Of a stretch of 42,717 nucleotides of DNA, positions 1 through 42,717 are shown one piece after another. The notes under the pieces were generated by a model that was given only the letters and a program-made list of their open reading frames with translations, was not told the DNA's origin and did not search any database. The first letter of the stretch is position 1; the number at the start of each line of letters is the position of its first letter. Origin of the DNA: a virus. The position numbers and the translations under genes are program-made. The stretch lies in IMG/VR virus record IMGVR_UViG_3300035695_000229, positions 1-42,717 of that record; one strand, 5' to 3'.

Positions 1-240
1 CGTCAAACGGAAGGAATTGCAAAGGCTAAGGCTGAAGGTCGTATCGGAGGAAGGCCAAAGCTCGTCACGGACAAGGTCAGAGACCAAGCATTTCAGCTGC
101 TGAAAGTGGGAAACAACATCAGAAAGGTAGCCGAGGAAATAGGCTTCTCAAAGGCCACGGTGCAGAAGCTTCTGCAGGGCAAATTAGGCAGCGTGGACAA
201 ATTAGCGTTTGACGTCGACCATAGCGGGCGGCGGCGGTAG
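1..240 (+). CDS. Serine recombinase/resolvase, C-terminal part (partial)
   Basis: This is the last 79 codons of an open frame that enters from outside the window and stops at TAG 238-240. The stretch RQTEGIAKAKAEGRIGGRPK is the typical hinge after the catalytic domain of serine resolvases and invertases. It is followed by a helix-turn-helix of the Hin/resolvase type (VRDQAFQLLK...VAEEIGFSKATVQKLL). The catalytic serine lies outside the window, so activity cannot be judged. The last 20 or so residues (after LLQGK) look unlike the family and may come from foreign sequence joined at about position 183. It probably belongs to another mobile element or the host rather than to the Mu-like phage. 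Confidence 0.8.
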   Translation, partial: RQTEGIAKAKAEGRIGGRPKLVTDKVRDQAFQLLKVGNNIRKVAEEIGFSKATVQKLLQGKLGSVDKLAFDVDHSGRRR

Positions 241-270
241 AATCGAAATTGAGGCGCGGGGGGTGGCAGT

Positions 271-483
271 ATGGCCGTTGATTGGGATCAGATCGGAACG
301 CTGAGCAATACCGTCGGCGGCTACGACATTCGAACTGATCCGCTCTGGATTTTAGTGATCACGGCTAAGCAAGGTCATGAGGGACCGCTTGAAGAAATGC
401 ATATTCGGATGGCGGACGGTAAGGCCTATGCACCGGATGGCATCGAAGTTTTGGCGCACAGCCCAGATCGGAAACGTGGCTGA
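271..483 (+). CDS. Hypothetical protein, 70 aa
   Basis: This small ORF begins with ATG after a GGGGTGG ribosome-binding-like stretch and ends just upstream of the IS5-type transposase. I do not recognise the family. It has a Trp-rich N-terminal half (VDWDQIG, DPLWILVITA) and a charged C-terminal half, with no membrane segment or cysteines. Its 3' end lies where the left end of the insertion sequence should fall, so the natural C-terminus may have been replaced by IS sequence. It could equally be spurious. Confidence 0.4.
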   Translation: MAVDWDQIGTLSNTVGGYDIRTDPLWILVITAKQGHEGPLEEMHIRMADGKAYAPDGIEVLAHSPDRKRG

Positions 484-534
484 TATTGACAGGATGAGAG
501 ATGGTTGATTCAAGGCTGCTTTTTGGAGGCAGAC

Positions 535-1316
535 TTGAGCAGGGGCGATTTCACCGAAGTTGAATGGCGGGTTTTGAAAGACTTGCCGCCGATAGAGCCT
601 GAAAACCGTGGTCGAGGGAGGCCTCCTGAGCAAAATCGAACGATCATCAATGGTATCCTTTGGCGGCTCCGGTGCGGAGCGCCGTGGCGCTATGTTCCAC
701 CCAAATATGGGAGTTGGAACACGATCTGTCGCCGGTTCCGGCGTTGGAGTGAGGCCGGGGTTTGGGAAGCCGTGACGGTCACGCTGGCCGAGATCATGGC
801 GGACAATGGCCACTACAGCATCGACAGCACCACGGTCCGAGCCCATGTCTCGGCAGCGGGCGGAAAAGGGGGACTCATCGACGCGCTCTTGGCCGCTCGC
901 GGGGTGGGTTCACCAGTAAACTTCACTGTCTGGCTGATGCCTTCGGAAGACCGCTCGCCTTTCACCTGACAGTTGGCGAGGCGGCAGATTGCAAGGCATA
1001 TGACGCCCTGATCGGTCTGCCTGAACGCGCGCCCGATGCCCTGCTTGCCGACAAGGGTTACGATGCAGACGCCATCCGTGCTGACCTTGCCGAACGGAAG
1101 ATTGAGGCTGTCATACCTGGCCGGTCAAACCGCCGCGTGAAGATCGATCATGACCGGACGCTCTACAAGCAGCGGAACCGCATCGAGCGCATGTTCGGCC
1201 ATCTCAAGATCAACCGTGCCATCACCACCCGCTACGACCAACTGGCCAACAGCTTCCTCGGCATGGTCTATCTGGCCACCGCCAGATACTGGCTCAAATT
1301 TGTCCACGCCACCTAG
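535..1316 (+). CDS. IS5-family transposase, made by -1 frameshift
   Basis: This is a DDE transposase that cuts and joins the IS ends. The first frame runs to 867, with an N-terminal IS5-type domain (LSRGDFTEVEWRVL...GRPPEQNRTIINGILWRLRCG) and the first catalytic Asp in YSIDSTTVRAH. At A AAA GGG (864-870) a one-base backward slip joins AAGGK to RGTHRRALGRSRGG, giving the standard family sequence. The second Asp (LLADKGYDAD) and the Glu (RNRIERMFGHLK) lie in the second frame, which ends at 1316. I place the start at TTG 535 because GGAGG (525-529) sits 5 nt before it; ATG/ATT-type starts upstream have no such site. The fused product is about 260 aa, normal for the family. Slippage is known in IS427-group elements, so this is probably functional rather than broken. 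Confidence 0.85.
864..870 (+). other. Probable -1 ribosomal slippage site in the IS transposase
   Basis: The run is AAAA followed by five Gs, in phase GGA AAA GGG. Lys-tRNA on AAA can slip back one base to AAA and then read AGG, which gives the conserved K-R-G-T junction of the family. Confidence 0.65.
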
Positions 1317-1430
1317 ACACTTCTGTACCGAATTACCCAGCATCTTCGTAATAGATAAAAAGCGGCAGGCTCTACAAGAACGGCTTCGGGCGATCTCAGC
1401 TATTGATTGTAGTCTGTCACCGGGTTTTAG

Positions 1431-1520
1431 AATTACCGGGAATATCCGGGATTTGGCGGGAATATGCGGGAAGCGGTGATAAATCAGGGGTTTGAGCGGG
1501 GTTGAGCGAGGATATGTGGG
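1431..1520. repeat. 10-bp periodic array, consensus AT-rich pentamer plus SSGGG
   Basis: Read in decamers from 1431, seven of nine units end in GGG: aattaCCGGG, aatatCCGGG, atttgGCGGG, aatatGCGGG, aaatcAGGGG, tttgaGCGGG and gatatGTGGG, with two imperfect units at 1471-1480 and 1501-1510. The period equals one helical turn, so AT-rich and G-rich blocks alternate on fixed faces of the DNA. This suggests a bent or protein-wrapped site such as a transposase- or HU/IHF-type region. Confidence 0.7.
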
Positions 1521-1589
1521 GCTGTTGGTTTGTCAGGTGAAGTGGCAGAAAAACGGGGAGAATGACGGCGGAGGGGAAAAAAGGGGCTC

Positions 1590-1642
1590 GGCTTCAAAAA
1601 GGCTTCAAAAAGGCTTCAAATAGGGTTCTTGCGGCTTCAAAT
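1590..1642 (+). repeat. Four GGCTTCAAA iterons, 11-bp phased (left array)
   Basis: CTTCAAA occurs at 1592-1598, 1603-1609, 1614-1620 and 1635-1641, each preceded by GG. Start-to-start spacings are 11, 11 and 21 bp. The same phased motif occurs near the centre (21032, 21043) and near the right end (42435, 42446, 42457) of the prophage. Confidence 0.85.
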
Positions 1643-1727
1643 GGGTGGAAATCTCGGGGGTTGGATTTTAGTGCGGCTTTTGGTTGGCGGGGTTTTGCGG
1701 GCGGATTCCTGGGATAGAAAGCAATTT

Positions 1728-1752
1728 AAACTTTGCAATTCGTGCAAAGTTT
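1728..1752. promoter_or_regulatory. 25-bp palindrome, TGCAAAGTTT operator-like
   Basis: Arms AAACTTTGCA (1728-1737) and TGCAAAGTTT (1743-1752) are perfect 10-bp inverted copies around a 5-bp spacer. A further direct copy of the half site, AACTTTGCAAT, lies at 1824-1834 inside the loop of the neighbouring inverted repeat. The symmetry suggests a dimer-binding site. The partner protein is unknown; the nearby repressor is one candidate. Confidence 0.6.
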
Positions 1753-1798
1753 GCGTGACGTTTTGAATAATCATTATATTTCAATGCTTTGCTTGCGG

Positions 1799-1853
1799 CT
1801 TGCGCGGCGAAACTGGCGATTCTAACTTTGCAATGCCAGCTTTGCCGCGCAAG
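1799..1853 (-). terminator. 19-bp inverted repeat after the leftward lysogeny genes
   Basis: Arms 1799-1817 and 1835-1853 match at 17 of 19 positions (CTTGCGCGGC...CTGGC and its complement) around a 17-bp loop. The structure begins 13 bp after the stop codon of the leftward 1867-2109 gene, where a transcription terminator would be expected. No T-run follows on the minus strand, so Rho-independent termination is not proven. Confidence 0.45.
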
Positions 1854-1866
1854 TCGCAATCGGGCG

Positions 1867-2109
1867 TCAAAATTGATCGCCGAGGTCCGGAACCGCGCCA
1901 TGCTTGGCGATCATCGCGGGCGAAACCATATCACCGGTTTCAGTATCCACATTCACCGAGTAGGCCGCGACACCGACGAACCTCTCCGCCATTGCTGCGG
2001 CAATCCGTATAGCACTGTCGGCATTTGATGCCTGGCGCATTTCGCCTGCGATCAGGCCGGCGCGGGCTCGCCTGTAAGGGATAACGATGTGTTTTTGACT
2101 ATGTACCAT
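1867..2109 (-). CDS. Hypothetical phage protein, 80 aa, next to the repressor
   Basis: This leftward gene lies directly after the repressor gene and is probably transcribed with it in the lysogen. I do not recognise the family. The sequence is mixed alpha/beta in character (MVHSQKHIVIPYRRARAG, then AIRIAAAMAERFVGVAAYSVNVDTETGDMV), with no membrane segment. The longest frame starts at 2139, but I choose ATG 2109. AGGAG on the minus strand lies 7 nt before it, and that site falls inside the longer reading. Possible roles are lysogeny maintenance or superinfection control, from position only. Confidence 0.6.
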   Translation of the reverse strand: MVHSQKHIVIPYRRARAGLIAGEMRQASNADSAIRIAAAMAERFVGVAAYSVNVDTETGDMVSPAMIAKHGAVPDLGDQF

Positions 2110-2207
2110 CTTCATTCTCCTCTCTGTTGTGTTCTCCATTTGTTCTATTTATTAAGGGTGGTAAGAGTCAAGGCTGCAACTTAGGAACTAGAGAATATTT
2201 TCCTAGT

Positions 2208-2930
2208 CTACCTTACGGGCAATGGCGCATGCCCGACGAAGACAATTCGTCCGCCAACATAGAGATCATCGATCCTATCGCCGGCGAAACTCTCATCGGA
2301 AATGCCGGCCGAGATATTATCTGAAGTCAGGTATAGCCGGCCATCCATACGCCAGCGCGCGCGCTTGACCACGACCCGGTCGTTGACGTTGAAATGATAG
2401 ATTCGTCCGTCATCGACATCGGTCTGGGAAGCATCCGCGATCAAAAACGCACCATCGGGGATAGTCGGCCACATCGAATCGCCCCTCGCCTCGATCGCAT
2501 AGCAAGAATCCGGATTCGCGCCGAGGCGTCTCAGGAAATCAAAAGTGAAAGCGACGTCACCGACCGGCAACTGATTGACCGCAACCCGGCCATGGCCCGC
2601 GCTTGCTTTCACGTCATAAATGGGCACACGAACAAACTCTTCGGCAGGAGGCATCTGAACCAGCGGCATACTTTGCGCATCGTCAAACATACTACCCTCA
2701 CCCGACAGCAACCAACTCAGATTCGCCCCATAATGCTGTTGATAGGCGACCAGTGCAGACGCCGTCGGCTCTGTTTCCCCACGCTCGTATGAAGCAAGCG
2801 CACTTTTGCTGACCCCGATCTTATCGGCGACCACGTCACGCTCAGGATCTCCGAACTGCCTTCTAACTGCTCGCAAGCGAGCAGCCAGGGCCGTTTTAGG
2901 CTCGGCTTCAGGTCGCGCCAAAACAATCAC
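2208..2930 (-). CDS. Phage repressor, XRE-type HTH plus S24 (LexA-like) domain
   Basis: This is the likely lysogeny repressor, equivalent in role to Mu c but of the lambda CI/LexA architecture. Residues about 14-70 form an XRE helix-turn-helix (VVADKIGVSKSALASYERGETEP). The C-terminal half is an S24 peptidase domain with catalytic Ser152 in GDSMWPTI and the general-base Lys189 in VVVKRAR, so RecA-stimulated self-cleavage (SOS induction) is likely. A plausible cleavage region is ASAGHGRV (109-116). The start is GTG 2930, which directly abuts the operator region. I see no Shine-Dalgarno before it, so the start is uncertain and the message may be nearly leaderless. It is transcribed leftward, divergent from the early operon. 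Confidence 0.92.
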   Translation of the reverse strand: MIVLARPEAEPKTALAARLRAVRRQFGDPERDVVADKIGVSKSALASYERGETEPTASALVAYQQHYGANLSWLLSGEGSMFDDAQSMPLVQMPPAEEFVRVPIYDVKASAGHGRVAVNQLPVGDVAFTFDFLRRLGANPDSCYAIEARGDSMWPTIPDGAFLIADASQTDVDDGRIYHFNVNDRVVVKRARWRMDGRLYLTSDNISAGISDESFAGDRIDDLYVGGRIVFVGHAPLPVR

Positions 2931-2933
2931 TCA

Positions 2934-2976
2934 ATAAAACAGAATTCAGGTTTACAAAAACTGTTTTCTGTTTTAT
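2934..2976. promoter_or_regulatory. Divergent early/repressor control region with AAAACAG operators
   Basis: A perfect 11-bp inverted repeat has arms ATAAAACAGAA (2934-2944) and TTCTGTTTTAT (2966-2976). Inside it, AAAAC-T-GTTTT (2957-2967) is a second palindrome, so AAAACAG-type half sites occur three times. A rightward -35-like TTTACA (2951-2956) lies 17 bp before a weak -10 (TATCCC, 2974-2979), overlapping the operators. This is the expected place for repressor binding that shuts off the early operon. Confidence 0.7.
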
Positions 2977-3013
2977 CCCTTTCCCTACATACGGAACACA
3001 AACCCCATGAATA

Positions 3014-3034
3014 GGCAGGAATTGCAGTCCTGCC
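3014..3034. promoter_or_regulatory. 7-bp inverted repeat in the early leader
   Basis: GGCAGGA (3014-3020) and TCCTGCC (3028-3034) are perfect inverted copies around a 7-bp centre, located 21 bp before the Ner-like start. It could be an operator for the Ner-like protein, as Ner autoregulates in Mu, or a leader hairpin. No T-run follows. Confidence 0.45.
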
Positions 3035-3055
3035 CGTTCACTCGAAAGGGCGATT

Positions 3056-3394
3056 ATGCACAAGGGCATTCCCAAGGCAATGCAGCGTCGGATTGACGCG
3101 ATGGTCAGCATTAAGGCGCGGCTTGAAAGAGCCGGCTTTTCGCTCACCACCGTCGACGACAAATACGGACTGGCGCGCGGTTGCGCATCGAAGACGCTGG
3201 TGGAACCCAACCTTGCCGGAGAGCGCGCCATATCAGCCGTTCTCAAGACCCATCCTCACCTCCTGTGGCGCGAACGCTACCGCGCAAATGGCCAGCGGAA
3301 AGATCCGCAGCCGATGGAAAATTACGAACGCCCGCCGACGCTCAAGGAGCGGCGGAAGGCGGGAGCCGCGAACCCTCTTCAGGCGGCGGCCTGA
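3056..3394 (+). CDS. ner: Ner-like DNA-binding regulator (Nlp/HTH family)
   Basis: This is the first gene of the rightward early operon, the position of Mu ner, whose product represses early transcription and the c promoter. Residues about 15-70 resemble the Ner/SfsB fold: an IKARLERAGFSLTTVDDKYGL helix pair, a short turn, then a helix ending in the family-like HLLWRERY. The protein (112 aa) is longer than Mu Ner, with a basic, probably disordered C-terminal tail. AAGGG precedes ATG 3056 by 6 nt. The assignment rests on position and the weak HTH match. Confidence 0.75.
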   Translation: MHKGIPKAMQRRIDAMVSIKARLERAGFSLTTVDDKYGLARGCASKTLVEPNLAGERAISAVLKTHPHLLWRERYRANGQRKDPQPMENYERPPTLKERRKAGAANPLQAAA

Positions 3395-3526
3395 ATGCGC
3401 GGCGGGTGCTCTAGCCTTTCAGGTGTCCGGATGTCCGGCAGGCCGTCGCTCCCCGGCCTGCAGGAAACCGGCCCGGCTGTCACCCGCCGCGCAAATTCGA
3501 TCAGAGCAAATTTTTCCGAGGTTCGC

Positions 3527-3787
3527 ATGTCCAAAGATGGTTTGATATTTGGCAGCCCAGAGTGGGAAGCACACGAACGGGAAGTCGCCCGCAAGCACAA
3601 CGCTATCTACGCTCAGGCCCGAAAAGCCGACGAACTTCGTATTCGTCGATTGGCTGCCGAGGAGTGCGCGCGTTGCGCAGCCAGTCAGCCTGTGCCTTGC
3701 GCAAGGCGTAAAGCTGCGGCGGAAGGCCGAAGCGTTTTTGCCAATCTTCGAGAATTTGCACGGCAAATCCTGAGGCGGCCCCAATGA
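3527..3787 (+). CDS. Hypothetical early protein, 86 aa (overlaps an antisense ORF)
   Basis: I start this at ATG 3527, with GAGG (3518-3521) 5 nt upstream; the open frame extends further left but without such a signal. The product is charged and probably helical (SPEWEAHEREVARKHNAIYAQARKADELRIRRLAAEE) and has four cysteines in its middle. I do not recognise the family. From 3603 onward it overlaps a minus-strand ORF (3603-3965) of better composition, so one of the two may be spurious. Its stop overlaps a following ATG by 4 nt, which may be chance. Confidence 0.45.
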   Translation: MSKDGLIFGSPEWEAHEREVARKHNAIYAQARKADELRIRRLAAEECARCAASQPVPCARRKAAAEGRSVFANLREFARQILRRPQ

Positions 3788-3965
3788 CCCCATTGTCCTC
3801 CGGCGAAATGGCATCCGCCAAGTCCGCCAACGCCTCCGTCCGCAGCAAAGCGCCAGCGATATCGCCACGCGAAAGCGCGCCGCTCGCCAACAGCGCGGCG
3901 GCTAGTTCCTTCAAAAGCGTCTGCAGCACAAGATTTTCAATCGCCAAAAGTGCTTCTTCATCCAT
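3603..3965 (-). CDS. Hypothetical protein, 120 aa, antisense within the early region
   Basis: This minus-strand ORF reads like a real protein: acidic, leucine/alanine-rich helices (DEEALLAIENLVLQTLLKELA, RTEALADLADAISPEDNG) then EDWQKRFGLPPQLYALRKAQ. AGGAG lies 8 nt before its ATG at 3965. It opposes every neighbour and overlaps the 3' half of the 3527-3787 frame. I do not recognise the family. If real, it is a convergent overlapping gene, or a separately controlled gene inside the early operon. Confidence 0.55.
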   Translation of the reverse strand: MDEEALLAIENLVLQTLLKELAAALLASGALSRGDIAGALLRTEALADLADAISPEDNGVIGAASGFAVQILEDWQKRFGLPPQLYALRKAQADWLRNARTPRQPIDEYEVRRLFGPERR

Positions 3966-4115
3966 CGAACAATCTCCTGTTTTCCGCGATGATCATAGCA
4001 ACCCGTTTATTCCGTCAATAAGCCTCGTCTGCCTGGCGGGTGACTACATCCCGATCGTCCTGTTCTGCCTGGCGGCTGTCGTCGCCGGGGCGATCGCACT
4101 GGCGAGGGTGGTATT

Positions 4116-4463
4116 TTGAACCCCTATTCCGCCCATGATCGCCTTGAAGCGCAGACAGCTGCCTGCTTTGCCGCCGTGCAGAGCGAATTCCGCTGGCTGC
4201 CGCTGCGCGAGATCATCCAGCCGGCGCATCGCCAGTTCGACGCACTCCTGGCGCGGCAAGTCGCCCTCCACCTGATGGTGCATCACTTCGATATCCCGAA
4301 ACGCCGCGTCGTCGAGCTGCATGAACGCTCCCGCGAGGCCGTCAACCGGGCGCTTCGCAATATCGATCTCCGCCTGAACCAGTCGCTGTTTGCCGATGCC
4401 TATCAGCGGATGACCGCCGAGGCGCGCGAACTTTATTCCATCCAACTCTCCGAGGCCGCATGA
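4116..4463 (+). CDS. Small HTH protein resembling the DnaA C-terminal domain
   Basis: This 115-aa protein starts at TTG 4116, with GAGGGTGG (from 4103) upstream. Its middle part (ARQVALHLMVHHFDIPKRRVVELHERSREAVNRALRNID) follows the pattern of the DnaA C-terminal helix-turn-helix, where ARQ..., a turn and a conserved R...V..A...I pattern bind DnaA boxes. No ATPase domain is present. It ends in an ATGA overlap with the ParB-like gene, so the two are translated together. The frame just upstream ends in a 25-residue hydrophobic stretch (from DYIPIVLFCLAAVV) whose stop overlaps this TTG. No ATG, GTG or TTG start is visible near that peptide. The DnaA link is inferred from pattern only. Confidence 0.7.
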   Translation: MNPYSAHDRLEAQTAACFAAVQSEFRWLPLREIIQPAHRQFDALLARQVALHLMVHHFDIPKRRVVELHERSREAVNRALRNIDLRLNQSLFADAYQRMTAEARELYSIQLSEAA

Positions 4464-5275
4464 CCCAGTTTGAAATCATTTCCACCAAAGACATTTTCGT
4501 GCCGGAGCGTTTGCGCGCGGTTGAGGAAGATCATGCCCTGGCGATCGCACAGTCGATCGTCGAGCATGGCTTGATCAATCCTATTTCGGTGCGGCGCACG
4601 CCCGCGCAGAAGGGCGGTAAGTTCACCTTGGTGGCTGGGGCGCATCGGCTTCGGGCCTATGAACTCAATGATGAGAGCGAGATCGAGGCGCTGATTTTCG
4701 CGGCCGACCAGGCCGAAGGCCAGCTGATCGAAATCACCGAGAACCTGTTTCGCAACGACCTTTCGGTGATCGACCGGGCGATTTTCGTCCAGAGCTATCG
4801 CGAGATTTGGGAGCAGAAGAACGGCAAGATCGCTCCTGGCAGGCCGGGAAATAGCGCCAACTTGTCGCAAATATTTGCCGACGAGGTCGAAACAGGCGGG
4901 TTTTCCGAACATGTCGCCGATCGAATGGGGCTTTCAAAGCGATCAATTGAGCGCCTCAACAAGATTGCGCAAGGCGTGACGCCTGAACTACGCAATAGCC
5001 TGCGCGGCACGGCCTATGCCGACAATCAATCCACCCTTCTGAAGCTCGCCCGGCTTGAACGCGACAAGCAGCGCGATTTCGCGGTTGGCTTCACTAAGAG
5101 CGGCGATTTCGACCTGACGATGCGCGTCGTCGAGAACAAATCCAAAGTCAAGCCAGACGCCCAGCTCGTGCTGTACGGCCGGCTGCTCGACACATGGCGG
5201 CGGTCTTCCCACGAGACCAAGGTGAAGTTCGCCGCGTTTGCGAACGATTTCCTCGCCCGTGGGGATGCGGAATGA
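4460..5275 (+). CDS. ParB-like (ParB/Sulfiredoxin N-domain) protein
   Basis: The N-terminal 100 residues carry the ParB fold pattern: HALAIAQSIVEHGLINPISVRR, then LVAGAHRLRAYELN in place of the usual GERR/GHRR motif, then ENLFRNDLS. A central HTH-like region follows (FSEHVADRMGLSKRSIERLNKIAQ, about residues 150-175). Chromosomal ParB proteins use this domain to bind CTP and spread on DNA; many phage proteins with the domain have unknown roles. At 271 aa it is close to normal ParB length. It lies between the DnaA-like gene and the genes leading to MuA, with ATGA overlaps at both ends, so it may act in early phage DNA handling or transcription. Confidence 0.85.
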   Translation: MTQFEIISTKDIFVPERLRAVEEDHALAIAQSIVEHGLINPISVRRTPAQKGGKFTLVAGAHRLRAYELNDESEIEALIFAADQAEGQLIEITENLFRNDLSVIDRAIFVQSYREIWEQKNGKIAPGRPGNSANLSQIFADEVETGGFSEHVADRMGLSKRSIERLNKIAQGVTPELRNSLRGTAYADNQSTLLKLARLERDKQRDFAVGFTKSGDFDLTMRVVENKSKVKPDAQLVLYGRLLDTWRRSSHETKVKFAAFANDFLARGDAE

Positions 5276-5727
5276 AGCCGTCTCCGCATCAATATGATCT
5301 GTTTTCGACGGCGGCCTTTCCGGTGCGCGAAGCAGTGGCGACGCTCGATCTCGATCGCTTCCGGGCGCGGATCAAGCGGGCGATGGCGACGGCGATCCGC
5401 CAGTGCCCCGATAGCCGCGAGGTGATTGCCGCCCGCATGGCCGCCTATCTCGGCCTCACCACATTCAGCCGGGCAACGCTGGATGCCTACACCGCCGAGA
5501 GCAAGCCGCATGACCCGACGCTGCCGCGCTTCAAGGCCTTTGTGAAGGCCACGGGCGCGATGTGGCTGTGGGACGAAGTGGTGCGCGACGATGGCTTGAC
5601 CATCCTCTCCGGCGATGAAGCGCGGCTCGCGGAAATCGCGCTGTTGCAGCAGGAGCAACGTGAACTGGCCGCCAAGCTCAAATCGCTGCGGGCGCTGCCG
5701 GTCAATCTCAAAGATGTGAGGAGGTAG
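5272..5727 (+). CDS. Hypothetical early protein, 151 aa
   Basis: I start at ATG 5272, which overlaps the ParB-like stop (ATGA). I do not recognise the family with certainty. The N-terminus has a QYDLF peptide of the kind seen in proteins that bind the sliding clamp (QxxLF). The centre is helical, with many Arg/Ala (RIKRAMATAIRQCPDSREVIAARMAAYLG), and the C-terminus is a probable coiled coil (EIALLQQEQRELAAKLKSLRAL). It is probably a DNA-associated early protein; the function is unknown. Confidence 0.75.
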   Translation: MKPSPHQYDLFSTAAFPVREAVATLDLDRFRARIKRAMATAIRQCPDSREVIAARMAAYLGLTTFSRATLDAYTAESKPHDPTLPRFKAFVKATGAMWLWDEVVRDDGLTILSGDEARLAEIALLQQEQRELAAKLKSLRALPVNLKDVRR

Positions 5728-5734
5728 ACGGGGA

Positions 5735-5875
5735 ATGGTCTGGGGCATGGGGGTATTTTTCGTAATTGCCTGCAATGTGGCCGGTTTTACCGGCCGCTTC
5801 GGCCTGATGGTCGCTGCGGCTACCGGCGTCAATCTTTGCCTGATCGCCGGCGCGATCCAATACATGATCGGGTGA
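5735..5875 (+). CDS. Small membrane protein, 46 aa
   Basis: This short gene starts at ATG 5735 (AGGAGG at 5719-5724) and stops at 5873-5875, 3 nt before the next start. It encodes two hydrophobic segments, roughly residues 3-18 (WGMGVFFVIACNVAGF) and 23-44 (LMVAAATGVNLCLIAGAIQY), separated by a short TGRFG turn. The function is unknown; it may be an inner-membrane early protein. Confidence 0.6.
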   Translation: MVWGMGVFFVIACNVAGFTGRFGLMVAAATGVNLCLIAGAIQYMIG

Positions 5876-5878
5876 GCG

Positions 5879-6106
5879 ATGGCGAAGATTTCCATCATCG
5901 GTCAGATCGGCGAAGTCGAACGTGAAATCGCGATGCGCGAGCGGGTCTATCCGCAGCTCGTCGCCGCCTCGAAAATGAAATCCCCAGAGGCAGATATGCT
6001 GATGGAGCGCATGCGAGCGGTGCTCGCCACGCTGCGCTTCGTGCAGACATACGAGAAGGATTTCCGCGAATATTACGCCGCCGTCCACGGCAAGGAGCCA
6101 CAATGA
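5879..6106 (+). CDS. Hypothetical early protein, 75 aa
   Basis: This is a helical, charged protein (IGEVEREIAMRERVYPQLVAA...MLMERMRAVLATLRFVQTYEKDFREYYAA). Small proteins of this kind often precede the transposase in alphaproteobacterial Mu-like phages. Its stop overlaps the MuA start by 4 nt (ATGA), implying translational coupling. It has no recognisable catalytic motif. Confidence 0.7.
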   Translation: MAKISIIGQIGEVEREIAMRERVYPQLVAASKMKSPEADMLMERMRAVLATLRFVQTYEKDFREYYAAVHGKEPQ

Positions 6107-8031
6107 AAGAGTGGTTCACCATTGCCGAACTGGAAGCCCTGGCACTGCCCGACATGCCGGCTTCGCATCGAGCGCTGGCCTATGAGGCCGACAGCTGGCG
6201 CAGCCGTGGCCTCGCCCGCAAGCGGGCTGGCAAAGGTGGCGGCTGGGAATATAGCCTGACAGCCCTGCCATCCGCCGCACAGATCCGGCTCACCATGATG
6301 GCGCGGGCCGCCAATGGCGAGGCCGATGAAAAGGCCCGCCAGAAAAAGGAATTGTGGGCGCGCTATGAAGGCCTTTCCGCCGCGCATAAAGCCAGCTGTG
6401 AAGCCCGTTTGAAGGCGGTTTTAGACGTCCTTGATCTGGAAGCGCACGGCGTCAACACGACGACGGCGACACAAATTGCCGCTGGACGCCACGCGGTCAG
6501 CCCGGCCACGCTCTACAATTGGCGCGCCGACACGCAGTTGCACGACCGCACGGATTGGCTCGCGGCCCTCGCGCCGGCCTTTACCGCGACCGCCAAGCGA
6601 TCGGATTGCGATCCACGCGCCTGGGACTTTCTCGTTTCCGACTATCTCCGGGCCGAGGAACCGCGCTTTACCAGCTGCTATCGCCGCATGGAGCTGGCCG
6701 CCAAGAAGCAGGGCTGGTCGCCGATCCCATCCGAGCGTTCTCTGCGCCGCCGCCTGGATGCGGAGATCCCGGACGCGGTACAGACCATGGCCCGTAAGGG
6801 GCAGGATACCGCCAAGAAGCTTTACCCCGCCCAGCGCCGCGACCGGACCACATTGCGCGCCATGCAGGCCGTCAATATGGATGGCCACAAGCTCGATGTG
6901 TTCGTCAAGGTGCCGTGGTCGGACAAGCCGGTGCGGCTCTATCTGATCGGCATTCAGGATCTCTATTCCGGCAAGATGCTGTCCTGGCGGCTCGCGGAAG
7001 CCGAAACATGGGAAGCTGTGCAGCTGGCGGTCGGCGACATGGTCGAAACCTACGGCATTCCGGAAGAATTCGTGCTCGACAATGGCCGGGCCTTTGCCTC
7101 GAAAAAGATCACCGGCCGCAGCCGCACCCGCTTCCGCTTCAAGATCCGAGAAGACGATCCGGAAGGGCTGATCACGGCGCTTGGCTGCAATCTGCATTGG
7201 ACGCAGCCTTATTCCGGCCAGTCCAAACCGATCGAGCGGACCTGGAAAGACATCACCGAGGAGATCTCGCGCCATCCCGCTATGTCTGGCGCTTACACCG
7301 GCAACAAGCCGGACGCCAAGCCGGAAAATTACGGCACGCGGGCGATACCGCTCGCCGCCATGCATGCCCATGTCGCCGAGCAGATCGCGCTCAACAATGC
7401 ACGAACAGGCCGTAAGGCGGCTGTCTGCGCCGGCCGCAGTTTCGATGAGACGTTTAACGCCTCACTCGCCGATCCCGCCACCATCGTGACACGCGCCAGC
7501 GCGGCCCAACGGGCGCTATGGCTGCTCGCTTCGGAAGGGGTCCGCGCGCAAAAAGGTTCGGGCGAAATCCACTTCCAGGGCAACCGCTACTGGAATGGCG
7601 CGCTCGGCGCCCATTCCGGCCAGAAGGTCACGCTGCGGTTTGATCCCGACAATCTGCACAATCCGGTCAAGGTCTATGATCTCCAGGGCCGGCTGATCTG
7701 CGACGCTGAGTGCATCGACGATACCGGCTTCTTCGACCAGGATTCGGCGCGGCTCCATGAGCGGAACCGGAGCACGCACAAGAAGGGCGTCAAGATGCAG
7801 GAGACTGCCCTGAAGGTGCACTCCGCCCAGGCGCTCGCCGATATCCTTGCCCGTGGCGAGCGGGCCGAAAACCCCGAACCGCCGAAACCAGCCGTCACCC
7901 GGCTTGTCACGGGCCGTAGAACAGCGGTGGCGGTGAAGCCCGAGATGGCCCCGGAAGAAAACAGAACTATCGACTTTGAAGCCAATTTCGCCCGCGCCAT
8001 GAAACTGATCAGAGGCGGGTTGGAAGACTGA
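6103..8031 (+). CDS. A: Mu-type transposase A (DDE integrase fold)
   Basis: This 642-aa protein carries out strand transfer during integration and replicative transposition. The N-terminus (WFTIAELEALALPDMPASHRALAYEA...GWEYSLTALP) is the Mu-type winged HTH that in Mu binds the enhancer, followed by an end-binding HTH region (about 100-235). The catalytic core holds Asp260 (NMDGHKLD), Asp326 (FVLDNGRAF) and Glu378 (SKPIERTW), with spacing close to that of MuA (269/336/392). The Mu C-terminal beta-barrel and basic tail follow (VTLRFDPDNLHNPVKVYDLQGRLICDAECI matches the Mu pattern). All key residues are present. It is co-transcribed with upstream early genes. The next gene, B, lies beyond a hairpin-rich 116-bp gap. 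Confidence 0.97.
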   Translation: MKEWFTIAELEALALPDMPASHRALAYEADSWRSRGLARKRAGKGGGWEYSLTALPSAAQIRLTMMARAANGEADEKARQKKELWARYEGLSAAHKASCEARLKAVLDVLDLEAHGVNTTTATQIAAGRHAVSPATLYNWRADTQLHDRTDWLAALAPAFTATAKRSDCDPRAWDFLVSDYLRAEEPRFTSCYRRMELAAKKQGWSPIPSERSLRRRLDAEIPDAVQTMARKGQDTAKKLYPAQRRDRTTLRAMQAVNMDGHKLDVFVKVPWSDKPVRLYLIGIQDLYSGKMLSWRLAEAETWEAVQLAVGDMVETYGIPEEFVLDNGRAFASKKITGRSRTRFRFKIREDDPEGLITALGCNLHWTQPYSGQSKPIERTWKDITEEISRHPAMSGAYTGNKPDAKPENYGTRAIPLAAMHAHVAEQIALNNARTGRKAAVCAGRSFDETFNASLADPATIVTRASAAQRALWLLASEGVRAQKGSGEIHFQGNRYWNGALGAHSGQKVTLRFDPDNLHNPVKVYDLQGRLICDAECIDDTGFFDQDSARLHERNRSTHKKGVKMQETALKVHSAQALADILARGERAENPEPPKPAVTRLVTGRRTAVAVKPEMAPEENRTIDFEANFARAMKLIRGGLED

Positions 8032-8106
8032 ATTCCCGCGAGGGAATGAACCGAGAAGTAATGCGTACGGTTCCTGAGGAAAGCGGGCGGGGCATGCCCC
8101 GCCCGC
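8032..8106. terminator. Two hairpins between A and B, including a 24-bp perfect palindrome
   Basis: ATTCCC-GCGA-GGGAAT (8032-8047) follows the A stop codon directly. The stretch 8083-8106 is a perfect palindrome with 12-base halves, GCGGGCGGGGCA and its complement. Neither is followed by a T-run. They may weaken transcription or shield the RNA end between A and B, so that the two proteins are made in different amounts. Confidence 0.5.
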
Positions 8107-8147
8107 GATGAAAAGCCCCAAAAGGCGACAGATAAGGAACCTTCTAG

Positions 8148-9179
8148 ATGAACGTAAACGCAAGCATAAAACAGACAGACGACAACGCCTGGGCACCGCC
8201 CACGACCAGGCCGCAGGTTGCCGCAAACCGCAGCCAGGAAGATATCGACCTCTGGAGCCAGTTGACCGGCCGCGTGATGGAAATTGCCATTGAGAGCGGC
8301 TGGAACAAGGCCGAAGTCGCGCGCCGGACAGGCATGCCTTCGGGCAGTTTCTCCGCATGGTTTTCGGGCAATATCGGCGAAGGCCGGCTCGACAACAACA
8401 ATTCTAAAATTCAGAAGTTTGTCGAGCAGATCGAGGAACAGGCTGGCGCCATCGCGAGTATTCCTCAATCTCCGGCCTTTTTCCAAACGCGCACCTCCAA
8501 GGAGATCGTGAAGGCGCTGGACTGGGCACAGGGCGCGGGTGATCTGGTGATCATCACGATCGGTGCGGGCATGGGCAAGACCGCCACCTGCACCCAATAT
8601 CGCAATCGCCGCCCGAATGTGTTCATGGCGACAAGCTCGCCAAGCACGAAAACCGTCCACGGCATGCTGCACGATCTCGCCGCCGAAATGGGCGTGTCGG
8701 AACATAATCCGGCCAAATATGTCCGGGCGATCGGTAACCGGCTGGCCCAATCCGGCAACAGTCTGCTGATCATCGACGAAGCGCAGCACCTGGTGGACGA
8801 TGCCATCAACCAGCTCCGGCATTTTGTCGATTGTTACAAATGTGGCGTAGCCCTGGTCGGCAACAACGAAATCTATGACCGGCTGAAAGCCCGCAACAAC
8901 GGACCATCTTACGCCCAGCTCAAGCGGCGGATCGGCACTCGGCTCGATCGCGCAAAACCCTATGCCGAAGACATCAAGGCGGCGATATCAGCGTGGAACG
9001 TGACCGAGGATTCCAGCGTCAAGCTGCTCACCGGTATTGCGCTCAAGGGCGGCGCGTTGGGGCAGGTCGACAAGACCATGAAGCTTGCGACCATGCTGGC
9101 GATCGGCGCCGGTGAAGCGCCGACCTATGCCTTTATCAAGGCCGCCTGGGAAAACCGCAATGTGGAGGATTTTTCATGA
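8148..9179 (+). CDS. B: MuB-like AAA+ ATPase, target DNA activator
   Basis: This protein binds ATP and target DNA, delivers targets to the transposase and gives target immunity. An N-terminal HTH (WNKAEVARRTGMPSGSFSAWFSG, about residues 48-70) is followed by an AAA+ domain. That domain has Walker A GAGMGKT (139-145, Lys144), Walker B LLIIDEAQ (Asp210, Glu211) and a probable sensor I (ALVGNNEIYDR). At 343 aa it is slightly longer than Mu B because of its N-terminal tail. Its stop overlaps the next ATG (ATGA). Gene order A-B is diagnostic of a Mu-type transposable phage. Confidence 0.96.
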   Translation: MNVNASIKQTDDNAWAPPTTRPQVAANRSQEDIDLWSQLTGRVMEIAIESGWNKAEVARRTGMPSGSFSAWFSGNIGEGRLDNNNSKIQKFVEQIEEQAGAIASIPQSPAFFQTRTSKEIVKALDWAQGAGDLVIITIGAGMGKTATCTQYRNRRPNVFMATSSPSTKTVHGMLHDLAAEMGVSEHNPAKYVRAIGNRLAQSGNSLLIIDEAQHLVDDAINQLRHFVDCYKCGVALVGNNEIYDRLKARNNGPSYAQLKRRIGTRLDRAKPYAEDIKAAISAWNVTEDSSVKLLTGIALKGGALGQVDKTMKLATMLAIGAGEAPTYAFIKAAWENRNVEDFS

Positions 9180-9445
9180 TCCTCGCACCGGCACTGTTCA
9201 AACTCACAACCGAAATGACCGCGCAGGCCGCTCTTGGCGGGATCAACCAGGAGAACGCACGGCGCTTCATCGAACATCTCCAGCTGCTCGCAAGGTTCGC
9301 CCACGCCATGGAACTCGAAGTCCAGGCGCACCGGCTGATCGAAGCCAGCCGGCAAGGCCGCCAGATGGTCGAGGAGCTGGCGAAGGCGGCAGAGCTGCCG
9401 TTTTCCGAAGACAACATCATCCGGCCGGATTTCAGCAAGCCCTGA
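9176..9445 (+). CDS. Hypothetical early protein, 89 aa
   Basis: This is translationally coupled to B by an ATGA overlap. The protein is mainly helical (NARRFIEHLQLLARFAHAMELEVQAHRLIEASRQGRQMVEELAKAAEL). I do not recognise it. In Mu, small accessory genes such as kil and gam occupy this position, but no similarity to those is evident. Confidence 0.7.
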   Translation: MILAPALFKLTTEMTAQAALGGINQENARRFIEHLQLLARFAHAMELEVQAHRLIEASRQGRQMVEELAKAAELPFSEDNIIRPDFSKP

Positions 9446-9455
9446 GGAGGCGTCC

Positions 9456-9680
9456 ATGTTGAGTGACTCGATACATCAGATGCGCGAAGCCCTGAAGGCA
9501 GGCCTCCGTCAGGAGAGCGAGCCCGGCCTGTTGCTGACGCTGAAGGCCTATGAGCTGGAAGCGAGGAACATGGAAGAGCGCATCTTGCTGCTCTCGGGTC
9601 ATCAGCATGTGCCGCTCGGCGGGATGCTGATGCAGGTCTCGCCGATCATCGAGATCGCCGATCATTCGAGGGCGTCATGA
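9456..9680 (+). CDS. Hypothetical early protein, 74 aa
   Basis: The start ATG 9456 is preceded by GAGGAGG (from 9445) about 5 nt upstream. The protein is amphipathic and helical (DSIHQMREALKAG...LLTLKAYELEARNMEERILLL), with a hydrophobic C-terminal half. It ends in an ATGA overlap with the next gene. The function is unknown. Confidence 0.65.
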   Translation: MLSDSIHQMREALKAGLRQESEPGLLLTLKAYELEARNMEERILLLSGHQHVPLGGMLMQVSPIIEIADHSRAS

Positions 9681-9997
9681 AAAGCACGATCGAGCTTCGG
9701 GTGCGATTGCCGATCGCCGACATTATGGAAGCGCTTGCGGACGATATCGCCCGCGAGGTCGACCGGCAGGTGCGTCCCTATCGGGCCGTCATGCCGGAAT
9801 TTGCGGCGGTGGAGCGGCAGATCTCCCCTGTTGCCACACTGGAATGGGCCGTCGACGGCGTCATTGCCGCCGTCACCCGGCTCGAAAACTCACAGCATAC
9901 CAGAGACGAAGCGCCGGCGATCGGCGCACTTCACAAGGCAGCCCTCGCTTTGCGCGCGGCCCGCCGCCAACTCCAAAGGGAAAATTCACATGCCTGA
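9677..9997 (+). CDS. Hypothetical early protein, 106 aa
   Basis: It is coupled upstream by ATGA and overlaps the next gene by 8 nt (ATGCCTGA). The sequence reads as a soluble alpha-helical protein (LPIADIMEALADDIAREVDRQVRPY, ...LHKAALALRAARRQLQRE). I do not recognise the family. Confidence 0.65.
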   Translation: MKSTIELRVRLPIADIMEALADDIAREVDRQVRPYRAVMPEFAAVERQISPVATLEWAVDGVIAAVTRLENSQHTRDEAPAIGALHKAALALRAARRQLQRENSHA

Positions 9998-10664
9998 CAC
10001 AGCAGAAGCAACCATCCTTGAAGAACGCCCGGACGAAGGGATCACCGTCGTCAATGGCAAGCCCTATATGACTGACGCCAAGGGCAATCTTGTGCCCGCC
10101 AACAAAGTTCGCCCCGCCGACAGATTACAGGACCAGACAGTGCGCAGCATCATGGGGTTCGCCCTTGATCTCAACGCCCAGGTGGAGCGTTTCCGAGATC
10201 ATACCATGGTGGATCTCGGCACGTTCGATGCGATCCTTGCGTCTGAATATGGCGCGAAGATCGGCGGCCAGAAAGGCAATCGCACCTACCAGACCTTTGA
10301 CGGGCTGATGAAAGTGCAGGTGCAGGTTTCCGATCTCATCGCCTTCGGGCCGGAGCTGCAGGTGGCCAAAAGCCTGATCGACGAATGCCTGACGGAATGG
10401 TCGGCCGATAGCCGCGAGGAAATCCAGGCGCTGATCATGCGCGCCTTCAACACAGATCGCGAAGGCCAGATCAACAAATCCGATCTCTTCATGCTGCTGC
10501 GCCTCGACATCACTGACGACCGCTGGAAACGCGCCATGGACGCGATCCGCGCTTCGATGCGGGTGATCGGCAGCAAGGAATATGTGCGGTTTTACAAGCG
10601 CGCCAAGCAGGATGGCGCTTGGCAGGCCGTGACCATCGATCTGGCAAAGGCAGGTGCGCAATGA
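9990..10664 (+). CDS. DUF3164-family phage protein
   Basis: The open frame begins earlier, but I start at ATG 9990 (AAAGGG upstream), since the preceding codons are antisense-like shadow of the upstream gene. The 224-aa product matches the DUF3164 pattern found in Mu-like phages: YMTDAKGNLVPANKVRPADRLQDQTVR, then DLGTFDAILASEYGAK...GNRTYQTFDG, then LIDECLTEWSADSREEIQAL...FNTDREGQI, and ISMRVIGSKEYVRFYKR-like residues at the end. The role is unknown. It is consistently found between B and gemA in related phages. Confidence 0.85.
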   Translation: MPDTAEATILEERPDEGITVVNGKPYMTDAKGNLVPANKVRPADRLQDQTVRSIMGFALDLNAQVERFRDHTMVDLGTFDAILASEYGAKIGGQKGNRTYQTFDGLMKVQVQVSDLIAFGPELQVAKSLIDECLTEWSADSREEIQALIMRAFNTDREGQINKSDLFMLLRLDITDDRWKRAMDAIRASMRVIGSKEYVRFYKRAKQDGAWQAVTIDLAKAGAQ

Positions 10665-10951
10665 GCGACAAACTCAAATCCCTGATCGGCGTCATCGAAA
10701 GCCGGCTGGCCGTGATCTCTGATGCCTATGATGGCGACTGGGCAAAATGGGAAGCCCGGCAACGGGAATTCCAGGCGATCATCAACGACCTGGTCATTGA
10801 AGAGAAGGCCAAATATCGCAGCGGCGATCCCTATGTCCTCACACTCTCAGGAATCCGCGCCTCCTGCACATCAGGCGATCGCGGCTTGCTGACCAACTGG
10901 ATCGGCGCGGCCCGCCGCGCGATCGAGCAGGCCAAGGCAGGTGCGGCATGA
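10661..10951 (+). CDS. Hypothetical early protein, 96 aa
   Basis: I start at ATG 10661, overlapping the stop of the DUF3164 gene (ATGA). The protein is soluble and helical, with Trp-rich motifs (YDGDWAKWEARQREFQAIINDL, TNWIGAARRAIEQAKAG). The family was not recognised. Confidence 0.65.
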   Translation: MSDKLKSLIGVIESRLAVISDAYDGDWAKWEARQREFQAIINDLVIEEKAKYRSGDPYVLTLSGIRASCTSGDRGLLTNWIGAARRAIEQAKAGAA

Positions 10952-11232
10952 CTGGGATCAATCACGATCTGCTTGAACGGGCACTGCCCATTCTGATCCG
11001 GGGTACAAAGACCCTGGTCGAATGCTCCTGCCAGCTGCGGAAGGGCCGTAACTTCATCGCGCCGATCCCCGGCACATGTGAGCCCGAAAGCGTCGACGAA
11101 ATCGAAACCGCCCTGCAGCTCATTCGCGATATCGAAAGCGAAATCGGCCCGAACGAGGAGCCTGAAGTGGAATGGTTCGCCGATCTCATCGACCGGCGCT
11201 GGAGCTTGACCCGAAAGGCGGTTGCGTCATGA
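10948..11232 (+). CDS. Hypothetical early protein, 94 aa
   Basis: ATGA overlaps couple it on both sides. It has an amphipathic helix near the start (DLLERALPILIRGTKTLVECSCQLRKG) and an acidic second half (ESVDEIETALQLIRDIESEIGPNEEPEVEWFADLID). The role is unknown. Confidence 0.65.
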   Translation: MTGINHDLLERALPILIRGTKTLVECSCQLRKGRNFIAPIPGTCEPESVDEIETALQLIRDIESEIGPNEEPEVEWFADLIDRRWSLTRKAVAS

Positions 11233-11480
11233 AAAACCGCCTCTCCGATTTGAACGATCACCTCTTCGCCCAGTTGGAACGGCTGGGCGATGAGGACATG
11301 ACCGCTGAGCAATTACAGCAGGAGGCGCAGCGCGCTGAAGCTATCGTTTCAGTCAGCAGCCAGATCATCCGCAATGCCGACCTTTCGCTGCAGGCCGCGA
11401 AGCTGGTCGCCGAGTATGGCGGCAACTACGAAAAGATGCTGCCGATGATCGAGCACAAGCCCGGCGGAGGCGTAAAATGA
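11229..11480 (+). CDS. Conserved early phage protein, 83 aa
   Basis: I start at ATG 11229 (overlap with the upstream TGA) rather than at 11172, because the upstream codons shadow the previous gene. The pattern RLSDLNDHLFAQLERLGDEDMTAEQLQQEAQRAEAIVSVSSQIIRNADLSLQAAKLVAEYG is one I associate with small proteins preceding the HNH and gemA genes in Mu-like phages. It is helical, with a possible coiled coil. The function is unknown. Confidence 0.7.
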   Translation: MKNRLSDLNDHLFAQLERLGDEDMTAEQLQQEAQRAEAIVSVSSQIIRNADLSLQAAKLVAEYGGNYEKMLPMIEHKPGGGVK

Positions 11481-12109
11481 AACCGATATCTTACACCGTC
11501 CACGAACTCGACTGGATCAAGGCACATGCCGTGACACCACGGCGCGATGCCCATGCAGAGTTTTGTTCCTTGTTTTCACGGCACGATGTGTCGCTCAAGA
11601 ATTACACGGGACTATGCAAGCGCAATGGCTGGCTGACAGGCCGCACCGGTCGCTTCGACAAGGGTGCGGTCCCCATCAACAAGGGCCAGAAAATGCCCTT
11701 CAACGAAAATAACGCCCGCACGCAATTCAAGAAAGGCCAGATCCCCCAAAACACCAAATTTGCGGGGCATGAGCGCCTGCACGAAAACGGCTACCTTTAC
11801 ATCTCGATCGACGAACAAAACCCCCATACCGGGTTCGAGAGATGCTACGTGCTCAAGCATAGGCATCTCTGGCAGATCGCCAACGGACAGCTGCCCGAGG
11901 GTATGGTGCTGAAGTGCCTGGATGGCAACCGAGCCAATACGGACCCGGCAAACTGGGAGGCGATTCCGCGTTCTGCTCTGCCTTATCTCACTGCGAAAAT
12001 CGGGATCGACTATGACGCGGTGGAGCCGGAGGTGAAGCCCTCCGTGCTGATGCTGGCAAAGCTCAGACAGAAAGCTCACAGCCTGACGAAAAAGGCGGTG
12101 GCGTCATGA
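11477..12109 (+). CDS. HNH endonuclease-like phage protein
   Basis: This 210-aa protein carries an HNH_3-type signature in its second half: YVLKHRHLWQIANGQLPEGMVLKCLDGNRANTDPANWEAIPR, giving H-R-H, D-G-N and the N-W/L end typical of these nucleases. The N-terminal part (YTVHELDWIKAHAVTPRRDAHAEFC..., then GLCKRNGWLTGRTGRFDKG) resembles the DNA-binding part of HNH proteins found in Mu-like early operons. It may nick DNA during phage development or act as a free-standing homing nuclease. It is coupled to its neighbours by ATGA overlaps. Confidence 0.85.
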   Translation: MKPISYTVHELDWIKAHAVTPRRDAHAEFCSLFSRHDVSLKNYTGLCKRNGWLTGRTGRFDKGAVPINKGQKMPFNENNARTQFKKGQIPQNTKFAGHERLHENGYLYISIDEQNPHTGFERCYVLKHRHLWQIANGQLPEGMVLKCLDGNRANTDPANWEAIPRSALPYLTAKIGIDYDAVEPEVKPSVLMLAKLRQKAHSLTKKAVAS

Positions 12110-12297
12110 TGGCCGCTTGGCAACGCCAGAGCAAGATCGAAGCCATGCTGCGCGAGGAATTCGCCAAGGAATATTGCCGGGTCGTGGATCGCGACGGCGT
12201 GTTCATGGCGCTGTTCCTGGATGAAGGCGGGAACACAGTTTTCCCGCCTATCAACCTCACCAAGCTCGCAGCCGATATCGAACGGAGGCTCTCATGA
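12106..12297 (+). CDS. Hypothetical early protein, 63 aa
   Basis: ATG 12106 overlaps the upstream stop, and a second ATG follows immediately. The protein has a helical N-terminus (RQSKIEAMLREEFAKEYCRVVDRDG) and ends with INLTKLAADIERRLS. It lies directly before gemA. I do not recognise it. Confidence 0.65.
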   Translation: MMAAWQRQSKIEAMLREEFAKEYCRVVDRDGVFMALFLDEGGNTVFPPINLTKLAADIERRLS

Positions 12298-12941
12298 GCA
12301 GCTCCATTGCCGCCATCCATGTCGCCAAGAAGAGCCTCGGTCTGGACGAGGACACCTACCGCGCCAAGCTGGAGCTGATCACCGGCAAGCAATCCACCAA
12401 GGATATGACCGAGGCTGAGCGCCAGAAGGTGTTGACGGTGTTTCGCAATGAGGGTTTTGCCCCGGCGGCACCTTCCCGCCGGGCGGATGGCCGCATGAAG
12501 CTTGCCGGGCCATATGCCAAGAAACTCCAGGCGCTGTGGATCGCCGGCTGGAACTTGGGGATTTTCGAGAACCGCGACGATGCGGCGCTGGAGGCTTTCG
12601 TCAGGCGCCAGACAGGAATCGAGAAAGAGCGGTGGCTACGCTACGCCGAAGACGCCAACAAGGTGATAGAGGGGTTGAAGGCGATCCTCGCCCGCGATGG
12701 CGGCGTCACCTGGAAGGAGCCCAAGCTCGCGCCCGAATTTCAGCGGACCTCGGGCTATAAGATCGCCCGGGCCCAATTCCATATCATGCTGCCCGAAGCC
12801 CCGGTCCATGACTTCTGGATCCTGGTCAACGACATCACCCGCAAGGCCGACGCCAACCGCGATTTCCACGATCACGAATGGATCGTGGTGATGAATGATT
12901 TCGGCGAGAAAATCCGCGCGGCGAAGAAGGCGGGTGCGTGA
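12294..12941 (+). CDS. gemA: GemA-like regulator (Mu gp16, DUF1018)
   Basis: The N-terminal pattern IAAIHVAKKSLGLDEDTYRAKLELITGKQSTKDMTEAERQKVLTVFRNEGF and the following KLAGPYAKKLQALWIAGWNLGIFENRDDAALEAFVRRQTG are the hallmarks of the Mu gp16/DUF1018 family. GemA in Mu modulates host gene expression and DNA topology. At 215 aa it has a C-terminal extension of about 70 residues beyond that core. Its place just upstream of a Mor-like gene agrees with Mu gene order. Confidence 0.92.
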   Translation: MSSSIAAIHVAKKSLGLDEDTYRAKLELITGKQSTKDMTEAERQKVLTVFRNEGFAPAAPSRRADGRMKLAGPYAKKLQALWIAGWNLGIFENRDDAALEAFVRRQTGIEKERWLRYAEDANKVIEGLKAILARDGGVTWKEPKLAPEFQRTSGYKIARAQFHIMLPEAPVHDFWILVNDITRKADANRDFHDHEWIVVMNDFGEKIRAAKKAGA

Positions 12942-13147
12942 TGGGACCGACAGATGAAGCCATGCAGTCGGCAGCCAGAGCGGTCCTGACCGCCTACAAA
13001 TTTAGGGCCGAAATGATCGAGGCGGGAGAGCGCACGCGGAGCGTTATTTGCCCGAGATGCGAAGGCAGCCTCCGGCTTCTGCTGGAGGGACCGAAGAACC
13101 ATATCCGCATGTTCTGCCGCGATTGCCAACTTTCGGCGATGGAGTGA
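12941..13147 (+). CDS. Small zinc-ribbon protein
   Basis: Start ATG 12941 overlaps the last base of the gemA stop; GTG 12938 is an alternative. The second half carries two Cys pairs, CPRCEG and CRDC, separated by about 23 residues (RLLLEGPKNHIRMF), a zinc-ribbon arrangement. The first half is a helix rich in Ala. It is probably nucleic-acid-binding or a regulator; the function is unknown. Confidence 0.7.
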   Translation: MGPTDEAMQSAARAVLTAYKFRAEMIEAGERTRSVICPRCEGSLRLLLEGPKNHIRMFCRDCQLSAME

Positions 13148-13151
13148 AGTG

Positions 13152-13571
13152 ATGGTTGCCTATTCCTTCAAACGTTATTTCTCGCCGCAGATCGCCACTG
13201 GCGTGAAGCTGCAGACCGTGCGCGCCGATCGCGCCCGCCATGCAAGGCCGGGCGAGATGATCCAGCTCTATGAAGGCATGCGGACGCGGCACTGCCTGAA
13301 GATCCGGCCGGATGTCGTGTGCGCCTCGGTCGAACCGATCAGGATCTACGTTGATTTTTACAATCTGGTGATCGGCCTTGGTGACAAATGGCTCTCGGAG
13401 AAAGAGATCGAATGCTTCGCCAGGGCGGATGGGTTCGATCCGGAGCATATCAACCGGATCGCCATCGATATGGACGGCAAGACGGCGATGAAAAACATGC
13501 ATCAGTTTTGGCTAGAAAACCACGGCCTCGGGCTTTGCCGCGCCGTGCTGATCAAATGGAAGGTGGCGTGA
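13152..13571 (+). CDS. ASCH-like phage protein, 139 aa
   Basis: The N-terminal half follows the pattern of ASCH-type domains: YSFKRYFSPQIATGVKLQTVRADRARHARPGEMIQLYEGMRTRHCLKI, where the G-K-x-x-T-x-R motif and the GD/GE-x-x-Q strand are typical. ASCH proteins are RNA- or nucleotide-binding, and some act on modified bases. The second half (WLSEKEIECFARADGF...AMKNMHQFWLENHGL) is helical. I choose ATG 13152 over GTG 13149. Similar proteins occur in other phage early regions. The specific role is inferred only from the fold pattern. Confidence 0.65.
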   Translation: MVAYSFKRYFSPQIATGVKLQTVRADRARHARPGEMIQLYEGMRTRHCLKIRPDVVCASVEPIRIYVDFYNLVIGLGDKWLSEKEIECFARADGFDPEHINRIAIDMDGKTAMKNMHQFWLENHGLGLCRAVLIKWKVA

Positions 13572-13864
13572 TGGATCGCGTGCCCTGCCTCGTCCCGTTC
13601 TGCCGCTGCTCGACGCGCGAGAACCAAAAGGAATGGATCTGCCAGAAGCACTGGTCTCAGGTGCCGCGCCACACCCGCTCGGCCTTCAACCTGACCAAGA
13701 AGCGCATTCGCCGGGTCATACGCTTCAAGCCGGAATATTGCGCCTACTGGCATATGAAACCCGGATCCCCGGCCCGGCTCGCCGCCTGCCGCATGTGGAA
13801 CCGGTACGATCAGGCCTGGGCGAAGTGCAAGAAACAGGCGATCGAAAAGGCGGTGGGGATATGA
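13571..13864 (+). CDS. Small cysteine-rich protein, 97 aa
   Basis: I start at ATG 13571 (TGATG overlap with the upstream stop). The N-terminus has a probable zinc-binding cluster, C-x5-C-x-C...C-x2-H (CLVPFCRCSTRENQKEWICQKHW). A strongly basic region follows (TKKRIRRVIRFKPEY) with scattered Cys and Trp. It is probably a nucleic-acid-binding early protein and is paired with another Cys-rich gene two positions upstream. Confidence 0.65.
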   Translation: MDRVPCLVPFCRCSTRENQKEWICQKHWSQVPRHTRSAFNLTKKRIRRVIRFKPEYCAYWHMKPGSPARLAACRMWNRYDQAWAKCKKQAIEKAVGI

Positions 13865-14052
13865 GCCCGCCGCTTCCCCTCTTCCTCAAGGACGATTTGA
13901 ACGCCCTTCGAAAGCGCCGTGAGACGCTTTTGAAGCGTGTTGAGCACATGCCGAAACACTCGCCCGGCCGCTACGAGCTGCTCGGCCAGTTGAAAGCCGT
14001 GACGGCGGAAGCGATGAAGCTGGAAAACCGGCTGAATGGGAGATCCCATTGA
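13861..14052 (+). CDS. Hypothetical protein, 63 aa, upstream of Mor
   Basis: I start at ATG 13861, which overlaps the upstream stop; codons upstream shadow the previous gene. It is a short, basic, probably coiled-coil protein (DDLNALRKRRETLLKRVEHMPKHSPGRYELLGQLKAVTAEAMKLENRL). It ends in a TTGA overlap with the Mor-like gene, so the two are translated together. Confidence 0.65.
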   Translation: MSPPLPLFLKDDLNALRKRRETLLKRVEHMPKHSPGRYELLGQLKAVTAEAMKLENRLNGRSH

Positions 14053-14423
14053 GCGCTGACCTGACCGACGAACTGATGCTGCTGCTCGGCGATGACGGCT
14101 TCTTCACGCTCACCGAAGCCTATGGCGGCACACGGCTTTACGTGCCGGGCGATATCGGCCGATCGGGCCTCCCGGAGACAATTGGCGCGGAGAACGCTGC
14201 CCGTCTTTCCAATTCGTTTCCGGGCGGTTATATACGTATTCCGCTGGCCCGCTGGTTTCGGGCCGGGCGCTATCGGCAAAGCGGCATGAGCAACCGGGAT
14301 ATCGCTCGCAAGCTCGGCTTGACCGAGAGCAGCATTGACGACATGTTCCGCAAGCTCAAAAGGCTGGAACCCGGCCGGCATCTTCCCCAAAAAGACCCCA
14401 GGCAAATCGACCTCTTCGACTAG
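14049..14423 (+). CDS. mor: Mor/C-family transcription activator
   Basis: This 124-aa protein starts at TTG 14049 (TTGA overlap). It follows the Mor/C fold: a dimerisation region (TLTEAYGGTRLYVPGDI), a middle strand (IRIPLARWFRAGRYRQSG), then a helix-turn-helix, MSNRDIARKLGLTESSIDDMFRKLKRL (about residues 83-107). In Mu, Mor activates the middle promoter and C the late promoters, both through dyads with a short central spacer. It is the last gene of the early operon, and no second C-like gene is visible in the window, so it may drive late transcription directly. The repeated CCGCC-N6-GGCGG dyads are candidate targets, the first lying directly after its stop codon. Confidence 0.85.
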   Translation: MSADLTDELMLLLGDDGFFTLTEAYGGTRLYVPGDIGRSGLPETIGAENAARLSNSFPGGYIRIPLARWFRAGRYRQSGMSNRDIARKLGLTESSIDDMFRKLKRLEPGRHLPQKDPRQIDLFD

Positions 14424-14424
14424 A

Positions 14425-14445
14425 CCGCCCGCCTAGCCGGGCATG
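14425..14445 (+). promoter_or_regulatory. Late-module dyad 1, before lysozyme
   Basis: CCGCC (14425-14429), six bases, GCCGG (14436-14440), then GCATG. This matches the two other copies except for one base in the right arm. A -10-like CATAAC lies at 14468-14473, and the lysozyme ATG is 102 nt from the dyad start. The spacing of symmetric half sites by 6 bp resembles Mu C sites (half sites separated by N6). Confidence 0.6.
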
Positions 14446-14526
14446 GCTTCCTGTCCGCCTTGACGGGCATAACTCTCGCCAGACGTGCCGCTTACGAGCG
14501 ACGCTTTCCTGTTTCGCGAGGGTTTC

Positions 14527-15384
14527 ATGGACAGCCTCACTGCCGCAATTGACGCCAAGCTTCTCACCGCCATCGGCGGGCCGGTACCGTCCGCCAAGCT
14601 GGCGGCTCGTGACACCAATGTAACCGCCCTGGCGGCGCGGCTGCCTGCCATGATGGAGCGATTTCAGATCAACACCAAACTGCGCATCGAGCATTTCTTG
14701 GCGCAGATCGCCCATGAGTGTGACGGATTTTGCACCCGCACCGAATATGCTTCGGGCCGCGAATATGAAGGCCGCACCGATCTCGGCAATATCCGCCCCG
14801 GCGACGGCCCCCTGTTCAAAGGCCGCGACCCGCTGCAACTGACCGGCCGGGAAAATTATCGGAAATTCACGATCTGGATGCACGGAATCGACCCCGATGC
14901 GCCTGATTTCGAGGCGACCCCGGAAGAGGTTATCAGCGACAAATGGTTCGGCTGGGCGTCGATCTGGTACTGGCATGTGCACAGCATCAATGGCGCTGCC
15001 GATCGGGACAGCGTGATCGACGTGACCAGGATCATCAATGGCGGCAAGAATGGACTTGTCGACCGGGAAACAAAGCTCGCCACAGCCAAGCGCCTGGTGG
15101 ACGCCAAGGCGGCCTTCACCCCGATTGCGGCAGCCGCTATTTCGGCCGATCAGAACGGCTTTGCCGTGCTCCGGCGCGGCATGAATGACGGCAATTGCGC
15201 CTATCCGGTCACCATCGAGCAGCTGCAGCGCGCACTCTCGAAAGCCGGCTATCCGGTGACGATTGATGGCGATTTCGGACCCGGTACCGAAACCGCGGTC
15301 AAGGCTTTTCAGAAAGCACACGGATTGACCGTTGACGGCATTGTCGGCCGGAAGACCAACGACGCGATCGCGGCGGGGGCGTAA
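14527..15384 (+). CDS. lys: Endolysin: GH19-type lysozyme/chitinase plus peptidoglycan-binding domain
   Basis: This degrades the cell wall at lysis. The catalytic domain (about residues 1-200) contains [12 protein letters not shown] with the likely catalytic Glu64, [15 protein letters not shown] and [18 protein letters not shown], the pattern of phage GH19-like lysozymes. Residues about 222-283 form a PG_binding_1 domain ([47 protein letters not shown]). There is no signal peptide, so it depends on the holin that follows. I start at ATG 14527, with GAGGG 5 nt upstream; the longer frame from 14485 lacks such a site. It is the first gene of the late region. Confidence 0.92.
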
Positions 15385-15650
15385 TGGAAAAGCCGACCTA
15401 CAAGACCTCCAAAGCGGCAATCTGGCTTTCCTCGGCTGCTGCCTGGGTTGTCATCCTGATGCTGGCGGCCGGCGCTGCCTGGCAGGGGCAGGCGACCGCG
15501 TTCGGCACGATCGCTCTACCGTCCATGGTCACAATCATTCTTGGGCTGCTCGGCATCCACAGGGGATTCGGAAGCCTCGATATGCATCTGCAGACGCGCC
15601 ACAAGCTTGTGCCCCCGGCCTCGGCTGACCAGCCGGAGCCGCAATCATGA
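15384..15650 (+). CDS. Holin-like membrane protein, 88 aa
   Basis: There are two hydrophobic segments (about residues 11-31, AIWLSSAAAWVVILMLAAGAA, and 38-58, FGTIALPSMVTIILGLLGIH) followed by a polar tail. This fits a class II-type holin that releases the endolysin. The start overlaps the last base of the lysozyme stop (TAATG). Position between lysozyme and Rz supports the assignment. Confidence 0.75.
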   Translation: MEKPTYKTSKAAIWLSSAAAWVVILMLAAGAAWQGQATAFGTIALPSMVTIILGLLGIHRGFGSLDMHLQTRHKLVPPASADQPEPQS

Positions 15651-16012
15651 TGTCAGGCCTGACCAAATATCTGATTGGCGGCGTGGTGATCCTGGGCTTG
15701 TTCCTGGCGATCGCCGCGCTTGCGAAATCGGCCCTCACCGAAATCCATACCATGGTGACCGAGGCCGCCCAGCAGGCCCGCGATGAGCGCGACGCCCACT
15801 GGCGCGCCGAGATCGAGGCGGCCAATGCAAGGACCGCCAAAGCCGAGGCCGATCAGGCCATCCACGCCATGAAGGTCGACCAAACCGCCGCAGACGAAAT
15901 TGCCGCTGCCGATCGGCGCGCCACCGAACTGGAGAAGGACAATGCATCACTTCCGGATACTGGCCGCTGCGGCCTTAGCCGTGAGCGCGTGCAGCTGCTC
16001 AACAAAGAGTGA
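15647..16012 (+). CDS. Rz-like inner-membrane spanin
   Basis: A single N-terminal membrane anchor (about residues 8-27, IGGVVILGLFLAIAALAKSA) is followed by a long charged helix or coiled coil (EIHTMVTEAAQQARDERDAHWRAEIEAANARTAKAEADQAI). This is the layout of i-spanins that fuse inner and outer membranes at the end of lysis. The Rz1-like gene begins inside its 3' end in another frame. Confidence 0.8.
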   Translation: MMSGLTKYLIGGVVILGLFLAIAALAKSALTEIHTMVTEAAQQARDERDAHWRAEIEAANARTAKAEADQAIHAMKVDQTAADEIAAADRRATELEKDNASLPDTGRCGLSRERVQLLNKE

Positions 16013-16217
16013 GCCGCCGCCTGTCATCAAGACCGAGTTCATCCGGCCGGCGGTACCGGCAACGGCAAAGGTGCCATGCGTGGTGAGGCCGGCGCAGCTC
16101 CCCGATCGCGATCTGACGGAGAGGGAAACCAGTGATTTTCTGGCCGGAGCCAGGGCCGAAGTCAGGATTTGTGATGTGCGCCGCCGGGCGGCGGTCTCGG
16201 CGATCGAGGGGAATTGA
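15942..16217 (+). CDS. Rz1-like outer-membrane spanin lipoprotein
   Basis: I start at ATG 15942, which places the start inside the Rz-like gene in a different frame, as in lambda. The product has a lipoprotein signal (MHHFRILAAAALAVSAC) with lipobox VSAC and Cys17 as the acylated residue. It is followed by a Pro-rich segment (EPPPVIKTEFIRPAVPATAK) typical of o-spanins. At 91 aa it is longer than lambda Rz1. The codons upstream of 15942 are shadow. Confidence 0.8.
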   Translation: MHHFRILAAAALAVSACSCSTKSEPPPVIKTEFIRPAVPATAKVPCVVRPAQLPDRDLTERETSDFLAGARAEVRICDVRRRAAVSAIEGN

Positions 16218-16219
16218 GC

Positions 16220-16441
16220 GTGAACAGTTCGAATGCGGCATTCGACCAAGCAGAACAACTGGCCGAGGCTGAGCGCGAGGCCGGCATCGTCTCGGCAAGA
16301 GCTGCTCTTTCCGGAGGCGGCTTTACCCATTGCGTCAACTGCGGCGTGGCAATTCCGCTTTCCCGCCGCAAGGCCCTGCCAAGCGCCAAGCGGTGCTTTG
16401 AGTGCCAGCAAGCTTACGAACTCGATCAGGTGATGATGTAA
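16220..16441 (+). CDS. DksA/TraR-type zinc-finger protein
   Basis: This is a small protein with an N-terminal helix (DQAEQLAEAEREAGIVSARAAL) and a C4 zinc finger, CVNCGVAIPLSRRKALPSAKRCFECQ, the signature of the phage TraR/DksA family. These proteins bind the RNA polymerase secondary channel and alter promoter choice. I favour GTG 16220, with GAGGGG 8 nt upstream, over TTG 16214, where that site would be only 2 nt away. It may help redirect transcription late in infection. Confidence 0.88.
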   Translation: MNSSNAAFDQAEQLAEAEREAGIVSARAALSGGGFTHCVNCGVAIPLSRRKALPSAKRCFECQQAYELDQVMM

Positions 16442-16827
16442 TGGAGACGCACCAATTGTTGAATATGGGACCGCTTGAAGGCTGGATCGGGATCGTTCTG
16501 GGGGCGATCGCCATCCTCGGCCACGCCAAGGGGTTCTTCTCGTCCGGTGAAAAGAAGCTCGCCGAGGATCTCAAGAAGACGGGCGACGACATTGAGGATG
16601 TCGATGACGCAATTGTCGGCATGCAGAAAAAGCTGACCGAACATGATCGGCGCATTCAATTTGTTGAAGGCGAAATGAAACATCTGCCCGACAAGGACGG
16701 GCTGCACAAACAGCAGCTCGAAATCACCGAAATGCGCGGCGATATCGGCGTCATTAAAAAGTCGATCGAGACGACGGAACGTACGGCGCGGCGTGTCGAA
16801 GAATACCTGCTGAAGCGAGGGGACTGA
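16441..16827 (+). CDS. DUF2730-like protein (Mu gp25)
   Basis: I start at ATG 16441, which overlaps the upstream TAA by one base. There is an N-terminal membrane segment (about residues 11-29, LEGWIGIVLGAIAILGHAKG). A long coiled coil follows (KLAEDLKKTGDDIEDVDDAIVGMQKKLTEHDRRIQFVEGEMKHL...). The size, topology and location before the terminase genes match the Mu gp25/DUF2730 family, whose role is unknown. Confidence 0.8.
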   Translation: METHQLLNMGPLEGWIGIVLGAIAILGHAKGFFSSGEKKLAEDLKKTGDDIEDVDDAIVGMQKKLTEHDRRIQFVEGEMKHLPDKDGLHKQQLEITEMRGDIGVIKKSIETTERTARRVEEYLLKRGD

Positions 16828-16828
16828 A

Positions 16829-17134
16829 ATGAAGGAAGGTTATGCTGCCTGGATCGACGAAAACATCCGGCTGATTATCCTGAAAGCGCTTGGCGACGAA
16901 GATGACGCCACACTGAATGTCTTTATCCTGGGCAAGGTGATCGAGAGTTTTGGCCACAAGAAGACGCCGGAATATATCCGCAACCAGCTGCTCTGGCTGG
17001 AAAAACAGGCGGGTGCGGTGCGCACCACGGTGCTGGGCACCGAGATGATGGCGACATTGACCAAGGCCGGCCGCTGGCATGTCGAGCGCCGCCATCTGCT
17101 GTCCGGCATCCAAAACCCTTCAGATCTGGATTGA
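16829..17134 (+). CDS. Winged-helix protein, Mu gp26-like
   Basis: This 101-aa protein has the pattern of a small winged helix: DENIRLIILKALGDE...NVFILGKVIESFGHKKTPEYIRNQLLWLEKQAGAV, then LTKAGRWHVERRHLLSGIQNPS at the end. This recalls the phage family found beside the small terminase in Mu-like phages (Mu gp26). It probably binds DNA, perhaps in packaging control. It is separated from gp25 by one base. Confidence 0.8.
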   Translation: MKEGYAAWIDENIRLIILKALGDEDDATLNVFILGKVIESFGHKKTPEYIRNQLLWLEKQAGAVRTTVLGTEMMATLTKAGRWHVERRHLLSGIQNPSDLD

Positions 17135-17141
17135 GGTGATC

Positions 17142-17738
17142 ATGGGCAAGCATCAGCGCCCCCGCCTGTCGTCGATCGAGCAGCTGCCGGATGAGTGCGG
17201 CGGCGTCATCGCCTGGGCGGCGCAGGAGCTAGCCAAGCGCGATGCCTCGCTGACCGATATCTATGGCGAATTCCGGCGAAAGCTCATTGCACTGCAGGGC
17301 GAACTTGGCCTTGGCTTCGATATCCCGTCATTCTCCGCTTTCGGCCGCCACTCCATTCGCGAAGGCAATCTGCGTGGGCGGACGGCGCGCGCCCTGCTGC
17401 TCTCCAAATCGCTCAACGAGAATGTCGACGGCAAGGATGCCGACGAACTGACCAAGGCCGCGACACTGACACTCAAAACCTTGATCTTCGAAATGGTGGA
17501 AGGTGCCGGGGAGGCAGGGTTTGAACCCAAGGAAGCCATGGCGATGGCCAGCGCCATGCGCCAGTTGCAACAGGCTGAGAACCTTTCGACCGCGCGGCGG
17601 CTGAAGCTCGATGAGGAATTTGCCGCCAAGGCTGAAAAAGTCATCGACCAGCTCGGTAAGGAGAAGGGCATGTCAACCGAGACGATCGCCCAGCTGCGCC
17701 ATCAGTTCCTCGGCGTTCGGAAAAAGGAAACATCGTGA
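17142..17738 (+). CDS. Small terminase subunit-like protein (DUF3486, Mu gp27)
   Basis: I start at ATG 17142 (GAGGTGA 3-9 nt upstream); the earlier codons lie in the previous gene. The 198-aa product shows the DUF3486 pattern: RPRLSSIEQLPDECGGVIAWAAQELAKRDASLTDIYGEFRRKLIAL..., then a helical C-terminus. In Mu-like phages it is the probable small terminase that recognises pac. It lies directly before the large terminase (GTGA overlap). Confidence 0.87.
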   Translation: MGKHQRPRLSSIEQLPDECGGVIAWAAQELAKRDASLTDIYGEFRRKLIALQGELGLGFDIPSFSAFGRHSIREGNLRGRTARALLLSKSLNENVDGKDADELTKAATLTLKTLIFEMVEGAGEAGFEPKEAMAMASAMRQLQQAENLSTARRLKLDEEFAAKAEKVIDQLGKEKGMSTETIAQLRHQFLGVRKKETS

Positions 17739-19363
17739 GCGAGGCGGAACCAATCCCCAGGGAGCCGGACAGGCTACCACCGGAGTTTTCGCGCGGCGGC
17801 GATATCCCCGACGATCTCGACCCGCTGGCCGAAGGCGTGTTGATGCGCCATCAGGCCGAATGGCTGGAGGATCAATCGGATCTAAAAATCTGCGCCAAGG
17901 GACGGCGGACCGGCATCACGTTTGCCGAAGCGCTCGACGACACGCTGATCGCGGCCGCCAAGCGCTCGGCAGGCGGACAGAACGTCTTCTATATCGGCGA
18001 CACCAAGGACAAGGGCCGCGAGTTCATCGGCTACGTAAAACACTTCGCCTACACGGTCGCCAAGGAAATCGCCGAGATCGAGGATTCGCTGTTCATCGAC
18101 GAACGCGCCGATGGCACAACGGCTTTCATTTCAGGCTACCGGATTTCGTTTGCCTCGGGCTTCCGCGTCGAGGCGCTATCGTCCAGGCCGGAAAACATTC
18201 GCGGCCTGCAGGGCACAGTGGTGATCGACGAAGCGGCGTTCCACAAGAGCGTCCGCGACGTGCTCGATGCGGTCAACGCGCTGCTCATCTGGGGCGGCAA
18301 GATCAGGGTGATCTCCTCGCATAACGGCATCCTCAATCCGTTCAACGAACTGATAAGGGAAGCCGAGGCCGGCAAGGTGCCGTTCTCAATTCATACCATT
18401 CCATTCAAGCTGGCGATCGACAACGGCTTGTTCAAGCGCGTCTGCTTGACGACGGGAAAGACCTGGTCGCCGGCAACTGAGGCAGACTGGGAAGCCAAGA
18501 TCCGAGCCTCCTATGGATCCCGCACCGCCAAAATGAAACAGGAGCTGGATGCGATTCCCGCCGAGACCGAGGGCGCAGCACTCACCCGCGTCATCATCGA
18601 GAGCTGCATGTCGGCTGACATCCCCGTGGTGCGCTGGGATCGCGATGACGATTTCAAGAATCTCACTGATGAAGAGCGCCGCCGGCAGGCTTTGCAATTC
18701 TGCGAACGCGATCTGAAGCCGCTTTTAAAGCGCCTTAATCCGGCCCGCGAACATGCTTTTGGCGAAGACTTCGCCCGCAAGGGCGACAAGACCGCGATCA
18801 TCCCGCTGGAGATCGGCACCGATCTGGTACGCCGCGCCAGCTTTGTCCTGGAACTGAAGAACATAACCTTCGACGAACAGCGCGACATTCTGTTCTACAT
18901 CGTTGACCGGCTTCCACGGCTGGTCGGAGGGGCGCTCGATGCCACGGGCAACGGCTCCTATCTCGCCGAAAAGGCCGCGCAGAAATATGGCGAATGCATC
19001 GTCGAGGTGATGATGACCGCCACGTGGTACAAGACCAATATGCCGGCCTATATCGAGGCGTTTGGCGACAAGAGCATTTTGTTGCCGAAAGACGCCGATG
19101 TGCTCGCCGATCACCAGGCGCTTGCTTATGTCGGCGGCATCATCAAGGTGCCGGACAATCATTCGACCAAGGGCGTCGACGGCTATGATCGCCACGGCGA
19201 TACCGCGCCGGCCGGGGCGCTCGCCTGGTTTGCCAGCCATCAGGATTTCATCGCCTACGCCTATGAAACCGACCGCAAGCCGGCGGTGGGCAGCGCACAA
19301 CATACCTATCCCGAAGACGAGGACAGCAGGACACTCGATGTCCGCCTGAGAGGATCATTGTAA
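17735..19363 (+). CDS. Large terminase subunit (Mu gp28)
   Basis: This packaging motor ATPase and nuclease starts at GTG 17735. The ATPase domain has a Walker A-like ICAKGRRTGIT (about residues 52-62) and Walker B TVVIDEAAF (161-169, Asp165/Glu166), followed by a VISSHNG motif III. The RNase H-like nuclease domain has its first Asp in HAFGEDFARKGDKTAI and a later DATGNGSYLAE with the second Asp. Mu-type headful packaging takes host DNA with the prophage ends. The length of 542 aa is normal. The stop TAA overlaps the portal ATG. Confidence 0.95.
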   Translation: MSEAEPIPREPDRLPPEFSRGGDIPDDLDPLAEGVLMRHQAEWLEDQSDLKICAKGRRTGITFAEALDDTLIAAAKRSAGGQNVFYIGDTKDKGREFIGYVKHFAYTVAKEIAEIEDSLFIDERADGTTAFISGYRISFASGFRVEALSSRPENIRGLQGTVVIDEAAFHKSVRDVLDAVNALLIWGGKIRVISSHNGILNPFNELIREAEAGKVPFSIHTIPFKLAIDNGLFKRVCLTTGKTWSPATEADWEAKIRASYGSRTAKMKQELDAIPAETEGAALTRVIIESCMSADIPVVRWDRDDDFKNLTDEERRRQALQFCERDLKPLLKRLNPAREHAFGEDFARKGDKTAIIPLEIGTDLVRRASFVLELKNITFDEQRDILFYIVDRLPRLVGGALDATGNGSYLAEKAAQKYGECIVEVMMTATWYKTNMPAYIEAFGDKSILLPKDADVLADHQALAYVGGIIKVPDNHSTKGVDGYDRHGDTAPAGALAWFASHQDFIAYAYETDRKPAVGSAQHTYPEDEDSRTLDVRLRGSL

Positions 19364-20943
19364 TGACAACTTTCCGCGATTGGTTGGGCAGGGTCATTGC
19401 CGGCAGGGATCTGTTCAGCGATATCGCCGGGGCACGCGTCGGCGGCATGCGGAGCTGGTGGTCTGACCATCCGGCAGATGGGCTGACGCCGAGAAAGCTT
19501 GCGGCCATTCACCTTGCCGCCGCCCAGGGCAGCCCGCTTGCCTATCTCGAACTCGCTGAGGATATCGAAGAACGTGATTTGCATTATGCCGGCATCATGG
19601 CAACCCGCAAACGTTCCGTCGCGCAATTGCCGATCACGGTGGTTGCTGCTTCCGATGACGCAGACCACAAGAAACATGCGGAGCTGGTTCAGTCCTGGCT
19701 TGATGAAGGCGTTCTGCAGGCAGCCTTATTCGACATGCTGGATGCGATCGGCAAAGGCTTTTCAGTGCTCGAGACAGATTGGCAGACCAATGCCTGGGGC
19801 AACACGCTGCCGCGCGAACTGATCTACCGGACGCCGCGCTGGTTCACCTTCGACCTCACCGATGGCGAAACCGTGTTGCTCCGCGAGGGTGTGGCCAATG
19901 AGCCATTGGCGGCCCATAAATTTGTCGTCCACCGCCACAAATCCAAATCCGGCCTGACGATCCGTTCCGGCATTGCCCGGATGGCATCCTGGTCATGGAT
20001 GTTCAAATCGTTCACGGTCCGCGACTGGGCGATCTTTGCCCAGAATTTTGGCCAGCCGATCCGCGTCGGCAAATATGGACGCGGCGCGACCGAGGCCGAA
20101 AAGGATGTGTTGTGGCGGGCGGTCTCCGGCATTGCCGGCGATTGCGCAGCGATCATCCCGCGGGAAATGTTGATCGAGTTCCAGGAAGTGGCGAGCAAAG
20201 GATCATCCACAGATCTGTTCGAACGCCGCGCCGACTGGCTCGATCGTCAGATGTCCAAGGTGGTGCTTGGCCAGACTGCGACGACAGATGCGATTGCCGG
20301 CGGTCATGCTGTCGGCAAGACCCATCGTCTCGTCCAGGAAGATATTGAGCGCTCGGACGCCATGGCCGCCTCGGCGACCATCAACATCCAGCTTATTCCC
20401 AACATCGTTGCCTTCAATTTCGGACCGCAGGACCGTTATCCGAAGGTCCATATCGGCCGGCCGGACGAAGTGCCACTTTCGGAATTTTCCACGGCCTTCA
20501 ATGATCTCGGCCCGCTCGGCCTGACTGCCGGCATCTCCTACATCCGCAATCGCTTCGGCATCCCCGCGCCCGCAAAGGGCGAGGAGTTGGTGGGCGGCCG
20601 GGCGGCGATCGCAACGCCCGTCACGCCGCCTGTCATTCCAACAAAGCCAGCCAGGCAAACCACGCAGCATCTATTTGCGGCGAGGCATTCCGTCGCCCAG
20701 GACGCCTTGACCGAGAAGCTGCTCGCCCGGATCAGCGAGGAATCAGACGGCGCGATGTCCGGCCTGGTGGAGGACGTGCGCAAAGCCTTGATGGAGGCCA
20801 CTGATCTCAGGGACGCCGCAGCCCGGTTGGCGCAGCTCGATCTCAGCGCTGATCAGCTGACCGAGGCGATGGCGCGGGGCATGGCCCTGGCGCATCTGGC
20901 CGGGCAAGCCGCCCTCATCGACGACCTCAATAGCCGGTCATGA
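19363..20943 (+). CDS. Portal protein (DUF935, Mu gp29)
   Basis: This forms the ring at the head vertex through which DNA enters. The DUF935 pattern is clear: RKLAAIHLAAAQGSPLAYLELAEDIEERDLHYAGIMATRKRSVAQLPI, then GFSVLETDWQ, DWAIFAQNFGQPIRVGKYG and KVVLGQTATTDAIAGGHAVGKTHRLVQEDIERSDA. The 526-aa length fits. The gene is followed by a 130-bp gap that interrupts the otherwise overlapping late genes. Confidence 0.95.
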   Translation: MTTFRDWLGRVIAGRDLFSDIAGARVGGMRSWWSDHPADGLTPRKLAAIHLAAAQGSPLAYLELAEDIEERDLHYAGIMATRKRSVAQLPITVVAASDDADHKKHAELVQSWLDEGVLQAALFDMLDAIGKGFSVLETDWQTNAWGNTLPRELIYRTPRWFTFDLTDGETVLLREGVANEPLAAHKFVVHRHKSKSGLTIRSGIARMASWSWMFKSFTVRDWAIFAQNFGQPIRVGKYGRGATEAEKDVLWRAVSGIAGDCAAIIPREMLIEFQEVASKGSSTDLFERRADWLDRQMSKVVLGQTATTDAIAGGHAVGKTHRLVQEDIERSDAMAASATINIQLIPNIVAFNFGPQDRYPKVHIGRPDEVPLSEFSTAFNDLGPLGLTAGISYIRNRFGIPAPAKGEELVGGRAAIATPVTPPVIPTKPARQTTQHLFAARHSVAQDALTEKLLARISEESDGAMSGLVEDVRKALMEATDLRDAAARLAQLDLSADQLTEAMARGMALAHLAGQAALIDDLNSRS

Positions 20944-21073
20944 AAACGGGGCAAAGAATAGCCCCTTGGGCGCGTTCGTCAGGGTCGAATAGCCGGATGC
21001 CCGGCCCAAACCCTAAAAACGCGTCCAGGGGCTTCAAATGCACTTCAAATTTTGATCGAAGGGGCAATGGAGG
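20944..21073. other. Gap between portal and gp30 with hairpin and paired CTTCAAA iterons
   Basis: This is one of the longer gaps in the structural region and lies near the middle of the prophage. It contains a small hairpin (GGGGC 20948-20952, GCCCC 20961-20965) and two CTTCAAA copies 11 bp apart (21032-21038 and 21043-21049), the same phased motif as at both ends. In Mu a strong gyrase site is located near the centre of the genome; an analogous role here is a hypothesis. Confidence 0.55.
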
Positions 21074-22156
21074 ATGGTGACGACGGCAAGCGCGCTCGAT
21101 CTGCCCTTTACCGAGGCGATCGACTTCCTCAAGCAAAAGACCGCCACCCCGACCAAAAGCTGGCGTGATGTCTGGGATGCGGCGCATTCGAAAATGTTCA
21201 TGGTGGCTGGCGCCAACAAACAGGCGATCGTGGAAGACTTCCAGGCGGCAATCGTCAAGGCGATCGAGACCGGCACGACGCTGGCAGAGTTCCAGAAGGA
21301 TTTCGACAAAATCGTCAAGACCAATGGTTGGTCGTACAAGGGCGATCGCGGCTGGCGGACCAAGACGATCTTTGAAACCAACATGCGCACCGCCTATGCC
21401 GCCGGCCGCTATGCCCAGGCAACCGACCCGGATGTGCTCGCGGCCTTTCCCTACTGGCAATATAATCATTCCGGCGCGACCCATCCACGCGTCCAGCATC
21501 TGGCCTGGAACGGCACGGTGCTGGCGGCCGACGATCCGTTCTGGAATGAGGCCTACCCGCCCAATGGTTTCGGCTGCGGCTGCTTTGTCACCTCGGTGTC
21601 GCGCGGCGGCTTGAAACGCCAGGGCAAGGCTGGTCCGGATCGCTCGCCCAATCTCGACCAGGTCGGAACCGATCAGCCGCTCGGCATCGATCCATCCTTC
21701 GCCTATAACCCGGGCAAGGCGTGGTTGACGCAAACCGCGCCCGGGCCAAAGGTGGTGACCGCCAGTCAGGCAATGGTGGCGGCGTTTGCAAAATCATCCC
21801 TCCGGGGCAAATGGCCGGATGGCAGCTGGACGCCGGTGGGCGCGGTCGACAAAACCATGGCCGGGACGCTCGATGTCAAGGCAGCCACCGAAATCCGGCT
21901 GCCGGCGGAGACGATCCGCAGTCTGGGCGAGACGATCAGCCTGGAGACGCTCGCCAATCTGCCAAGCTGGTTGAGCAAGTCGGGCCGCATCAAGGTCGAC
22001 AGCCAAGGCAATATTGTCATTGTCGGCACGCTGGACGGCAAGACCTATTGTGCGACGATCCGGATCGAGCGGCAGAAAGACCGATCGTCGGTCACGGTCA
22101 CGGATCTGAAGCCAATCACCGCGCGGCAGGCGGCAGCGCTGAAGGACCTCCAATGA
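21074..22156 (+). CDS. Minor head/morphogenesis protein (SPP1 gp7-like; Mu gp30/F)
   Basis: The first 210 residues follow the phage head morphogenesis domain: LPFTEAIDFLKQKTATPTKSWRDVWDAAHSKMFMVAG..., FETNMRTAYAAGRYAQ and the conserved WQYNHSGATHPRVQHLAWNGTVLAADDPFWNEAYPPNGFGCGC. The protein is probably ejected or placed near the portal. The last 90 or so residues (LPAETIRSLGETISLETLANLPSWLSKSGRIKV... then GKTYCATIRIERQKDRSSVTVTDL) resemble the PBECR-type (barnase/EndoU/ColE5-like) domains found at the C-terminus of some phage head proteins. That second assignment is tentative. Confidence 0.88.
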   Translation: MVTTASALDLPFTEAIDFLKQKTATPTKSWRDVWDAAHSKMFMVAGANKQAIVEDFQAAIVKAIETGTTLAEFQKDFDKIVKTNGWSYKGDRGWRTKTIFETNMRTAYAAGRYAQATDPDVLAAFPYWQYNHSGATHPRVQHLAWNGTVLAADDPFWNEAYPPNGFGCGCFVTSVSRGGLKRQGKAGPDRSPNLDQVGTDQPLGIDPSFAYNPGKAWLTQTAPGPKVVTASQAMVAAFAKSSLRGKWPDGSWTPVGAVDKTMAGTLDVKAATEIRLPAETIRSLGETISLETLANLPSWLSKSGRIKVDSQGNIVIVGTLDGKTYCATIRIERQKDRSSVTVTDLKPITARQAAALKDLQ

Positions 22157-22659
22157 GCGGCATTTCGATATCGGTGACGATCGACGACAAGGCCGTCCGG
22201 CGGGCCTTTCTGCAGTTGGAAAAGCTGATGGCCAACACCACGCCCGTGATGCGGGCGATCGGCGTTGGCCTCGTATCATCTACCCATATGCGCTTTGTCA
22301 CGCAAACCGATCCCGAAGGACAGGCTTGGCACGCACTGAATCCTGAATATGCCGCCGGCAAGCGCAATAGCCGGATTTTGACCGAGAGCGGCAGGTTGAG
22401 GGATAGCATCAACGCCCAGGCCGGCAACGACCAGGTGACGGTTGGAACCAATGTGATCTACGCGGCAATCCACCAGCTCGGCGGCACCATCAAGCCGAAA
22501 AACGCCAGCCATCTCTACTTCCGGATCGGCGGCCGTCTGGTCATGGCCAACAGTGTGACCTTGCCCGCCCGCCCATTCCTCGGTATATCGAAAGACGACG
22601 AGACGGAAATTGCCGAAATCGTCTTCGGCTTCCTGGAACGCTATTCGAACCGCCCCTGA
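22153..22659 (+). CDS. Virion morphogenesis protein (Mu gpG family)
   Basis: I start at ATG 22153 (ATGA overlap with gp30). The 168-aa product has the family pattern ISVTIDDKAVRRAFLQLEKLMANTTPVMRAIGVGLVSSTHMRF, FVTQTDPEGQAWHALNPEYAAGKRNSRILTESGRLRDSI and TNVIYAAIHQLGGTI. The HQLGGTI stretch is strongly typical. Mu gpG acts in head-tail assembly. Confidence 0.92.
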   Translation: MSGISISVTIDDKAVRRAFLQLEKLMANTTPVMRAIGVGLVSSTHMRFVTQTDPEGQAWHALNPEYAAGKRNSRILTESGRLRDSINAQAGNDQVTVGTNVIYAAIHQLGGTIKPKNASHLYFRIGGRLVMANSVTLPARPFLGISKDDETEIAEIVFGFLERYSNRP

Positions 22660-22675
22660 TCTCCGCACCGCATTG

Positions 22676-22696
22676 CCGCCCATCTAGGCGGGCATG
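22676..22696 (+). promoter_or_regulatory. Late-module dyad 2, before protease I
   Basis: CCGCC (22676-22680), CATCTA, GGCGG (22687-22691), then GCATGAAC. The symmetry is perfect over 5 bp per arm. The start codon of the protease lies 55 nt from the dyad start and is preceded by TTTGCGGGCC rather than a clear ribosome-binding site. The same layout, with 54 nt, occurs at 35150. Confidence 0.65.
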
Positions 22697-22730
22697 AACA
22701 GCCCGGCCGCCGCATGGCAGTTTGCGGGCC

Positions 22731-23780
22731 ATGAAAACAGCGCTTCACACCTACTTCAAGGCTCTTCACGCCGCCGATGGCAGCGTGCCCGACTGGCTGG
22801 AGCTTATTCCGGCTGGTACGTTTTCGGGTGTCGACGGTCGTGGACCTTACATCAACGACAAGCCTGAAGATGTTGTGGCAATTTTTAATGCCGAAGGCCG
22901 CAAACTGCCGATCGATGAAAACCATTCGATCGACTTTGTCGGCGGTGCCGGCCTGCCATCGCCAGCGCGCGGCTGGATCACGGCGCTAGAGGTGCGGCAA
23001 GGCAGCATCTGGGGCAAGGTCGAATGGACCGATGCCGGCAAGGCGCTGATGACCGATCAGGCCTATGGCTTTCTCTCCCCGGTTTTTTTGCACGGCAAAC
23101 AGAAGCCAATGCGTGTCGCCAAGCTCTTGCGGGTGGCGCTGACCAACAATCCAAACCTTGATCAACTGAAATCGCTTCACAGCCAACAGGAGACTGACAT
23201 GCTTGAAGAGCTGCGGAAGGCCCTCGGCCTTCCCGAGACTGCCGATGAGGCTGCCGTCATGGCCGCCGTCATGGCAGCGCATACCGCCAACCAGGCACAT
23301 GTTGCGCTGATGGCGCGGATCGCCACGGTCGCCAATGTCGCGGCGGGCACCACAGGCGATGCCCTGGTAGCAGCCCTTCAGACGGCTGTCACCAAGCCGA
23401 CCGGCGAGCAGACCACGGAGATCGCAAACCTGCAGGGCCAGTTGCTGGCCATGCAGAACCAGCTGACCAGCTACGTCCAGGTTACCTCGAAGGACAAGGC
23501 GGTATCGGTGATCGACAAGGCCGTCCAGGACGGCAAGATCATCCCGGCGCTGCGCGATCATTACGTCGCGCGCCACATGAAGGATTCGAGCGAGGTCGAG
23601 AAGGAAATCTCGCTCCTGCCGTCGCTGAATGCCGGCGGCCTGGGCAAGCGCCAGCCGCCGCAGTCCGGCGACACGGTCGCACCTGATGCGGACGAGCTGA
23701 AGGTTGCGGCCCTGATGGGCATCGACGCTACGGCATTCGCGGCAACCCATAAGACGATTTACGGCAAGGCGGTGCTCTGA
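22731..23780 (+). CDS. I: Head maturation protease with fused scaffold (Mu gpI)
   Basis: The N-terminal part matches the Mu protease I family (WLELIPAGTFSGVDGRGPYIND, then LPIDENHSIDFVGGAGLPSPARGWITALEVRQGSIWGKVEWTDAGKALM and YGFLSPVFLH). The C-terminal half is the scaffold (QGQLLAMQNQLTSYVQV..., a predicted coiled coil). I place the start at ATG 22731; an upstream TTG in frame (22722) is possible. There is no strong ribosome-binding site before it. As in Mu, an internal start probably produces a separate scaffold. Confidence 0.93.
   Translation: MKTALHTYFKALHAADGSVPDWLELIPAGTFSGVDGRGPYINDKPEDVVAIFNAEGRKLPIDENHSIDFVGGAGLPSPARGWITALEVRQGSIWGKVEWTDAGKALMTDQAYGFLSPVFLHGKQKPMRVAKLLRVALTNNPNLDQLKSLHSQQETDMLEELRKALGLPETADEAAVMAAVMAAHTANQAHVALMARIATVANVAAGTTGDALVAALQTAVTKPTGEQTTEIANLQGQLLAMQNQLTSYVQVTSKDKAVSVIDKAVQDGKIIPALRDHYVARHMKDSSEVEKEISLLPSLNAGGLGKRQPPQSGDTVAPDADELKVAALMGIDATAFAATHKTIYGKAVL
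23199..23780 (+). CDS. Z: Internal start: scaffold protein (Mu Z-like), nested in gene I
   Basis: ATG 23199 is in frame with the protease gene and is preceded by AGGAG (23188-23192) with a 6-nt spacer, the best ribosome-binding site in the gene. It starts MLEELRKALGLPETADEAAV and runs to the shared stop, giving 193 aa. In Mu, gene Z is the 3' part of gene I and supplies the scaffold in excess over the protease; the arrangement here is the same. Confidence 0.8.
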   Translation: MLEELRKALGLPETADEAAVMAAVMAAHTANQAHVALMARIATVANVAAGTTGDALVAALQTAVTKPTGEQTTEIANLQGQLLAMQNQLTSYVQVTSKDKAVSVIDKAVQDGKIIPALRDHYVARHMKDSSEVEKEISLLPSLNAGGLGKRQPPQSGDTVAPDADELKVAALMGIDATAFAATHKTIYGKAVL

Positions 23781-24166
23781 TGACGGCGACCAATGATCTC
23801 TTTTATCTTGAAAAACCCGGCCAGTCCTACGGCTTCGGCGTGCTGGCCGGAATCAAGCTCTACGGCCGCGCCGTGGTCGGCATCACCTCGACCAAGCTCG
23901 CCGTGCCGGCGGGCCATGTCTCGGCGGTCAAGCTGATCGGCCTCGCGGAAGAGCGCACCGACAACACCCTTGGCGCAGATGGCGATGTCAAGGTGCGCGC
24001 CAAGAAGGGCGTCTATCTCATCCCGCTTTCCGCCACCGTCGCCAATATCGGTGCGGCCGTCTACGCGACCGCCGACGATACATTCACGCTTTCCACGACC
24101 GGCAGCCCGCTGCAGATCGGCGTCATCGACGCCGTCGACGCGGACGGCACCTGGCTGAAAATCTGA
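23780..24166 (+). CDS. Head decoration/cement-like protein, 128 aa
   Basis: The start overlaps the stop of gene I by one base. The product is beta-rich and ends with VKVRAKKGVYLIPLSATVANIGAAVYATADDTFTLSTTGSPLQIGVIDAVDADGTWLKI, a pattern seen in DUF2190-type capsid cement proteins. Its place between scaffold and major capsid supports a role on the capsid surface. The assignment is by pattern and position. Confidence 0.7.
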   Translation: MTATNDLFYLEKPGQSYGFGVLAGIKLYGRAVVGITSTKLAVPAGHVSAVKLIGLAEERTDNTLGADGDVKVRAKKGVYLIPLSATVANIGAAVYATADDTFTLSTTGSPLQIGVIDAVDADGTWLKI

Positions 24167-24176
24167 GGGACCTCTG

Positions 24177-25070
24177 ATGGATATCAATGTCGCCACCCTG
24201 CGAGGCATTTACACCTCGCTTTCGACCGCCTTCAATGTGCGGTTTGCTTCCGTCAAGCCACTCTATGGCATCATCGCCATGGACGTGCCCTCGACCACCT
24301 CGCAGAACGAATATCCGCGCCTCGACGATATGCCGGGCATCCGCGAATGGGTTGGCGAACGTCTCATTCACCGGCTCGGCGCGCAGACCTACACGATCCG
24401 CAACAAGTCGTTCGAAAAGACGATCGCCATCAAGCGTCCTCAGATCGAGGATGATCAGATCGGGATCTTTGGAAACATTGCCGGCCAGTTTGGCCAGGAC
24501 GCCGCAAGCTTCCCCGACAAGCTGGTTTGGCCGTTGCTCAACAATGGCGATACGACGATTTGCTATGACGGTCAGTATTTCTTCGACACGGACCATCCCG
24601 GTTATGACGCCAGTGGCCAGCTGACCTCTGTTGCCAATTTCGTGGCGGGTTCCGGTCCGGCCTGGTACCTGGTCGACGACACCCAAGTGGTCAAGCCGAT
24701 CGTCTATCAGAAGCGCAAGGATTTCAAACTCACTCCGCTGTTCGCCGAAACCGATCCGAACGTTTTCTATCGCGATGAATTTGTCTGGGGCACGGATGGC
24801 CGCTGCAATGCCGGTTACGGCCTATGGCAGCTCGCCTACAAATCCAAGGCGACGCTCAACGAAGCCAATTTCAACGCCGCCCGCGCGGCCATGCAGGCGC
24901 TTCGCAAGGCGGATGGCGACATTATCAATATCCGTCCGACCAAGATCCTGGTGCCGCCGGCGCTCGGGCCGACTGCCCGCAAGCTGCTCAATGCCGAACT
25001 TATCAATGGCGGTGAAAGCAACACCTTGGCCGGTATCGTCGAGGTGGTCGAGGTCGGCTACCTCAGCTGA
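24177..25070 (+). CDS. T: Major capsid protein (Mu gpT)
   Basis: This 297-aa protein has the Mu gpT pattern: INVATLRGIYTSLSTAFN, EYPRLDDMPGIREWVGERLIHRLGAQTYTIRNKSFEKTI, LVWPLLNNGDTTICYDGQYFFDTDHPGYDASG and RNKILVPPALGPTARKLLNAELI-like residues near the end. It forms the icosahedral shell with an HK97-type fold. A perfect terminator-like hairpin lies 17 nt after its stop codon. Confidence 0.95.
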   Translation: MDINVATLRGIYTSLSTAFNVRFASVKPLYGIIAMDVPSTTSQNEYPRLDDMPGIREWVGERLIHRLGAQTYTIRNKSFEKTIAIKRPQIEDDQIGIFGNIAGQFGQDAASFPDKLVWPLLNNGDTTICYDGQYFFDTDHPGYDASGQLTSVANFVAGSGPAWYLVDDTQVVKPIVYQKRKDFKLTPLFAETDPNVFYRDEFVWGTDGRCNAGYGLWQLAYKSKATLNEANFNAARAAMQALRKADGDIINIRPTKILVPPALGPTARKLLNAELINGGESNTLAGIVEVVEVGYLS

Positions 25071-25087
25071 TCGTACAAGCCATTTAT

Positions 25088-25114
25088 CCCGCCCGGTCAC
25101 CGGGCGGGGTTTTC
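25088..25114 (+). terminator. Rho-independent terminator after capsid gene T (copy 1)
   Basis: CCCGCCCGG (25088-25096), loop TCA, CCGGGCGGG (25100-25108), then GTTTTCC. The 9-bp GC stem and T-run fit an intrinsic terminator that would lower expression of tail genes relative to capsid. An identical hairpin lies at 25384-25404. Confidence 0.8.
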
Positions 25115-25165
25115 CAGAGCCGCCGCGTTTGACGGCTCCGGAAAGTCCCGAAGGAGAGAACCATG
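25088..25165 (+). repeat. 75-bp terminator-plus-leader direct repeat, copy 1
   Basis: The unit comprises the terminator, a second hairpin (GAGCCG...CGGCTC), GGAAAGTCCCG and the ribosome-binding site GAAGGAGAGAACC directly before ATG 25163. Copy 2 at 25384-25460 is identical apart from two or three bases in the loop of the second hairpin. Short similarity continues upstream (CATTT). Confidence 0.9.
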
Positions 25166-25369
25166 ACAAAGCATGTACGAGTCGAGAACGCCGATATGTC
25201 GAAATATAAGGTGATTGTTGAGGTCTGGGACAAGGGTTTTCCCGAGGGTGAGCCGGACAAGTTGGCTTTCACCGAAAAGCTCGATCACCCGACAGCAATG
25301 ACGTCCACTAACGTCTATCTCACTTCGACTCGCTACCTCATCGTCAAAGAAGCACCGGCTGGCGCTTAG
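25163..25369 (+). CDS. Moron-like small gene between duplicated leaders, 68 aa
   Basis: The ATG lies 7 nt after AAGGAGAGAA. The product (KHVRVENADMSKYKVIVEVWDKGFPEGEPDKLAFTEKLDHPTAMTSTNVYLTSTRYLIVKEAP) is a probable small beta protein of unknown family. Its DNA appears richer in A+T than the flanking capsid and gp35 genes. It is bounded on both sides by the same terminator-leader unit. Recombination between the repeats would remove it cleanly and leave one leader in front of gp35. Such independently bounded genes are known as morons. It may be a host-benefit or capsid accessory factor; no function can be read from the sequence. Confidence 0.7.
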   Translation: MTKHVRVENADMSKYKVIVEVWDKGFPEGEPDKLAFTEKLDHPTAMTSTNVYLTSTRYLIVKEAPAGA

Positions 25370-25383
25370 TTGCGCCTGCATTT

Positions 25384-25410
25384 CCCGCCCGGTCACCGGG
25401 CGGGGTTTTC
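25384..25410 (+). terminator. Rho-independent terminator (copy 2) after the moron-like gene
   Basis: CCCGCCCGG (25384-25392), TCA, CCGGGCGGG (25396-25404), then GTTTTCC, identical to copy 1. It lies 15 nt after the stop of the 68-aa gene. Confidence 0.8.
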
Positions 25411-25460
25411 CAGAGCCGCCGCGATGACGGCTCCGGAAAGTCCCGAAGGAGAGAACCATG
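25384..25460 (+). repeat. Terminator-plus-leader direct repeat, copy 2
   Basis: This copy differs from copy 1 only at the second hairpin loop (GCGATGACGG in place of GCGTTTGACGG) and carries the same ribosome-binding site before ATG 25458 of the gp35-like gene. Confidence 0.9.
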
Positions 25461-25826
25461 GCATCGAAAATACAGGTCATCTGCACCCGTCCCGGCATGC
25501 GCCGCGCCGGCATGACGCATGAAGCAAAGAAGGTCTATGAGGCGGGCGAGTTGACCAACGATCAACTTGAAACGCTGAAATCAGATCCCGCTTTCGTGGT
25601 GCAGGAGATCGACGACAGCGCCGTTGTCGTCAGGGATGACGACTTCGACAAGGCGATTGCAGACAAGGTCAACGAGGAACTTTCGGCCAGGGCGAAGGTG
25701 ATGCAGGCATCCTTCGACAAAGCGGTCGCCGACGCGGCGGCTGAAAAGGTCAAGGCAGCCGAAGACAAAGCGGCTGATCTCGAAAAGCAGCTCGCCGATC
25801 TCACGGCGGCCAGCGCCAAGAAATAA
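25458..25826 (+). CDS. Mu gp35-like protein
   Basis: The N-terminal half (IQVICTRPGMRRAGMTHEAKKVYEAGELTNDQLETLKSDPAFVVQEI) follows the HI1506/FluMu gp35 pattern of a small domain with RRAG and QL..L..DP motifs. The C-terminal half is a long Ala/Lys/Glu-rich helix (DKAVADAAAEKVKAAEDKAADLEKQLADL). The domain resembles those that bind capsid or head-completion parts. Position after capsid T matches Mu. The role is unknown. Confidence 0.85.
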   Translation: MASKIQVICTRPGMRRAGMTHEAKKVYEAGELTNDQLETLKSDPAFVVQEIDDSAVVVRDDDFDKAIADKVNEELSARAKVMQASFDKAVADAAAEKVKAAEDKAADLEKQLADLTAASAKK

Positions 25827-25850
25827 CAGCGAAGAAGCGCAAAAGTCCGC

Positions 25851-25878
25851 GACGGCCGGGCGATCCGGCCCGGCCGTC
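25851..25878. terminator. 10-bp stem-loop after gp35
   Basis: GACGGCCGGG (25851-25860) and CCCGGCCGTC (25869-25878) form a perfect stem with an 8-nt loop. No T-run follows, so it may be an RNA-stabilising hairpin or a Rho-linked site rather than an intrinsic terminator. Confidence 0.5.
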
Positions 25879-25900
25879 ATGACTTCCAGGGGATAGAACT

Positions 25901-26335
25901 TTGTACGCATCCGTCGCAGACATGACCGCCCGCTTTGGCGCGACCCAGATGATCCGGCTTTCCAACCAGGAAGACCGGACAGCTGACACCGTCGATGAGG
26001 ACAAGGTCAATCGGGCGCTGGCTGACGCGACATCGACCATCGACGATTATGTGCGCGGCCGCTATCTCGTGCCGATCGCCACCCCGCCGGACAGCATTGT
26101 CCGCGCTGCCTGTATTCTGGCCCGCTACGATCTCGCCCAGGGCGAGGCAACTGACCCCTCCGAGGAGATGTCGAAGGGCCGCAAGGAAATCATCACCTGG
26201 CTTGAGAACATCGCCAAGGAACTCATCAATCTCGCCATCCCGGTGGCCCTGCCATTGGGCCCGGCGGTCGGTTCAGGTCCACGCGTCTCCGATCGGTCGG
26301 CCATTTTTACCTCTGACAGTTTGCGGAGGATGTGA
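25901..26335 (+). CDS. Head completion/adaptor protein (DUF1320, Mu gp36)
   Basis: TTG 25901 is the start, with AGGGG (25888-25892) 8 nt upstream; the first residues (YASVADMTARFGATQMIRLSN) agree with the DUF1320 family. The pattern VNRALADATSTIDDYVRGRYLVPIATPPDSIVRAACILARYDLA is characteristic. These proteins sit below the portal and join the head to the tail. The length of 144 aa is typical. Confidence 0.92.
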   Translation: MYASVADMTARFGATQMIRLSNQEDRTADTVDEDKVNRALADATSTIDDYVRGRYLVPIATPPDSIVRAACILARYDLAQGEATDPSEEMSKGRKEIITWLENIAKELINLAIPVALPLGPAVGSGPRVSDRSAIFTSDSLRRM

Positions 26336-26910
26336 TGGATCTTTCCTCCGCCCCGATCCGCGTCATGGAACCGGCGATCAAAGCCCGGCTGCGGCTGGCG
26401 TTTCCGGAAAAAGATTTCACCATCGAGCGCATTCCTCAGACGCTGACCATCAAGGAATTCGAGCGGCTGTCGCGGCTATCGCCTTTCATCGGGCTCGCCT
26501 GGGCGGGTTTCAAGCCGGATGGCGCCAATGAGCGGATCACCAAGGGCGACATGCTGTGGCGGCTGGTGCTGGTTTACAAGGCTTCAAACGGCCTTGAAGC
26601 CCGCTTCAAGGGCGACAGATTGGGCCTTGGTCTTGATGCCATGGTCGATGTCAGCATTGTACTACTCAACGGCGCGGGCTTCCCCGGCATCGGCAAAAGC
26701 CAGGTGACGCTTGCCAATTCGGTGATCGCCGATGGCTGGTCGGACGATTCGATCGTGATCGCCCAGGTGGATTTTACCGTGTCATTCACGGCGACACCGG
26801 CGAATTTCAGCCTCAAGACCGCAGAAGATTTCCAGAAGCTCGGCATCACCTGGATCGTCGATCCGGAGGATGAAGCCGCGCCTGACGTCACCGACGAATT
26901 AGAACCTTGA
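26335..26910 (+). CDS. DUF1834 protein, tail terminator-like (Mu gp37)
   Basis: I start at ATG 26335; GTG 26332 is an alternative overlapping the upstream stop (GTGA). The pattern PIRVMEPAIKARLRLAFPEKDFTIERIP...VLVYKASNGLEARF...GLDAMVDVSIVLLNGAGFPGIGKSQV...FTVSFTATPANF matches Mu gp37. By position it is the tail-completion or terminator protein. Confidence 0.87.
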   Translation: MDLSSAPIRVMEPAIKARLRLAFPEKDFTIERIPQTLTIKEFERLSRLSPFIGLAWAGFKPDGANERITKGDMLWRLVLVYKASNGLEARFKGDRLGLGLDAMVDVSIVLLNGAGFPGIGKSQVTLANSVIADGWSDDSIVIAQVDFTVSFTATPANFSLKTAEDFQKLGITWIVDPEDEAAPDVTDELEP

Positions 26911-26921
26911 AAGGGCCAATG

Positions 26922-27191
26922 ATGGCAAACCGCATTCTCATTGCCGCGCCTGGACGAACCGTCCTTCAGGAGGATGGCAGATCGTGGCCGGCTGAAGGGA
27001 TGGAAGATCCCAACACGCTGTTCACCCGCCGGCGGATTGCCGATCTCGACCTGGTCGACGCGCCGGACGATGTGCCGGCCGATGTGACGATCGGCGAGGA
27101 AAAGCCAGCCAAGCCCAAGGGCAAGGCCGACAAAACCAACGACACTGAAACCGCCGGGGCTGACACGCCGGCCGAAACCACCGGAGAATAA
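26922..27191 (+). CDS. DUF2635 protein (Mu gp38)
   Basis: I choose ATG 26922, 6 nt after AAGGG (26911-26915), over TTG 26907 and ATG 26919. The first 50 residues (ILIAAPGRTVLQEDGRSWPAEGMEDPNTLFTRRRIADLDLVDAP) are the DUF2635 pattern. A disordered acidic Lys/Glu/Thr-rich tail follows, longer than in Mu. It lies directly before the sheath gene, as in Mu. Confidence 0.85.
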   Translation: MANRILIAAPGRTVLQEDGRSWPAEGMEDPNTLFTRRRIADLDLVDAPDDVPADVTIGEEKPAKPKGKADKTNDTETAGADTPAETTGE

Positions 27192-27194
27192 CCG

Positions 27195-28688
27195 ATGTCG
27201 ATTTCCTTTGACGAAATCCCCTATGACTGGCTGGCGCCCGGCACCTTCGTGGAAGTCAAGCCGAACTACCGGACGCTCGGCATTCTGCCTTACCCGACCA
27301 AGAATCTGATCATCGGCCAGAAACTCGCGGCCGGGACGATCACCGTGGGGTCGATCGTGGAGATCACCCGCCCAGAGGAAGCCATTGCGCTGTTCGGCGC
27401 GGGATCGATCGGGGCCAAGCAGGTGGCGGCCTTCCGGCTCGCCAACAAAACCCAGGCGCTGTTTGTCACGGCGATGGCTGACGCCGGCGGCGCGGTCAAG
27501 GCGACGGGGCTCTTTACCTTCACCGGCGCGGTCTCCGTGGCGATCGTGCTGCGCTTCCTGGTCGGCGGCCGGCAGATCCGCATTACCGCCCTTTCCACCG
27601 ACACCGTCACCACTCTGGCGACCAAGCTCGCAGCAGCGATCAATGCCGACACGGATTGCGAGGTGACCGCGACATCGGCGCTCGGCGTCGTCACCTGCAC
27701 GGCGCGCCATGGCGGCGAAGTGGGCAATGATATCGACCTGCGCGTCGATGTCGCCCGCCAGCCCTTGCCATCGGGCCTGGCTGTTGCCGTGACCGACATG
27801 AACAGCGGCACCGGCAATCCTGTTTTGCAGACGGCGCTCGATCTGCTTGCCAACACCTGGTTCACCCATATTTCGTGGCCGTGGTCCGACGCCACCAACA
27901 TGGCTGCAGCCGATGTATGGCTGAAGAGCCGCTACACCGCCATGACCAAGATGGATGCGTTCGGCTATGTCGCCAAGCGCGCCACTTATGGACAGGCGGG
28001 CACTTTCGGGGCGCTGACCAATTGCCCGCAGCTGACGGCGCTGGCGCTGAAGCGTTCGCCGACCAGCTCGTGGTCGATCTCGGCAGCCGTTCATGGACTG
28101 GCGGCCTTCCAGCTGACCAATGATCCGGCGCGCCAGCTGCGCTCGCTTGTCGTTCCGGGCGTGATCGCCCCTGATTTTCCCGATCAGTTCACCGACACCG
28201 AAAACGATCTGCTGCTGCGGACGGGGATTTCGACCTTCGACCATCTGGCCGACGGCACCACGGTGATTTCACGGCTGATCACCACCTATAAGCAATCCAA
28301 TCTCGGGATTGCCGATCGATCGTGGCTCGATGTCATGGTGGCGGCGACCATGAGCCGGATCCGCTATGACTGGGCAGCCTATGTCACGCTCCTCTATCCG
28401 CGCGCCAAGCTGATCGACGATGAGGACAGCGCCGCCTTTGTCGGCCGTGACGACACCGATGAAGACGTCGGCAATTCCGTGGTCTCGCCGCGCCGCATGC
28501 ATGCCTCCTGGGCCGGGCGTTGTGCGCTCTATGCCGAGAAGGTGTGGATCGAGGGCATTACCGAGACGATCAAGCAGAGCACTTTCGAGCGCGATGGCGA
28601 TGATCGCAACCGGATGGATGCGCGCCAGCAAGTGCGGATCGTCGGCAACCTCATGGTGCTCGCCGCCTCGCTCGAATTTCAGGTCTGA
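27195..28688 (+). CDS. L: Contractile tail sheath protein (Mu gpL)
   Basis: This 497-aa protein follows the Mu gpL pattern: ISFDEIPYDWLAPGTFVEVKPNYRTLGILPYPTKNLIIGQ, then GAGSIGAKQVAAFRLANKTQALFVTAMADAGGAVKATG, and a conserved C-terminal domain (YAEKVWIEGITETIKQSTFERDGDDRNRMDARQQVRIVGNLMVLA). It polymerises around the tube and contracts on infection, identifying the phage as a myovirus. Confidence 0.95.
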   Translation: MSISFDEIPYDWLAPGTFVEVKPNYRTLGILPYPTKNLIIGQKLAAGTITVGSIVEITRPEEAIALFGAGSIGAKQVAAFRLANKTQALFVTAMADAGGAVKATGLFTFTGAVSVAIVLRFLVGGRQIRITALSTDTVTTLATKLAAAINADTDCEVTATSALGVVTCTARHGGEVGNDIDLRVDVARQPLPSGLAVAVTDMNSGTGNPVLQTALDLLANTWFTHISWPWSDATNMAAADVWLKSRYTAMTKMDAFGYVAKRATYGQAGTFGALTNCPQLTALALKRSPTSSWSISAAVHGLAAFQLTNDPARQLRSLVVPGVIAPDFPDQFTDTENDLLLRTGISTFDHLADGTTVISRLITTYKQSNLGIADRSWLDVMVAATMSRIRYDWAAYVTLLYPRAKLIDDEDSAAFVGRDDTDEDVGNSVVSPRRMHASWAGRCALYAEKVWIEGITETIKQSTFERDGDDRNRMDARQQVRIVGNLMVLAASLEFQV

Positions 28689-28716
28689 TAGACCCGCAAC
28701 GAAAGGAAACCTCTAA

Positions 28717-29082
28717 ATGTCACAGGTTCTCGGCATCGTGGATATCGTCTGGAAAGGACGCAATATCCCCGTCGAAAAGGGCTCAAAATTCCGGGTTGGC
28801 GGAATCAAGAACAACGCGGTCACCTATGGCCGCAAGGTCGGCCGCGCCCAGGAATTCCAGGGGTCATCGGTGACAGCCGTCACCAATCTGGAAACCGGCA
28901 TGCGGCTGAGCAATCTGCTCGATCCCGGAGAGGGCGAATTGCAGGTGGTCTGCGACACCGGCCAGACCTTTGTCCTGAAGGATGCGTTCCTGATGGATGA
29001 CCGGCCGGAAGTGGCCGGCGGCGAAGGCGGCAAGATCGAACTGAAATGGGCCGGCGGCGTGCCCGAAGAAATCATCGGCTAG
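28717..29082 (+). CDS. M: Tail tube protein (Mu gpM)
   Basis: This 121-aa beta-rich protein has the gpM pattern (VLGIVDIVWKGRNIPVEKGSKFRVGGIKNNAVTYGRKVGRAQEFQGSSVTAVTNLETGM...). It forms the inner tube. The gene directly follows the sheath and precedes the tail chaperones, as in Mu. Confidence 0.93.
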   Translation: MSQVLGIVDIVWKGRNIPVEKGSKFRVGGIKNNAVTYGRKVGRAQEFQGSSVTAVTNLETGMRLSNLLDPGEGELQVVCDTGQTFVLKDAFLMDDRPEVAGGEGGKIELKWAGGVPEEIIG

Positions 29083-29093
29083 GAGATCATCGG

Positions 29094-29558
29094 ATGAAGA
29101 AGCAAGAACTGGTCGTCGATCTCGACGGCGATCTCCCCATTCTCGACGGTATCGTCGAGGAAGACGGCCCAATCGCTTCGGGGCCGGCAGTCGATGGCGA
29201 CATCGTCGATGAGGATCTCGACCCCGCCGATCGGCTGCCCAAGCACGCCAGGCGCAACAGCAATGGCTCGGTGACACTGCCTTTGCATTTCCCCCAGGAG
29301 ATCGTCTCCCGGAAGGATAACAAGATCCGCAAACAGATGTTCAGCGAGCTGGTGTTGAACCGTCTCAACGGGGCAGACCAGCGAGCGATCGCGGCGACTT
29401 CCGAAGATACGATGACCGTTGTCGCCTTGTCGCGGTCGACGCGGATCAATCTCGCCGTCATGAACGCGCTGTTCGACAAGCTCGACATGGCCGATCTGCA
29501 GGCAGCCGGCCAGGTGCTCAACCATTTTTTAGCGAGTGGCCCGAAGACTGGACGCTGA
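29094..29558 (+). CDS. Tail assembly chaperone, unshifted product (Mu gp41)
   Basis: I start at ATG 29094; codons before it are shadow. The 154-aa product has an acidic N-terminus (LVVDLDGDLPILDGIVEEDGP) and the phage tail assembly domain (VTLPLHFPQEIVSRKDNKIRKQMFSELVLNRLNGADQRAIAATSEDTMTVVALSRSTRINLAVMNALFDKLDMADL). It coats the tape measure during tube assembly. Near its 3' end the heptamer T TTT TTA lies in the correct phase for -1 slippage into the downstream frame. Confidence 0.9.
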   Translation: MKKQELVVDLDGDLPILDGIVEEDGPIASGPAVDGDIVDEDLDPADRLPKHARRNSNGSVTLPLHFPQEIVSRKDNKIRKQMFSELVLNRLNGADQRAIAATSEDTMTVVALSRSTRINLAVMNALFDKLDMADLQAAGQVLNHFLASGPKTGR

Positions 29559-29695
29559 AACTCGGCGCACTGGCCGAGGGCACCGGGTTTTCGGCCGATG
29601 AGTTGGAAAGCTTTACCTTCGATCGCGTCACTTTCTGGTGGAACAATTTGATGAAGTGGCGCGAACACGTCAATCAGCTTACGAAAGACAATTGA
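29094..29695 (+). CDS. Frameshifted tail chaperone (gp41-gp41' fusion)
   Basis: A -1 shift at T TTT TTA (29525-29531) moves translation from the 29094 frame into one beginning with AGC at 29531 and ending at TGA 29693-29695. The extension reads SEWPEDWTLKLGALAEGTGFSADELESFTFDRVTFWW..., a 54-residue chaperone tail like lambda gpT and P2 E', giving a product of about 200 aa. The second frame has no start codon of its own, which supports expression only by frameshift. Programmed slippage before the tape measure is widely conserved in tailed phages. Without the shift, the 137-bp stretch 29559-29695 would be unexplained. Confidence 0.85.
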
Positions 29696-29696
29696 C

Positions 29697-32192
29697 ATGT
29701 CGGCACGCGCCATGACGCTCGATGTTCTCGTCCGGCTCAGGGACCAGCTTTCCGGCGGTCTCAACAAGATCGTCGGGATGTTCCGCCGCCTGGGCTCGAT
29801 GGCGCGGACGATCGGCCTGCTCGGGGCTTCGGTGGCGGCCATCAGCTTCATGGGGCCGATCCGCGAAGCGGCGGCGTTTCAACAAAAGCTGCTCGATATC
29901 GCCGGCACCGCGGAACTCTCCGGCAAAGCGTCGTTCGACTTTGCTGATAAGGCCAAAACGCAATATGAAGCGCTGGCGCTGGCGAGCGCTCAGGCCTCGC
30001 AAACGATCGCCGCTGGCGCCGGCCAGATGATTGCCGCCGGCCTCGATCAGAAACTGGTGGACGCATCGATCGGCAATATCGCCATGGCCACAGCCGCAGC
30101 CAATGCCGAATTCTCCGATATGGCCGGGCTCTCGACATCCCTGCTGCAGAACCTCAGGCTTCCGGCCAATCAGCTCAAGGATTCGCTCGGCGCACTGGTA
30201 ATCTCGGGCAAACTCGGCGCGTTCGAACTGAAAGACATGGCCAAATATTTCCCGAGCCTGACAGGCCAAATGGCCAAGTTCGGCGTGACCGGCCGCGAGG
30301 CGGTCAACTTCCTGGGCGCTGCTTTGCAAATCGCCAAGATGGGGACATCCGACCCGGCCGAGGCGGCCAACAATCTGAGAAACTTCCTGTTGAAGGTTAT
30401 GTCACCGGCGACGGTCAAGAATTTCAAGGATATGGGCGTCAACATAGAGCAGCTCATGCAGGATGCCGCCACACAGGGCCTGGACCCGCTCGAGGCGGTG
30501 CTGCAGAAGATCACCACGCTGACCAAAGCTTCCGGCGTCGACATTGCCGCCATGATGGCGAAGGCCAAGGCCAGCGGACTTCAAGGTGCGGACGCCCTTG
30601 CCGCCGTGCGCTCGCAGCTGGAAAAAATCCACGCGGCCGGCGCACTCGGCAATCTCTTCGCCGACCAGCAGGTGATGGATTTCCTGATCCCCTACATGGC
30701 CAATGTCGACAAATTCAAACAGATCAAGGATGAGGTTGCCAAGGCGACCGGCGCTGTCATCGATCGCGATTCGGCCACACAACTTGCCGGTCTGAATGAT
30801 CAACTCAAAATCTTCGAGGAAATCGGCACCCAGGCGAGCCGCGAAGTCGGCTTTGCCTTTGGCGCATGGCTGCCTGTCATCAACAGCAATCTCGAAGCGG
30901 CGCTGAAATGGTTTCGCGAGTGGAATGCACAGACTGGCGGGCTAGGTACGAGGCTGTTGACGCTCGCCGGCGGCGGCATCCTGGCGGCAACCGCACTCGG
31001 GGCGCTCGGCATTGCCCTGCCGGTGATCGGGGCAGGATTTTCCCTGGTGCTGGCCCTGGCCTCGCCGCTGGGCGCGGCGATCGCCATCATCGCGTTTGCC
31101 GCGTGGCATATTTACAAGAACTGGGCGCTCTACGGGCCGCGTCTCAAGCGCCTTTGGGATGGCGCTAAAACCAGCTTTGAACAGTTCATGAATGGTCATA
31201 GTCCGCAATTCATCCGGGGCCTCGCAGCCGGGATTGCCGCACTGGCGGGCCTGTTTTTCCCCAAGGCATTTGCATTGTTCGTGCTTCAGGATCTGATGAA
31301 ATGGTTTGAAGGCAAAGCCAGTGTCATCGGCGACGTTTCGAAAGCGCTCAGCCGCCTCACAGGCATCGACGCCAACAAGATCGGCAAGGTTTTGAGTATT
31401 GTCGCCGGCGCCGGCGCGGGATTGCTGCTGTTCGGCGGACCGCTGATGGGGCTTGGCCGTAATATCGCGTCGATTGCAGGAGGCCTTGGGCTGTTGGGTG
31501 GCGCCAATGCCGCCGCCGGCCTTGGGACGCTGGAAACATTGGGTGGGCTGTCGATTGCCGGCGGGTTGAGCGCGCTGGCGCTTTCCGCCGCCGCCGCTGC
31601 AGGCTCGATCAAGCTGCTCTATGACGCGATGAAGCAAGACCCGAAGCTGACCAATGCGATCGGCTCCACCATGTTCAACACGTGGTATGACCGCGTTGCT
31701 GATCTCTTCCGCGCCGGCCCGAATTCGCCGGAAACCGTGTTTGCCAATGACAATCCTAATCTGGGCCCGGGCAACAAGGGAACCCCGATGCCGGCCAAGC
31801 AGCGGGCGAAGGAACAAGCGACATTCAACCGGCCTGAAGTGGTGGATTGGAAGTTGCTGCAGGCGAAAAAGGAAACGGAAGAAGCACTCAAGGCCGGCAA
31901 GCTGAACACCGGATCGTGGTGGGAAAAGACCAAAAGCGATCTGGATGCCATTTCCAAAGTCGGTACCGCATTGAAGGCACCTCAGATCAAGCGCGGCTCG
32001 ACCGACACATTGCCCGGCAAAACCAAAGACGATCTCGGCGTGACGCGCGGCGTGGCTCCTGCCCAGGTCAAGGTTGGCGGCACCATCGTCATCAAGGTCG
32101 ATGGCCTCGGCAAGGTGACCTCGGCGGTGTCGACCAATTCCAATGTCAAGCTCGAGACCGGGTCCACCGGCCGCGTTGTCGGGAGAGTATGA
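29697..32192 (+). CDS. Tail tape measure protein
   Basis: This 831-aa protein sets tail length. It begins LVRLRDQLSGGLNKIVGMFRRLGSMARTIGLLGASVAAISF and is followed by a PhageMin_Tail-type domain (QTIAAGAGQMIAAGLDQKLVDASIGNIAMATAAANAEFSDMAGLSTSLLQ). Several hydrophobic stretches lie in the middle (LLTLAGGGILAATALGALGIALPVIGAGFSLVLALASPLGAAIAIIAFAAW, then LGRNIASIAGGLGLLGGANAAAGL), as usual for proteins that can enter membranes. The C-terminal part is hydrophilic. It starts 1 nt after the chaperone stop, consistent with Mu order. Confidence 0.95.
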   Translation: MSARAMTLDVLVRLRDQLSGGLNKIVGMFRRLGSMARTIGLLGASVAAISFMGPIREAAAFQQKLLDIAGTAELSGKASFDFADKAKTQYEALALASAQASQTIAAGAGQMIAAGLDQKLVDASIGNIAMATAAANAEFSDMAGLSTSLLQNLRLPANQLKDSLGALVISGKLGAFELKDMAKYFPSLTGQMAKFGVTGREAVNFLGAALQIAKMGTSDPAEAANNLRNFLLKVMSPATVKNFKDMGVNIEQLMQDAATQGLDPLEAVLQKITTLTKASGVDIAAMMAKAKASGLQGADALAAVRSQLEKIHAAGALGNLFADQQVMDFLIPYMANVDKFKQIKDEVAKATGAVIDRDSATQLAGLNDQLKIFEEIGTQASREVGFAFGAWLPVINSNLEAALKWFREWNAQTGGLGTRLLTLAGGGILAATALGALGIALPVIGAGFSLVLALASPLGAAIAIIAFAAWHIYKNWALYGPRLKRLWDGAKTSFEQFMNGHSPQFIRGLAAGIAALAGLFFPKAFALFVLQDLMKWFEGKASVIGDVSKALSRLTGIDANKIGKVLSIVAGAGAGLLLFGGPLMGLGRNIASIAGGLGLLGGANAAAGLGTLETLGGLSIAGGLSALALSAAAAAGSIKLLYDAMKQDPKLTNAIGSTMFNTWYDRVADLFRAGPNSPETVFANDNPNLGPGNKGTPMPAKQRAKEQATFNRPEVVDWKLLQAKKETEEALKAGKLNTGSWWEKTKSDLDAISKVGTALKAPQIKRGSTDTLPGKTKDDLGVTRGVAPAQVKVGGTIVIKVDGLGKVTSAVSTNSNVKLETGSTGRVVGRV

Positions 32193-33442
32193 TGTGGTTT
32201 GACAGCGACGGCGATCTTTTGCCCGGCCTGTTGCCCGGGCTCTATCGCGGCATCAGTTTCTTCTGTCCCGACACCTCGACCAAGGCAGGCCGCCGGGTGG
32301 CCGAGACGCTGTTTCCCGGCGTTGAATGGGCGGCCTATGACGATATGGGTTATCTGCCCGATACCGTCGATATTTCGGCGCTGGTGATCAGCGACGACTA
32401 TATTGCCATCGCTCAGCAGATCCGGAGCGCCTTCAAGACGCCGGGGCCCGCAACGCTGATCCACCCGTGGCTCGGGCCCATGACGGTGATCCTGCAGGAT
32501 CCCGGTGAGATATCCTTTGCGGCGGCCGAGCTGCGGGTGGTGCGGTTTACCGCGACGTTCAAGGTGCAGGCCGAGGGCGCGGGCTTCGGCTTTGGCGCAT
32601 CGACGCTCACCGGCCTGGTGCTCGGCATTGCCGATGTGGTGACCACGGCGAGCGCCCTGGTTTCCGCCGTCGATGACACGGTGATATCAACCGTCAAGGC
32701 CAAGGCGTCGACCAGATCCGGACGGATTGTCATCGCCGCCGCCGACGATGTTGCCGCGCCCGCCGGCTCGCTGCGTTTCGTGCCGCGCCTCAAAGCCTCG
32801 CTGCCGGCACGGGTGGACAGCCCTTCTGCCTATGACGCCATGATGATTGATATTGCTGGGCGGATCTCGGCGCGCGATCGCGTTCCGGCCGTTGCGCCGG
32901 CAGCCTCGGCGGTGATCGAAGCCAAGCCCACGCCCTCCGCCCTGGTGACGGTTGGCCTCGATCTCGCAACCGCTCTGGTCGCAGCGATATCAGACGCGCC
33001 ATCGAGCGCCGATGCCGCCTTGATTGCATCAGGCGCGGCGCACCTGGTCGCAAGCCTCGCCACCCAGGCGCTCGATGTCGATTACGATTCGCGAAACGCC
33101 GCGATCGCCTATCGGACTTCGGCATCCACAGCGATCGGCGATCTGATGGACGCGATGACGGCGATCTCATCCGATCTGATGGTGGCCGAGGCCGGCGCAA
33201 TGCGCCGCGCACTGCGGGCGCTGCAGACCGCCATCATCAAGGACGTCAACGAGACGATCGGCCGCCTGCCGCGTGTCGTCACCTTTTCGCCCGGCCAGCC
33301 GATCGACGCCTTTTTGCTGGCCACCCATGTCGCCGGCAACCAGCCCGACAAGATCGAGGCGGTCTATCGCGATATTGTCGCCCGCAACCGGCCGCGCCAT
33401 CCCGCCCAGATCGATAGCGATGCGATCGAGGTCAAACTATGA
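32189..33442 (+). CDS. N: Tail/DNA circularisation protein (Mu gpN)
   Basis: The open frame starts upstream, but I choose ATG 32189 (ATGA overlap) or the adjacent ATG 32192, with GGGAG just before. The N-terminal part (GLYRGISFFCPDTSTKAGRRVAETLFPGVEWAAYDDMGYLPDTVDISALVISDDY...HPWLGPMTVILQDPGEISFAAAELRVVRFTATF) matches the DNA_circ_N domain of Mu gpN, a baseplate/tail hub component. The remainder is Ala-rich and helical. Confidence 0.92.
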   Translation: MMWFDSDGDLLPGLLPGLYRGISFFCPDTSTKAGRRVAETLFPGVEWAAYDDMGYLPDTVDISALVISDDYIAIAQQIRSAFKTPGPATLIHPWLGPMTVILQDPGEISFAAAELRVVRFTATFKVQAEGAGFGFGASTLTGLVLGIADVVTTASALVSAVDDTVISTVKAKASTRSGRIVIAAADDVAAPAGSLRFVPRLKASLPARVDSPSAYDAMMIDIAGRISARDRVPAVAPAASAVIEAKPTPSALVTVGLDLATALVAAISDAPSSADAALIASGAAHLVASLATQALDVDYDSRNAAIAYRTSASTAIGDLMDAMTAISSDLMVAEAGAMRRALRALQTAIIKDVNETIGRLPRVVTFSPGQPIDAFLLATHVAGNQPDKIEAVYRDIVARNRPRHPAQIDSDAIEVKL

Positions 33443-34629
33443 AAACCCAGGGCATTTCAGTGCTGTTCGACGGGACCGAGTTTTCCGAATGGACCTCGGC
33501 CGAGGTTAGCCGCGACATGAAGGATCTGTCGGGCAAGTTCAATTTTACGATCCGGGATGACACCCGTAACGTCGCCTCACTGGAATTCGCGACAACCGAC
33601 GCGGCGGTTGACATCGAGCCCGGTGCGACCGCTGAAATCTATGTCGACGGCCAGCTCTGCCTTGTCGGCTATGTCGATAGCGTTGAACCTGACATCGATC
33701 ACGAACATGCCGAGGTGCGGATATCAGGCCGCGATAAGACCGGTGACCTGGTCGACTGCGCGGCTATGAAGGATGGGCCAGCCGAGTTCAACAATGTGAA
33801 GCTCGAGGACGCGGTCAAGCGGGTTGTGGCTCCCTATGGGCTTTCCGTCCGCTCTGAGGTCGACACCGGCGAACCCTTCACGCGCTATTCGTTGGACCTC
33901 TCCGAAACCGCCTTCTCGGCCGTTGAGAAGGGCACGCGCTCGCGCCGCGTCTTGATCCTGTCGGATGGCGTTGGCGGCGTGGTGATCACCCGCACTGGCT
34001 CGACCCGCGCGCCGGACGGACTGACTTTGCCCGGCAACGTCAAATCATCAAAGGGTAAGAAGTCCTTCGAGAAGCGCCACTCCGAAACCATCGTGCGCGG
34101 CCAGGCCGAAAAAACCGGCAAGGAACGCAAGGGAGATGCCCCGCTCGATGCCACAGCCGACCCCGTCAGCCCCGGCGATCGGACGGCCACCGATGGCTCG
34201 GCGACCGAGACCGAGCGCAAGGGCACCGTGGCGACCGGAAGGGCGATCGACCCGGAAATCACCCGCTACCGGCCGATCGTCCATCTCGCCCGCTCCAAGG
34301 CGGACGGCCAATCCGCCCAGGACGAGGCCGACTGGCGGATGCGCACGGCGCGCGGCGAAAGCGAAGAGCTGACCTATTCGGTAAACAACCATTCGGCCAA
34401 TGGCAGCCTGTGGCGCGTCAATGAGATCACCACGGTTTGTGACGCCTTCCAGAAGGTCAACCGCGATATGCTGATTTCAAACGTGGCGTTTCGTGAGGAT
34501 GAAAGCGGACGTGAGACGGAGCTGAAAGTGGTGAGCCCTGAAGCCTTCGACACCAGCAAAACAGGCGCGCAGCGCAGCAACGCGACCTCGAAATCCAAGT
34601 CGCTCGATTCGACGGCGGAGGCATTATGA
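33439..34629 (+). CDS. P: Baseplate hub protein (Mu gpP, gp44)
   Basis: ATGA overlap with gpN. The 396-aa product follows the gpP pattern (DGTEFSEWTSAEVSRDMKDLSGKFNFTIRD..., GATAEIYVDGQLCLVGYVDSVEPDID, ISGRDKTGDLVDCAAM, LEDAVKRVVAPYGLSVRSEVDTGE). A long charged low-complexity insert (about residues 195-275, rich in Lys, Glu, Asp, Thr) interrupts the middle. In Mu this protein forms the hub carrying the spike, and gene P has its own late promoter. Confidence 0.93.
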   Translation: MKTQGISVLFDGTEFSEWTSAEVSRDMKDLSGKFNFTIRDDTRNVASLEFATTDAAVDIEPGATAEIYVDGQLCLVGYVDSVEPDIDHEHAEVRISGRDKTGDLVDCAAMKDGPAEFNNVKLEDAVKRVVAPYGLSVRSEVDTGEPFTRYSLDLSETAFSAVEKGTRSRRVLILSDGVGGVVITRTGSTRAPDGLTLPGNVKSSKGKKSFEKRHSETIVRGQAEKTGKERKGDAPLDATADPVSPGDRTATDGSATETERKGTVATGRAIDPEITRYRPIVHLARSKADGQSAQDEADWRMRTARGESEELTYSVNNHSANGSLWRVNEITTVCDAFQKVNRDMLISNVAFREDESGRETELKVVSPEAFDTSKTGAQRSNATSKSKSLDSTAEAL

Positions 34630-35144
34630 CGGACAAGGAAACAGCCGACAGCTTGCGCGGCATGGTGCGCCGGGTCACCCTCAAAAACGTCAAGGATACC
34701 GGCGAAACCCAGACGGCCTCGATCGAGGTGGCGGACGGAATTTTCCGCGACGATGTCGAAATTCACCAGCCCTACGGGTTTGCGAGTTCGGTACCGGAGG
34801 ACGGCGCACTGGGGTTGGCCTTAGCTATTGGAGGAGACCAGGGAGACATAGTTGTTATTCCGGCGGCCAATCCTTCAAAGCGGATGGGGAAACTCAATCC
34901 GGAGGAAACGGGCATCTACAACGCCTCGGGAGACAAGATTGTGCTCGGCGCTGACGGCTCCATTTCCATCATGGCCGGCGCGGACCTGACCGTTAAGATC
35001 GGAGGAGTAACCTTCCAAATCTCGGGCGACGGCGTTGATATCACCGGCGGGTTTGTTCGGCACAACGGCAAGAACATCGGCTCGACGCATCATCATAGCG
35101 ATGTCACGCCGGGCGCTGGCGAGACCGGCGATCCCTTGCCGTGA
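34626..35144 (+). CDS. Baseplate central spike (Mu gp45)
   Basis: This 172-aa protein has an OB-fold N-terminal region (VRRVTLKNVKDTGETQTASIEVADGIFRDDVEIHQPYGFASSVPEDG) and a beta-helical spike stem (YNASGDKIVLGADGSISIMAGADLTVKIGGVTFQI). Its tip reads GKNIGSTHHHSDVTPG. The H-x-H motif binds an iron ion in the known Mu and P2 spikes. It pierces the outer membrane. ATGA overlap with gpP. Confidence 0.93.
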   Translation: MTDKETADSLRGMVRRVTLKNVKDTGETQTASIEVADGIFRDDVEIHQPYGFASSVPEDGALGLALAIGGDQGDIVVIPAANPSKRMGKLNPEETGIYNASGDKIVLGADGSISIMAGADLTVKIGGVTFQISGDGVDITGGFVRHNGKNIGSTHHHSDVTPGAGETGDPLP

Positions 35145-35149
35145 TCCTG

Positions 35150-35170
35150 CCGCCCGTCCAGGCGGGCATG
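35150..35170 (+). promoter_or_regulatory. Late-module dyad 3, before gp46
   Basis: CCGCC (35150-35154), CGTCCA, GGCGG (35161-35165), then GCATGAAC, matching the copy at 22676 in both arms and the GCATGAAC flank. The gp46 ATG lies 54 nt from the dyad start and is preceded by GTGCGGCC. An alternating CG tract (35180-35190) sits between, followed by a -10-like GATAGC. Confidence 0.65.
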
Positions 35171-35203
35171 AACTGATCCGCGCGCGCGCGATAGCGTGCG
35201 GCC

Positions 35204-35665
35204 ATGTTTTACGATCTCGCCCTTGTCTATGACCCGGATGCGCGCGCTTGCGATCTAGCGATCGGCGACGATGGCGATCTGATGATCGATGAGACCGCGA
35301 TCACCCCTATGCTGCTCTCGATCGGGCTGGACCGCCGGGCAGCCAATGACGACGAATTGCCTGACGGACGCACCCAATATCTCGCGCCTGTTTCCTTCTC
35401 CGAACGGCGGGGCGGCCCGGGCGATGCGCTCGATCCCTTCGGTGCAATGACCGGCTCCAGGCTCTGGCTCGCCAACCGCGCCAAGCAAACAGAGACCACA
35501 AGACAGCTCTTCGCCTTCTGGCTGGCCGAATGCCTCACCTGGGCGAAAGCCGAAACGGGTGTGGCCGCCGAGATCGAGGTCGAATGGCGCGCCGCCGGAC
35601 TGCTGGCCTTCCGCTGCATGGTATCAGACGCGACGATCGCGCTTTCCAAACGCGTGGAGGGCTGA
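35204..35665 (+). CDS. Baseplate protein (Mu gp46)
   Basis: This 153-aa protein follows the GP46 family pattern: DLALVYDPDARACDLAIGDDGDLMIDETAITPMLLSIGLDRRAANDDELPDG, then RRGGPGDALDPFGAMTGSRLWLANRAKQTETTRQLFAFWLAECLTWAKAETGVAAEIEVEW. It connects the hub and wedge. No clear ribosome-binding site precedes the ATG, only GTGCGGCC. Confidence 0.92.
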   Translation: MFYDLALVYDPDARACDLAIGDDGDLMIDETAITPMLLSIGLDRRAANDDELPDGRTQYLAPVSFSERRGGPGDALDPFGAMTGSRLWLANRAKQTETTRQLFAFWLAECLTWAKAETGVAAEIEVEWRAAGLLAFRCMVSDATIALSKRVEG

Positions 35666-35666
35666 C

Positions 35667-36812
35667 ATGAGCTGGCCCGTTCCGACAGCCAAAGTCATCG
35701 CCGAGCGCTTCGCCGGCACACTTGAGACGGCGATTACCAGGCTGAAACCTTTGCTCGATCCGACCGCGATTTCGCGGGCGGTGCGCTCGTCCAAGGGCAT
35801 GTTCGCACAGATCGGCCGGGCAATCGCGCTCGAAGCCCGCGAACTTCATGACCATATCGCCTGGTGGGGCAGGCAGTATTTCCCCGATACCGCCGAAGAA
35901 GAGTTGGTTCTGCGCCATGCGGCGATCTGGGGTGTCGATCAGCGCGCAGCCATCGCGGCAACGGGCACAGTCCTGGTCGAAGGAACGATTGGCACGGCGC
36001 TGCCATCCGGCATCGAGCTTTCCGCCTCTGACGCCACCCGCTTCATCACCACGGCCACGGCGACGATCGGTAGCGGCGGCACGACAAGCGTTGCGGCGGT
36101 GGCGGCCATTGCCGGTGCGGCCGGCAATATCGAGGCCGGCATCCGGCTGGTCACCATCACCTCTTATCCCGATATCACAAGGATCACGGTGGAAGATCCG
36201 GGCTTTGCAGGTGGCGCCGATGAAGAGGACTATAAGGAGCTTCAAAGCGCCGTTTTAGAGCGTATCAGGCAACCGCCGCATGGTGGCGCGGGCTTTGATT
36301 ATCCCACCTGGGTCAAGGACACCTTTGCCGCCAAGGCCGTGGCCGTGGTGGGGGATTGGATCGGACGCGGCTCGGTTGGCATCATCGTTGCCATGAAGGA
36401 TGTTGACGGCAATCCACGCGAAGCGACCGATCTTGAGTGTGCCGCTATCTTAGACCATCTCGGCCCGCCTGGCACATCTCTTGGGGTGCGGCCGGTGACC
36501 GCGCATGCCGTCGTCGTCACGGCCGAGATGACCGCAATCCCGATCACTGTCCGCCTGCGTCCCGACACGGTTGCCACCCGCGCGGCGGTGACCGAGGCTT
36601 TCACGCGCTATGTCGCCACGATCGGCGACGCAGACGATGCCCAGAACGCCTCGCCGATCGGCGCGATCATCGAACCGTCGCGGATCTCGGAAGCACTCTC
36701 GGCTGCCTCAGGCGAATATGCCCACGACCTGGTCGTACCGGCCGCTCGCACTGTGCTGGACAGCAGGCAATATCCGATTGCCGGTACGATCACATGGGCG
36801 GCCGCCTTATGA
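35667..36812 (+). CDS. Baseplate wedge protein J-like (Mu gp47)
   Basis: I start at ATG 35667; the earlier codons are shadow of gp46. The 381-aa product has the Baseplate J pattern: HDHIAWWGRQYFPDTAEEELVLRHAAIWGVDQRAAIAATGTVLVEGTIGTALPSG..., VEDPGFAGGADEEDYKELQSAVLERIRQPPHGGAGFDYPTWVKDTFAAKAVAVVGDWIGRGSVGIIVAMKDV. GGAGGG precedes the start. Confidence 0.94.
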   Translation: MSWPVPTAKVIAERFAGTLETAITRLKPLLDPTAISRAVRSSKGMFAQIGRAIALEARELHDHIAWWGRQYFPDTAEEELVLRHAAIWGVDQRAAIAATGTVLVEGTIGTALPSGIELSASDATRFITTATATIGSGGTTSVAAVAAIAGAAGNIEAGIRLVTITSYPDITRITVEDPGFAGGADEEDYKELQSAVLERIRQPPHGGAGFDYPTWVKDTFAAKAVAVVGDWIGRGSVGIIVAMKDVDGNPREATDLECAAILDHLGPPGTSLGVRPVTAHAVVVTAEMTAIPITVRLRPDTVATRAAVTEAFTRYVATIGDADDAQNASPIGAIIEPSRISEALSAASGEYAHDLVVPAARTVLDSRQYPIAGTITWAAAL

Positions 36813-37468
36813 CGCGCGCGCTGGACACCATCACCCGGTCGCTCATCGGCAAGCTGCATGTCGGCTGGGCCTTTGGAAAGCGTGGCGGCGTGCTGGACAC
36901 GCTGCTCGGGGCCGCCGCAATCACCATCCAGGACGCTGAACAATCGGCCGAGCTGCTGATGGATGAAATCGATCCGCGCAACGCCCGCGCCTTGTTGCCA
37001 GACTTCGAACGCGTATTAGGCCCGGATCCCTGCGGCCGCGATCTCAACGACCCCGATGTCCCTGCCCGCCAGCGGCTCGCCTATCAGCGCTGGGTAGCAC
37101 GCGGCGGCCAATCCATCCCCTACATGGTTGGCGTTGCCGCCAATCTCGGGGTGGAGATCGAGATCGAGGAGTTTTGGCCATCCAAAGCAGGCGGCTTTCG
37201 CTGCGGCCGGCCGCTGATTCCGGATGGCGAACAGTTCGTTTACCGCGTCAAGCTCGAGGGCGGTCGCGTCACAAAATTTCGCGCCGGCCTCAATTCGACA
37301 GGCCATCGCCTCGGCACCGTCGAGCTCTCGCCGATCGAGTGCGAGCTTCGCCGGATCAAGCCGGCCCACACCACCATCGTCTTCGCCTACCACGAGCTTT
37401 TGTTCTGGGGCGAGGAACAACTTGTCTATGACGGCGAGGCCCTTTCATGGGGCGTCGTCCTCGATTGA
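36809..37468 (+). CDS. Baseplate protein (DUF2313, Mu gp48)
   Basis: I start at ATG 36809 (ATGA overlap with gp47). The 219-aa product shows the DUF2313 pattern: SAELLMDEIDPRNARALLPDFERVLGPDPCGRDLNDPDVPARQRLAYQRWVARGGQSIPYMVGVAANLGVEIEIEEF. This corresponds to the P2 gpI-like wedge component on which the tail fibres are attached. Confidence 0.93.
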   Translation: MTRALDTITRSLIGKLHVGWAFGKRGGVLDTLLGAAAITIQDAEQSAELLMDEIDPRNARALLPDFERVLGPDPCGRDLNDPDVPARQRLAYQRWVARGGQSIPYMVGVAANLGVEIEIEEFWPSKAGGFRCGRPLIPDGEQFVYRVKLEGGRVTKFRAGLNSTGHRLGTVELSPIECELRRIKPAHTTIVFAYHELLFWGEEQLVYDGEALSWGVVLD

Positions 37469-37479
37469 GGGGATAAAGA

Positions 37480-38373
37480 ATGGATCGCACATTCGGCGCT
37501 GACAACATCGACATTGGTGGCGGCAAGCGCGGCTTTAAGGATGAGAACACCGTTGCCGGCACCTCAGGCACGGTGCTTGACGCGGCGTTTATGAACAGCC
37601 TCCAGGAAGAGATCCTCGCGGTGATCGAAGACGCTGACATTACCCCGAACAAAGACACCTGGACGCAACTTCTCGAAGCGATTACCGCCAAGATCAACGC
37701 TTCGCGCGTCTATCTGCCGATCTTTCCGGAGATCAAAACGACCGATGGCAAAATGCCGGTGACAGCCGTTTCGCCGGGGCTGATCCATGTCGAGGCAAAC
37801 ACCGATTTCATCATACGGGGCACCAAAAAATATACGACCGCGCTCGTGCCATTGGTGACGGCGGCGTCCAAGACCTATCATCTCAGGTGGAACGCCACCG
37901 ATGGCTTTGTGCTCAAGGATCTCTCGAACGCCGGCTACAATCCGACAGCCGTAGCCGAGACCAATTCAGGCTTTGATAGCACCTATGACGACATGCTCGT
38001 GGCGCGGATCGTCACCGATGGCGCGAATGTCGGCACAGTGACGACGCTGGTCAACAAGCCTGCTTTGCTGACCCAGGTGGTGGAGAACCAGGCGCTGAAT
38101 TCAGCGCTCGACTGGACGACACTGACCAGCTCCGCTGTCACCCTCAATTGGGCGCGGACGCCTGTATTCTCGCAGCCGGTCTGGCAGGAATTCCGATCGT
38201 TCAATCTCGAACCGAACGGTGCAGAGCATACGGTCGGCGGCATCATCCGCGCCTGCGGTATTAAGCCATCGGCGGCAACATCACGCTACGGCGCGCCTAA
38301 TCTCATCTATTGGTACGAGGATTCGACCTTGAACGACGGCTATCTGGCGTTCGTCTGGAACTTCCAGGCTTAG
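37480..38373 (+). CDS. Tail fibre protein, N-terminal attachment type
   Basis: This 297-aa protein begins with a short repeat-type tail-fibre N-terminus (GKRGFKDENTVAGTSGTVLDAAFMNSLQEEILAVIEDADITPNKDTWTQLLEAI), a pattern I associate with fibre adaptors following gp48. A beta-rich distal part follows, ending in IIRACGIKP...YGAPNLIYWYEDSTLNDGYLAFVWNFQA. It probably links the baseplate to the receptor-binding tailspike encoded further on. There is a GGGG stretch 8-12 nt before the start. Confidence 0.75.
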   Translation: MDRTFGADNIDIGGGKRGFKDENTVAGTSGTVLDAAFMNSLQEEILAVIEDADITPNKDTWTQLLEAITAKINASRVYLPIFPEIKTTDGKMPVTAVSPGLIHVEANTDFIIRGTKKYTTALVPLVTAASKTYHLRWNATDGFVLKDLSNAGYNPTAVAETNSGFDSTYDDMLVARIVTDGANVGTVTTLVNKPALLTQVVENQALNSALDWTTLTSSAVTLNWARTPVFSQPVWQEFRSFNLEPNGAEHTVGGIIRACGIKPSAATSRYGAPNLIYWYEDSTLNDGYLAFVWNFQA

Positions 38374-38384
38374 GGGGCCGGATC

Positions 38385-38867
38385 ATGACATATGACCTCA
38401 AAACCCCGCCCAGCAACCTTGCCAAGCGCCGCGCCATCGCGCTCGACTGGATCAAGACCTTGCGCCTGGACGACGGAAACGTCGTGCCGCAGGACGAGAC
38501 GCCGGCCACCTTTTTTCTCGCCATCACAGAGGCCGGCGATCTGGTCGCAACCAGCGTCGCACCTGTCACTTTGCTGGCAGCGACAACATTCACGCCTGAT
38601 GAAACGCACAACGGATCATTCGTCGGACTGACCGCCGCCGGGGATATTGCGGTGACGCTGCCGGCGACGCTGACGGCTGGATATTCGGTCTGCATTTCGC
38701 AAGAGGGGGCAGGCCAGATCACGTTTGCCGGCGAGGCCGGCGCAACACTCACCTCGGTCGATGGCATTGTGACAACACGCACACAATATTCGGCCGCCAC
38801 GGCCCTGGTGATCTCGAACACCATAGGCACAAACGCCGTCTGGCGGCTGACGGGAGACATGGAGTGA
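38385..38867 (+). CDS. Tail fibre-associated protein, 160 aa
   Basis: I start at ATG 38385; codons before it overlap the preceding fibre gene. The product is mostly beta-structured (TPDETHNGSFVGLTAAGDIAVTLPATLTAGYSVCISQEGAGQITFAGEAGATLTSVDG), a pattern of capsid-fibre and tail-fibre jelly-roll domains. The function is inferred from location. Confidence 0.65.
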   Translation: MTYDLKTPPSNLAKRRAIALDWIKTLRLDDGNVVPQDETPATFFLAITEAGDLVATSVAPVTLLAATTFTPDETHNGSFVGLTAAGDIAVTLPATLTAGYSVCISQEGAGQITFAGEAGATLTSVDGIVTTRTQYSAATALVISNTIGTNAVWRLTGDME

Positions 38868-38892
38868 CCAATATGATTTCAGGAGGCTCGCA

Positions 38893-39159
38893 GTGGCTCA
38901 ACGATTAAGCAGCATTTTAGCCGAGGATACATCCGCATCCTATTCGCCCACCGACGACGTTGTCGTCCAGGTCGACGCGCCCACACCTGTGACCGTCGAT
39001 GTCGAAATCAAGATGGATGCGTCACTGAATTGGGCTCTGGCCTATTCTTTTAGCTCCTACGCAGAGCCGGTTACCCGGCTCACGCGCGTGCCCTTCATGC
39101 GCTTCAAGTTTCGCGGCAACAAGGCCGGAAACACGGTCCAAATCTGGGATAATTTGTGA
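38893..39159 (+). CDS. Small fibre-region protein, 88 aa
   Basis: GTG 38893 is supported by a strong AGGAGG (38881-38886), 6 nt upstream. The product is a small beta protein (VVVQVDAPTPVTVDVEIKMDASLNWALAYSFSSYAEPVTRLTRVPFMRFKFRGNKAGNTVQIWDNL). I do not recognise it. It overlaps the next small gene by one base and belongs to the fibre module. Confidence 0.7.
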   Translation: MAQRLSSILAEDTSASYSPTDDVVVQVDAPTPVTVDVEIKMDASLNWALAYSFSSYAEPVTRLTRVPFMRFKFRGNKAGNTVQIWDNL

Positions 39160-39302
39160 TGGCCTCAATGTCTCTCGGTTTAAAACTTCCCTTCGCTCAA
39201 CGCGTCACACTTCCATCGGGTGATGTAATCTACGACGGAACCCGCGTTTCAAGCGGACGCGTGATCCACCCCACCACTCGTTTCATTGATCGGAGAGTAT
39301 GA
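39159..39302 (+). CDS. Very small protein, 47 aa, coupled to the tailspike
   Basis: ATG 39159 overlaps the preceding TGA, and its own stop overlaps the tailspike ATG (ATGA). It begins MASMSLGLKLPFAQRVTLPSG and ends RFIDRRV. The double coupling argues that it is translated. The role is unknown; small peptides of this kind occur before spike genes. Confidence 0.5.
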   Translation: MASMSLGLKLPFAQRVTLPSGDVIYDGTRVSSGRVIHPTTRFIDRRV

Positions 39303-41296
39303 TGGATCATCTGCCTAGTGTTTTCACCGGAGGCAATCTCCGCGACAAGATCAATGAAATCATCGATGCGGCGGCGCTCAAGAGCCGGTTGGTGGCATGT
39401 GTGGAAGATTTCGGAATTATCCTATGGACGTCTTTTGACGCGGTCACAGGGTATCCGACAGGGGTATTTCCCGATCACAGCCCAGCGTATCAGGCACTTG
39501 CCACCGCTCTCGGGGGTGTTGGTGGCGGGGTCATCACGTGCAGAACAACAGGCGCGATTATTTTTGGTTCGTCCATCGTTTCGCCTATGGGCGTGCATCA
39601 TCGCTTCAGTAATCGGAAGCGGCCATTTGTCAGCGTTGGTGTTTATGATTGGGCGGGAACCGTTAGGCTTATACCCAGCGCAACCGGTGTTTTCAAGAAA
39701 TCCGATGGCACAAATCAGTCCGTTGCTGTCGATGGTCACTGTCGTGATGCCTTCCTGTTTTGGGGAAATATCGACCCAGCTGACCCCACGAACTACTTGA
39801 ATGCAGGCGGCATACCCGACATCGGCGTGGGAAGCATAAAAGACATCAATGTCTTTGGATCTCCGGTCAACGGGATTGGTATCGCTATCGTAGCGGGTGC
39901 TTATGTGTGTGAAGACTGGCGGGGGGATATGATCTCCTGCGCTGTGCGGCGGCAATTCGGTGGAAACTTCTACACTGATAAATTTTCCGCGCGTCGCTTC
40001 TCATTTCCGGTTCGCGCCGATAATACGACTAGGCTTATTGACGTTCGAGGGCTTGGTGACGGGCTGACCATCGATACGATCGAGTGTGGTGTTTGGAACG
40101 ATGGGACGATCGATCAGCCGGCGGTCGGTATTGAAGCATCTAACACGCGCGCCGGCGTGGTTAGAAACGTCATAAACGGTATCCATACCTTTACGAAGTC
40201 GTGCATTGACATCTCGTCTCTGCACATCGAAAGCGGTCAAGTTATTTTGGATGGTTTTCAAGGCACCGTTCGGGATTCATGGATCTTCAACGACGGGGTA
40301 AGAAACCCGATTTTGGTCAAAAATTCGCAATCCGGCAACGGCGATAGAACGTCATGGTCTTTCGGCGGGCTAAGGTTTGTCGCTCAACCCAATTGGAACG
40401 TCCATGGGGCATCCGGATGGCCAGTAGCTGAGGTAATGGATATCTATCTCGACACTGGTTCCGGCTCTCAAGAAATTATCGATGAGGGAACAAGCCGTCG
40501 TATCGTGGCTGTTAATGGCCAGCTCGACAAGACGACAGTGCTCCATCCTCTGATCGGTGATAGCAACGGCCGATTGGCGGACTTGGCCTCCTACGGGCCA
40601 ATGCTACAGTCCAAGGTATCGCGCATAAATCAAGGCAAGGTGTCGGTCACAGGTGTGGTCGACTCTTCTGGCGTATTCAATGGGATGACGATCGGCACCT
40701 TCACCGCGACAGCCGGCGGGATGTCGTTTAAGGCCGCGACCGCGACATACTATTACCAGGCGCAGCTGGTGTTTGATGTCACGAGGAAGATCGGTCGTGG
40801 AATCACAGGATCTCCGGCGGCTGTTTCAGTGGCGGCAACGAACGGTGCGGCTGTGCTGCCGCAGCTGACGTTCGACCTGTCTGGCATGTCGAGCGAAGGT
40901 GGGTACTTCATCCGCGTTTATCGTGGATCGGCTGATGGCAGCTATGACAAATATGCTGATATCCCGGTTGCCTCTATTAAATATGCTTGGGATGACGGCA
41001 ATTGTATAGCGTCAATCCCATGGAAAACGCGGGCGGCGGGCGTGGCTGACACCCTCAACTCCGGTCTTACCGGCACCGGCTCGCGGCTGGTGCTGGAAGC
41101 TGGGGGCATTGTGGCCAAGGGTGTCGCTTCGAGAACGCCAACAGTGGGTACGTGGAAACAGGGCGATAAGACTGAGTTGCTTGCACAAACTGCCGATGGC
41201 AACAACATGGTGATCGAGGGCGCGACATGCACTGTTGCAGGCACCCCAGGAACCTTTGTTGATCGCAGGTTCTCGACGGTAAGCCCGGCGGTCTGA
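39299..41296 (+). CDS. Tailspike/receptor-binding protein, 665 aa
   Basis: This is a large protein at the end of the tail module. The central part (about residues 130-400) has repeated short beta segments with Gly/Asn/Asp turns (INVFGSPVNGIGIAIVAGAYVCEDW, IDTIECGVWND, VVRNVINGIHTF, LHIESGQVILDGFQGTVRDSWIFNDG), the look of a right-handed beta-helix. The C-terminal third is a separate beta-rich region (GMTIGTFTATAGGMSFKAATATYYYQAQL...). It probably binds or degrades a host surface polysaccharide. The codon use is more A+T-rich than in the baseplate genes, which suggests a recently exchanged module. No catalytic residues could be assigned. Confidence 0.7.
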   Translation: MMDHLPSVFTGGNLRDKINEIIDAAALKSRLVACVEDFGIILWTSFDAVTGYPTGVFPDHSPAYQALATALGGVGGGVITCRTTGAIIFGSSIVSPMGVHHRFSNRKRPFVSVGVYDWAGTVRLIPSATGVFKKSDGTNQSVAVDGHCRDAFLFWGNIDPADPTNYLNAGGIPDIGVGSIKDINVFGSPVNGIGIAIVAGAYVCEDWRGDMISCAVRRQFGGNFYTDKFSARRFSFPVRADNTTRLIDVRGLGDGLTIDTIECGVWNDGTIDQPAVGIEASNTRAGVVRNVINGIHTFTKSCIDISSLHIESGQVILDGFQGTVRDSWIFNDGVRNPILVKNSQSGNGDRTSWSFGGLRFVAQPNWNVHGASGWPVAEVMDIYLDTGSGSQEIIDEGTSRRIVAVNGQLDKTTVLHPLIGDSNGRLADLASYGPMLQSKVSRINQGKVSVTGVVDSSGVFNGMTIGTFTATAGGMSFKAATATYYYQAQLVFDVTRKIGRGITGSPAAVSVAATNGAAVLPQLTFDLSGMSSEGGYFIRVYRGSADGSYDKYADIPVASIKYAWDDGNCIASIPWKTRAAGVADTLNSGLTGTGSRLVLEAGGIVAKGVASRTPTVGTWKQGDKTELLAQTADGNNMVIEGATCTVAGTPGTFVDRRFSTVSPAV

Positions 41297-41622
41297 TACC
41301 CTGACAAGCCACTCTTCGTTGGCGATGAAAAAGTCACAACTATTATTGCGCAACGTGGTGTTGTCTGTCTGCACATCATGATGCTGGAATAGCGACTAAC
41401 CCCCGCCCCTAAATTAATTGGGGGTGGGTCGCCCTAAAATCTTGACCGTTTTTCGAAATATGCGGTTTGGGCAGCAAATGGATTTGTAGACGGATGCCGG
41501 GGCTTGCGCCCCGAAGCGGGGTCAAGTTTGGCGACCGAACCCGCTGACAGTGAAAAGAGATAACCGTCACACCCGTGCCCTGCAGGGCGGAGGCTGTTTG
41601 ACAGACTCTCTAGGTTTTTGAA
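41297..41622. other. 326-bp gap before the methylase, with hairpins and no clear gene
   Basis: A GC stem (CCCC 41406-41409, GGGG 41420-41423, with outer pairs from 41402 and 41428) could end transcription of the tailspike gene. Closer to the methylase, GGGGC-TTGC-GCCCC (41499-41512) can be replaced by an alternative pairing of CTTG 41503-41506 with CAAG 41523-41526 around GCCCC/GGGG, so two exclusive folds exist. Short coding-like fragments in two frames recall Mu Com but do not form a gene. Confidence 0.5.
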
Positions 41623-42429
41623 ATGGTGAATCGGAATGAATTTTTGGATGTGCCGCCGGCACAGCCAGTTGCTGCGTGGATGGGCGGCAAAAGGGCACTT
41701 GCACCGCGACTGGTGAAGATGATCGGAGAGACGCCACACCAGGTCTACGCGGAGCCGTTTGTCGGGATGGGAGGGGTATTCTTCCGCCGCCGGCAGGCGG
41801 CCAGGGCGAAGGTCATCAACGACCGCAACGGGGATGTGACAAATCTCTTTCGCATCCTTCAGCGTCACTATCCACAGTTCATGGATACGCTGAAATTCCA
41901 GATCACCTCACGCCGCGAGTTCGATCGGCTGAAGGCATGTGACCCGAAGACGCTCACAGATCTGGAGCGCGCTGCGCGTTTCCTATACCTCCAGCGTCTG
42001 GCGTTTGGCGGCAAGGCGCACGGCCAGAATTTTGGGGTCAGTGCCGATCGGCCGGCGCGCTTTAACCTGACAAAACTGGCTCCACTCCTGGAGGACGCGC
42101 ACGAGCGGCTCTCAGGTGTCACAATCGAGAACCTGGACTGGCTGGAGTTCGTCGACCGCTATGACCGGCCGACAACACTTTTCTACCTCGATCCTCCATA
42201 TTGGGGCTGTGAAGACGACTACGGTAAACTGTTGTTTGACCGCGATCAGTTTACGGTGATCGCAGACCGTCTCGGGCGGATCAAAGGAGCATTCATCCTG
42301 TCGATCAATGATGTGCCGGAGATCCGTGAGTTATTCGGCCATTTCACGCTTGAAGAGGTCGGGCTTCAATACACCGTTGGTGGCGGCTCTGGTTCGGCTG
42401 CGCGTGAGCTAATTATTAGAGGGCCTTGA
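41623..42429 (+). CDS. dam: D12-class DNA adenine N6-methyltransferase
   Basis: This 268-aa enzyme transfers a methyl group from S-adenosylmethionine to adenine in DNA. Motif I is AEPFVGMGG (residues 43-51), motif IV is DPPY (190-193), and AWMGGKRALAPRLVKMIGE near the start is the usual D12 opening. The target site cannot be read from the sequence. It lies where Mu carries mom, the DNA modification gene, so it probably protects phage DNA from restriction. It starts at ATG 41623, with no strong ribosome-binding site, behind a structured leader. Confidence 0.93.
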   Translation: MVNRNEFLDVPPAQPVAAWMGGKRALAPRLVKMIGETPHQVYAEPFVGMGGVFFRRRQAARAKVINDRNGDVTNLFRILQRHYPQFMDTLKFQITSRREFDRLKACDPKTLTDLERAARFLYLQRLAFGGKAHGQNFGVSADRPARFNLTKLAPLLEDAHERLSGVTIENLDWLEFVDRYDRPTTLFYLDPPYWGCEDDYGKLLFDRDQFTVIADRLGRIKGAFILSINDVPEIRELFGHFTLEEVGLQYTVGGGSGSAARELIIRGP

Positions 42430-42476
42430 AGGCCCTTCAAATAGGCTTCAAATAGCCTTCAAAAGCCGTTTGAAGG
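42422..42476. repeat. Right CTTCAAA array with inverted copies
   Basis: CTTCAAA occurs at 42435-42441, 42446-42452 and 42457-42463, with exact 11-bp spacing. Inverted TTGAAGG-type copies flank it at 42427-42432 (overlapping the dam stop) and 42470-42476. The array matches the left array (1590-1642) in sequence and phase and has the same orientation on the plus strand. Confidence 0.8.
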
Positions 42477-42483
42477 ATTCGCA

Positions 42484-42717
42484 ATGGGAAGGCTGAAATA
42501 TCGATGGGCGCGGACGTGGCCGGATAAGAAGAACGATTACGTTGCCGACGACCAGGATCGCATCTTTGGCCGGATCTATCTGCATCCCGACAATGTACGC
42601 TGGCAATGGTTCCTCAACGGCGACGGTCTGCCACAGAGCACAGGGTTCACCGAGTCCAAGGATGCAGCCGCAGCAGCCCTAGAGGCCGCCTATTCGTCCC
42701 TTAAGCCTGAATCGTGA
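42484..42717 (+). CDS. Hypothetical protein, 77 aa, at the right edge
   Basis: ATG 42484 is preceded by GAAGGA about 7 nt upstream. The product (YRWARTWPDKKNDYVADDQDRIFGRIYLHPDNVRWQWFLNG, then a helical AAAAALEAAYSSL) is of unknown family. Trp-rich small proteins of this shape are common in rhizobial genomes and phages. Its stop is the last codon of the window, so I cannot tell whether it is the last phage gene or lies beyond the prophage end. Confidence 0.65.
   Translation: MGRLKYRWARTWPDKKNDYVADDQDRIFGRIYLHPDNVRWQWFLNGDGLPQSTGFTESKDAAAAALEAAYSSLKPES

Follow-up and report, generated by a model that had tools for sequence, protein, structure and literature searches.

The heptamer CTTCAAA recurs in 11-bp phase at three places in a 42,717-base IMG/VR record (the whole stretch of DNA analysed here, referred to as the window), which carries a Mu-like prophage whose host is of Rhizobiales type. 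This raises the question of what one phased repeat could be doing both in the middle and near the two ends of a transposable phage. An earlier note on this DNA proposed that a protein wraps or pairs the three loci, and named the transposase and a ParB-like early protein among the possible binders.

Phased arrays inside the prophage termini

The prophage encodes a MuA-type transposase (6103-8031, + strand; Pfam HTH_Tnp_Mu_2, DDE_2 and Mu-transpos_C) that is 34.7% identical to Mu A and whose relatives, at 41-67% identity, come mostly from Rhizobiaceae and Bartonella. It also encodes a MuB-type target protein (8148-9179, +; PF09077), an S24 repressor, a Ner-like protein and a ParB-like early protein (4460-5275, +; ParB_N). 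The left terminus TGTAGTCTGTCACCGGGT (TGTAGTC...; 1408-1425, +) was placed by comparison with the left ends of relatives, which lie at a similar distance from the MuA gene. From 1408 it reads TGTAGTCTGTCAC, and the same format is present in 31 other left ends, which came from a pattern search of relatives and were then accepted; the records of the Sinorhizobium phages Aussie and StopSmel start with the equivalent bases. The right terminus lies 57 bp past the end of the window and was located through contig L118 rather than in the window's own record. This contig is 100% identical to the final 4,095 bp of the window, its extension reads ...CCCGCTACA at its end, and its right terminus reads ...GGCGACCCGCTACA, followed by TTGAT. 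The same five bases precede the left terminus (1403-1407) as the left copy of a 5-bp target-site duplication. With the termini fixed in this way, the arrays are subterminal, not terminal, and their assignment to the left end, centre and right end of the prophage is borne out by the termini together with the duplication. Just outside the left end, two overlapping ORFs (505-1316) look by eye like a split IS5-type transposase, and positions 1-240 contain a resolvase-like fragment.

All nine CTTCAAA copies first reported in the arrays are present (1592, 1603, 1614 and 1635; 21032 and 21043; 42435, 42446 and 42457). The left array (1592-1641, +), 184-234 bp inside the left end, has TTCAAA at 1593, 1604, 1615 and 1636 and a degenerate TTCTTG at 1626. 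The right array (42426-42474, +), about 300-350 bp inside the right end, has a degenerate TTGAAG at 42426, TTCAAA at 42436, 42447 and 42458, and TTTGAA at 42469, the last belonging to an inverted CTTCAAA copy (42469-42475) in 11-bp phase with the others. The earlier description had overlooked this inverted copy and the degenerate units at 42426 and 1626; with them, the left and right arrays each comprise about five units over about 50 bp. The right array is preceded by a D12-class adenine DNA methylase gene (41623-42429, +; PF02086). Relatives' right arrays are mostly 60-115 bp from the end, and in the window a small ORF between array and right end (region 42480-42717) displaces the array inward relative to them. 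The central element (21013-21062, +), at 0.474 of the length of the window phage, consists of CTAAAA, a GC block CGCGTCCAGGGG (21020-21031), TTCAAA at 21033 and 21044, and ATCGAA near 21056. It lies between a portal-type gene (19363-20943, +; assigned from relatives) and a Mu F-like head gene (21074-22156, +; PF04233).

Counting both strands, the window holds 19 copies of CTTCAAA; its shuffled versions average 4.59 and reach at most 10 in 100 shuffles. The pair CTTCAAA-N4-CTTCAAA has five exact matches, which are restricted to the left, central and right loci (controls, 0), and eight when two mismatches are allowed (0.19 expected). An isolated copy previously listed at 13165 is actually at 13166. 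The weaker relative described inside the gp37 gene exists as CTTCAAA-N4-CTTGAAG at 26582-26599; no exact copy is present at 26604.

Conservation and phage specificity of the phased element

The arrays occur at the same places in related phages, where absence would have counted against the pattern. Their common unit is TTYRAA. Pairs of this unit in 36 phage records (1.44 Mb) peak at lags 11 (47 pairs), 22 (22) and 33 (13), with 0-12 pairs at the other lags from 7 to 39. Host DNA of the same G+C, sampled as twenty 20-kb stretches (400 kb) from three host genomes, has no lag-11 pair among 264 units, versus 47 pairs among the 1,264 units of the phages. Across 32 left ends the units are concentrated 160-240 bp from the end, and 26 of these ends have a phased pair (lag 10-12, matching at 11 or more of the 12 letters, 165-265 bp from the end; shuffle mean 1.9, maximum 6 in 200 rounds), while each of four control segments has one in at most 1 of 32. 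At the right, a phased pair 50-350 bp from the end is found in 9 of 23 ends (shuffle mean 0.91, maximum 3); these are the ends that matched the right-end pattern, namely 12 picked out by eye among 80 methylase loci, those of three named phages, and 8 of 17 genome prophages whose matches scored 3 or better. At the centre, a lag-11 pair follows the portal gene in 31 of 51 loci, where shuffles average 0.22 (maximum 2), and the 20 that miss this criterion include more distant phages as well as several sites with one extra mismatch. The unit, the left and right windows and the left, centre and right classes were chosen after the data had been seen, so that P-values derived from these counts are optimistic; the sets also include close relatives (e.g. 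Aussie, StopSmel, L052 and L055), which are unweighted in all three counts. The 33 lag-11 pairs of 11 genomes taken to be complete comprise 5 left, 9 central, 4 right and 15 elsewhere, compared with 0.22, 2.64 and 0.34 expected by length for the three classes.

The pattern is also rare genome-wide, as the wrapping proposal demanded. Six whole genomes from a single genus, about 29 Mb in all, contain just four matches to its exact 18-base form, and the conserved GC block precedes three of these matches. One is the known centre of prophage G064, and another lies at a G-I gene junction (L400). A third (L399) adjoins Mor- and GemA-like genes rather than a head junction, and the fourth (L397) is a multi-unit array with no phage homologue within 3 kb. 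With one mismatch allowed, the central consensus has two matches in 289 genomes, one of which is again G064; the other (L407) is without phage context and looks like a chance match. Exact CTTCAAA triplets occur in 25 stretches of viral contigs, and by their immediate context two are tied to this phage family, one being the same phage (L101) and one lying in a contig that also yields a MuA and a methylase locus (L107). The signature of the family is therefore the phased TTYRAA unit, not the exact CTTCAAA string. In two prophages (G059 at 40692 and G053b at 32551, prophage coordinates) TTYRAA arrays of three to six units, possibly displaced right arrays, lie some 1.9-2.1 kb short of the right end.

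The central element and the strong gyrase site of Mu

Of known systems, the central strong gyrase site (SGS) of Mu, which the earlier note left out of account, comes nearest to the arrays. The SGS itself is known, and there are reports of gyrase sites in some gammaproteobacterial relatives. How general a central gyrase site is among transposable phages is left unclear in the available text of PMC8705779, and for KS10 a search for one failed, according to the accessible portion of PMC2628397. A literature search, conducted largely outside subscription papers, returned no description of SGS-like sites from phages of alphaproteobacteria and none of the phased motif near the ends of transposable phages.

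Position is the first point of agreement. In seven of eight alphaproteobacterial genomes with both ends known (the window, Aussie, StopSmel, G064, G055, G059 and G062), the centre lies at 0.47-0.53 of the length; the eighth, POA1180, has no strict pair. Central sites share the consensus CGCGYCCAMGGSCTTYRAAN4CTTYRAA, that is, the GC block followed by two units. The consensus rests on 49 sites, which dereplication reduces to 31. The 49 comprise the window, two named phages, 13 genome prophages and 33 portal loci, these last being the ones above the alignment threshold among the 34 passed to alignment from 51. The element lies between the portal and F genes in relatives as it does in the window, and is also present in prophages with only a 26-28% portal match; in Aussie and StopSmel, which have no portal match, it follows the prohead protease, and in L400 it is found between G-like and protease-I-like genes. 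Since the gene contexts differ, what is conserved is the middle of the genome and not one gene junction. The gyrase site of Mu and FluMu is at the G-I gene junction (PMC2628397, as far as its accessible text goes, and the Mu record), an intergenic location shared by L400; the window site is at the portal-F junction instead.

In Mu, the SGS has the sequence TTTTTTAAAACGCGCCACGGGATTTTTAAACCGGTATTTAACGG, and gyrase cuts it at the annotated position 17879/17880. Like the central element, its right arm combines a mid-genome location with AT units near helical phase (TTTAAA at lag 21, then TTTAAC at lag 12), and before these stands a CGCGCCACGGG block similar to the CGCGTCCACGGG block found in the alphaproteobacterial sites. 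It differs in that the window has CTTCAAA units in exact 11-bp phase and repeats the motif near both ends. When 15 representatives of the 49 central sites were aligned to Mu with gaps, the SGS ranked as the second + strand locus and third over both strands (over the two strands, 8 of 3,664 overlapping windows score at least as high), the aligned blocks being AAACGCG-CCACGGG and TTTTTAAAC. The top Mu locus in this alignment falls within gin (35.2 kb), and a left-end pair at 205 comes fourth on the + strand. An ungapped profile of the 49 sites likewise scores highest in gin (35.2 kb; E 0.001), and the 40 matches listed do not include the SGS. Given this ungapped result, common descent of the centre and the Mu SGS is likely rather than proven. 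The gin site (Mu 35235-35251, 1.5 kb from the right end) reads GCTTTAAAGCGCCTTCAAAAAGG; D108 has no strict pair at this position.

Mu and D108 both carry TTCAAA-N5-TTCAAA at 205-222. This left-end pair resembles the left array in its distance from the end and its 11-bp phase, but has two units rather than the four or five found here. It is unannotated in both phages and, to our knowledge, has no assigned function. Pasteurella phage AFS-2018a has TTTAAA-N5-TTTAAA 207 bp into its record (counted from the record start) and another pair at 0.503, and Vibrio phage martha 12B12 has a pair in its central gap. D3112 and Ab30 have no lag-11 pair, and no TTYRAA is present in the insertion-free central segment of Ab30, which has been proposed as its SGS (PMC5977238).

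Published work on gyrase suggests how such an element might act. The right arm of the SGS is essential and carries DNA-bending repeat motifs (PMC10052514), phased bending sites aid wrapping on GyrA (PMC12393610, PMC6379681), and the GyrA C-terminal domain has been proposed to recognise phased sequences in arms of about 47 bp (PMC6379681, PMC12393610), all as given in the accessible parts of these papers. In the same partial text of PMC6379681, the 130-bp motif bound by gyrase in E. coli Topo-Seq has AT/GC arms of about 47 bp, close to the roughly 50 bp of each end array in the window. That motif is degenerate; the window arrays, in contrast, are sequence-specific, and the A/T-versus-G/C periodicity of the centre is ordinary. 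In a Fourier scan at 10.75 bp, the period of the gyrase signature in the literature, the amplitude of the centre is reached by 8.5% of window positions, that of the left array by 0.13% and that of the right array by 0.04%, and peaks in host DNA are equally high. The periodicity test is a weak one, because the Mu SGS is itself not among the eight highest peaks of Mu.

We lean towards an explanation in which all three arrays represent a single phased DNA element, conserved among MuA-class transposable phages, that is equivalent at the centre to the right arm of the SGS and recurs near both ends as the same wrapping element in the service of end pairing. TTYRAA units one helical turn apart would bend easily and so let the DNA wrap on the GyrA C-terminal domain. 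At the centre, gyrase would then pump supercoils from the middle of the prophage; the left and right subterminal arrays would provide two more places of wrapping, at the foot of the supercoiled loop, and all three would jointly help to align and pair the ends ahead of transposase action. The arrays, with their phase, positions, conservation and phage specificity, are observed directly; the parts of the explanation built on them differ in strength. The central element probably functions as an SGS, and a role of the end arrays in the same end-pairing process is somewhat favoured; wrapping of the end arrays by gyrase itself is doubtful. The original idea of wrapping or pairing fits the helical phasing, the phage specificity and the conservation at both ends and in the middle. 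Against our explanation stand the ungapped profile, which does not list the Mu SGS, the ordinary periodicity of the centre, the GC block of the centre, which is more specific than the degenerate motif of gyrase, the lack of lag-11 pairs in D3112 and Ab30, and the uneven occurrence of the pairs (right arrays in 9 of 23 ends, the centre missed in 20 of 51 loci, 15 of 33 pairs outside the three classes).

Mu offers a point of comparison, as pairing of its prophage ends requires the SGS, the L end and MuB, and neither MuA nor R alone (PMC3820752, in the text available from it). The left-end copy at Mu 205-222 is a candidate reason why the Mu prophage domain requires the L end and not MuA. More tentatively still, phages from Mu to those of rhizobia might share an undescribed three-point architecture, with one motif and one protein at left, centre and right. 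If so, this protein would bring the SGS region and the ends together, and the SGS would be special in that its right arm is the central copy of an end-pairing site, not solely through the preference of gyrase. In practical terms, CGCGYCCAMGGSCTTYRAA-N4-CTTYRAA provides a sequence handle for candidate SGSs in alphaproteobacterial phages.

Candidate binders and other roles of the arrays

Among the alternatives, the one that survives best has a sequence-specific protein other than gyrase, from the phage or conserved in the host, tethering left, centre and right, with gyrase as its partner at the centre. It is raised because the periodicity misses the centre and because the conserved letters exceed the specificity of the gyrase motif, TTYRAA plus the GC block being more specific than a W/S periodicity. 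Two observations on Mu would suit it: of the gyrase sites tried, only that of a close relative replaced the Mu SGS (available part of PMC10052514), and the Mu domain requires MuB and the L end, not MuA (PMC3820752, likewise in part). However, no candidate protein was found, ParB being absent from the Mu-type phages with arrays, and D3112-type transposases share Mu A residues 1-84 while D3112 and Ab30 have no arrays. We regard such a protein as unlikely, though less so than the candidates below. Many D3112-type transposases from Pseudomonas have N-termini that match Mu A residues 1-84 (NC_000929) at about 40%, even though the enhancer-binding domain is called so far apparently Mu-specific in the available text of PMC8705779.

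That the arrays are additional MuA binding sites is improbable. The left array does lie just inside the end-proximal region, the transposase consensus annotated in D108 (YMyNwRAARYRCGAAAR) can include TTGAAG, and GCTTCAAAT is present near the right end of Mu. The known MuA sites L1-L3 and R1-R3 are also near the ends, but their sequence differs from that of the arrays. The terminal GACACCGGGTTTTAGAA repeats, which are taken to be the transposase-type sites of the window phage, do not match the CTTCAAA arrays, and in relatives the corresponding repeats are TTTGACAC..CCGGAA. The terminal sequence varies by phage: the window has TTTTAGAA, most phages have CCGGAA, POA1180 has TTTGGCA and others have CTGCAG. 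TTYRAA, in contrast, is unchanged, which argues against the end-binding domain of the transposase first suggested and for a conserved binder. D108 has no annotated transposase site at 205, and we know of no parallel for a transposase site at a genome centre.

Another protein first suggested, the ParB-like early protein, would bind the arrays in a centromere-like complex for partition or bridging, and is disfavoured more strongly. A relative of it is encoded in 37 of 45 portal-bearing records and in nine named transposable phages of alphaproteobacteria (POA1180, StopSmel, Aussie, RcapMu, RcWaterboi, RR1-B, ThpS-P1, PeaS-P1 and RhkS_P1). Yet arrays and protein do not go together: Mu, D108, Vibrio martha 12B12 and Pasteurella AFS-2018a carry arrays without a ParB match, including left-end pairs in Mu, D108 and the Pasteurella phage and central units in Mu and the Pasteurella phage, whereas RR1-B, RcapMu and RcWaterboi have the protein and no TTYRAA pair behind the portal gene. 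Only 25 of 50,697 phage records have a ParB relative, none of them from Escherichia, Vibrio or Pasteurella.

A role as promoter or activator sites for late genes has, if anything, a slightly smaller chance of being correct. The centre is 24-41 bp upstream of a start codon and the right array precedes a small ORF, but no sigma-70-like promoter was found at 20900-21200, gene context and distance vary among phages, and the left array has no close rightward gene downstream. Chance or a by-product of coding, to which other lag-11 pairs in coding DNA (e.g. at 6397 in the MuA gene) might point, is practically dismissed by the shuffles and by host DNA, which shows no equal density in 400 kb.

The left end carries a second array as well. 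After the left terminus, at 1435-1477, (C)CGGGAATWW recurs in 10-12-bp phase; most relatives have this array at 28-70 bp in their left ends, and Mu has a comparable CGGGAT..TGGGATTAG series at 30-80. We presume that this array may be a packaging signal.

Follow-up and report, generated by a model that had tools for sequence, protein, structure and literature searches.

To our knowledge, late control by Mor/C-type activators is known in detail only from phage Mu, which encodes two such proteins, Mor and C, with exclusive specificities. C is the activator of the late promoters of lys, I, P and mom (PMC4461284). Mor acts as a dimer on a dyad centred at -43.5, at a promoter with no -35 (PMC4287176), and its element comprises two 5-bp inverted repeats within 16 bp (PMC4390567). 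A further point of comparison is RcapMu, a cultured phage of Rhodobacter capsulatus (L159 in our set), whose gene RcapMu27 is annotated as a late transcriptional activator. We found exact copies of the 22-bp CCCCCGGACCTGTGTCCGGGGG in RcapMu at 13946, after RcapMu27, and at 22367, before I, a repetition like that of the locus described here.

The window, the whole 42,717-nucleotide stretch analysed here, is a viral record containing a Mu-like prophage with near-identical dyads at 14425, 22676 and 35150. We judge it very likely that these are activator sites of late promoters driven by the phage's own Mor/C-type activator, a reading in which binding, activation, start points and late timing are all inferred from sequence. 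The prophage itself appears to be bounded by 11-bp tandem repeats, CTTCAAATAGG, which occur at both ends (1588–1630 and 42424–42471) and are probably transposase end-binding sites; if they are the ends, the phage spans about 1590–42470 and the ORF at 42484–42717 lies outside it. Left of the phage end, 1–1316 holds what reads as a recombinase-like fragment, and the overlapping ORFs 505–969 and 762–1316 resemble a frameshifted IS5-type transposase, both by reading only.

The motif CCGCC-N6-GGCGGGCATG occurs without mismatch at 22676 and 35150; at 14425 one arm carries a single mismatch. Scanning both strands of the whole window with the extended 23-mer GCCGCC-N6-GGCGGGCATGA at up to 3 mismatches returned exactly the three sites of the original prediction, all on the + strand. 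The same scan placed no copy in front of the dam-like (D12 methyltransferase) gene, again as predicted, and no other convincing dyad copy was found in the window. With GCCCGCCNNGGCGGGCATG, up to 3 mismatches gave 7 matches against 0.81 expected, and matches with 1–2 mismatches occurred only at the three sites. The bare CCGCC-N6-GGCGG is weak alone (103 matches against 74 expected at 2 mismatches), and this mild enrichment in a GC-rich genome is what can be said for the dyads being chance or a functionless dispersed repeat. We take them to be real because of their long shared sequence, including GGGCATG(A), their placement between a stop codon and the operon that follows, and their conservation in relatives. 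What looks like another dyad, at 14455, runs into the predicted -10 of the first promoter and is probably incidental.

While the sites stood, the register first proposed for them, CCGCC-N6-GGCGG, did not. Across 24 sites of the window's class, the best symmetry centre lies 2 bp to the right of the centre of that motif, and mean pairing is 0.83 for GCCCGCC-NN-GGCGGGC against 0.60 for CCGCC-N6-GGCGG. The conserved element is therefore the 16-mer GCCCGCC-NN-GGCGGGC, that is GCCCG-N6-CGGGC, in which the outer five bases of the arms are spaced by 6 bp. This resembles the Mor element of Mu Pm, likewise a 16-bp dyad with outer 5-bp repeats 6 bp apart. The half-sites differ from those of Mu C; the Mu com/mom region contains TTAT-N6-ATAA.

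The candidate activator is encoded at 14049–14423 (+ strand; listed TTG start, 124 aa), and its ORF ends one base short of 14425, in agreement with the earlier observation that the stop codon lies 1 base before the first dyad. The protein matches phrog_836, "late transcriptional activator", over nearly its full length (residues 6–123; 3e-19). On Pfam Mor (PF08765) it scores 15.8 bits, below the 24.9 cut-off, whereas a 45% identical relative, L019, scores 31.7; L013, L019 and L036 all pass. A Mor fold as in 1RR7 would comprise an N-terminal dimerisation part and a C-terminal helix-turn-helix; besides such a helix-turn-helix at its C-terminus, the AlphaFold model (pLDDT 84.6) shows a helix and short strands. 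A Foldseek search with this model gave no significant structural match, the profile A2 search placed the Mor structure 1rr7 at rank 6 (E=0.034), and the hhalign comparison with Mu C was weak (probability 12%). Gene order satisfies the position expected of the family: gemA at 12294, the Mor-like gene at 14049 and endolysin at 14527 follow one another in a Mu-like genome, and the activator gene stands directly before the lysis gene in Mu and RcapMu too. The PHROG match and gene order favour membership in the Mor/C family, which the Pfam, profile and structure searches leave borderline. Unlike Mu, which has both Mor and C, this phage yielded one Mor-like protein. Elsewhere, prophages L087, L104 and L105 carry two tandem Mor-like genes about 0.8–1.1 kb apart, which may correspond to Mor and C.

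Each site precedes an identified gene on the + strand. Site 1 (GCCCGCCTAGCCGGGC, 14427–14442), found at the same place in nine relative loci, is followed by a predicted -10, CATAAC, at 14468–14473. That assignment is an inference from its distance to the dyad, which differs by no more than 1 bp from the distance in the I promoters; TATTGT or TAGCTT occupies this position in relatives, and the lys promoter is expected to start near 14480. The endolysin gene (14527–15384; phrog_9506 endolysin, 8e-48) has its first ATG at 14527, with GAGGG upstream, and a GTG at 14485 is also a possible start. Site 2 (GCCCATCTAGGCGGGC, 22678–22693), also conserved in relatives, precedes a predicted -10, CAGTTT, at 22718–22723, which lies where relatives have CATATC or CAATTT and where the family logo places the element, and then gene I, the head maturation protease (22731–23780; PF10123, 2e-48). 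Site 3 (GCCCGTCCAGGCGGGC, 35152–35167) is followed by an alternating GC run at 35180–35190, in the spacer between dyad and -10, by a predicted -10, TAGCGT, at 35192–35197 (TAGTTT, TAGCTT or TAACGT in relatives), and by the baseplate wedge gene gp46 (35204–35665; PF07409, 2e-22). The GC run is conserved in 7/7 Rhizobium relatives (L041–L047) and also in L098 and L099, and it might make the DNA easier or harder to unwind, for which the unwinding that C induces at Mu Pmom is a comparison.

The arrangement meets what Mu C would lead one to look for, namely one dyad at lys, at I and at a tail promoter of the same phage, with the activator gene directly upstream of lys. The original prediction had matched the three blocks to Mu lys, I and P; the first two hold, but the gene behind the third site is gp46, which lies two genes beyond the homologue of P (gp44), the gene that has the promoter in Mu; in other relatives the third site apparently precedes the tail sheath gene. 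No mom-type site exists in the window, and the P and mom promoters are a Mu feature that varies among relatives. A scan for consensus sigma-70 promoters found none in 14000–15000 and, in a wider scan, none at sites 1 and 2, as expected for activator-dependent promoters; a poor -35 and a dyad upstream of the start are likewise the pattern of Mu C.

Promoter geometry is rigid across the family. Of 32 distinct phages, 28 keep 43–47 bp between the palindrome centre and the ATG of I that follows, with 24 of these ATGs in the 44 and 45 bins; in the window the distances are 45.5 bp at gene I and 44.5 bp at gp46, neither with a Shine-Dalgarno match. In a logo aligned on the ATG, the most marked of the other upstream signals are C (93%) at -1, A (64%) at -11 and T at positions -10, -8 and -7 (54% at each); Shine-Dalgarno matches at these ATGs are absent or minimal. 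Because a -10-like element and a C/A initiator would put +1 at the A of the ATG, with scant Shine-Dalgarno, we read the I mRNA as leaderless; in the window's group the same is predicted for gp46 mRNA, with the activator centred at about -44.5 and start points unmapped. At the window's own I promoter the A is at -12, not -11, so the start may fall one base before the ATG. We found no description of a leaderless I for Mu. At I and gp46 the centre of the 16-mer and the predicted start are 44.5–45.5 bp apart, consistent with a Mu-type dyad upstream of and over the -35; the centre is at -43.5 for Mu Mor against about -44.5 here. In RcapMu the distance is unlike these, about 61 bp from the dyad centre to the annotated I start.

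This spacing bears on whether the dyads are instead intrinsic terminators, RNA hairpins ending operons that resemble one another through terminator duplication. Their GC-rich stems and their position just after stop codons would suit that reading, and a T-run does follow the palindrome in L007, L010, L079, L095, L134 and RcapMu. No T-tract, however, follows any window site (14443, 22694, 35168), and the dyads fold in an ordinary way (z -0.5 to -1.6), against -22.2 kcal/mol, z -4.2 and a GTTTT for a terminator-like hairpin at 25087 of this phage. A terminator scan of 14000–33000, which covers sites 1 and 2, listed neither. Many copies in other phages are perfect palindromes without a loop, and a terminator needs neither 44–45 bp spacing to an ATG, nor shared loop bases, nor covariation with a Mor-like protein. 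We therefore regard terminators as an improbable explanation of the dyads and keep to activator sites. T-runs follow 5/28 palindromes at the fixed spacing, besides those in RcapMu and L010, yet L007, L079, L095 and L134 keep the 43–47 bp spacing; some T-run copies in relatives may double as terminators. RcapMu differs from the window in this respect, with only two copies found and a T-run after each, and in its siphovirus-type tail genes. As a separate observation, 25087–25478 in the window is a tandem duplication with about 295 bp spacing, in which a terminator-like CCCGCCCGGTCACCGGGCGGGGTTTT and a conserved RBS/leader stand before two successive genes.

Close relatives were found with a terminase query; a viral-contig search with the Mor-like protein alone returned no related loci. 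In nine Rhizobium-type loci (L016–L021, L033–L035), whose terminases are 69–78% identical to the window's at the best segment, the same element follows the Mor-like gene and precedes I in 9/9, and each of the 7 relatives in which gp46 has a match (L041–L047) carries it ahead of that gene too. The gene after site 1 varies among these close relatives: window-type endolysin occurs only in L021 and L035, and L016–L020, L033 and L034 keep the activator site although the downstream lysis gene is not recognizably homologous. From these nine sequences, the site-1 promoter appears to outlast exchange of the cassette behind it.

We widened the comparison with an order-wide Mor-like profile search, which matched in 58 of 397 genomes. 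Fetched and viral sequences together gave 59 loci with a Mor-like gene and gene I at suitable distance on one strand, from which we retained 48 distinct prophages, almost all from Hyphomicrobiales. Similarity between the region after the Mor-like gene and the region before I averaged 16.2 within a phage and 8.5 for mismatched pairs (0/20,000 permutations), and a phage's own partner region ranked first of 48 in 24 cases. A shared palindrome exceeded the 95% background in 32 of the 48; the remaining 16 had no clear shared palindrome by the scoring used. Its sequence is usually phage-specific, with distant relatives carrying different palindromes at the same places, among them CTGACA/TGTCAG, GGTAACA/TGTTACC, CCGATCACGTGATCGG, CGGTGAACCGGTTCACCG, CCCAGGCCTGGG and CCGCGACGCGCGTCGC. 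A motif search in related prophages with their Mor homologues, one of the checks originally suggested for these sites, finds the sites kept in Rhizobium relatives and own palindromes in distant ones. In the Rhodovulum phage RS1, no long shared word links the post-activator and pre-I regions, and similar hairpins are visible by eye.

To seek a third copy, we extended 20 of the loci by 20 kb per phage. Twelve contained one, 19–24 kb into the locus and about 9.6–14.6 kb past the I site; L129 has three identical CGGTGAACCGGTTCACCG. Several phages showed no further palindrome copies in 40 kb, and a control with the reversed pattern returned 0 in the six phages to which it was applied. What follows the third copy varies: gp46-like genes in the window, L098 and L099, a gene that looks gp25/W-like on inspection by eye in L093, and one that looks like tail sheath, again by eye, in L091, L110 and L118. 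This recurrence of three-site sets, with differing palindromes at corresponding places in many phages, together with the permutation result, already refutes a chance or dispersed repeat.

Which protein binds is a separate matter, and even-symmetry palindromes suit many dimeric regulators, so that a phage repressor, a Ner-like protein or a host factor could be imagined in place of the Mor-like protein. Across the phages, site distance correlated with Mor-like protein distance (r=0.53), and the partial Mantel correlation remained 0.46 after controlling for I (0/5000); the reverse partial, site against I given Mor, was 0.19 (25/5000). I is the one other phage protein against which covariation was compared, which leaves some room for another regulator. 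A conserved host factor fits poorly with most phages having their own palindrome, the Mor-like gene adjoins site 1 in most loci, and in Mu this role at lys and I falls to C (PMC4461284). We give a different regulator only a small chance, and take the Mor-like protein as the likely binder.

Particular recognition helices accompany particular sites. TES-x-x-x-x-(M/L)F helices (TET in L016) pair with GCCCGCC-type sites in the window, L016, L019, L098 and L099; HER-(T/S)-x-(F/Y)-RARAR helices pair with CTGACA in L023, L036 and L108, with a similar case in L091; and HRQTVLR and SRLTVLR helices pair with GGTAACA in L079 and L095. The recognition helix explained the sites no better than the N-terminal domain (0.47 against 0.48; partials 0.25 and 0.27). 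The binder is therefore identified at the protein level only, and recognition by the helix specifically is not shown.

On these grounds we propose that a dimer of the 14049–14423 product would bind at each of the three 16-bp palindromes, whose centres would lie about 44.5 bp before the start points, and recruit or activate host sigma-70 RNA polymerase at promoters with a weak -10 and no usable -35. Transcripts from 14427 would cover lysis and early head genes, those from 22678 the head protease block, and those from 35152 the baseplate/tail block. At I and gp46, transcription would begin at the A of the ATG or 1–2 nt from it, giving leaderless mRNAs, and related prophages would run the same circuit on palindromes of their own, with activators that co-vary.

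An activator-promoter set of new specificity, as the original prediction had it, is well supported by comparison, without binding or transcript data. The sites, their conservation, the private sequence per phage, the fixed spacing, the -10/initiator signature and the covariation with the Mor-like protein are computational observations. We count as new the specificity, the shift of the third promoter, the prediction of leaderless starts and a family-wide set of private activator-operator pairs; our literature search found no description of these features or of the sites. More broadly, alphaproteobacterial Mu-like phages probably share diversifying Mor/C-type activators that act on private palindromes at exactly two or three late promoters, whose geometry is rigid and one of which gives a leaderless mRNA for the head protease. 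Because each phage repeats its own operator at fixed places, operators become readable from sequence in dozens of relatives, and leaderless late mRNAs are predicted to within a base or two. RcapMu offers a laboratory test system, and the matched pairs offer small orthogonal activators for alphaproteobacteria. If the proposal is correct, private pairing would insulate co-resident prophages from one another, and dozens of natural protein-site pairs could yield a readable DNA recognition code for the Mor/C-type family.
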